Assembly (NCBI GenBank): GCA_009787485.1
Contig: WQWP01000003.1
Coordinates: 1 to 42,075, forward strand
Source: Lentimicrobiaceae bacterium
GTDB taxonomy: Bacteria; Bacteroidota; Bacteroidia; Bacteroidales; WCHB1-69
Length of the DNA: 42,075 nucleotides
Direction of reading: 5' to 3'
Both the position numbers and the translations under genes were made by a program. This document shows, in pieces, positions 1 through 42,075 of this stretch (its first letter is position 1; the number at the start of each line of letters is the position of its first letter). The notes below the pieces were generated by a model. That model was not told the DNA's origin, made no database searches, and worked only from the letters and a program-made list of their open reading frames with translations.

Positions 1-29
1 ATTGTAGTTTTATGGCATCAAAAAAATGC

Positions 30-37
30 TATTTTTG
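30..37 (+). promoter_or_regulatory. Putative Bacteroidota -7 box (TAttTTTG) upstream of tRNA-Met
   Basis: Exact TAnnTTTG match 27 nt upstream of the tRNA gene. Confidence 0.45.
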
Positions 38-63
38 CAGCCGTTTTTCAAGTGCGAAAAACC

Positions 64-137
64 GGTCCCTTAGCTCAGACGGTTAGAGCATCTGACTCAT
101 AATCAGGGGGTCCTTGGTTCGATTCCAAGAGGGACCA
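64..137 (+). tRNA. tRNA-Met (CAT anticodon; elongator vs Ile2 not resolved)
   Basis: Cloverleaf: acceptor GGTCCCT/AGGGACC, anticodon arm CTGACTCATAATCAG, T-arm CTTGGTTCGATTCCAAG; CCA not fully encoded. Confidence 0.93.
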
Positions 138-138
138 C
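95..138 (+). repeat. attL-like direct repeat (3' half of tRNA-Met)
   Basis: ACTCATAATCAGGGGGTCCTTGGTTCGATTCCAAGAGGGACCAC recurs at 7775-7818 with one mismatch (T124 vs C7804). Confidence 0.92.
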
Positions 139-151
139 AAATGAAAATAAG

Positions 152-183
152 ACAGTTACAAAAACCCTGTAACTGTTTTTTTA
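152..183 (+). terminator. Intrinsic terminator downstream of tRNA-Met (element-borne)
   Basis: ACAGTTAC/GTAACTGT perfect stem (152-159/169-176) followed by T-run. Confidence 0.75.
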
Positions 184-382
184 TTGCTCCTGAACAAATT
201 TTGAACAAACAAATCGTCTCAGTTAGTTTTTCAGGATGATTTCCTATTTTAATTCAAACCGTATTCCCGATATTTTTTCATAAAAATTGTTAAAAAACCG
301 CAACCATTGCAAATTAGTGGATATACATTTTATAATGAGGGGAAGATTCCCCCCTCAGAAATAATATAAACACACACACACC

Positions 383-1624
383 ATGTACAAAACAAAAGAA
401 GAAAGATTGTATTTTTTACAAGATTATCAAAATTTTGATGACATTTATTTAAAACACAGAGACGCAAATTTCAACAAAGGTAATCCACGAAAATATATCA
501 GATGTTCAAAAGAAAGTATTTTAAATTCCAAAATTATAATTTTTAAAAATCAAAAATTCAATTATCTTTGTTTGGACTGCGACAAAGGTATTAGCAAATT
601 AAATGATGAAATTATTGATTTTCTTAATCAGTATAACATAGTTTATTTTATCACACAGGGAAGTTGGACAGAGGGAAAACCGACAGACTCGGCAACGTTA
701 TGTATTCAATATAAAAATTTCAACAACGAAATTCGCAAAAAATTGAACAGACTTTTTATAGTTGTTTCGAGACTTGACGGTGAAATGACATGTGATCCGT
801 TGGCAATTGGAGATCAGATGAAATCGGTTTTCACATATCAAATGGAAAGTAAGTATTACAATAGAGAGGGTGGAAACGTTTTTGATTTAGAGAGATTGAA
901 TGAAATTGCATATTCACATTTTAATAAAAATTGGGATGAGGTAAATCGTTTGGCAAATCAATATAGAAGTGAATCGTATTATCAGAAATATAGAGCAATG
1001 AGAGAGAAAGATTTTGAGGGTATTTGTTTTAGCAAGTTGGAAAAGTATTATCAATATATGAGCAAACACAATTACAATAATTGGTTATTTATTCAAAAAG
1101 AAATTGATGAAGATTTTAATTTGATAATGAAAAAATACAAATCACTGCCATTAGCAAAGAAAATACAAACCGTCCATAAAAAAACATTAATTAGAGATTA
1201 TGTTTTGATAAATTGGTGTAAATGTGATGGTTATACGGAAGATTTAAAATTTTTTGCCGATTTATTGAAGAAAAAATTTAAGATAACATCAAAGAGACAG
1301 ATTTACAAAGTTGCGAAAGAAAAAGAAATACAACCATTCAATATAAGTTCCAAGTATTTAGATTATGTTTCTTTGATTAATGACGAACATTTAATAACAA
1401 TAAAAGACAAATTAAACGATTGCAAAACAAAGACAAGAAAACGTATAAAACCAACAAAGAAACACAAAGAACACAAAAACAAAGGGAAAGTTACAATGTA
1501 TTTTATAGAGAAGAACGGAAAGATTAAAGAAGTAAAATCAAATGAGAAGTCTGCATATTTAAAAAGAGGGTGGACGATTGTTGTAAAACCGCAACTTTTG
1601 CAAAGAGACGAATATACATTATAA
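383..1624 (+). CDS. Putative replication protein / AEP-type primase (replicase-like)
   Basis: Y-x-C-L-D-x-D motif followed by an AEP-like layout (DGEMTCDPLAIGDQ); position next to HTH and integrase genes; distant similarity by eye only. Confidence 0.5.
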   Translation: MYKTKEERLYFLQDYQNFDDIYLKHRDANFNKGNPRKYIRCSKESILNSKIIIFKNQKFNYLCLDCDKGISKLNDEIIDFLNQYNIVYFITQGSWTEGKPTDSATLCIQYKNFNNEIRKKLNRLFIVVSRLDGEMTCDPLAIGDQMKSVFTYQMESKYYNREGGNVFDLERLNEIAYSHFNKNWDEVNRLANQYRSESYYQKYRAMREKDFEGICFSKLEKYYQYMSKHNYNNWLFIQKEIDEDFNLIMKKYKSLPLAKKIQTVHKKTLIRDYVLINWCKCDGYTEDLKFFADLLKKKFKITSKRQIYKVAKEKEIQPFNISSKYLDYVSLINDEHLITIKDKLNDCKTKTRKRIKPTKKHKEHKNKGKVTMYFIEKNGKIKEVKSNEKSAYLKRGWTIVVKPQLLQRDEYTL

Positions 1625-1682
1625 AGGGAAACCAAAGAAAAATTATTGTATATTACACACATAAAATAAAAACATATCAATT

Positions 1683-1979
1683 ATGAGAACAACAGATGAA
1701 AAATTCGTTGTACAATTGACGGTACAACAATTAAAAGAAATTATTTGCGAAGTAATCGCAACATCATTCACAGCAAACACATTGCCAAAATATGAATCAA
1801 CGGCAACGGAACGTGGCAAAAAATTGACTGGACTAAGAGAATTATCAAAACACATCGGTTGCGGTGTGAATAGTGCATTAAAAATCAAAAATGAGGGGAA
1901 AGTTCCATATTCAAAAATTGGCAATAGATTTTATTTTTATTCAAATGAGGTGGATATTGCATTACAACATACGGTATAG
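1683..1979 (+). CDS. Small HTH DNA-binding protein (DUF3853/excisionase-like)
   Basis: Pattern 'LTGLRELSKHIGCGVNSALKIKNEGKVPYSKIGNRFYFYSNEVDIAL' typical of HTH_17/DUF3853 proteins beside integrases. Confidence 0.65.
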   Translation: MRTTDEKFVVQLTVQQLKEIICEVIATSFTANTLPKYESTATERGKKLTGLRELSKHIGCGVNSALKIKNEGKVPYSKIGNRFYFYSNEVDIALQHTV

Positions 1980-2027
1980 TTTTATCGTATTTTTAATTAA
2001 TACAGTCAAAAAAATAAAAAGAATACA

Positions 2028-3332
2028 ATGAAAAAACAGTCAAAGAAAAGTATTGATATTCATAACAAGGAAAGAATACCCGCAATAGAAGAAAGAAATA
2101 TTGGTGGTGTGGGAATAAGATTGATGTATGATACCAGAAATTACAAAAAAGAAGATAGGTGTCTTATTGCCGTTTGTGTAACATATTCATACAAAAGATG
2201 GTATTATCCAACCGGAACGAATTCATCCCTTGATGACTATCTCCGTATAGTAAATGCAGGAACACAGGGAAAATGGTGTGAGATGAAGAAAGATTTAGTT
2301 CGATATTTTAATTATGTAGAAACGGCTGTAAAAGAGTTGATTACAGACGGATTTTCATTAGAAAAATTAAAAGAACGTATTGGAAAGGGAAGCAAAATTG
2401 CCAAAACAGATTTATTCGGTTATTGGGAGGAGATTGCCGAGACGAAACGAAAATATAGAACAAAACAAGGTTATTTAGGTTCATTAAATTCATTCAAAAA
2501 ATTTCGCAATAATGTGAATTTAATGGTAGGGGATGTTACCGAGACGATGATTGAAGATTGGAAAGAGGAAATGGAAAGTATAGGAAATGGGAATACGACA
2601 CAAGCAATTTATTTGCGAAGTTTAAGAGCAATTTTGAATTGTGCAATAGCAGATAATATTATTACGAAAAAACCAAAAATCATATTTCCTGTAAGTAGCA
2701 GACGGACAGATAATTTCATTCCTGTAGCAGATATTTTGAAATTAAAATCGTTTGTTGCTCCTGATGATTGGACAAATGCAGAAAAAAAATGTATTCAGAG
2801 AGCAATTGATTGGTGGTTAATATTATATTGCTGCAATGGATGCAATACGGTTGATTTGGCAGAGTTAAAATGGAATGATAATTATTTTTATGACAATGAA
2901 TTATCGTTCATTAGAAGTAAGATAAGGAGCAAAAAAGAGATAGAGGTAAAAATACCAGTTATACCCGAATTAAAAGAGTTATTGAAAAAATACGGTAGTA
3001 TTCCCGAAAAAAACAAATTAGTATTTCCTCAAATTTTAAGAGATGCAGCAACCGAAAAACAAAAGGTTGACCGTATTCACGGTTTCAATAAAAAGATGAT
3101 TAGAAAATGGTTAGTTTTGCCGTGTGAAAAATTAGGTATTAGAAACATTGGTGCACAATTTGCCCGAAATTCGTTTATTACGACCCTCACACATCACGGA
3201 GTATCAGATAGTTACATTGATCGTGCAGTGGGACATACGGATAACCTTTTGCGAGGTTATCAAGGTGGGTTTTCAAAAAAGAAACGATATGAGTTTAATA
3301 GTCAATTATTTATAGACCCTGAATTAGATTAA
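2028..3332 (+). CDS. Tyrosine recombinase/integrase
   Basis: C-terminal 'ARNSFITTLTHHGVSDSYIDRAVGHTDNLLRGYQG' (R..., HxxR-like, H-T..., Y) and SAM-like N-terminal domain; located inside a tRNA-bounded element. Confidence 0.88.
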   Translation: MKKQSKKSIDIHNKERIPAIEERNIGGVGIRLMYDTRNYKKEDRCLIAVCVTYSYKRWYYPTGTNSSLDDYLRIVNAGTQGKWCEMKKDLVRYFNYVETAVKELITDGFSLEKLKERIGKGSKIAKTDLFGYWEEIAETKRKYRTKQGYLGSLNSFKKFRNNVNLMVGDVTETMIEDWKEEMESIGNGNTTQAIYLRSLRAILNCAIADNIITKKPKIIFPVSSRRTDNFIPVADILKLKSFVAPDDWTNAEKKCIQRAIDWWLILYCCNGCNTVDLAELKWNDNYFYDNELSFIRSKIRSKKEIEVKIPVIPELKELLKKYGSIPEKNKLVFPQILRDAATEKQKVDRIHGFNKKMIRKWLVLPCEKLGIRNIGAQFARNSFITTLTHHGVSDSYIDRAVGHTDNLLRGYQGGFSKKKRYEFNSQLFIDPELD

Positions 3333-3599
3333 TACATTATCGCTATATTTATGCAATTTTGCAAAAGAAAGTAGTTTGTTGTAATTATTTTCGGTTGTAA
3401 TAATTGTATAGGAGTTTGCATCAATTTTAATCGGTTTTAATTCCCCACGACAGATTAGGAGTATCATTTTATCCAACATGGCAATTAGTCCATCGTCGTT
3501 TTTAATATATTCATCAGAATACAAAACATATTTTTTCGTTGCACCCTCATTGACATTTTCGTTAAGAAAATTATCAAATGTTGTATATCCTTTAATCAT
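3324..3599 (-). CDS. Hypothetical protein
   Basis: Intact 91-aa ORF overlapping the integrase 3' end by 9 nt on the opposite strand. Confidence 0.5.
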   Translation of the reverse strand: MIKGYTTFDNFLNENVNEGATKKYVLYSDEYIKNDDGLIAMLDKMILLICRGELKPIKIDANSYTIITTENNYNKLLSFAKLHKYSDNVLI

Positions 3600-3793
3600 A
3601 GTAACCGTATTTTTTGTATATATCCCAATTTAAAATTTCATGTATTTTTGCACCCTGATTATAAACGAAAATTTATTGCATTATGACGTAGAAATAGTCT
3701 GAAAAATTTAATAGTGATTTGCTATTATTCTTCCATCCAATTACGACATTAATTTATTCTTTACGGAATGATTTTGTAAATCATCAAAAAGAT

Positions 3794-3854
3794 GAGGAAC
3801 AATTTTGCTGAAAGATATGTGTCGTAACATGGATGGCAGCAAAATTTGTTCCTC
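3794..3854 (+). repeat. Long imperfect hairpin (17-18 bp stem)
   Basis: GAGGAACAATTTTGCTG (3794-3810) vs CAGCAAAATTTGTTCCTC (3837-3854), one bulge; T-run follows. Confidence 0.75.
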
Positions 3855-3955
3855 ACTATTTTTTAATAAGTTTCAATGTGAGTACAAAAATAATAAAAAA
3901 ATAAATGGAGTTGCCGATAGCCAAAAGTGGAGGCAAAATTTTAAATTTATACAAT

Positions 3956-4180
3956 ATGGTAACGTTTTATGTAGTAAAAGATTATGAAACACCGGAACAT
4001 GCAGGTGCAAGTGGTTTATTTCAATTGATTACAGTTAGTATTCATCGTGATGATGATGAAATTGATGATGTAACAAATGAAGTTGATTCGGGTAAATTTT
4101 TTAGGGATGATGAAGAATTAAAAAAATATTTTTCAAAAGTATTTGAAATAGAAGAGGATATAATGATTGCGGAAGACTAA
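3956..4180 (+). CDS. Hypothetical small acidic protein
   Basis: ORF 3905-4180; internal ATG at 3956 (MVTFYVVKDYETPEHAG...) looks the likelier start. Confidence 0.45.
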   Translation: MVTFYVVKDYETPEHAGASGLFQLITVSIHRDDDEIDDVTNEVDSGKFFRDDEELKKYFSKVFEIEEDIMIAED

Positions 4181-4530
4181 AAAAATTGTTGAAAAAACCG
4201 ATTTATTCGGTGTGATGATTGGTGTTGTGGGTAGGTATGGAGTCAGCAATGAATGATGTTGTGTGTTTAAAACATGTAAATTACATTTGTTTGTTGTATT
4301 ACAATATGTTAGCGGACATGTGTGGGTAAGTGATATGATGTAACGACGTGCAAAAAATTATTATTGATTTAAAAAAAAAAAAAAAACGATGTATAAATGA
4401 TATCATAATTATTGATATTCTTTATTATTAAATTCTAAATAACAACACAAGTCATTGAACCAAAGCAAATTATTTTTTATTTTGAATTTGGCGAAAATAT
4501 GAAATTATCAATTTAAAAACGAACAATATG

Positions 4531-4668
4531 AAAAAGAGAAGGAAACAGTTTGACTTGGAAGTTCAAAACGTAGGTGATGTTTTTTGGATCGGGTACACAA
4601 AGACACCCGAAGACTTACACTGTGATTTTGAATTTAACTTCCGTCAGGGACTGTTTCCTTTTTATTTT
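4531..4668. repeat. Nested inverted-repeat module 1
   Basis: Outer stem AAGGAAACAGT/ACTGTTTCCTT (4539-4549/4650-4660), inner stem 4557-4568/4626-4642, apical hairpin TCGGGT/ACCCGA (4589-4594/4605-4610). Confidence 0.7.
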
Positions 4669-4703
4669 AAGGTTGCAAAAATAGGAAATTATCAATTAAT
4701 AAC

Positions 4704-4849
4704 AAACAAAAACAAAATGGGAGTGTTTCGACTGAGAACCCCCTTCGAAGTAGTTAACACCTCTCAGTTACAAGACTGTAACTTTTCATGGAACAGTGCA
4801 ATGTTTTATAGTTTAAGTTCTGTTTACTTTACTCCCATGTTTTTGTTTT
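4704..4849. repeat. Nested inverted-repeat module 2
   Basis: Outer stem AAACAAAAAC-AAA-ATGGGAGT / ACTCCCATGTTTTTGTTT (4704-4724/4831-4848); inner hairpin ACTGAGA/TCTCAGT (4731-4737/4762-4768); alternative AGTTAC/GTAACT. Confidence 0.7.
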
Positions 4850-4860
4850 AATTTGAAATG

Positions 4861-5021
4861 CAAATGAAAAAACCGGAAATTTTGTTTTATCCAACAGGTT
4901 CCACGATGTATTTAACACATTTGGGCGAGACCTTGATAATCTGCCAGTTGTGCGCAACCATAAGGTTGACAAAATGGAAAAAAAACCTTTGGTTTCCATG
5001 TTTCCGGTTTAATTTCATTTG
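4861..5021. repeat. Nested inverted-repeat module 3
   Basis: Outer stem CAAATGAAA..AACCGGAAA / TTTCCGGTT..TTTCATTTG (4861-4879/5001-5021); inner ATTTTGT/ACAAAAT, CAACC-ATAA-GGTTG, ATGGAAA/TTTCCAT. Confidence 0.72.
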
Positions 5022-5064
5022 AATTTGCAAAAATAGACATATTAATCAATTAAAAACAATAATT

Positions 5065-7626
5065 ATGACAAAAACAATTTTTAAAATTTTATTTCTGTCC
5101 ACCCTACTTTTAATAGGGGTAATAAACACGAACGGACAAACGTGGCCACCTGCAGGAATGCAAGGTGACGGACTAACCGCAGAAACTGCATGGGAAATCA
5201 CCACACTAAGTCATTTATTTGCACTATCCAATCATGTGAACGATTTTGATAATCAAACATCGGGTAAGTATTACAAACTGATGAACGATATTGACATGTC
5301 GGGTATTTCATTTATCCCAATAGGTGGAATGCAGTTTGAGTGGACCTATACATATACTGCATTTCGTGGAAATTTTGACGGTAACGGTAAAGTAATCAAA
5401 AATCTAACTATCAATAGTTCATCAGACAGGGTAGGATTATTTGGACACGTTGCCAGCAATGCAACATTTCAAAATCTCGGTTTGGAAAACGTCAATATCA
5501 CAGGTGGTCAATACATAGGTGGATTGATTGGAACGGTCGGTGCAATGAGAGGGCAAGCAACAACAACAGGAAACATCACAATCTCAAACTGTTATGTTAC
5601 AGGCAAAGTCACAGGTACACAATCCGTTGGCGGTCTCGTTGGGTACGTCGCACCCAATTCCACATGCAACATAACCAATTGTTACACTGAATGTAACGTA
5701 ACCGCCAACAATTTTGTAGGTGGACTGGTAGGTGATAGTCGCGGCGACATTTCCTATTGTTACACGACGGGAACAGTCAAGGGGAACGGAACTGAGTACA
5801 TTAATGCAGTTGGCGGTGTAATCGGCAGGTATCTTTCCGGAACAGTCAAAAACGTTGTTGCCGCAAATGACACCGTAATCAATTATGGTATAGGTATTGT
5901 TGGTCGTGTAATCGGTAGCAATCAAGGTACGACACCCTTAAATTGTTACGGTCTCACGACAATGGTAATCGCAAACAATAACGGTGTCAACGGTACTAAC
6001 GCAACAATCACCCAATTACAGTCCCAATCCTTTTACACAACCCCATCTAATTGGAACACATCCCCGTGGAATTTCACAACAATCTGGACAATCTGCAATG
6101 CCAAATCGTTCCCTTATTTCCAACATCAAAATAAACCTTGCCAATACACCATAACCCCATCGGCAACCGCAGGTGGTACAATTTCCCCAAACACCCCACA
6201 ATCCGTACCGGTAAACGGAAACATCACGTTCACGGCAACCCCCACCGGCAATTGCAAAGAGGTGGATGTGTGGAAAATTGACAACACGGTGGTGCAAACA
6301 GGTGGCAACACCTACACAATCCAAAATGTGCAATCCGACCAAACAATTTCCGTTTCCTTCAAAACAATAATTTACACGTTAACACCGTTGCCGGCAACGA
6401 ATGGGACAATTTCCCCGAACACCCCCCAAACGGTAGAATGTGATGGATCGCTAACAACAACATCTTTTTATGCGACCCCCAATACAAATTATGAGGTGGA
6501 TAAATGGTATGTGGACGATGTACCCGTTCAAAACGGTGGCAATTCATTTGTTTTTTACAACTGGACCCTCACTGCTAACCACACGATTGAGGTAACGTTC
6601 AAATATGTACCACCAACGTACACCGTAACGTTTGCATCGAACGGTGGCAACGGCAATATGACACCGCAAACGTTCACAGAGGGTGTACCGCAATCACTTT
6701 CACAAAATCAATTTTACCGAAACGGTTATGATTTCAAAAATTGGAACACATCGGCAAACGGCAACGGAACAACCTATCAAAACGGACAAACGATAACCGT
6801 TTCCGCAAATATGACCTTATTTGCACAATGGGAAACAACCCATATTCCCGTAACGAATATAACGAACGTTCCCACAACGGCAACCGCAAACGTTCCCTTG
6901 ACCCTTACAGGAACAGTTGTACCTTCAAATGCAACCTATAAAACAATCGTTTGGACGGTAAAATCGGCAGGAACGACAGGTGCAAAAATCGTTGGTAACG
7001 TTTTTACGGCAACCTCATCGGGAACGGCAACCATAACGGCAACCATACAAAACGGTATTTCAATGGGTGTCCCATACACAAAAGATTTCACAATAACCGT
7101 GAATACCGATTTTGTGAAAGTGACTGATATAACGAACGTCCCCACATCGGCAACCGCAAACGTTCCCTTGACCTTGACGGCAACCGTATTACCAACCAAT
7201 GCAACAAATCAATCAATCATTTGGACAGTGAAATCGCAGGGAACAACCTCCGCAACCATAAATGGCAATACGTTTTTGGCAACCTCATCGGGAACGGCAA
7301 CCATAACGGCAACCATACAAAACGGTGTTGCCGTGGGGACTCCGTTTACCAAAGATTTCAACATCAAGGTGGACACCGTTGTTGGTATTGCCGAAAACAC
7401 CCTCATAAATTTTCGGGTATATCCCAACCCGACAACCGATTACATTACAATTGACAATGAGACTAATTTCACACAAATGGCTATCATTTATGACATCAGA
7501 GGGAGTATTGTAATTTCGGCAATAATTTCCCCATTTGACAAAACCAAAGTGAATATGGGACATTTATCGGTGGGAATGTATGTATTGAGGGTAGGAAATG
7601 AAACGATGAAAATTTTAAAGGAATAA
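5065..7626 (+). CDS. T9SS-exported surface protein: GLUG motifs, InlB-type (Listeria-Bacteroides) repeats, two Ig-like repeats, T9SS type A sorting domain
   Basis: Signal peptide MTKTIFKILFLSTLLLIGVINTNG; GLUG-like 'VGGLVGYV...NCY'; 'YTVTFASNGGNGNMTPQTFTEG...W'; C-terminus 'FRVYPNPTTDYITI...GMYVLRVGNETMKILKE'. Confidence 0.85.
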   Translation: MTKTIFKILFLSTLLLIGVINTNGQTWPPAGMQGDGLTAETAWEITTLSHLFALSNHVNDFDNQTSGKYYKLMNDIDMSGISFIPIGGMQFEWTYTYTAFRGNFDGNGKVIKNLTINSSSDRVGLFGHVASNATFQNLGLENVNITGGQYIGGLIGTVGAMRGQATTTGNITISNCYVTGKVTGTQSVGGLVGYVAPNSTCNITNCYTECNVTANNFVGGLVGDSRGDISYCYTTGTVKGNGTEYINAVGGVIGRYLSGTVKNVVAANDTVINYGIGIVGRVIGSNQGTTPLNCYGLTTMVIANNNGVNGTNATITQLQSQSFYTTPSNWNTSPWNFTTIWTICNAKSFPYFQHQNKPCQYTITPSATAGGTISPNTPQSVPVNGNITFTATPTGNCKEVDVWKIDNTVVQTGGNTYTIQNVQSDQTISVSFKTIIYTLTPLPATNGTISPNTPQTVECDGSLTTTSFYATPNTNYEVDKWYVDDVPVQNGGNSFVFYNWTLTANHTIEVTFKYVPPTYTVTFASNGGNGNMTPQTFTEGVPQSLSQNQFYRNGYDFKNWNTSANGNGTTYQNGQTITVSANMTLFAQWETTHIPVTNITNVPTTATANVPLTLTGTVVPSNATYKTIVWTVKSAGTTGAKIVGNVFTATSSGTATITATIQNGISMGVPYTKDFTITVNTDFVKVTDITNVPTSATANVPLTLTATVLPTNATNQSIIWTVKSQGTTSATINGNTFLATSSGTATITATIQNGVAVGTPFTKDFNIKVDTVVGIAENTLINFRVYPNPTTDYITIDNETNFTQMAIIYDIRGSIVISAIISPFDKTKVNMGHLSVGMYVLRVGNETMKILKE

Positions 7627-7774
7627 TTTGAACAAATTTTGAACAAGTAATTTGAAGACATTGTAAGAATAGAAAACATAATTTAAAACGAAGTTATGTT
7701 ATAGTCAGCCATTTAGTAACAATATTAACCACAACAGAAGACACACAAAAACAGGAAAAAACAAAACTGATATA

Positions 7775-7818
7775 ACTCATAATCAGGGGGTCCTTGGTTC
7801 GATCCCAAGAGGGACCAC
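7775..7818 (+). repeat. attR-like direct repeat (remnant tRNA-Met 3' half)
   Basis: 44-bp repeat of 95-138 with one mismatch; no tRNA 5' half upstream. Confidence 0.92.
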
Positions 7819-7839
7819 TTTTATCTGTTTAAAATTAGA

Positions 7840-7873
7840 AAAAATCGTTGTAAATCAGAATACAACGATTTTT
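7840..7873. terminator. Bidirectional intrinsic terminator (probable native tRNA-Met terminator)
   Basis: AAAAATCGTTGTA/TACAACGATTTTT perfect 13-bp stem with A/T runs on both sides. Confidence 0.8.
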
Positions 7874-7876
7874 TTG

Positions 7877-9091
7877 TTATCTCTTTAACAGCCAATCTAC
7901 AATGTTGATATGTTCAATCCCTTCAATTTCAGAAGTTATTAGGTCAGTAGAGATAATATATTTTGGATAATTATCGTCAATAGATTTTAATGGACGGATT
8001 TCTCGCTCTGCTGTTTTAGGATCGGACATAGACCAAGTAACTTGATAATATTCAAATTTATTCAGTGCATTTTTTACAATGAAATCCACTTCATACGCTC
8101 CAACTTTTCCAATCCAAATCTGATAACCTCGCCTGTTTAATTCTAAATACACAATGTTTTCTAAAATATGTCCTACATCTTGATATTGAAATTTTCCAAG
8201 CTTTAAATTCCGAAAGCCAATATCTACCAAATAGTACTTTTCTTGTGTTGCAAGTTGCTGTTTACCTTTAATATCAAAACGGCTTACTTGATAAAAGACG
8301 TAAGAATTTACTAAATATTCGATATATCTTTCTACTGTATTGTGATGTATGTCTTGTTTATCTTGTTTCATTGCTTTTGAGATGCTATTTGGCGATACAA
8401 CACTTCCAATTGCACCCATTAAGAATTTTGAAAGATTATCAAATCCTCTCATATTCTGAATATTATATCTCTGCTTAATGTCTTTCTCTACAACGGTGCT
8501 GTACACGTCTTGAATATACCTGTTTTGAATATCAGCGCCTTGGCTTCGCAATAAAACGCCTTGTGGCAACGAAGTTTCATAAAGGTAGTTATTAAATAAT
8601 TCATATTTATTTAATGCCGTATTTTTTTGACTTTCAAAATATTCGCCGAATGAAAATGGCAAAATATGTATCGTAATGTAACGACCTGACAACAATGTTG
8701 CAATTTCGCCCGACAAAAAATAAGCGTTTGAACCTGTTACATACAAATCAATAAATTTCTCAGTATATAAGGCATCTATGAGTCGTTCAAATTCAGGAAT
8801 TTGCTGTGGCTCATCAAGAAAAATGTAATTCATATTTTCTTTGTCCGTTTTGGAAAAAATATCTTTGTAAATATCAAGCCACGTGTATTCTTCCGGAAAA
8901 ATCGGCTTTTCAAAATTATAGCATTGAACTCTGTTTGTTGGCGCTCCTGAATCAATAATTTGTTCAGCAAAAATTTCTAACAAAGTGGATTTACCCGAAC
9001 GTCTTAATCCTGTAATAACTTTGATAATATGCTCGTCTTTCAACTTTTCTAACTGTTGAATGTAGTTTTTTCTATTTATTAGCTCATTCAT
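7877..9091 (-). CDS. AAA ATPase with DUF4143-type C-terminal region
   Basis: Walker A 'ITGLRRSGKSTLL', 'YIFLDEPQQIPEF', C-terminal 'GHILENIVYLELNRRGYQIWIGKVGAYEVDFIV'. Confidence 0.9.
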   Translation of the reverse strand: MNELINRKNYIQQLEKLKDEHIIKVITGLRRSGKSTLLEIFAEQIIDSGAPTNRVQCYNFEKPIFPEEYTWLDIYKDIFSKTDKENMNYIFLDEPQQIPEFERLIDALYTEKFIDLYVTGSNAYFLSGEIATLLSGRYITIHILPFSFGEYFESQKNTALNKYELFNNYLYETSLPQGVLLRSQGADIQNRYIQDVYSTVVEKDIKQRYNIQNMRGFDNLSKFLMGAIGSVVSPNSISKAMKQDKQDIHHNTVERYIEYLVNSYVFYQVSRFDIKGKQQLATQEKYYLVDIGFRNLKLGKFQYQDVGHILENIVYLELNRRGYQIWIGKVGAYEVDFIVKNALNKFEYYQVTWSMSDPKTAEREIRPLKSIDDNYPKYIISTDLITSEIEGIEHINIVDWLLKR

Positions 9092-9180
9092 ATTTATTTG
9101 ATATTTAATTATTTAAATGCAATTTTATCAAAACTTCGTGTTTTTAAAAGTTTTGACAAAGATAGTTTTTTTTCAACCAT

Positions 9181-9205
9181 AAAAAAGGGGCGCAATCTGC
9201 GCCCC
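9181..9205 (-). terminator. Intrinsic terminator of the giant adhesin gene, made from a GC-rich palindrome
   Basis: GGGGCGCA-ATC-TGCGCCCC; T-run on the minus strand after the hairpin. Confidence 0.7.
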
Positions 9206-9244
9206 TACGTTTCGGCATTTTAATGCCGCCTGTTTCGTTAATGA

Positions 9245-12200
9245 TTACTTCTTAACAAAACTCTTCACTCCCGTGCGGTCTCCTTCTATTACACGAATGA
9301 AGTAAGTTCCTGCGGAAAGTGTAGTGATGTTGATGTCGAATATAGCTTCATCGGTTTCATATTTGGCAATATGCATACCCATGGCGTTATATACTTCAAT
9401 GGTAGCCGGCGCCGTAGCAGTACGTTTAACGGTAACTTTGTCGGTAGCCGGGTTGGGGAATAGACCGAAAGTAAGATCGTAATCGTTGATACCTAATGGC
9501 AATTTAACTGGTACAATCATATCTTTATCAGCAACAATTACATTGCCGGTTTGTGTAACATACGACAGTGCAGAAACTACCCATGGATATGTTCCGGGAG
9601 GTAAATCTTCAACTACATTACCTTCAATTGGTTCACCGTTAAATTCTATGAAAGCATCCGGTATTGGATTTCCTTCCATATCTGTTACCTCGAATGTTAC
9701 TTTATATAAACCACAAGCAGGATCGGTAATGGTAAACGGTATGGTTGCCATTGTAGATTCGCCGCAAGCAAATACTGAGGTAACACCGGCTACGTGATCG
9801 CCTTTCAGTACACCTGTAAATGTATATTCGGTTTCTGTAGTTTGGGTTACAAACTTACCATCTAAATATACATTGTAGCCGAGGAAGGTCTTCGAGTCGC
9901 TGCCTTTGCCCGGGAAGTCAACAGAAATATCATCTAACATAAAGAACCATGAGTCAACGGAAACTACATTAATAGCCAAATATACATCTTGACCTGCATA
10001 AGCAGTTAAATCAAAACTATACTCTGTCCATGTATTTTCCGGAGCTGAAATATAGGCGTCATCTTGTATGAATGTAAATGCTGCCGGAACCGGATCCGTT
10101 GTTGACACTCCTACTTTAAATCTTTCTAACTGATATACACCTGCATTCGTCCGATAAGATTTTGCCCAGAATTTTAAATATACACCTGCAGCAATCTTCA
10201 TCTTTGGTAATATCAACCAGTCATCTTGCCAGTATCCGGCATTATCGGAAGACCATGTTGTCAGATATTTATTTCCACTATGCGGCTGTGCATCCGCATC
10301 AGCGCTTAGAGCCGTTTGAGATGGATTAAATACCATATACGATTTTGGTACTGTTGCATTTGGCCAGTTAGCCTGGGTATGACTAAATGTATTTGCCCCA
10401 TCAACATCAATTAAAATATAATCGCCAATATCTGCAATAATGAAATTTTGGTAGCTTTCCATATCATCATAGAAAGGAGTGAACTGAATTTCATTATTCC
10501 ATGTAAAGAGTGCGCTACAGCCATCCACGTCTATTTCTAAACGTACCGGCTCTGTTAATTTATCAAGTACATTAGAGAACGCAGGATCAGACACTACACC
10601 ACCATGGTAGCAAGTTCTTACTGCATATCTGTACATTCCCGGAGCAGCGGTATTCCAACTGTAATCTACAAATCTCAGGTCGGTTACCGGGTTGTTGGTT
10701 AATGTTACCCATGCAGCTTGGTTATTTTCTTCTCCTTTTACAAGACGCCATAGTTTGTAACCGATAGGACCAAGCGCTTTTTCGCCGCCGCGCAACTTAG
10801 AATCATCTGTAACTACAGGCCCTTCCGACGGAGTGCTAATAATTGCAGGACCTTTCGCTAACGTAGTTTGCATGCTTCCTTCCTCTATATTGGCAGAGCG
10901 GCTGGCTCCTTTGTTGGCAACATAGCCAAACTTGCCGCCATCTGTTCCAATAGCGCGAATCATACAGTTTTTAAAGATGCTGCTCTCTCCAAACGGACTA
11001 AATGGGTAAACTGCACTTAAACTGTAATAGTTTCCGTCTGTTACGAAGGGCCATTCAGCGTTAGGAGCATCTGTTCCTACACTGGTAAAGCCACCATTAG
11101 AAGGACTTACGCCGATGAAGAATCCATCAGGACAAGCCACAGGCTCCGGAAATTCGTATTCACACCATTGTAAAGGAGTGTTCGGAATATTCAGAACTTT
11201 AAATATTACCTTGTTTCTATCAGGAATATTGTTGGTTAAACCAAGTACCCATAAATCGTAAGCCGGTTGAACTACATTGGTGGTTGAGTACCAACTCATA
11301 CTGAATAGCGTTGTGCTTTCTCTATGTACAGAGCCTATCACACTTTCGCGCGTACCTACCTCGGGGAATCCTATTTGCTGATCGTTAATTCCGCTATCAT
11401 AACGGAACTCTTTCGTTGGAAGTGCCGGCGTTCCCCAAGTAACTTCTGCATAACAATCTTCAAAATAGTTGGCTTCTACATTTCTTGGTTCTTCAGGTAT
11501 TTCTAATAAGATAATCGGTAAGTTGGTATTTCCAATAATATCTATGGTTGCGGTATAAGGTTGGAAACCTTCTGCCTCAGCATAAATTGTATATGGGCCA
11601 TCGAAAACAAACGGGAATTCAAATAAACCTAACTCAGGGCCGGACTCGGTTTCGTAGGTGTTACATCCACCTTCCAATTTCAATGTAGCGCCGTTAATGA
11701 ATGTTTGTCCATCGGCAGCTTTCACTGTACCAAATACCACACGGGTATGCAGGGAGAAATTACGTACTGTACTCATATTGGCATAAATAGTAACATTAGC
11801 CGTTGCAATAGCTCCGCAGAGATTTGCTTCTATAGCGTAGTTGCCCGGTTTCAGGTACAGGAATCTGTAGAATCCGTCTGCATTGGTCATTGCATAAAGT
11901 GCAGTACCTGTAATTTGTACTTTCACGCCTTCTATCGGAGCGCCTTGGTCATCGCTTACAACTCCGGATAATGAGCCCATTCCTTGCATGTTGAATGTAA
12001 ATCCGGCATTCGGGAGGCCTTGAGTCAGGTCGAGTGTTCCGCCGTTACCGGTTGGATTCAACAGGTCGAACTCAGCGCCACCGGCATCATCTTTGTAAAG
12101 CATTCTTGAACGTCCTGCGAGAGGAGTGCATTTGAATCCATCGGTTGAGTTGCCGTAGCCACTGTCGTATCTTTGAGAGTAAATTACCAAAATTTTACCG

Positions 12201-15200
12201 TTATATTCGTACGGCGTAGCTAATGGAATATTAAAGGTATATTTTCCTGTAGGGAAGCTTCTTATGCCGTCATATACTTCTGTAAAGATATTAGGATCTA
12301 CCCAGCCGGCATTCAGGTTATCAAGATTATCCACTTCACCTATCCATACGCGAATTCTTACACTTTGCAAATTAGTGCCGGTATGGTCAATAGATGCTTG
12401 ATAAGCAATATTGTTGATAATACCGCCATTGGTTCCAAATTCGTGTGGGAAGTATATCGATTGCGACAAACTCTTACGATAGTAGAGGTTGTAAGGCACT
12501 CTTCCTGAGTTATTTGTTGCGTTTGGATCGCCAATCTCGATGATAACCGTACCTTCAGGACTCACTGTTATTGGGAATAGCGGGGTTGTGTTATTTCCAA
12601 GGAACATGTCGCTCTCAAAATCCACATAGCCTTTAATATTTAGTATTCCAACGTGCGCTGCGGTGAAAGCATCTACCGGAACTGTATATTGACCAACGGC
12701 TTCAGGAGCTAAGAATGTGGTGATTTCGCTTTCTCCCAACAATTCATTGTCTTCTGTTAATACTTGAAGTTTAAAGTTGGTTACAGGGTTAATCCCTTTG
12801 TTCTTAACAGTTATGGTATAATCATAACTGTTTCCTACAGTTGGATTAGGTCCGGCAATTGATATGGCTTCCATATCTATATCAAAAATGCCTTCCAATT
12901 TTACTTCGTCAACATAGAGGTTAAATTGATTAGCAATAGAATAGCAATAATATCCCAGATGTAAAATTCCTGCAGGAAGAACTACTACAAATTCTGCATT
13001 AAGCATATTTCCGCCTGTACCGCTAATCGCTGTATAGTCGTGTATCACATTAGTTTGTGCAGCAACGGTATTGCTGGCTCCCCAAGTTACGCGCAATCTT
13101 TCCAGGTATGAAGTGGAGTTGGTGCCATACTTGAATGTCAGTCTGTATTCTCCTGCGGCAGGTACCATAATCGGAGGTGAAATCATCCAGTCGTTGGCAG
13201 GAAGTGTAGAATGCCAGGTATATTGTGCCAAACCGTTGTTGGGCGGAGTGGTAGTTGGCGTAGTACGTGTCCAGGTATTACCGCCGTTCAAATCAATTAC
13301 TGTCCATTCGTTGAAAACAGCTTGTGTTTCAAAGTCGCAGAAATAAGGAATGGTGTAAGGTTCACTTGGTAAACACACCTCATTCGACATCCCTGTATAG
13401 AAGTCATTCGGACAAAGAAGTTCCACTTTATAACAAGCCGCATAAATAGGGCCGAGCGGATCTACATAAGGGCTGGTAGCGCCTGTCATTATAATAGCGC
13501 CATCGCGGTAAATTCTTCCGGTAACTCCGGGCTCATTCGTCCATGAAATTCTATTGCCACCGGCAACGCGGGTAACAGCGATTACAGCAGGATCGCAATC
13601 GGGCACAAATACACAAGGCAAGTCTATCGTTTCGCAAACAAGTTCAGACTCTTGGCCATCGGGGCAAATTGATTTCACACACCACGTATGTCCACCTACC
13701 CAAGGATCGAAATCATTATCAATGTACGATTTTTTCTTTGTGGTGGCAATATGATCGCCATTACGGTAAACCATATATTCTAAGTCGCTGCCCGGGCAAA
13801 CCCTAAGTCTGAGATTAGCTCTGAATTGAGTTCTTGTCATACTTCCTGCAGGCGCTGCCGGATTTATCTGATTGTAGTCGTCGTATGCGTAGATGGTCTT
13901 ATATTGTGTAAGGGTACCTCCTGCCCAACTACTGGAGAACCAACCGGTACCCATGGTTTGGTTGATGGCAATTACAAGATTACCACCGTCATATTCAAAT
14001 GGTTCTTCAAAATCTATGGAAGTCCACTGGTCAGCTGCATTAAATGTAACCGTACCGCTATACATTAATGTCAATTCGGAAAGCGGAATAAATTCGGATG
14101 CAGTAACCGGAGTACCAAATTCGCTTTTGGTCGTAGTTCCTATATAAACCGCCACCGGAATAGTTTTTACCGCATTAACTCCGGTAGTACGATAGCCAAA
14201 TGCTACCCCTGAAATGAGCGCGCCTACAGCATCTCCAATTTCCGACTCATTATAAATGGTTTGCGTATAGGCATTATTATAAGTTGTATATATTGGTGAA
14301 CCGAGGCCTGTTGTAGTACCGGATGGAACCACTAAGCCTTCGCATTCGCCCATATCTTCAGTTACCGTTATAGATTGACATACGCTTTGCGGCCCACAAT
14401 CTTGTGAAGGAGGATAGATAGCTCTTACACAATAGCTATGCTGTCCGGAAGGCGCGAATGAATGGGTGAAAGAAGTAGTATTTACGGTTTCTAACAGCGT
14501 TCCGTTGAAACGTACTTCATATCCTGTAGGTGTGCCGGAGGCAGCCGTCCATGTTAAATTAACACTTTGACCTGGAGCTTGAGTAGCCGTAAGGCCAGAA
14601 ATTGCGGGACATGGGTCTTTGCCTGCACCTGCTATAACAAAAGATTCAACACTTCTCTCTGCGGGGAAAGTTCCGAGAATAGTAAAAGCGCCTGTTGCTT
14701 TATTAATGGTGCGCCACTGTGTTGTATTGGTTGGCAGATCTGGGCTGCGGAAAGCATGATACAAGATACCTGTTTCCGGATCAATATTAATATCCTGAAT
14801 CCAGTTTCCGGCCGGATATGTAGAAATTTGGGTAAATGCTCCGGTTGTTAAATTAAGCGTACCAAAAGTTGATTGAGTTACGCTGAGGTTCAATGCATAG
14901 CAAGTTCCGTCAACATCAATAGCAATATATCTAACTGCATCAGTTGTTGATATTTGAGTAAATATACCGGTTGCAAGGTCAATCGTTCCAAATCGGGCTG
15001 AGGGCTCAGGAAACTCTGTAGCATACGCTATACCGGTAACAGGATTTAATGCCATACTGATACAATCGGGCACCTGGGCGTTATTGGAGTTAATGATAAC
15101 AGTTGCTCCGGTTTCCGGATCCATTTTTCTATAAGAATTAACGTATGGAGCGCTGCTGGTACAAGTTACTATTCCTATTTGACCATCTGCAGGATCATAA

Positions 15201-18200
15201 ACCATAGCCTGATGAGAGAGCGTGATGGCTACAAGTGGTGGCACCGGTGCGTTAAAATCGCCCAGTGTGGTTAAAAATGCAGCGAAAGGAGGAGTGGATG
15301 AAGCCGTGGTATATACGAACGGAGAGGTTTCGCCTCTAAACGGAACAGGCGCAACGAACTCTGTTTGAGGAGTAAATGTCATGGTTCCTGCCGGAGCGTG
15401 TCTTTGCGCAAGACTGTTTGAAGCGTTATTTTGTTCTAATGCCAATCTATCCGCCATTACTTGCAGTTCGCTTTCCGGATCTACTTTAGGCGCTGCTGTT
15501 GTAAATTCAACAGGATCTTCAGTTCCTTTTCCTTTACCGGCAACGTTCCATGTTAATATCGCGCTGCAATCGTTGTCCACGCGGTCGTAATCTACTGTAA
15601 AATTAACGATCGGAAGCGCTTCACACTCATTTCCTTCAACGCAAATTGGTTTTGAAACTTCCACCGGCAGCGATTGGTCGCCTGTTTCGCAAGCCACAGT
15701 TACCGACCAGGTGTGAGGTACATTGTTGTTGAAAGATGCGGTATAAGTAGTGCCTTCGTGATTTGCAACAAGAAGTGCGCCGTCTAAATATATATTGTAG
15801 GTAACATCTCCGGGGGTAGGACCATCAGGACTGGTTATTAAAACATCATCAATAAATGCGTCATCGCCATCCCACTCATAAGTAAAGTCATGGAATCCCA
15901 AATAGTAGGTTCCGCTTGTTGTAGGTGTAAAAGTGTAAGTAATTTGCGTCCAATTGGCAAAGTATACATTGAGATTTTTATACACTTCCACACCGCTATT
16001 CATTGCTGAAATGGTTGGATTTTGGGCTATTTTTACTTCAAAGCGATTTCCATCACCGGCATTATATCCCATCAGCGCCCAAAAACTTATTGTATAGGGA
16101 ACACCTTGTGTTAGAGCAACACCGGGGCTAAACATCCACGCATCTTTATCAGCTTCGTCATCCCACCAGCAAGCAGCTGCTTGGTCTCCGGTATATGCTT
16201 GCCAATCATCAACAAACCACCACCAGCCATCGCCAACAGATGTTTCTGTCCAGCCGTCCGGCAAATCAAAAACATCAGCATCTTCAAATCCTTCCGAAAG
16301 AAGAATGCCTTTAGAATAATTAGGAGCTAAGCCGGGTGTATTGTTACGTTCAGCTCTTTTTTGAAGTATCGTTTCTTTTTTTACCGATTTTTCTTTTTCG
16401 CTTTTCTCAACCCGAATATAATCAGGGTTTGTGGCGCCTTTTCCTTTCGCCGGCGCCGTCCACGACAATGTTGCAGAATTACATGCATTGTTGTAAGCAA
16501 CGGTTAAACCTGTTGCGGGGTCGCAATCGCCTGATGGCGGTTGGCAAATTGGTTTTGCTACTGTTACCGGATCTGATTCGCCGCCATCTTCGCAAACTAC
16601 TTTCACCGACCATGTATGAGGTACATTGTTTTCGAAAGTTGCGGTATAATTAGTGGCTGCAGTTGTGGTAAGTAGTGTACTGCCTCTATATACATTATAT
16701 GTAACATTTCCGGGGGCAGTTCCACCTGTTATTTGTGCATATCCGTTTCCTGAGGGGTCTGGGTTCGCCACAAAGTTAGGTTCGCCGAATTTGATGGTAA
16801 TTCCGTTTGTAACTCCATCAATATTTCCGGAGCCTGCGCCGCCGCCGCCGCCCCAATGTCCTGCGCCGCCGCCATACCAGCCGCCGCCGCCGGCACAACC
16901 GCCTAAACTACCATTATAACCGCCGCCAGTTCCAAAACCGCTGGGGGGTACATTATAACTGAGCATCTGTGTGGCACCTGCGCCACCGGCTGTTTGTGTG
17001 CCACCTTGTCCGAGATTTGCTGGTGCTCTGGAAGAAGTACCGTCGCCGCCGGTTAAACCGCCGCCGGCGCCACCATGACTGTTTACATATGAATTGTAAC
17101 CGTCGGCGCCACCGCCACCGCCGCCAACAATGATTCTGTTGGCATAAGTGTCGTTTTGGGTGGTTCTTATATCTGTTCCGCCGCCGCCGGTACCTCCGTC
17201 GTTACCGGCAGAAAATGTTCCTGTAATAACGCCGCCACCGTTCCAGCCGCCTGCAGCCGTTCCGGGTCCTGTAGAAGTACCTCCCTTTCCGCCAACATAA
17301 ACATAATAGGTTGTGGGCGCTGTAACATTAATCGTTCCTTTTGAGTATCCTCCCTTACCTCCTGATCCATGTTTGGCATTTCCGCCATCGGCGCCCCAAA
17401 CTTCAATTTCGTAAGTTCCGGGTTGCAGCTCTACGGGTTGCGGTGCGCCTGTGTAGGAGAAAATTTGGGTGTTCGTGCTTTTGCCGGCCGGGGCTGTCCA
17501 CGACAATGTCGCAGAATTACAGTTTAAGTTGTAATTAACAGCTAAGTTTGTTGCGGGGTTGCACTCGCCGGGCTCATCTCCACCTTCACAGAAATTGAAT
17601 TTTATATTCGGACGGTTGGTGAGTCTTGTTCCGGTACCCGGGGCTGTTGGATCATAAACACTGCCATCTCTTCTTGCGTGTATGGTTTTTTCCCCACTGG
17701 TAGCTGTTCCGTTCCAAAGCGGGGTGGTAGTGCTGCCTATATAAGCGTTAATTCCATTTTTAAAGTTTACAGCTACTACAACATTATTGCCACTATAAAC
17801 AAATGGAACATCAAGTTCAATATATATCCAACCTGCTTCACATACCACAGGCCCGTTATATACTAATTCCATATCAGCCGGCAACACCCAATCGGTAGTG
17901 GAGGCAAAAGTGGTCTTGGTGGTATTTCCCAAATAAATATCCACATTGGGGAAAGTAAAAGGCGTATGAATATATTGGAAGTTGAGCGCTGTGATTTCAC
18001 CTGAACTGCCATATCCAATCTCCGCAGCATCATATATTTGTTGCGCGTATGAAAAATAGTTGAACGATCCTATTGGAGCTGCAGGCATTCCTACTGTTCC
18101 TTCGCCCACTTGATAGGGCACTTCGGTTTCTTGACAGGTATGATATTTGCAGGGCTCCATAGTTGCGCTCATGGGGTCAGATTCGCCCTGTTCGCAAACC

Positions 18201-20896
18201 ATCGTAACGGCATAAGTATATCCTAAATAAGGATCTGCTGCTTTGTCTCTCCAGTGGAGTTGTTGCGTACCGGCTTTTATAAGACCACCATCGCGGTAAA
18301 CATTATATTCGGTAGGGATATATCCCACACCGGTTCCGTTTATCACAAATACAAGTTCAAATTGATTGCCGGTGGTGCCATCTACGCAACGTTGCCAATC
18401 CGCACCCACTCTTTGAACGCCATTTCCGTTTTCCTCAATGCCCAACACGGTAACAGGAGGAATCCATGGGCCTGAAGCCAAAGAGCCTGAAAACATCATC
18501 TCAATCCAATAAACGCCTCTTTGCAATGTTAATCCGTCAATATCAGCCACCACTTTCATCAATCTGCGATCTGTGTTGGTAAGAGCGGCTAATGTAGTTC
18601 TATTAACATTAGAATACTCGGTACTAATCATACGATTGGTCGTCATATCCCCCCAAATTATCGTTCCGCCTTCCATGGGGGAGGCGTCCCAAATTCTTAC
18701 AAATACGGCGGTAATCGTAGAGGTAGTAGAAGGCGCCGAAGTTTGATACACGTAGAAATCAACGGTTTCAATGGTTGACTCTCCACTAAAGATAAAGTCG
18801 TCTGCTACTGAATAATTACTCGTAGAGCTTGCATTCATACCATAAGTGGTGCTATACGGATCGTTTATAGCACTCGCATCTGCGCCTGCTGCACCTGCTC
18901 CCGGGTGTGTAATGAATGGGCCATTGTCGTAAAGAACGCCACTTCTTGGGTTGCTATATCTCGGATGTTCCGGCGTTACGATATTCAAATTTGCTAATTC
19001 TTCTTTAGAAAGTTTTTCTGCTCTGTCTTGGCTCAACGGGTCAACATTTACCGGAATAGACGGAGTGGTTTTCATTGGGTTTGTATAAATATTAATACCT
19101 CCGCGTCCTGTGGGAGGTGCCCACCTGGGCACAAAGTTACCGTCGTCGCAAACAACGGCGAAGTTTTGTACAGGGGGACAATCGCCTCCGCTTGTAGCTT
19201 GGAAATTAGCCGTATAAGTAGCGTCAACAGTAGCATTAAAAGTAAGCGGGTTGGCAGTAGAGCCGCCCGGAGTCCAACTTGCAAAGGTATAGCCTAAGTT
19301 GTCACTTGCGGTTAAAGTAACGGGCGCACCTACGGCATACGTGCCGCCACCGGTAACTGTGCCTGCACCTATAGGGTTAACGGCGGTGGTAATGGTTACG
19401 TTGTTGGCAGCTTCTGCTACCGTTCCAACAATATTCATATTACCGGTAATGTTTTGACCACCCAGTGTGTACCAGCTTGTACCGATGGCAAAATGCCCAC
19501 CATTGGCATTCCCCGGAGTGTTTACAGAATATGAAAGGGGATAAACACTTGCTGTAGAAACGGTATTTACAGTGTAACCAATAAAAGTATTGGTGCTTTG
19601 TAAGTTATAAGGAGTAGTTAATATTATTGTATTCCATCCATTCACAGTGGGCGTGAAAGGCTGCGTATATAAGTTAGCGCCTGTAGTTGAACTTCTTACC
19701 CAAATAGAACAATCTGTGAGATCTGATGGATCTGCAGAAAGATAAACGTCTAAAGCTGTAAGTTGTTTTCCAACAAAGGGCGTCATAGCAGCTGCGAGAT
19801 AACCTATAGTAGCGTGACAGGCAGATGGATTCACTGTTGCTCCGTACGATCCATTGTTATTATATGTACAATATCCCATAGGTTGTATTGCGTATATTTT
19901 TTGTGTTAACGGGTCAGAAATATCATTTCCGGCAACTGCATCGCCTGAAAGAATAACTTTTCCTTTTACTGTGAGATCACCTGCAGTAGTAGGCGTATAT
20001 GTAACATTAACATTTGTAAAAGCGCCTGGCGCCAAAGCAGTAGTAACCGGTGTTGAGCCTATAACAGCATTGGCGGCGTCGAGGAGTTGAACCGTATAAT
20101 TACTTTGTGATGCTGTGCCCGTATTCCATACCGTAACGGCATAAGTAGTTTGGGTGCCTACCCATTTTAGCGCCGGAGAAGCTACGATAGAAGCAGCAAG
20201 GTCGTTGGTGGGTAATGCGGGTGCGCCTGAAACGTAGCCTTCAATTACCAAATTACCTGCCGTAGTAAAGACATTCCAATTAGCTCCTACTCCATTAGTA
20301 TTTGGAACAGTGGCTCCAATAATGTAATTTGCTCCACCCGCTTTGTAGGTATCTCCTGTTGTGGTAAGAGGCATAGGGCGAATTTCGTTAGTCGTTCCTG
20401 AAGTAGTAATATGCGTTACTGAAAAACCAAGAACCAAACCATTTGTAGTTAGCGTGTATGGAGTTGTTAGTATAACATCATTCCATGCGCCCGGTGCTAC
20501 CGTACAACTTTGCTCATAGAGAATAGCGCCCGAAAGTGAATTTTTTATCCAAACTTTTCCACTGCTGGGTACTAAACTGAGATTTTGTGAAGCTGCCGGA
20601 AAGTAAAAGCTGATTTGATCCAGCACACCTCCCACATAGTTGTACATTTGTTGGGAAGTAAAAGAAATACAACCATGAGAATAAAAAGTACCCACACCAA
20701 AATTGGCGTTACCTAATCCGGCAAAAGTGGTACCGGCATAGTACTTTAAAACATAATCCGCTCTCGAAACATTTTGCTCCGGAAGGATTTGTTCTTTTCC
20801 CATTGTTACATGATTTTTTGGCACAAGGTTCTGTGCACTCAGATAGCTCACACTTGCCATGAAGATGAGAGCTAAGAAAAAGATAATTTTTTTCAT
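9245..20896 (-). CDS. Giant multidomain T9SS-secreted adhesin-like protein (FN3-like, cleaved-adhesin/MAM-like, glycine-rich, carboxypeptidase-regulatory-like domains, T9SS sorting tail)
   Basis: Start set at MKKIIFFLALIFMASVSYLSAQ (signal peptide), shorter than the ORF at 20983; repeated '...NVPHTWSVxVxCExG' and 'CDPATGLTVAYNNACNSATLSWTAPA'; C-terminus 'LFPNPATDKVTVKR...GTYFIRVIEGDRTGVKSFVKK'. Confidence 0.9.
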   Translation of the reverse strand: MKKIIFFLALIFMASVSYLSAQNLVPKNHVTMGKEQILPEQNVSRADYVLKYYAGTTFAGLGNANFGVGTFYSHGCISFTSQQMYNYVGGVLDQISFYFPAASQNLSLVPSSGKVWIKNSLSGAILYEQSCTVAPGAWNDVILTTPYTLTTNGLVLGFSVTHITTSGTTNEIRPMPLTTTGDTYKAGGANYIIGATVPNTNGVGANWNVFTTAGNLVIEGYVSGAPALPTNDLAASIVASPALKWVGTQTTYAVTVWNTGTASQSNYTVQLLDAANAVIGSTPVTTALAPGAFTNVNVTYTPTTAGDLTVKGKVILSGDAVAGNDISDPLTQKIYAIQPMGYCTYNNNGSYGATVNPSACHATIGYLAAAMTPFVGKQLTALDVYLSADPSDLTDCSIWVRSSTTGANLYTQPFTPTVNGWNTIILTTPYNLQSTNTFIGYTVNTVSTASVYPLSYSVNTPGNANGGHFAIGTSWYTLGGQNITGNMNIVGTVAEAANNVTITTAVNPIGAGTVTGGGTYAVGAPVTLTASDNLGYTFASWTPGGSTANPLTFNATVDATYTANFQATSGGDCPPVQNFAVVCDDGNFVPRWAPPTGRGGINIYTNPMKTTPSIPVNVDPLSQDRAEKLSKEELANLNIVTPEHPRYSNPRSGVLYDNGPFITHPGAGAAGADASAINDPYSTTYGMNASSTSNYSVADDFIFSGESTIETVDFYVYQTSAPSTTSTITAVFVRIWDASPMEGGTIIWGDMTTNRMISTEYSNVNRTTLAALTNTDRRLMKVVADIDGLTLQRGVYWIEMMFSGSLASGPWIPPVTVLGIEENGNGVQRVGADWQRCVDGTTGNQFELVFVINGTGVGYIPTEYNVYRDGGLIKAGTQQLHWRDKAADPYLGYTYAVTMVCEQGESDPMSATMEPCKYHTCQETEVPYQVGEGTVGMPAAPIGSFNYFSYAQQIYDAAEIGYGSSGEITALNFQYIHTPFTFPNVDIYLGNTTKTTFASTTDWVLPADMELVYNGPVVCEAGWIYIELDVPFVYSGNNVVVAVNFKNGINAYIGSTTTPLWNGTATSGEKTIHARRDGSVYDPTAPGTGTRLTNRPNIKFNFCEGGDEPGECNPATNLAVNYNLNCNSATLSWTAPAGKSTNTQIFSYTGAPQPVELQPGTYEIEVWGADGGNAKHGSGGKGGYSKGTINVTAPTTYYVYVGGKGGTSTGPGTAAGGWNGGGVITGTFSAGNDGGTGGGGTDIRTTQNDTYANRIIVGGGGGGADGYNSYVNSHGGAGGGLTGGDGTSSRAPANLGQGGTQTAGGAGATQMLSYNVPPSGFGTGGGYNGSLGGCAGGGGWYGGGAGHWGGGGGAGSGNIDGVTNGITIKFGEPNFVANPDPSGNGYAQITGGTAPGNVTYNVYRGSTLLTTTAATNYTATFENNVPHTWSVKVVCEDGGESDPVTVAKPICQPPSGDCDPATGLTVAYNNACNSATLSWTAPAKGKGATNPDYIRVEKSEKEKSVKKETILQKRAERNNTPGLAPNYSKGILLSEGFEDADVFDLPDGWTETSVGDGWWWFVDDWQAYTGDQAAACWWDDEADKDAWMFSPGVALTQGVPYTISFWALMGYNAGDGNRFEVKIAQNPTISAMNSGVEVYKNLNVYFANWTQITYTFTPTTSGTYYLGFHDFTYEWDGDDAFIDDVLITSPDGPTPGDVTYNIYLDGALLVANHEGTTYTASFNNNVPHTWSVTVACETGDQSLPVEVSKPICVEGNECEALPIVNFTVDYDRVDNDCSAILTWNVAGKGKGTEDPVEFTTAAPKVDPESELQVMADRLALEQNNASNSLAQRHAPAGTMTFTPQTEFVAPVPFRGETSPFVYTTASSTPPFAAFLTTLGDFNAPVPPLVAITLSHQAMVYDPADGQIGIVTCTSSAPYVNSYRKMDPETGATVIINSNNAQVPDCISMALNPVTGIAYATEFPEPSARFGTIDLATGIFTQISTTDAVRYIAIDVDGTCYALNLSVTQSTFGTLNLTTGAFTQISTYPAGNWIQDINIDPETGILYHAFRSPDLPTNTTQWRTINKATGAFTILGTFPAERSVESFVIAGAGKDPCPAISGLTATQAPGQSVNLTWTAASGTPTGYEVRFNGTLLETVNTTSFTHSFAPSGQHSYCVRAIYPPSQDCGPQSVCQSITVTEDMGECEGLVVPSGTTTGLGSPIYTTYNNAYTQTIYNESEIGDAVGALISGVAFGYRTTGVNAVKTIPVAVYIGTTTKSEFGTPVTASEFIPLSELTLMYSGTVTFNAADQWTSIDFEEPFEYDGGNLVIAINQTMGTGWFSSSWAGGTLTQYKTIYAYDDYNQINPAAPAGSMTRTQFRANLRLRVCPGSDLEYMVYRNGDHIATTKKKSYIDNDFDPWVGGHTWCVKSICPDGQESELVCETIDLPCVFVPDCDPAVIAVTRVAGGNRISWTNEPGVTGRIYRDGAIIMTGATSPYVDPLGPIYAACYKVELLCPNDFYTGMSNEVCLPSEPYTIPYFCDFETQAVFNEWTVIDLNGGNTWTRTTPTTTPPNNGLAQYTWHSTLPANDWMISPPIMVPAAGEYRLTFKYGTNSTSYLERLRVTWGASNTVAAQTNVIHDYTAISGTGGNMLNAEFVVVLPAGILHLGYYCYSIANQFNLYVDEVKLEGIFDIDMEAISIAGPNPTVGNSYDYTITVKNKGINPVTNFKLQVLTEDNELLGESEITTFLAPEAVGQYTVPVDAFTAAHVGILNIKGYVDFESDMFLGNNTTPLFPITVSPEGTVIIEIGDPNATNNSGRVPYNLYYRKSLSQSIYFPHEFGTNGGIINNIAYQASIDHTGTNLQSVRIRVWIGEVDNLDNLNAGWVDPNIFTEVYDGIRSFPTGKYTFNIPLATPYEYNGKILVIYSQRYDSGYGNSTDGFKCTPLAGRSRMLYKDDAGGAEFDLLNPTGNGGTLDLTQGLPNAGFTFNMQGMGSLSGVVSDDQGAPIEGVKVQITGTALYAMTNADGFYRFLYLKPGNYAIEANLCGAIATANVTIYANMSTVRNFSLHTRVVFGTVKAADGQTFINGATLKLEGGCNTYETESGPELGLFEFPFVFDGPYTIYAEAEGFQPYTATIDIIGNTNLPIILLEIPEEPRNVEANYFEDCYAEVTWGTPALPTKEFRYDSGINDQQIGFPEVGTRESVIGSVHRESTTLFSMSWYSTTNVVQPAYDLWVLGLTNNIPDRNKVIFKVLNIPNTPLQWCEYEFPEPVACPDGFFIGVSPSNGGFTSVGTDAPNAEWPFVTDGNYYSLSAVYPFSPFGESSIFKNCMIRAIGTDGGKFGYVANKGASRSANIEEGSMQTTLAKGPAIISTPSEGPVVTDDSKLRGGEKALGPIGYKLWRLVKGEENNQAAWVTLTNNPVTDLRFVDYSWNTAAPGMYRYAVRTCYHGGVVSDPAFSNVLDKLTEPVRLEIDVDGCSALFTWNNEIQFTPFYDDMESYQNFIIADIGDYILIDVDGANTFSHTQANWPNATVPKSYMVFNPSQTALSADADAQPHSGNKYLTTWSSDNAGYWQDDWLILPKMKIAAGVYLKFWAKSYRTNAGVYQLERFKVGVSTTDPVPAAFTFIQDDAYISAPENTWTEYSFDLTAYAGQDVYLAINVVSVDSWFFMLDDISVDFPGKGSDSKTFLGYNVYLDGKFVTQTTETEYTFTGVLKGDHVAGVTSVFACGESTMATIPFTITDPACGLYKVTFEVTDMEGNPIPDAFIEFNGEPIEGNVVEDLPPGTYPWVVSALSYVTQTGNVIVADKDMIVPVKLPLGINDYDLTFGLFPNPATDKVTVKRTATAPATIEVYNAMGMHIAKYETDEAIFDINITTLSAGTYFIRVIEGDRTGVKSFVKK

Positions 20897-21264
20897 AATG
20901 AATAAATTTTGGTTAATAATTATTTTGGTTTGATTTTTATGTGATTTTTTAGTTAGCTTCTTTATTATATAATTAGCCTGCAAAAATACATTTTTTCATA
21001 TATTAACTATTGATTGTTGATTTTTTTGTTATTTGTGGATATTTTTTTTGAGGGTAAAGATTGAGCCCAAAGTAAAATTGAACCGGAGAAGTCGAAAAAA
21101 TGCCTAATCCCGAAGAAAAAATGCAAATTGCAGATAAAAACTGCTTATTTTTCGTGTTTTTTAACATATTGATTATTAGTAAAATAATTTATTGAAATTG
21201 ATTTTTGAACGATTCTTTTTATATTTTTGCCGCGTTAATGAAATATTATAAAAATATTAAATGT

Positions 21265-21888
21265 ATGAAAAATCAAAATCCAATCCCTCCAGCCCCAACT
21301 TTTGAAAGTACATGGGCATCGTCACGAAAAGCCAAATGGCAAATGCTAAAAGCCGAACAGCAAATGAAAGAAGCAAACCGCCGAATGAAAGAGCAAATGC
21401 AAGAGCAAATGCAAGAGACCGGCCTCAAAATGCAAGAGACCGACCGCCGAATGAAAGAACTGCAAAAATTAATGGGCTCCTGGTCCACCAATCACGGCTC
21501 ATTTGCTGAAGAGTATTTTTTCAATGCTTTTGAAAACGGCAAGCAAGATTTTTTCGGAGAGCATTTCAATAAAATTAGAAAAAAGGTAAAATATGTGGAG
21601 TTAAATCTTGAGGATGAATACGATATTGTACTGTATAATGACAATTCCGTAGCCATTATCGAAGTAAAATACAAAGCGCATGAGAATGATATACCCTCTG
21701 TGTTAAAAAAAGCAGAGACATTTAGAATATTATGCCCCAGCTACAAAGATTTTAAAATTTACCTCGGTTTCGCTTCCATGAGTTTTTATGAGGAATTAGA
21801 GCAGGAATGTATCAAACAAGGCATTGCCGTAATAAAACAAGTGGGCGATACGGTGGTGATTAATGATAGTCATTTGCGGGTTTTTTAA
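21265..21888 (+). CDS. Coiled-coil protein with PD-(D/E)xK nuclease-like C-terminus (DUF3782-like)
   Basis: Heptad-rich N-terminus 'MKEANRRMKEQMQEQMQETGLKMQETDRRMKEL'; 'EDEYDIVLYNDNSVAIIEVKYKA' fits the PD-ExK core. Confidence 0.7.
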   Translation: MKNQNPIPPAPTFESTWASSRKAKWQMLKAEQQMKEANRRMKEQMQEQMQETGLKMQETDRRMKELQKLMGSWSTNHGSFAEEYFFNAFENGKQDFFGEHFNKIRKKVKYVELNLEDEYDIVLYNDNSVAIIEVKYKAHENDIPSVLKKAETFRILCPSYKDFKIYLGFASMSFYEELEQECIKQGIAVIKQVGDTVVINDSHLRVF

Positions 21889-22017
21889 TAAATCAAGGCA
21901 AAATCTTATTTTAAACTGCTAATATTAAGTATTTTACAATTTGTTTTTAGAAAAAAAGGTAACTCAGGTTTTTCTAAGCAAAAAAAGTATATTTTCGCCG
22001 CCTCATTCAGCAGAAAC

Positions 22018-22092
22018 GCCGCGTTCGTCTAGCTGGCCCAGGACATCAGGTTTTCATCCTGAAGATCAGGGGTTCGAATCCCCTACGCGGTA
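22018..22092 (+). tRNA. tRNA-Glu (TTC)
   Basis: Acceptor GCCGCGT/ACGCGGT, anticodon arm CAGG-TTTTCAT-CCTG, T-arm GGGGTTCGAATCCCC. Confidence 0.93.
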
Positions 22093-22258
22093 CAAAATGA
22101 AAAGCCAATTATTTACAAATGAAATAGTTGGCATTTTTGTTTTTATGGTTTTGGCACGTATTTGGCATTTTATCCGTTTTTGCTTTAGATTTTAATAAAA
22201 AAGAGAAAACCGGAGCAAACTTAATTACCCCGGTTTCCCACAACCATGAAAACAAATA

Positions 22259-22414
22259 TTACTTTTTAGCTAAAAAGTCTTTTACACTGTCGGTTTCCAT
22301 AACCGCTTCTTTGAACGTGTAAGCTCCGGTTTTCGGAGAGCGTTCCATTTTGATTACGCGGGTGTAAGTTACTCCACCGGCTCTTTTTAATGTTGCAACT
22401 GTCTTCTTTGCCAT
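22259..22414 (-). CDS. DUF4295-type small protein (51 aa)
   Basis: Own translation of the minus strand: MAKKTVATLKRAGGVTYTRVIKMERSPKTGAYTFKEAVMETDSVKDFLAKK; next to rpmG as is usual in Bacteroidota. Confidence 0.85.
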   Translation of the reverse strand: MAKKTVATLKRAGGVTYTRVIKMERSPKTGAYTFKEAVMETDSVKDFLAKK

Positions 22415-22422
22415 AACTCAAA

Positions 22423-22611
22423 CTATTTAATTTCTTTATGAACCGTTACTTTCTTTAAATAAGGATTGTATTTCTTCAATTCCAATCTCTCTGTAGTGTT
22501 TTTTCTGTTTTTGGTAGAAATGTATCTCGACATTCCGGGCACGCTGCTGGTTTTTTGCTCAGTGCATTCCAAAATAATTTGTTGTCGTGCTTCCTTGTTT
22601 TTCTTTGCCAT
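22423..22611 (-). CDS. rpmG: 50S ribosomal protein L33
   Basis: [20 protein letters not shown]...[33 protein letters not shown]. Confidence 0.93.
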
Positions 22612-22733
22612 TGTGCTACTCTTTTAAAAATAAAAAGACCTTTATCAATTGTGGGCGCAAAAATACACTTTTTTATATACCAAAAATCAAATGCCCTTTT
22701 TTATTCTTAAAACAACTCTAATATACTAATTTT

Positions 22734-22766
22734 CAATTCCTAATTCCTAATTCCTAATTCCTAATT
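22734..22766. repeat. Heptameric tandem repeat (TAATTCC)n
   Basis: AATTCCTAATTCCTAATTCCTAATTCCTAATTT; contains the obg stop codon. Confidence 0.85.
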
Positions 22767-23753
22767 TACCAAAAGTTTCCAAATCTCATCCTTCAACTCC
22801 TGCAAATTCTGCTGCCCAACCGACGAAATAAATACAACCGTAATGTTTTCCGGAACCTTTTTTTGAATCGCTTTCAATTCTTTTTCCGTCAGCAAATCAC
22901 ATTTCGTAATAGCAAGCATCCTTTTTTTATCCATCAATTCGGGGTTGTAAGCCTTGAGTTCATTCAGCAATATCTGATACTCTTTTTTAATATTCTCTGT
23001 GTTGCATGGAATCATAAAAAGCAGTAAGGCATTGCGTTCGATGTGGCGCAAAAACCGAAGTCCCAATCCTTTTCCTTCCGATGCGCCTTCAATAATTCCC
23101 GGAATATCTGCAATAACAAACGATTGGTGGTTGCGATAGGCGACCATTCCCAAATTGGGGCGCAACGTAGTAAACGGATAATCAGCAATTTTAGGTTTTG
23201 CATTAGAGAGCACGGAAATTAACGTTGATTTTCCCGCATTGGGAAATCCTACCAATCCCACATCGGCTAATACTTTGAGTTCTAATATCAACCATTCTTC
23301 CATACCTTCTTCGCCGGGTTGCGCAAAACGCGGCGTTTGGCGAGTAGCCGATTTAAAGTGCACATTGCCCAGTCCGCCCCTTCCACCTTTTAATATAACG
23401 AACTCTTGTCCATCTTCTAATACTTCACCAAAAAATTCGCCGGTTTCGGGATGTTTTACGATGGTGCCTAAAGGAACTTCTACCACGGCGTTTTTCCCGT
23501 TTTTTCCAAAACACTGGTTTGAGGAGCCGCCGCCGCCGTCTTCTGCAAAAATATGTTTGGTATAGCGCAAGTGCAGCAACGTCCATAAATTCCGGTTTCC
23601 TTTCAAAATAATGTCGCCGCCTTTGCCGCCGTCGCCGCCATCGGGTCCCGCTTTAGGATCTTGCGCGGTGCGTTGAAGGTGCGCCGAACCAGATCCGCCT
23701 TTGCCGGAGCGGAAGAATATTTTTACGTAATCTATGAAATTTTCGTTTGGCAT
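22761..23753 (-). CDS. obg: GTPase Obg/CgtA
   Basis: '[23 protein letters not shown]', '[39 protein letters not shown]'. Confidence 0.96.
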
Positions 23754-23846
23754 AAAAACCTTTCGTTTATTTAAGATTTAAGGATTTAAGGATTTAAAGC
23801 TACGGTTTCCACATTCCAACTTTAAATTATTAAATCTTTAAATCTT

Positions 23847-24401
23847 TTAAATTTTCCTCGACCCCGGCTTCACATAAGGAATCCCTTCCTTGCAAAGTGG
23901 ACAGTTTTCCGGCTCCCAACTTTCAATGTCTAATTTGATGGCATCGAAAATGGGGTATTCGATGTTGCCGGTACTGCGGTTGGCAATACAAGCAATTCCT
24001 ACGATTTCTGCGCCGTATGGTTTCAACGCCTCAATGGTTTCTAAGGATGATTTTCCGGTGGTAACTACGTCTTCGGTAATCAGTACGCGTTGCCCGGACT
24101 GTATTTCAAAACCGCGGCGCAATACCATTTTCCCGTCCTCGCGCTCTGTAAATATCGCCGGCACGCCTAATTGGCGACCTAATTCGTAAGCTACAATGAT
24201 GCCGCCCATGGCAGGCCCCACTACAATGTCCACAGGAGTGTCTTTCAATTTTTCAACCACAACCGCCAAAACTTTCGCTGCTTTGTCCGGATATTGTAAT
24301 AATTTGGCACATTGGCAATAACGGCTGCTGTGTCTTCCTGAAGAAAGGAGAAAATGACCTTCTAAGAGGGCTTCAGATTGTTTTAAGTGTTCTATAACCA
24401 T
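23847..24401 (-). CDS. pyrE: Orotate phosphoribosyltransferase
   Basis: '[23 protein letters not shown]', PRPP motif '[13 protein letters not shown]'. Confidence 0.93.
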
Positions 24402-24428
24402 AATGTATTATTTAAAAAGGAGGTGCTT

Positions 24429-26933
24429 TTATTTTACAACTATTTTAACGTTTCCGGTTGAACCATCTAAATAAGAAATAGTAAAAATATAATTGCCCGG
24501 AACGAAGTTAGAAACATCTATAGAGGTTTTCGAGTCTATAGCCGGAACTACTTTAATAATTTGACCGATAGAGTTAACAATTGTGATTTTTTCCATACGC
24601 ACCCCTTCAACGTGAATAACTGTATTCGAAGGATTTGGATAAACTTTCAACGGGTTGGAGTGCTCTTCAATTCCAATAATTATTGTGCACGCTTCGTTTG
24701 AAGGAGCTGATTCAACATCCTCATAAGTCGCTTTAACATAGTAACAATATTGAACATCTACTACTACCTCTGTGTCAATGTATTGTTTATCAACAATATT
24801 AGATGCTATTTTTTCTTCATCTTTGTAAATGTTGAACAAGATTGAATCATCCTCGTATTCCCATATAAGTTCAATTTCTTCTTGTTGTGGATTTGCAGTT
24901 AAATTTATTGGAGCTGCCAATATCAGTACATTAATTGAAACTTCATCAGAGATACAGTCGTTAAGATATTCAACTGCTACTGAATAGGTATGATTGCCGG
25001 GAGGAGCGTTCTCAAAAAAACTTTCGGTTTGGATTGAACCAATAAACTCATCGTTGCGAAAAACATTATAGTGTAAAATTTCCAAAATTAGTTCAGGCGC
25101 ACTCCATGATAACGTAACGGCATTCCCATCCACACTTGCAATGAAATCGGTTACTGCATCACAAATACTTACAACATGAACACTTTCACATATCATTGCT
25201 GACTCACAATATCCTTCATCATTTTGATACACTGCAACAACACAAAAGCTATAATTACCTTCTTCCGGCGCTTGAAAAGTAAACGATTCTTCGGTAACCA
25301 TTTCTGGAGCCTCTTCTCCATTAATATAAATAATGTAACCTACCAAATCATTGTCATTTTCCGGTCTGTTCCATGTGATGTTTGCAACTTTGTCGTAACT
25401 TAAGGTGCAAGCCAAATTTGAGATTGGACTGCCACAGCTCTTAACAGTTAAAACTGCTTCGTAAGCATCCACCCTACCGGATCCGAAGATATTGCCTTTG
25501 GGTGAAGTTGCATTGGGCAAACGTACTGCAGTGGTTTCTAATATTTCGCAGATTTCTGCCGGAGTAAGATTCGGATTTTTTGATAACATCAAAGCCATAA
25601 CTCCTGCTACGCCCGGCGTTGCCATCGAAGTACCACTCATGGTATTATAGCCGGAATTATTAGTATAATGTAATGATTTTATATCTACTCCCGGCGCACA
25701 CACATCGGGGCGAATTAAGCCTATGCCGGGGTTATAAGGATAATCGCCATATCCTGTAACCGTTTGCCATTGCACCGGACCTCTCGACGTGAAGTTTGCG
25801 GCGGCATCATTAATATTTGTAGCGCCCACACATACAACGGCAGATAACCCGCCGGTAGTGGTTTGGTCGGGATGTAACCACGGTGGAGGGCAATCGCCGG
25901 GGGTTCTTACATTTTGAGGAATAGGATACTGCCCCATCGATTGTCCCTCATTACCGGCAGCAACAGAGGCAACCACTCCGGCTTCAAGGGCATTCACCAT
26001 AGTATTTCGATATTGTAAACGAACAGAAACAGCCGGATTAGCCCAGCCAATTGACATACTGAGTACATGAGCGCCTTTCTCAACTGCAAACTCAATAGCG
26101 CTAACTACATAAGATGGAGTTCCGCCACCTTGGTTATTTAAAACTTTTAGCGCCATGATGGAAGCTTTTGGCGCCATTCCGGTTTGAGAACCGCTGAAAC
26201 CATTACCCGCCACTGTTCCGGCACAATGTGAACCATGACCTGTGCTGCCCTGATAATTATGATCATCCTTCGGATTATTATTATTCGCTACAAAATTCCA
26301 ACCATGATACGGATAATCAGGATGTTCCCACATATTCCCTTGCAAATCGTTATGATTGTAATTAACGCCGGTATCAAGCACCGCAACAATAATACCTTCC
26401 CCTTCATATCCTAAGTCCCAAACAAGATGTGCATTTACTTTCAATACATTATATGTAATCTCTCTCGTTTCATCGGTAGTGTTGGCTTCATACTCCGGAA
26501 GCAAGTTCTCTTCTTTATCAAAACCTATCAGAAGCACGTCATCCAAGTAAGATAATGCCTCAATCACCTCTTTGGTAGCATAACAGTTTATCCCATTAAA
26601 AATCCAAAATTGAGTAATATCTGTAACGCTTTCACTGTTAGCAAAATAATTCAGGTAACTCATGACTTCCTGTTGGGTTTCTTGAGCATATCTCTTCAAC
26701 TCATTGACCACAAAAGTGCGCTTATCTGCTTTTGATCTGTAAATTGATGAAAGAGAGCGCAACTCAAACTGGTCGTATTGGGCTCTCATAATGATATTGA
26801 TTCTTATTAGTTCGTCATCGCTTCTCAATTGGATTTCGTCTTGAAGTACTGGATCAATCTTCGGAATCTCTTGGCAATAAGCATTAAAGCAAATTGCCAA
26901 GGCTGTTAAAATAAACAAGGTAATTCTTTTCAT
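24429..26933 (-). CDS. Subtilisin-like S8 serine protease with FN3-like domains and T9SS sorting domain
   Basis: 'VAVLDTGVNYNHNDL', 'GHGSHCAGTVAG', 'SGTSMATPGVAGVMAL'; tail 'KVYPNPSNTVIHVEG...GNVKIVVK'. Confidence 0.94.
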   Translation of the reverse strand: MKRITLFILTALAICFNAYCQEIPKIDPVLQDEIQLRSDDELIRINIIMRAQYDQFELRSLSSIYRSKADKRTFVVNELKRYAQETQQEVMSYLNYFANSESVTDITQFWIFNGINCYATKEVIEALSYLDDVLLIGFDKEENLLPEYEANTTDETREITYNVLKVNAHLVWDLGYEGEGIIVAVLDTGVNYNHNDLQGNMWEHPDYPYHGWNFVANNNNPKDDHNYQGSTGHGSHCAGTVAGNGFSGSQTGMAPKASIMALKVLNNQGGGTPSYVVSAIEFAVEKGAHVLSMSIGWANPAVSVRLQYRNTMVNALEAGVVASVAAGNEGQSMGQYPIPQNVRTPGDCPPPWLHPDQTTTGGLSAVVCVGATNINDAAANFTSRGPVQWQTVTGYGDYPYNPGIGLIRPDVCAPGVDIKSLHYTNNSGYNTMSGTSMATPGVAGVMALMLSKNPNLTPAEICEILETTAVRLPNATSPKGNIFGSGRVDAYEAVLTVKSCGSPISNLACTLSYDKVANITWNRPENDNDLVGYIIYINGEEAPEMVTEESFTFQAPEEGNYSFCVVAVYQNDEGYCESAMICESVHVVSICDAVTDFIASVDGNAVTLSWSAPELILEILHYNVFRNDEFIGSIQTESFFENAPPGNHTYSVAVEYLNDCISDEVSINVLILAAPINLTANPQQEEIELIWEYEDDSILFNIYKDEEKIASNIVDKQYIDTEVVVDVQYCYYVKATYEDVESAPSNEACTIIIGIEEHSNPLKVYPNPSNTVIHVEGVRMEKITIVNSIGQIIKVVPAIDSKTSIDVSNFVPGNYIFTISYLDGSTGNVKIVVK

Positions 26934-26986
26934 AAAATTAGATATTATTAAGGATTAAGGTTCAAATTCAATCTTTTTGAACTCTA

Positions 26987-27400
26987 TTAATGTTTTCCGC
27001 AGGGCTTGTTACAGCCTTTTGGCGCTGTTGTACATTCTGCCGGAAGTTTGGCGCGCGCCTTTTCGTCCGCTTTCACTTGATCGGCATTGAAACCCAATTT
27101 GGCGATGGCGGCACGAATGGCATCGGGCGTAGTTTTCTTCGGATCGTAAGCTACTGCTATTTTGCTTGTTTTGTCGTCATATTTAATAGCTTTTACCCCC
27201 TTAGCGTGAGGTAAATTTTCTTCGAAAATGGCATTACTTTTGGCAGAATACGCGTTGGTTTGAATAACCACAGTTTCTGCACCTTTTACTTCAAGTTTAG
27301 GATCTGCATTGCATTTGGCTTTGGCAGCAGCGCCACATTGTTGTGCCATAGCGGTAAAGCTGAAAAGAGCTAAGGTTACGATTACAATAATTTTTTTCAT
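26987..27400 (-). CDS. Secreted HMA-like fold protein lacking the usual CxxC, with Cys-rich C-terminus
   Basis: Signal peptide; 'GVKAIKYDDKTSKIAVAYDPKKTTPDAIRAAIAKLGFNADQVK' resembles the HMA C-terminal half; tail CTTAPKGCNKPCGKH. Confidence 0.7.
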   Translation of the reverse strand: MKKIIVIVTLALFSFTAMAQQCGAAAKAKCNADPKLEVKGAETVVIQTNAYSAKSNAIFEENLPHAKGVKAIKYDDKTSKIAVAYDPKKTTPDAIRAAIAKLGFNADQVKADEKARAKLPAECTTAPKGCNKPCGKH

Positions 27401-27450
27401 AAGTTTTATAATTTAATGTGAATGATTAATAGGTGGCAAAAGTAATATTT

Positions 27451-28746
27451 TTAACGTATAAATTTCGAAAATTCTCGAAGCATTAAATCCACGCGAAAAT
27501 CAGGAGTAATACAACGACAATCTTCCAATTTTTTGGCTTCTAAAAACATGTTATAAGACTCTGTAAATTTTTCATTTATACATAATGCAAGCGCCTCGGC
27601 AACCATTTTGTCGTATTGTTCTTTTATTTCTTTAGGCTCAAGGTTTTCTGCATCTGATGTTGTTTTTTCTGCATTTATTACCATGTTTTCTACATCTATT
27701 GTAATATTTTCTTCTAATTCTGCATATTTTTCTTCTAATTCTATATCCTTTGTAAATTCTATATCTTTTTTCACATTTTCTTCTGTGATTGCAACAATAG
27801 AGGGTTCTACTTCTAAAATTGCATTTTTTTCTGCCGGTATTTCTACCGGTGCCATTTTTTCCGGAATTTCTACCGGAATATACTCATAATTTTTTAAGGG
27901 AGGATTCGCGTCTAAATATTCTTGCGCATACCGGTGAAAAAGGGCGGAAATTTTTGGATTTCCTCTCTGTTCGGCGACTGCCGCAATGGATAGATAAGAC
28001 TCATAAATTCCTGACTTTGAACGTAAAAGACCATGATAATAATCATCATTACAATAAGAAGAAGGTAAATTGAGGCAGAAAATTTCTAAGATTTCAAACA
28101 GTTCTAAGGCTTCGGCAGCGTGATCTATTTGTACCAAAGAATCGCCGGTTTTGTACAATTTATCGTAAAATTTGTCTGTAAATTCTATCGCCTGCATTTC
28201 TTGCCCACGATCCATTTCCGTTTCGTAGTAAAGTGTATTTAATAACGACAAACAAGCTTCAAAGCGATTTTTATCAAGCAACTTGTTTAGTTTTAATAAA
28301 ATAGCATTTGGAAAAGTTTCATTGTATTGCAGCGATCTGAATAAAAAATATTCACCGTCTATTTCATTTTTAAATTGATATTCATGAAGCGCTTTTTCAT
28401 AAAACATGAGATACACCTTTTCGTTTAATCCGCTCAATGAATCATATAGCAGTTGCGCATCGGCTTTAAGCTTATCATATTTATTAATAAGTTCGCTAAA
28501 TGTAATGTCGGTACATTCGGTAAAATAAGAAATCTCTTCATCTCTGAATTGTTTTAATTCTTTAATAATATCCTGTGCCATTAAATAATGAAGGGGAATA
28601 TAATCCGGGTCGTGAAGATTCAGGTGGATTATTTGTGTTTCTTTTTGGTTTAAAAATGGCATTATTTTTTCGCAATCAATTTTTTGCGCAAATAAAAATG
28701 GATTACAAAAAAATAAACAAATAAAAAGCCACCTGTGTCGTTTCAA
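27451..28746 (-). CDS. Secreted hypothetical protein, TPR-like helical, Glu-rich linker
   Basis: Signal peptide MKRHRWLFICLFFCNPFLFAQ; helical repeats; low-complexity 'EENVKKDIEFTKDIELEEKYAELEENITIDVEN'. Confidence 0.65.
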   Translation of the reverse strand: MKRHRWLFICLFFCNPFLFAQKIDCEKIMPFLNQKETQIIHLNLHDPDYIPLHYLMAQDIIKELKQFRDEEISYFTECTDITFSELINKYDKLKADAQLLYDSLSGLNEKVYLMFYEKALHEYQFKNEIDGEYFLFRSLQYNETFPNAILLKLNKLLDKNRFEACLSLLNTLYYETEMDRGQEMQAIEFTDKFYDKLYKTGDSLVQIDHAAEALELFEILEIFCLNLPSSYCNDDYYHGLLRSKSGIYESYLSIAAVAEQRGNPKISALFHRYAQEYLDANPPLKNYEYIPVEIPEKMAPVEIPAEKNAILEVEPSIVAITEENVKKDIEFTKDIELEEKYAELEENITIDVENMVINAEKTTSDAENLEPKEIKEQYDKMVAEALALCINEKFTESYNMFLEAKKLEDCRCITPDFRVDLMLREFSKFIR

Positions 28747-28755
28747 AGAAAAAAA

Positions 28756-29325
28756 CTAAGGGGTTAATAAGTAATCGTTTATCGCTTTTTTTAATTCCTC
28801 TCTGTTCAAATAACCAACGGTACTGGATATGGAACCATGAGGTTTGAAATACAGCAACATGGGAATACTTTTCACATTAAACGCAAAGGCTATTTCTTTA
28901 GCTTTGTCGATGTCAACTTTATAAAAAATCACTTTCCCTTTGTATTCTGGAGCCAGTTCATTTAATAATTGAGATAAATAACCGCAAGGTTTGCACCAAC
29001 TTGCATAAAGATCAACAATACAGGGAGTTTGCCCTAAGTACTGAAATCCTTTTGGGTTATCTAAGGCGGTAATGCGTTCCGCAAACTCTTTTTCAGACAG
29101 CACGATTACATTTCCGGAAAGATCTTCCGGTATCCTTTCAGGCGCTATCGGGTTTTTTAATAAGTCGTAATTACCAGCCTCAGCATCTTCCGAAACAATA
29201 CTTTCCGTATGGGGAATATTGGAGTTGCCGCATGATAATGCTATGGTCATCATAATGACAAATAACAGGATGAGTTTTTTTTTGAGGGTTTTCATTTTTT
29301 GCATTATTATTAGGATAGATAACAC
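28756..29325 (-). CDS. Thioredoxin-family lipoprotein
   Basis: Lipobox-like 'IALSCGNS', active site 'YASWCKPCGYL'; start may be the later Met (MKTLKKKL). Confidence 0.88.
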   Translation of the reverse strand: MLSILIIMQKMKTLKKKLILLFVIMMTIALSCGNSNIPHTESIVSEDAEAGNYDLLKNPIAPERIPEDLSGNVIVLSEKEFAERITALDNPKGFQYLGQTPCIVDLYASWCKPCGYLSQLLNELAPEYKGKVIFYKVDIDKAKEIAFAFNVKSIPMLLYFKPHGSISSTVGYLNREELKKAINDYLLTP

Positions 29326-29396
29326 TTTTTTTGGGGAAATATTGTAAGTGAACTAATAAGAGATGGTTTGCGTTTTCAACAATGGAGCTGGGGGCA

Positions 29397-29444
29397 AAGG
29401 TATTATTGCAAAATAATATTAAGGTATTATTGCAAAATAATATT
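29397..29444. repeat. 24-bp perfect tandem duplication of a palindromic unit
   Basis: AAGGTATTATTGCAAAATAATATT x2 (29397-29420, 29421-29444), each with TATTATT/AATAATA; overlaps the synthetase stop. Confidence 0.9.
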
Positions 29445-31209
29445 AATGAAACATATTCTCAATAATATCCCTATATTTTTCTTGCACCAAATTACGCTTC
29501 ACTTTCAACGTAGGTGTTAGTATCTCAGTGAGTTGAGACCATTCATCGGGAATAAGCTCAAACTTTTTCACTTGCTCCGTATCCCCAAAAAAAGTGTTAT
29601 ATTTTGCCATTTCACGGGCATAGCGTTTCAATATTTCCGGGTCCTTCACAATTTGCTGCGGATTTTGGTATTCTATTTGATGACGTAAACACCAAGCTTG
29701 CAAGAAGTTGAAATCGGGAGAGATCAATGCAGCCGCAAATTTTTGTCCTTCACCCACTACTACAATATTTTCGATAAACGGCGACTCTGAAAATTTTTCT
29801 TCAATCATTTGAGGGTTAATGTATTTACCCATTGACGTTTTGAACAAGTTTTTCAATCTTCCGGTCAAAATAAGTTGCCCTTTTTCATTGATACGTCCCA
29901 AATCTCCGGTATGAAACCAACCCTCTTCATCAATTACGGTTTTCGTAAGCGCTTCATCTTTGTAATATCCCAGCATTACATTGTGTCCGCGGCAGCATAC
30001 TTCTTTGTTTTCGGAGATTTTTACATCCACGCCCGGCAAGGGAAATCCTACCGTTCCGGCTTCTCTTCCATCTTTAGCCCGGCAACTTACAGCAATAACC
30101 GGCGAGGTTTCTGTTAATCCGTATCCTTCAAACACCGGCATGCCGATAGCAGAAAAGAAAGAGGCCAAGCGAGGTTGAATACTGGCGGCTCCGGAAACCA
30201 CAATGTCGAAATTACCTCCGATATTCTTACGTATTTTACTGAAAACTAACTTGTCAGCAAGTTTATGTTTTTGTTTATACCACCATGTACGATCATGATC
30301 CTGAATTTTGTAGTTACGGGCAACAACCACTGCCCATCGGAAAATTTGCTTGGTAAGCCACGGCATATTATTGCTGGACATATAAATTTTATCGTAGATT
30401 TTCTCCAGCATACGTGGTACGGTGGACATCATAGTGGGTTTCACCTCTTTAATATTTTCGGCAATTGTACCCAAGTTTTGTGCATAATATACCGACATCC
30501 CCAAATATTGATAAAGATACACCAACATCCGCTCGTAAGCATGGCACAACGGCAAAAAGCTAAATGCAATATTAGACCACGGCGCTGGTGTTTCACGCAA
30601 ATTCATAACCTGACCTATCAGATTATCGTGCGACAACATCACCCCCTTGGGAGTTCCGGTAGTACCTGAGGTGTAAATAATTGTGGCACAGCTGGAAGAG
30701 TTTACGGCAGATTTTCGTTTCTCTAATTCTTCGGGGTTTGGGTTTTCTTTTCCCAAATTAACCAATTGCTGAAAATAGGGAAACTTTTTGCGATCTTTAA
30801 AAGTGTAAAGATATTCTAATTCAGGTACTTCTGACATTACGGAAGAAACTTTCTCCATTAATTCAGCGCCCTCTAAAATAACTAACTTTATTTCTGCATG
30901 ACGCAAAATGTATTTATATTCGTGAGTGGCTAATGTGGGATAAATAGGAACGGCAATTGCTCCAATTTGCATAATTGCCATATCCAACATATTCCATTCA
31001 GGTCTGTTCGTAGAAATAATGCCTACTTTATCTCCCGCGTTTATGCCTAATTTGATCATGCCATAAGAAAGATTGTTCACAATTTCAACGTATTCGGTAA
31101 GCGAATACTTTCTCCATGTTTTGTCTATTTTTCCTGCCAAAGCAACCTCTTGATTCGGGTATTTTTCTTGATAATGTGTTAAAATGTCAAAAATTCGTGT
31201 TGGTTCCAT
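29443..31209 (-). CDS. Long-chain fatty acid-CoA ligase (AMP-dependent synthetase)
   Basis: 'ATIIYTSGTTGTPKGVMLSH', 'GYGLTETSPV', 'GWFHTGDLG'. Confidence 0.94.
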   Translation of the reverse strand: MEPTRIFDILTHYQEKYPNQEVALAGKIDKTWRKYSLTEYVEIVNNLSYGMIKLGINAGDKVGIISTNRPEWNMLDMAIMQIGAIAVPIYPTLATHEYKYILRHAEIKLVILEGAELMEKVSSVMSEVPELEYLYTFKDRKKFPYFQQLVNLGKENPNPEELEKRKSAVNSSSCATIIYTSGTTGTPKGVMLSHDNLIGQVMNLRETPAPWSNIAFSFLPLCHAYERMLVYLYQYLGMSVYYAQNLGTIAENIKEVKPTMMSTVPRMLEKIYDKIYMSSNNMPWLTKQIFRWAVVVARNYKIQDHDRTWWYKQKHKLADKLVFSKIRKNIGGNFDIVVSGAASIQPRLASFFSAIGMPVFEGYGLTETSPVIAVSCRAKDGREAGTVGFPLPGVDVKISENKEVCCRGHNVMLGYYKDEALTKTVIDEEGWFHTGDLGRINEKGQLILTGRLKNLFKTSMGKYINPQMIEEKFSESPFIENIVVVGEGQKFAAALISPDFNFLQAWCLRHQIEYQNPQQIVKDPEILKRYAREMAKYNTFFGDTEQVKKFELIPDEWSQLTEILTPTLKVKRNLVQEKYRDIIENMFH

Positions 31210-31340
31210 ATAAAAAAGATTTAAAGATTTAAGATTTAAGGATTTAAAATTTTAATGTAACAGTTGCGAAAAAAACGCGAATTGCTACACAAAATATACT
31301 ATTATTACCTACTTATCAATAATAATTGCAAAATATGAGA

Positions 31341-32174
31341 TTACGGGGTGAAATTTTGAATTATGGGGTGAAATTTTGCAGCTAAATTTGCATCTTGGCA
31401 CATTAATCGCAAATTATATCCATTTTTATCTATTTGATATGCGCCGTAGGTAGGTTGCAGCGCTTTATGCGGACAATTATATATACATCCCAAACACATA
31501 TCGCAACGATTTCCAAATTTTGGCTTTTCATTTTCGATTTGTATGTTGGATGAACAACAGTTTTTGGCACAACGTCCGCAGCCGATACAATTATCGGAAA
31601 CCTGTATTCTGTTTCCAAATTTGGAGGTGGCTCTCTTTTCTGCTTCTCCTAATGCAGAAATCAAATAATCAATCCAGTACACAACCTTTCTTAGCCTTTT
31701 TTTAGATATAATAGCTTGAAAAATGGCATCCATTTTATTGGGTAATTTTGAAAGAATATCTACATATTTTTCTTTTTCGGGCGTCTTCATCCAATTGTTA
31801 GGCATTCGAACCATTTCTTCTAAAATAACGTTAAAATTGCTCTTTTTTAATAATTTAACGGTTTTGCTCCGGCTTGCAGAATTGCTCAATACGTCGCCCC
31901 CACCGGAAACGGAGATGAGTGCTGTTTTACAACGATTGCCTGCCAAATGGGCTACCCATTCATAAATCGGTTTGGGCGCACAAAAAGAGTGCACCGGAAA
32001 AATTAAGACATAATAATCAATATGGTTGATTTCACTGATGCCATCAATTTCGGCTCTGAAAATTCTATTCACTTCGACATTTAAGTTGTTGTTTCTCAAC
32101 TTTTCGGCTAATAATTCGGCTACTAATTTTGAGCCGCCGGTGCCGGTGTGGTAATCTATGCGGATGTTTTTCAT
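31341..32174 (-). CDS. EFR1-type flavodoxin-like/2[4Fe-4S] ferredoxin
   Basis: 'CIGCGRCAKNCCSSNI...CDMCLGCIYNCPHKAL' with N-terminal flavodoxin-like fold. Confidence 0.88.
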   Translation of the reverse strand: MKNIRIDYHTGTGGSKLVAELLAEKLRNNNLNVEVNRIFRAEIDGISEINHIDYYVLIFPVHSFCAPKPIYEWVAHLAGNRCKTALISVSGGGDVLSNSASRSKTVKLLKKSNFNVILEEMVRMPNNWMKTPEKEKYVDILSKLPNKMDAIFQAIISKKRLRKVVYWIDYLISALGEAEKRATSKFGNRIQVSDNCIGCGRCAKNCCSSNIQIENEKPKFGNRCDMCLGCIYNCPHKALQPTYGAYQIDKNGYNLRLMCQDANLAAKFHPIIQNFTP

Positions 32175-32325
32175 GAATATAATTTGATGATATACTAAAT
32201 TAACGAAAAAACAAATCTTTAATTTTGGGTAGAATACTTTTTTTTACCTTATAACCTAATACTCGATAAAAAGTAGATATTTGCATCGCTTTTTAAAAAG
32301 CCCCGATTCTCATTAAAAATCATGA

Positions 32326-32649
32326 ATGGACGGATTTGAAAAACAATACTATAGCATAAGTGAAACCGCCGAAATATTTGGCGTAAAAACTTCACTTTTG
32401 CGCTCATGGGAAAATGAATTTGAACTTTTAAAGCCTTTTAAAAATCAAAAAGGTACCCGGTTTTTTACCCAAAAAGACATGGAAGTCATCCGTACAATAT
32501 TGCATCTTACTAAAGAAAAGGGATATACGTTGCAGGGCGCCAAAGAAGCCATTCGTGGCAATTTTGCCAAAACCGCCACACAAGCAGAGGTGGTTCATAA
32601 ACTGAACTCCGTAAAAGAATTTTTATTAGAAATTAAAAACAATTTATGA
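32326..32649 (+). CDS. MerR-family transcriptional regulator
   Basis: 'YYSISETAEIFGVKTSLLRSWENEFELLKPFKNQKGTRFFTQKDMEVI'. Confidence 0.9.
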   Translation: MDGFEKQYYSISETAEIFGVKTSLLRSWENEFELLKPFKNQKGTRFFTQKDMEVIRTILHLTKEKGYTLQGAKEAIRGNFAKTATQAEVVHKLNSVKEFLLEIKNNL

Positions 32650-33779
32650 TGAATCCAATAAGGATGGTTGATCTGAAAGGTCAATATGAGAAAATTAAAA
32701 AAGAAGTAGATGAAAGTGTTTTACAAGTTATTGAAAGTACAGCTTTTATAAACGGACCCAAAGTAAAGGAGTTTCAAGCACACTTGGAAAATTACTTGGG
32801 AGTTAAACATGTCATTCCTTGTGCCAACGGCACCGATGCTTTGCAAGTATCCTTAATGGCACTCGGTTTAAAAGCCGGCGATGAAGTGATTACTTCGCCC
32901 TTTACGTTTATTGCTACAGCCGAAGTTGTTGGATTACTTGGAATTACATGTAAATTTGTAGATGTGGAGTGGGATACATTTAATCTCGATGTTACCCAAT
33001 TGGAAAAAGCGATCACTCCAAAAACTAAAGCGATTATTCCTGTGCATCTTTTCGGACAAAGTTGCAATATGGAGAAAATTGCAGAAATTGCAGAAAAATA
33101 TGAACTCTTTGTGGTAGAAGATGTTTGTCAGGCGATAGGTGCAGAATTTGTCTTCAAAAACGGAGAAAAAAAGAAGTTGGGAACTATAGGTGATACCGGC
33201 TGTGTCTCTTTCTTTCCTTCCAAAAACTTAGGCTGCTACGGAGATGGAGGCGCTATTTTTACTAATGATGACGAAATTGCAAGAAAATTAAGAGGAATTT
33301 GTAACCACGGCATGTTCAAGCAGTACCATCACGAATTATTGGGTGTAAATTCGCGTTTGGATTCTATTCAAGCTGCTGTTTTAGATGTAAAATTGGCACA
33401 TTTGGACGAATATAATGCAGCGCGCAAAAAAGCAGCCGGTTTTTACAACAAAATGTTCGAAAATCACCTAAAATTAGAAACGCCGACAATTTCTTCATTT
33501 AGCACACATGTTTTTCATCAATATACGCTAAAAATGAAAAATGCAAATCGCGAGGCAATCATTGAGAAGATGAAAGAAGCTGAAATTCCGGTAATGATTT
33601 ATTACCCTATTCCGTTGCACTTGCAGGAAGCATTTTGTTATTTAGGGTACAAAAAAGGGGATTTCCCTGTTGCAGAAAAACTGTGCGATTGTGTAATCTC
33701 ATTACCCGTACATACCGAACTAACCGAAGAACAACAAAGGTATATTTGCGAAAAATTGCTTGAAGAACTAAAAAATTAA
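32646..33779 (+). CDS. DegT/DnrJ/EryC1/StrS aminotransferase
   Basis: '[35 protein letters not shown]', '[23 protein letters not shown]'; overlaps MerR by 4 nt. Confidence 0.94.
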
Positions 33780-33835
33780 TAATAATCTGCGTAAATCTGT
33801 TATATCTGTGTCATCCGCGTGCTAAAAAAATAATC

Positions 33836-34522
33836 ATGATAAAACTCACCGGCATCGAAAAAAGTTACGGAAGCCTGAAAGTGCTCAAAGGTATTGATTT
33901 AGATATTCATGAAGGCGAGGTGCTCGCCATTTGCGGCGCCTCCGGTGCAGGAAAATCAACTTTATTGCACATCATGGGAACTTTGGATCATCCGGATAAG
34001 GGAGAAGTGCTTTTTGATAATAGTTCTGTTTTTGCACTTAATGATCAGGAGTTGTCACTTTTTAGAAACAGAAACATTGGCTTTGTTTTCCAGTTTCATC
34101 ATCTATTACCTGAATTTACTGCTGTGGAAAACGTAGCATTACCCGCCATGATTGCAGGCGAATCGAAAAAAAATGCCCTAAAAAAAGCGCAGGAAATGCT
34201 CCAAATTATGCAACTTTCGGAGCGTTTTTTGCATAAACCTGCACAATTGTCAGGTGGAGAACAACAGCGCGTAGCCGTTGCACGGGCATTGATTAACAAC
34301 CCAAAAATAGTGCTTGCCGACGAACCCTCCGGAAATTTAGATACTGAGCATGCCAAAAATCTACACCAACTTTTTTTCAGTCTAAGAGATCAATTCAAAA
34401 AAACGTTTGTCATTGTTACACATAATGAAGAACTTGCAAATCTTTCAGATAGAAAAATTATTATCCAAGACGGCGTAATACGAAAAGAAATTAAAAAAAA
34501 TATTGCCGTCAGTTTTAACTGA
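33836..34522 (+). CDS. ABC transporter ATP-binding protein, LolD-like
   Basis: Walker A '[11 protein letters not shown]', '[32 protein letters not shown]'. Confidence 0.92.
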
Positions 34523-34525
34523 CGG
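34506..34525. repeat. Perfect palindrome overlapping the lolD-like stop codon
   Basis: CCGTCAGTT-TT-AACTGACGG; TGA stop lies inside the right arm. Confidence 0.8.
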
Positions 34526-34557
34526 AATAGAAATAAAAATCAAAATTCAAAAATTAT

Positions 34558-35478
34558 ATGAAAATAGGACTCATTGGTTGCGGATACCTCGGGAAAATTC
34601 ATGCTAAATGCATAAAAGAGATAAAAAAATTAGATTTAGTGGGTGTTTACGACATTAATTTGGAATCAGCGGAAGAAACTGCAGAAAAATTCTTCACTAC
34701 TGCATATTTTGACTTGCAGGCATTAATTGACAATTGCGATGTGGTGGACATTGTAGCCACCACCACCGATCATTACGAATTAGCAAAAGCAGCCATCATT
34801 TCCGGAAAACATTGCTTTATAGAGAAACCGCTGACGGCAACAGTGGATGAAGCTGTAAAATTGATTGAACTCGCTGAAAGACACAATGTTATTGCTCAAG
34901 TGGGACATGTGGAACGGTACAGCCCTGCTTTTATCGCTGCTTTGCCGCATCTCTCCAAGCCGTTTTTTATAGAAGCGCAGCGTTTATGCAAATTTAACCC
35001 ACGCGGCGCTGATGTTTCTGTAGTGCACGATTTAATGATTCACGATATTGACTTGGTATTGTCCATTATGCAAAGTGAAATTGTTGACATTCAAGCTATT
35101 GGTTATAAATTTATCACCGACACTTTAGATTTTGCAAATGCCAGACTGCTGTTTGCCAATGGCGGTGTTGTCCATATTACCGCGAGCAGAATTGCTGCCC
35201 AGCCTGTACGAAAAATGTGCATTTTTCAAGAAAAAAATTACCTGACTGTAGATTTTCAAGAAAAAAAAGTAGAAATGATTGAATTTGAAAATCGCCAAAC
35301 TTTTGCTACCGAAATTCCTATCGTAGAGCATAATGCTATTGTAGAAGAATTGTCGGATTTTGTTCAGGCTGTTGAACATCAAAGATTGCCCAAAGTTAGC
35401 ATGAATGATGGGTTGAATGCTTTACGTATTGCTGATAAAGTGGTTACTAAAATTCTTCAACAAAAATTAAAAATGTAA
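34558..35478 (+). CDS. Gfo/Idh/MocA-family oxidoreductase
   Basis: 'MKIGLIGCGYLGKIHAKCI', 'KHCFIEKPLTATVDEAVKLI'. Confidence 0.93.
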   Translation: MKIGLIGCGYLGKIHAKCIKEIKKLDLVGVYDINLESAEETAEKFFTTAYFDLQALIDNCDVVDIVATTTDHYELAKAAIISGKHCFIEKPLTATVDEAVKLIELAERHNVIAQVGHVERYSPAFIAALPHLSKPFFIEAQRLCKFNPRGADVSVVHDLMIHDIDLVLSIMQSEIVDIQAIGYKFITDTLDFANARLLFANGGVVHITASRIAAQPVRKMCIFQEKNYLTVDFQEKKVEMIEFENRQTFATEIPIVEHNAIVEELSDFVQAVEHQRLPKVSMNDGLNALRIADKVVTKILQQKLKM

Positions 35479-35485
35479 AATAATA

Positions 35486-35507
35486 GCGCCTAAAAGGCGT
35501 TTTTTTT
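35486..35507 (+). terminator. Intrinsic terminator
   Basis: GCGCCT-AAA-AGGCGT then T-run, ending 3 nt before the next annotated ATG. Confidence 0.75.
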
Positions 35508-35510
35508 GAC

Positions 35511-36458
35511 ATGAAAAAATGCTACTTTTTAATTTTTTTATCCATCATTGTCTTTCTGAATTTTTCATGTGTAAGACCAAATCTTACGCCTGCTTATCTT
35601 TTCTTACATATTGAAGATTTTCAAGATTGTATAGATGTTTCAAACCTTCATGATAGAGGTTATTCTCAAGATGAACTGGATATTATTAAACATCAGAATT
35701 TTAAAGATGCTTTGGTGAGTTTAAACGGGCAACAAACAGGATTCTGGAACTTAGAGTGGCCTGATCAACGACCATGCACAATTCCGCTTTTGCCCGATTA
35801 TGAGAAGACGAATTATATTCTGATTGTTCCTTGTGCAAGAATTGTTAGTATGACCTTAACTACAGTTCCCTATCATTTTTTAATATCTATGCCTGAAGAA
35901 CATTTATTTGATATGGAAGAAAGAGGTGAATACAAACTGTCTAATCTTAAATTTCAATATCGGCCGGCTGTTGATTTTCCTGTACGGGAAACTTTTGTGC
36001 AAAGTACTCGTTTTGAATCCATTGATACTGCTCATGGTGCCCCTTTGAATATTTTGCCGGTAGAAGTAGAGGGAGTGCAAAAATCGGTGGGAAAGGTTGA
36101 CCTAAATAGTTCATTACCATACTTTAATATAGCCACCGAGTATTTTTCGTTGCCTGGACAAGGCGTTCGACAGTTTTGGGAAATATATTATCAGAGTGAT
36201 CATGGAGAAATGACAACCTATCTTAATTTTAGAAATAGCCCTATGGGAATTTTCGATAAAGACATGGCTGTTTTTCCTTCGTCAGGTGGAGTTTGGAAAA
36301 AAGCTTATATTGAACTTACGGACGAAATATCTGATGCGGCCGGCTATCTTACAAATATATCTGTTCGTTTAGGTATTAGAGGAAACTTAAACAAAAATGC
36401 CCCAAATGCTTATTTCCATTTAGGTCATATAAAAGTAATTACGATGCCCTCATATTAA
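35511..36458 (+). CDS. Hypothetical lipoprotein
   Basis: Lipobox 'FLNFSC'; no recognised domain. Confidence 0.75.
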   Translation: MKKCYFLIFLSIIVFLNFSCVRPNLTPAYLFLHIEDFQDCIDVSNLHDRGYSQDELDIIKHQNFKDALVSLNGQQTGFWNLEWPDQRPCTIPLLPDYEKTNYILIVPCARIVSMTLTTVPYHFLISMPEEHLFDMEERGEYKLSNLKFQYRPAVDFPVRETFVQSTRFESIDTAHGAPLNILPVEVEGVQKSVGKVDLNSSLPYFNIATEYFSLPGQGVRQFWEIYYQSDHGEMTTYLNFRNSPMGIFDKDMAVFPSSGGVWKKAYIELTDEISDAAGYLTNISVRLGIRGNLNKNAPNAYFHLGHIKVITMPSY

Positions 36459-36468
36459 AACGCGATTT

Positions 36469-37890
36469 ATGGATAAAACTCGAAAACTCTTTTTCTACGT
36501 TCTTTTCGATATTCTATCAGCTGCTCTTACATGGGTTATCTTTTTTATCTATCGAAAATATAATGTAGATCGCGCTGTTTTCGACCATTTTACAGCATCT
36601 GTGCTTCAAGACTCAATGCTTTATGTAGGGTTGGTGGCGCTGCCTGCTTATTGGCTCTTTTTGCACACTTTCATTGGCGCCTATACCAATCCTTATAGAA
36701 AATCGCGCCTTCGTGAGTTGGAAATTACACTATTAGCTACTTTCTTTGGAACTTTACTATTCTTTTTTGTCTTTATTCTTGATGATGTGGTAAATACGCC
36801 TTTCGACTACATTAAATACTTTTTCATCTTGTTGTTTTTGCAATTTTTCCTTACGTATATTCCTCGTGTGCTGATTACTACCATTACCATTAACAAAATT
36901 AACAGCGGAAAAGTAGGATTTAAAACCTTAGTGATTGGAAGCGATATGATCGCGTTGCATGTTTACCAAAATATCATTAAACAAACGCCATACGTTGAAA
37001 AATATATTGTAGGATATGTACGAGTGCCCGATGAGCAAGATGAATCTATTGCAAGTAAACTTCCTTGTTTGGGAACGCTTTCGGATTTACCGGCTATTGT
37101 AAAAGAGCATCAGATTAATGAATTAATTGTGGCTATTCAAAATGGAAAACGAAAGTTGATTGAAACGATTATTACATCAATTGGAGATAATCGGGATTTG
37201 ATGCTGAAAATTATTCCGCAGTCGCAAGATTATTTAATGGGAAGTGTGAAAATTTCTGCAATTTTGCAAGAGCCGCTGATTTCCGTACCTACAAAGGATT
37301 TCCCTGTTTGGCAACATTTTATAAAGAGATTTTTGGATATTACCGTATCTGCTTTGGCTATTATCGTGCTGCTTCCACTCTATATTTTCTGTGCGATTGG
37401 TGTAAAGTTGTCTTCAAAAGGTACGATTTTTTATTTACAAGAACGAATAGGTTTGAATGGTAAACCCTTCCAAATCATTAAGTTTCGTTCTATGGTGGCA
37501 GATGCGGAAACGGGAACTCCGCTGTTATCGAGCAAAGATGATCCGAGAATTACAAAATTCGGACACTTTATGCGCAAAACACGTTTGGATGAAACTCCGC
37601 AATTTTTGAATGTTTTGTTGGGAAATATGTCCTTAGTAGGTCCGCGACCGGAACGTCAATTTTATATAGATCAAATTGTTAAAGTAGCTCCACACTACAA
37701 ATTGTTGCTTACAGTGAAACCCGGCATGACCTCGTGGGGACAAGTAAAATTCGGCTACGCAGAAAACATTGACGAGATGGTAGAGCGGTTAAAATGGGAT
37801 ATTCTTTACTTAGATAATATGTCGCTCCAAACCGACATTAAGATATTAATATATACCGCGTTAATTGTAATTAAAGGAACCGGAAAGTAA
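36469..37890 (+). CDS. Polyprenyl-phosphate sugar phosphotransferase (WbaP/WcaJ-type)
   Basis: N-terminal TM segments; 'FQIIKFRSMVADAETGTPLLSSKDDPRITKFGHFMRKTRLDETPQFLNVLLGNMSLVGPRPER'. Confidence 0.93.
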   Translation: MDKTRKLFFYVLFDILSAALTWVIFFIYRKYNVDRAVFDHFTASVLQDSMLYVGLVALPAYWLFLHTFIGAYTNPYRKSRLRELEITLLATFFGTLLFFFVFILDDVVNTPFDYIKYFFILLFLQFFLTYIPRVLITTITINKINSGKVGFKTLVIGSDMIALHVYQNIIKQTPYVEKYIVGYVRVPDEQDESIASKLPCLGTLSDLPAIVKEHQINELIVAIQNGKRKLIETIITSIGDNRDLMLKIIPQSQDYLMGSVKISAILQEPLISVPTKDFPVWQHFIKRFLDITVSALAIIVLLPLYIFCAIGVKLSSKGTIFYLQERIGLNGKPFQIIKFRSMVADAETGTPLLSSKDDPRITKFGHFMRKTRLDETPQFLNVLLGNMSLVGPRPERQFYIDQIVKVAPHYKLLLTVKPGMTSWGQVKFGYAENIDEMVERLKWDILYLDNMSLQTDIKILIYTALIVIKGTGK

Positions 37891-37891
37891 A

Positions 37892-38602
37892 ATGCCCTAT
37901 TTTTTTCAGGAAAATTTATCTCAAGATTTATTTACGCTTTCTTCGGAAGAATCGAAGCATATTATAAAATCTATGCGCCTGAAAGAGGGCGATTTTATTT
38001 GGGTAACCGATGGGAAAGGCACGTTAGCAAAAGCAGCATTAACCAATACATTTAGAGATGGTTGCGAGGTAAAAATTGTGGAGCGTATTTTCCATGACAT
38101 TTCTTCACTAAAAAAATTACATCTCGCCGTAGCCCCCACAAAAAACCCGGACAGAATGGAGTGGTTAGTGGAAAAAGCGGTGGAAATTGGCGTATCGCAA
38201 ATTACTTTTGTTACTTGCGACAGATCTGAAAGAAAGCATGTCGATTTAAACCGATTATATCGAATTGCAATTGCCGCATTAAAACAATCTCAAGGAACGT
38301 GGTTGCCGGAATTAAAAATGCACTCTTTTGTACAATTTGTAAATGAAAGTAACCTATTAAATGCAGCTAAATTTATTGCGTATTGCGATGATAAAGAGAA
38401 ATCTACGGAAGTTTCTCATATTAAATTTCAACATAAAGAGGCTGTATTTTTAATTGGGCCTGAAGGCGATTTTACACCTCAGGAAGTACTTTTTGCAGAA
38501 AAAACCGGTTTTCAGCCTATTTCTCTCGGCAAAAAAACATTGCGCACGGAAACGGCGGCACTTTTTGTAGCGTGTTGGTTTTCGGCGAATACAAACAACT
38601 AA
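37892..38602 (+). CDS. rsmE: 16S rRNA (uracil-1498-N3)-methyltransferase RsmE
   Basis: 'MEWLVEKAVEIGVSQITFV', 'LIGPEGDFTPQEV', 'SLGKKTLRTETAALFV'. Confidence 0.93.
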   Translation: MPYFFQENLSQDLFTLSSEESKHIIKSMRLKEGDFIWVTDGKGTLAKAALTNTFRDGCEVKIVERIFHDISSLKKLHLAVAPTKNPDRMEWLVEKAVEIGVSQITFVTCDRSERKHVDLNRLYRIAIAALKQSQGTWLPELKMHSFVQFVNESNLLNAAKFIAYCDDKEKSTEVSHIKFQHKEAVFLIGPEGDFTPQEVLFAEKTGFQPISLGKKTLRTETAALFVACWFSANTNN

Positions 38603-39003
38603 ACCGTCAGCTTAATCCCTGAAATCTCCTTCCCCAATTCATTTAACGTTTTTTCAATTTTTGCTACCTGTTTTTGAGAGATATACTCCCCACCTCTGTA
38701 GCGGCGCATTAAAGAGCCATTCATCTTTGCTTTTTTTGCAAATTTAGTAACGTTTATCCAATCGAAATAATTAAAAAAAGAAGCGATATCGTATTTATAT
38801 TCAAAAGCAATGTTTTGCAACTCCTTTGGTAATTCTTCATTATTATCTATATAAGACTCATTCACTTCTTTCACAGAGTTTTCAAAATCGGCTTTAGCTT
38901 CTTCAACGGTATTTCCAATACCAATAATAAAGCTATTTACTTTTGGCGTAAAAATAGTGTACATACCATCTTTCCCTTTTTCTATTAATGCAATAGTTTT
39001 CAT
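38599..39003 (-). CDS. hicB: HicB-family antitoxin
   Basis: HicB-like 'VNSFIIGIGNTVEEAKADFENSVKEV' plus C-terminal HTH; downstream of hicA. Confidence 0.8.
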   Translation of the reverse strand: MKTIALIEKGKDGMYTIFTPKVNSFIIGIGNTVEEAKADFENSVKEVNESYIDNNEELPKELQNIAFEYKYDIASFFNYFDWINVTKFAKKAKMNGSLMRRYRGGEYISQKQVAKIEKTLNELGKEISGIKLTV

Positions 39004-39045
39004 TTTTTAATATTTTTGGTTATTATCTTTTTTGTAAGTTGTACT

Positions 39046-39228
39046 TTAAAATCCTACTTGTTTTTTCAATCTATTATATGCATCTTTAGGGACTTCTTGC
39101 GACTTATGCCTCCCTATTAAAATGGGAAATTCTTTTTCACTGTGCCGATAAATGTCATGATTTGAGCCATTTCTCTGCAAGTACCATCCATTTTCTTCTA
39201 CAATTTTTCTAATTTCTGACCATTTCAT
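39046..39228 (-). CDS. hicA: HicA-family toxin
   Basis: 'MKWSEIRKIVEENGWYLQRNGSNHDIYRHSEKEFPILIGRHKSQEVPKDAYNRLKKQVGF'; start set at MKWSEI. Confidence 0.82.
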   Translation of the reverse strand: MKWSEIRKIVEENGWYLQRNGSNHDIYRHSEKEFPILIGRHKSQEVPKDAYNRLKKQVGF

Positions 39229-39330
39229 AATTACTTTATTTCTCGTGAATATTACGCGGCAAATATAGCACAAATTCGTTACATATTATTCAAATAAAAA
39301 AATATTTCATCTTTGCAGCCCAAAACAAAT

Positions 39331-42075
39331 ATGATGAAGAACGATATTTTAAACTCCCAACACCCTATTTACAAAATTGTTGGAAAAGTAGCAGAAGAAA
39401 AGAAACTCGCCGCTTTTGCCGTTGGCGGCGTAGTGCGCGACCTGTTTTTAAACCGTTTTTCAAAAGATATTGACATTTTGGTGCTGGGAAGCGGCATAGA
39501 ATTGGCACAAGCGGTAGCCCACGAGATTTCACCTACGTTAGAAGTGAATGTTTTTAAAAACTTCGGCACCGCGCAGTTTGTTTTTGAAGGCGCCGCTATT
39601 GAGTTTGTGGGCGCAAGAAAAGAATCGTACGACTTTAACTCCCGCAAACCTACCGTAGAAAACGGCACATTAGAAGACGACCTCTCGCGCCGCGATTTTA
39701 CGATAAACGCCATGGCAATAGGAATTTCCGGCGAAAAAACCGGCGAATTGATAGACTTATTCAACGGCTTTGATGACCTGCAAGCCAAAATACTACGCAC
39801 ACCGTTAGATCCCGACATTACCTTTTCTGACGACCCTTTGCGCATGATGCGCGCCGTGCGATTCGCTTCACAATTGAACTTTACCATTGAGCCGAAAACG
39901 TTGGCAGCCATCAAACGCAACGCGCATCGTTTGGAAATTATATCGAAAGAAAGAATTATGGATGAGTTTAACAAAATATTGCTCTCCAAAAAACCTTCGG
40001 TGGGCATTCAGTTATGTGAAGAAACCGGACTGTTGGTGCAGTTCCTTCCGGAATTGCCCGCCCTGAAAGGCGCAGAGGTAATGGATGGCAGAGGTCACAA
40101 AGAGAACTATTTACACACATTGCAAGTGGTGGACAAAATTGCCATGGTTTCACCGAACTTATGGCTGTTGTGGGCTGCCTTGCTGCACGATATCGCCAAG
40201 CCGGTTACCAAAAAATATGATGAAAAAGTGGGTTGGTCGTTCCATGGGCACGAATATATCGGCTCTAAAATGGTGAAAAGTATCTTTAACCGTTTAAAAA
40301 TGCCTACCAACGAAAAAATGCGCTACGTTCAAAAAATGGTGGCGTTGCACCTGCGCCCTATTGCTTTGGTAGAAGATGAAATTACCGATTCTGCCGTTCG
40401 GCGTTTACTGTTTGATGCCGGCGATGATGTGGATGACCTCATGTTGCTTTGCGAAGCCGATGTTACCTCAAAAAATCCGGAAAAGATAAAACGTTGCTTG
40501 GAAAATTTTGCCCACGTGCGCACAAAACTCAAAGAAATAGAAGAAAAAGACCGTTTGCGCAATTGGCAGCCGCCCATTACCGGCGAGTTGATTATGCAAA
40601 CTTTTCAACTGTCGCCAAGCCGTGAGGTCGGCATCATTAAAGACGCTATCCGCGAAGCCATCTTAGACGGAATTATACCCAACGAATTTAGCGCCGCATA
40701 TAACATGATGTTGGAAGAAGGGAAAAAATTGAAGCTAAAAGGAGAAAATAGAAAGGAGAAGGGAAAAATATCCCCTTCAAATTTTGAAGGGGTGCCCGAA
40801 GGGCGGGGTAGTTTATATAAAAATAGAGAATGGAGAAAAACGCCTCCTCCCGTTCATGAAATTACTTCCTGTTCATTGCAAGCGCCTCAAAACTATTTGA
40901 TATCGAAAGAGATTCCGCTCTATCTTTTTCAAAATCCCAATTTAGATTTGATTCATATTCTTATCAAAGTGAAGGCGGGCGCTCTGTACGAGCCGGTAAA
41001 ATTTGCCGCACATGCCACCTATCAACTTCTAAAAGAAAGCCATACAAAATTCTCCGCCACCGAGATGGACGATTTTTTAGCTTGCCATGGTATATCATGG
41101 AAAACGTATATCCATACTCAACACATTGCCATTCAATGGATAATTCCAAAAAGAAATATGGACAAGGCACTGCCCATACTTTGGGAAGCCTTATCCAACC
41201 CCTGTTTTAGAAATGAGGATTTGCAATGTTTTAAAGAATCAAAAATCAAAGATTTAGAATACAATACTGCAAAATTCAACTATCGCGCCACGCAACTGAT
41301 GTTTGCTGAAATGTTTCCCTCCGATACTTCAATCGGAACTATTTTGACGAAAGAGTATATTGAAGTTTTAACTGTAGAACAGCTGCAAGAGTATCATCAA
41401 CAAACGTTTACGGAAAATAATATTCGGGTTTTTGTAACGGGAAATATGGAGGATGAGGTGATGAGACGATGTGGTGATGAGATGATGAAAAGGGAGAAAG
41501 GAGAAGGGGGAAAGGAGAAGGGAGATAAGCTGGGGATTGCGGGTCAAGCCCGCAATGACGGTCAAAAATCCCCTTCAAATTTTGAAGGGGTGTCCGGCGA
41601 AGCCGGACGGGGTAGTTTATATAAAAATAAAAAACTAATCATTGAACCCCGTGAAGGCGCCCTCCAATCCTCCTTCATCCTCTGCAAAAAAAACATCGCC
41701 TACACCCACGAAGACCGGCGCAACTTTGAAATACTAAGCACTTTATATGGAGGCTACTTCGGTTCTCGCCTCATGCAAAACCTTCGCGAAGAAAACGGCT
41801 ATACTTACGGCGTTTTTTGCAACAGCCTCTTTTATGAAAACGAATCCATTTTTTATATCGAAGCCGATGTCGTAGTAGAAAAAACAAAAGCCGCTATTAA
41901 TGAGTGTTTTAACGAAATGATGCTGCTACAAAACGAATTAGTGAGCGAGGAAGAACTATCCTTAGTAAAATCCTATCTGCTGGGCGAGTTTCTCCGCGAA
42001 GTGGATGGCTCGGTTTCCTACCAAAAGAAATTCTCCTATTGGAATGAGTTTCAATTGAATGAAACAGAAATGCAG
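39331..42075 (+). CDS. In-frame fusion: CCA-adding tRNA nucleotidyltransferase (~39331-40740) + M16-peptidase-like protein (~40840 to beyond window end); not in supplied ORF track
   Basis: Manual translation of 915 codons without a stop: 'FAVGGVVRDLFLNRFSKDIDILVLGSG', 'LSRRDFTINAMAI', 'DDPLRMMRAVRFASQL', HD 'LWAALLHDIAKP'; then 'TPPPVHEITSCSLQAPQNYLISKEIPLYLFQNPNLDLIHILIKVKAG' and 'YGGYFGSRLMQNLREENGYTYGVFC' (M16 C-domain). Confidence 0.88.
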   Translation, partial: MMKNDILNSQHPIYKIVGKVAEEKKLAAFAVGGVVRDLFLNRFSKDIDILVLGSGIELAQAVAHEISPTLEVNVFKNFGTAQFVFEGAAIEFVGARKESYDFNSRKPTVENGTLEDDLSRRDFTINAMAIGISGEKTGELIDLFNGFDDLQAKILRTPLDPDITFSDDPLRMMRAVRFASQLNFTIEPKTLAAIKRNAHRLEIISKERIMDEFNKILLSKKPSVGIQLCEETGLLVQFLPELPALKGAEVMDGRGHKENYLHTLQVVDKIAMVSPNLWLLWAALLHDIAKPVTKKYDEKVGWSFHGHEYIGSKMVKSIFNRLKMPTNEKMRYVQKMVALHLRPIALVEDEITDSAVRRLLFDAGDDVDDLMLLCEADVTSKNPEKIKRCLENFAHVRTKLKEIEEKDRLRNWQPPITGELIMQTFQLSPSREVGIIKDAIREAILDGIIPNEFSAAYNMMLEEGKKLKLKGENRKEKGKISPSNFEGVPEGRGSLYKNREWRKTPPPVHEITSCSLQAPQNYLISKEIPLYLFQNPNLDLIHILIKVKAGALYEPVKFAAHATYQLLKESHTKFSATEMDDFLACHGISWKTYIHTQHIAIQWIIPKRNMDKALPILWEALSNPCFRNEDLQCFKESKIKDLEYNTAKFNYRATQLMFAEMFPSDTSIGTILTKEYIEVLTVEQLQEYHQQTFTENNIRVFVTGNMEDEVMRRCGDEMMKREKGEGGKEKGDKLGIAGQARNDGQKSPSNFEGVSGEAGRGSLYKNKKLIIEPREGALQSSFILCKKNIAYTHEDRRNFEILSTLYGGYFGSRLMQNLREENGYTYGVFCNSLFYENESIFYIEADVVVEKTKAAINECFNEMMLLQNELVSEEELSLVKSYLLGEFLREVDGSVSYQKKFSYWNEFQLNETEMQ
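40770..40825 (+). repeat. In-frame palindromic repeat, copy 1
   Basis: CCCCTTCAAA-T-TTTGAAGGGG (40772-40792), GCCC-GAA-GGGC, then GGGGTAGTTTATATAAAAATA; same family as copy 2. Confidence 0.92.
41536..41556 (+). repeat. Short palindrome ATTGCGGG-TCAAG-CCCGCAAT
   Basis: Perfect 8-bp arms; antisense reads 'VIAGLTRNPQ'. Confidence 0.85.
41568..41629 (+). repeat. In-frame palindromic repeat, copy 2
   Basis: CCCCTTCAAA-T-TTTGAAGGGG (41570-41590), GTCCGGC-GAA-GCCGGAC (41592-41608), then GGGGTAGTTTATATAAAAATA. Confidence 0.92.

What the first reader, a model, noticed from the sequence alone, without database searches (positions are those of the whole stretch)
4531..5021. Three tandem nested inverted-repeat modules between element backbone and cargo gene
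Seen directly: three consecutive ~140-160 nt units, each closed by a distinct 11-19 bp inverted repeat (4539/4650, 4704/4831, 4861/5001) and containing inner stems and hairpins. Outer stem sequences differ between modules while the architecture is kept, as expected for conserved structure rather than sequence. Related AT-rich leaders recur before module 1 (GAAATTATCAATTTAAAAAC, 4501), before module 2 (GAAATTATCAATTAATAAC, 4685) and before the cargo gene (ATTAATCAATTAAAAAC, 5041). Candidate roles: structured ncRNAs, ssDNA hairpins for replication/recombination (origin-like or attC-like), stacked insulators, or invertible DNA.
Basis: partly seen in the sequence, partly recalled or inferred. Interest (0 to 1): 0.72.

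Follow-up and report, generated by a model that had tools for sequence, protein, structure and literature searches.

The report
Three hairpin units with reverse-facing promoters
A small mobile DNA element in a Bacteroidota bacterium carries three back-to-back stretches of about 150 bases that each fold into a closed hairpin; two of them begin just where strong promoters on the opposite strand would start an RNA, so they look like candidate small-RNA genes, but no relative could be found to prove it.

Summary
Three adjacent units (4525-4675, 4700-4853, 4856-5024) each close with an inverted repeat and fold far better than shuffles (best-strand z -5.4, -4.4, -4.7). They lie inside a 7.7 kb tRNA-Met integrative element (44-bp att repeats 95-138 / 7775-7818). 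In this genome that motif is about 11-fold over-represented and sits before genes and tRNAs. Predicted minus-strand starts (about 4669 and 5021) fall at the outer edges of hairpins 1 and 3. Best reading: a short tandem array of structured small-RNA genes read on the minus strand, divergent from the secreted-protein cargo gene. No relative of the units was found in 105 family genomes or in 382 genomes drawn from the class, nor of the element's first gene in 394 order genomes and an 85,462-species scan. Covariation therefore cannot be tested; a coding ORF (4528-4851) or plain terminator hairpins are not excluded. Invertible DNA, attC-like sites and type I toxin-antitoxin find little or no support.

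The parts
95..7818 (.). Integrative element: 44-bp tRNA-Met 3' end repeated at 95-138 (attL) and 7775-7818 (attR); contains first gene 383-1624, DUF3853-like 1683-1979, tyrosine integrase 2028-3332, cargo 5065-7626
4525..4675 (-). Unit 1, closed hairpin; predicted minus-strand RNA from about 4669 to about 4531 (U-rich 3' end)
   Evidence: fold z -5.4 (+) / -5.1 (-); promoter at its edge
4700..4853 (.). Unit 2, closed hairpin; no good promoter of its own on the minus strand (degraded TTCATTTGC near 4860)
   Evidence: fold z -4.4 (+) / -2.7 (-)
4856..5024 (-). Unit 3, closed hairpin; predicted minus-strand RNA from about 5021 to about 4865 (U6), possibly reading on through unit 2
   Evidence: fold z -4.0 (+) / -4.7 (-); promoter at its edge
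4674..4683 (-). Promoter -7 element TATTTTTGCA for unit 1
   Evidence: fifth-best matrix score of the 42 kb window; motif validated
5026..5035 (-). Promoter -7 element TATTTTTGCA for unit 3
   Evidence: twelfth-best matrix score of the window
4490..4499 (-). Weaker promoter copy TATTTTCGCC (same letters as the one before tRNA-Glu at 21990), reading into an unstructured AT-rich stretch
   Evidence: score 11.5; stretch 4370-4486 fold z +0.6
4475..4518 (.). Leader repeat copy 1 (minus promoter plus A-rich plus-strand start-codon leader)
   Evidence: family D1
4659..4702 (.). Leader repeat copy 2
   Evidence: family D1
5012..5055 (.). Leader repeat copy 3, before the cargo gene
   Evidence: family D1
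4528..4851 (+). ORF of 107 codons across units 1 and 2; undecided between coding and chance
   Evidence: codon score -0.019 (genes 5th percentile -0.041, off-frame 95th -0.049); no family or relative
4858..5022 (+). ORF of 54 codons across unit 3; no transmembrane-like segment

Best explanation
The region is a short tandem array of structured small-RNA genes carried by a tRNA-Met integrative element and read on the minus strand. Units 1 and 3 have a Bacteroidota housekeeping promoter (TATTTTTGCA) at their right edge, would start transcription at the outer edge of a closing stem, and would end where that stem runs into a U-rich tract that can also serve as terminator; unit 2 has lost its promoter or is read through from unit 3. 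The array probably grew by duplication of a promoter-plus-leader cassette, after which the hairpin bodies diverged. The RNAs most likely act in trans as regulators or decoys. Shown: structure, promoter motif and position, the element. Inferred: transcription, strand, termination, duplication, function.
For: Folding and repeats well beyond shuffles. TATTTTTGCA 124 times in the genome against 11 for the reversed control, its intergenic copies typically 20-60 nt upstream of ORFs, tRNA-Met among them. A matrix from 36 promoters elsewhere in the genome ranks 4683(-) and 5035(-) fifth and twelfth in the window. Predicted starts 4669 and 5021 coincide with the unit edges. No ORF of 100 codons follows on that strand. 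The TTGCAAAAATAG core is identical in two leader copies that are otherwise only 64-77% alike. B. thetaiotaomicron has many intergenic and antisense sRNAs with this promoter type (PMC7366714).
Against: No transcript data. No homologue, so no covariation. Units 1 and 2 fold better on the plus strand. Unit 2 lacks a good minus promoter, and the weaker third promoter copy at 4499 leads into an unstructured stretch. The terminator scan found no standard terminator at the unit ends.
Confidence: 0.42

Rival explanations
1. Bidirectional terminator or insulator hairpins without an RNA function of their own: they separate divergent promoters from the cargo gene and stop read-through, and the minus transcripts are by-products of AT-rich promoters.
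For: A-rich 5' arms and U-rich 3' arms on both strands. The genome is full of intergenic hairpins. PMC7366714 warns that random promoters arise in low-GC genomes.
Against: The units are far longer than needed, with inner structure of 100 nt or more; three in a row is redundant; no standard terminator pattern was found at their ends.
Confidence: 0.27
2. The region codes for one or two small plus-strand proteins (ORF 4528-4851, ORF 4858-5022); the leaders are their translation leaders, and the hairpins are mRNA structure or chance.
For: The ORFs start with ATG after leaders like those of real genes. Codon score of ORF 4528-4851 lies in the overlap of genes and non-genes and is as good as the element's other genes.
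Against: No homologue or profile hit. No plus-strand promoter. Structure prediction without any confidence, though from a single sequence (pLDDT 34). The inverted-repeat arms at both ends of each unit are left unexplained.
Confidence: 0.2
3. Type I toxin-antitoxin-like pairs: short plus-strand ORFs folded by 5'-3' pairing over the start codon, with the minus-strand RNA as antisense antitoxin.
For: Start codons lie in the closing stems and antisense promoters sit at the 3' edges. Seven type I-like pairs are reported in B. thetaiotaomicron (PMC7366714).
Against: Predicted peptides have no transmembrane-like segment (best 17-residue hydropathy 1.25-1.34). No plus promoter.
Confidence: 0.05
4. DNA-level role: invertible promoter segment, recombination (attC-like) hairpins or replication-origin hairpins.
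For: Promoters point away from a surface-protein gene, as in an OFF-phase invertible promoter; the element has a tyrosine integrase.
Against: The enclosing repeats are at chance level (P 0.18). The invertible promoters of PMC8748976 lie immediately downstream of an invertase gene, absent here. The units share no end sequences, as recombination sites would.
Confidence: 0.06

Closest known systems
Bacteroides thetaiotaomicron intergenic and cis-antisense sRNAs (e.g. GibS, 145 nt; PMC7366714)
   Same: Size near 145 nt, AT-rich, intergenic; most of those sRNAs have the TAnnTTTG promoter type; selected antisense RNAs there fold extensively.
   Different: GibS itself is largely unfolded, uses the other promoter motif (PM2) and is single. 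The units here are strongly folded, in tandem, on a mobile element, and without proof of expression.
Dispersed palindromic intergenic repeats of the same genome (REP-like)
   Same: Intergenic long hairpins of 100-170 nt.
   Different: Those are mostly near-perfect palindromes built of recurring motifs; the three units are single-copy and not palindromic by alignment.
Invertible promoters of Bacteroidales (PMC8748976)
   Same: TAnnTTTG promoter between repeats beside a surface gene on an integrated element.
   Different: No invertase next to it; no adequate flanking repeats.

Membership tests
Structured small-RNA gene (Bacteroidota) | housekeeping promoter at the 5' edge | tested here: met
   units 1 and 3 on the minus strand; unit 2 not met
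Structured small-RNA gene (Bacteroidota) | fold more stable than shuffled sequence | tested here: met
Structured small-RNA gene (Bacteroidota) | covariation in homologues | tested here: inconclusive
   no homologue found
Structured small-RNA gene (Bacteroidota) | a discrete transcript | not testable with these tools
   no expression data
Any Rfam family | covariance-model match | tested here: not met
Conserved protein (ORF 4528-4851) | homologues or profile hits | tested here: not met
   DNA searches
Conserved protein (ORF 4528-4851) | gene-like codon usage | tested here: inconclusive
Type I toxin-antitoxin | small peptide with a transmembrane segment | tested here: not met
Invertible promoter | flanking inverted repeats beyond chance | tested here: not met
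Invertible promoter | both orientations in reads | not testable with these tools
   no reads
Integron attC array | integron integrase nearby | tested here: not met
   integrase is a Phage_int_SAM_5 type; integron model E 0.08 only

The most novel reading that the evidence does not exclude
A mobile element carries a tandem battery of diverged, individually promoted, rod-like RNAs of about 150 nt as a new kind of accessory RNA cassette, with members duplicated and exchanged much like gene cassettes.
Probability: 0.1. Interest if true: 0.7.

Novelty: new member of a known kind. Interest (0 to 1): 0.36.

Why it matters
Non-coding cargo of small Bacteroidales elements is little explored, and this gives exact strands and start positions that one RNA-seq experiment could test. 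If several unlike RNAs proved to be maintained in tandem, RNA itself could count as cargo of such elements. At present it is a candidate resting on a single sequence.

Tried and rejected
Rfam at gathering and relaxed thresholds: nothing. DNA search of the units in 105 family genomes: the best hits inspected were promoter or leader stretches and unrelated gene starts (L005 looks like an AMP-ligase-type gene, L013 an unrelated hairpin). 382 class genomes: nothing. Phage and plasmid records: nothing relevant. First gene: no relative in 394 order genomes or the 85,462-species scan. Integrase relatives (22-44% identity, apart from a few short fragments) sit in other elements; an inverted-repeat scan of six of their loci and an ORF listing of the four nearest from the order showed no comparable array. 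Covariance models of units 1 and 3 found only themselves. Structure predictions of the first gene and of ORF 4528-4851 were too poor to use (pLDDT 37 and 34). Inversion between repeats: chance level. Pairing of the units with the element's own gene starts: no clear signal. A first folding script timed out.

Full report
Setting. The window belongs to a 2.26 Mb draft genome of 200 contigs. A tRNA-Met gene at 64-138 has its last 44 bases repeated at 7775-7818. Between them lie a first gene without family (383-1624), a DUF3853-like gene (1683-1979, just under the Pfam cut-off), a tyrosine integrase (2028-3332), two small ORFs (3324-3599 minus, 3905-4180 plus), the region in question, and a secreted repeat protein with a type IX sorting tail (5065-7626). 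It is thus a 7.7 kb integrative element.

Observation. Repeats spanning 100-180 nt are far in excess of dinucleotide shuffles (12 perfect 9-mers against 0.7). Minimum free energies have z-scores of -5.4, -4.4 and -4.7 on the better strand. Closure by itself is not rare in this genome, and the genome holds many long palindromic hairpins of dispersed repeats. The three units differ from most of those in being single-copy and in not being palindromic when aligned with their own reverse complement.

Promoters. The recurring AT-rich leader reads CTATTTTTGCAA on the minus strand. TATTTTTGCA occurs 124 times in the genome, against 11 for the reversed pattern. In the 442 kb examined, its intergenic copies typically lie 20-60 nt upstream of ORFs in the right direction, and one precedes tRNA-Met in this window. 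It matches the published Bacteroides -7 consensus TAnnTTTG (PMC7366714). A matrix built from 36 promoters elsewhere in the genome ranks 4683(-) fifth and 5035(-) twelfth among all positions of the 42 kb window; a third copy at 4499(-) ranks lower but has the same letters, TATTTTCGCC, as the promoter before tRNA-Glu. Taking the start as seven bases past the TTTG (my approximation), transcription would start near 4669 and 5021, at the outer edges of units 1 and 3. No ORF of 100 codons or more begins just downstream on that strand. On the plus strand nothing scores above 5.8 between 3660 and 5100, and nothing above 2 between 4306 and 5089. The plus-strand half of the leader resembles the A-rich stretch before start codons in related genomes, which explains its copy before the cargo gene.

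Relation between units. Units 1 and 2 align slightly better than chance in the same orientation (z 3.0), units 2 and 3 marginally (z 2.0), units 1 and 3 not at all. With the repeated leader this suggests old tandem duplication, but covariance models of units 1 and 3 do not recover the other units. The claim that architecture is conserved while sequence changes therefore rests on three units of uncertain kinship and is not established.

Relatives. None were found for the units, the first gene or the 91-residue ORF 3905-4180. Integrase relatives lie in different elements. The machine holding the viral contigs did not answer. No covariation test is possible at present.

Strand and function. The promoter evidence points to the minus strand; folding energies of units 1 and 2 favour the plus strand. 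Codon usage of ORF 4528-4851 lies in the overlap between genes and non-genes. I prefer tandem structured small-RNA genes on the minus strand (0.42) over bidirectional terminator hairpins (0.27) and coding (0.2). Toxin-antitoxin and DNA-level roles fail specific tests.

Verdict. A real and unusual feature that is plausibly functional RNA, with precise testable predictions, but without comparative support.

Noticed in passing
window 3740-3905: A 155-nt imperfect palindrome (self-reverse-complement z 9.2) with an inverted copy in permuted order: CCATCCA..TTACGACA (3733-3748) and TGAGGAACAA.TTTTGCTG (3793-3810) against 3820-3857. It lies downstream of the second-best promoter of the window (3643 plus strand) and ends in a T run, so it may be a pseudoknotted RNA or a replication or recombination site.
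   Followed up: partly
window 191-208 and 7629-7646: An 18-bp exact direct repeat near both ends of the element, possibly integrase or excisionase arm sites; 12 bases of it recur inverted in the palindrome near 3840-3851.
   Followed up: partly
window 383-1624: The 413-residue first gene of the element has no Pfam, NCBIfam or relative in 394 order genomes; by eye it could be a primase or replication initiator, but the fold prediction was unusable.
   Followed up: partly
window 5065: The cargo gene has no recognisable housekeeping promoter upstream, although three copies of one point the other way.
   Followed up: no
L079 15881 and L076 13801: Two hairpins of about 120-130 nt elsewhere in the genome share ends CCCTTAGTAGC / GCTACTAAGGG with different interiors, perhaps a small mobile hairpin family.
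   Followed up: no
L075 18441 and L087 11321: Nested hairpins sharing outer arms GCAGCTCGGGGT / ACCCCGAGCTGC with different interiors.
   Followed up: no
window 9245-20983: A 3912-residue secreted-type ORF with a C-terminal sorting-like tail on the minus strand just outside the element.
   Followed up: no
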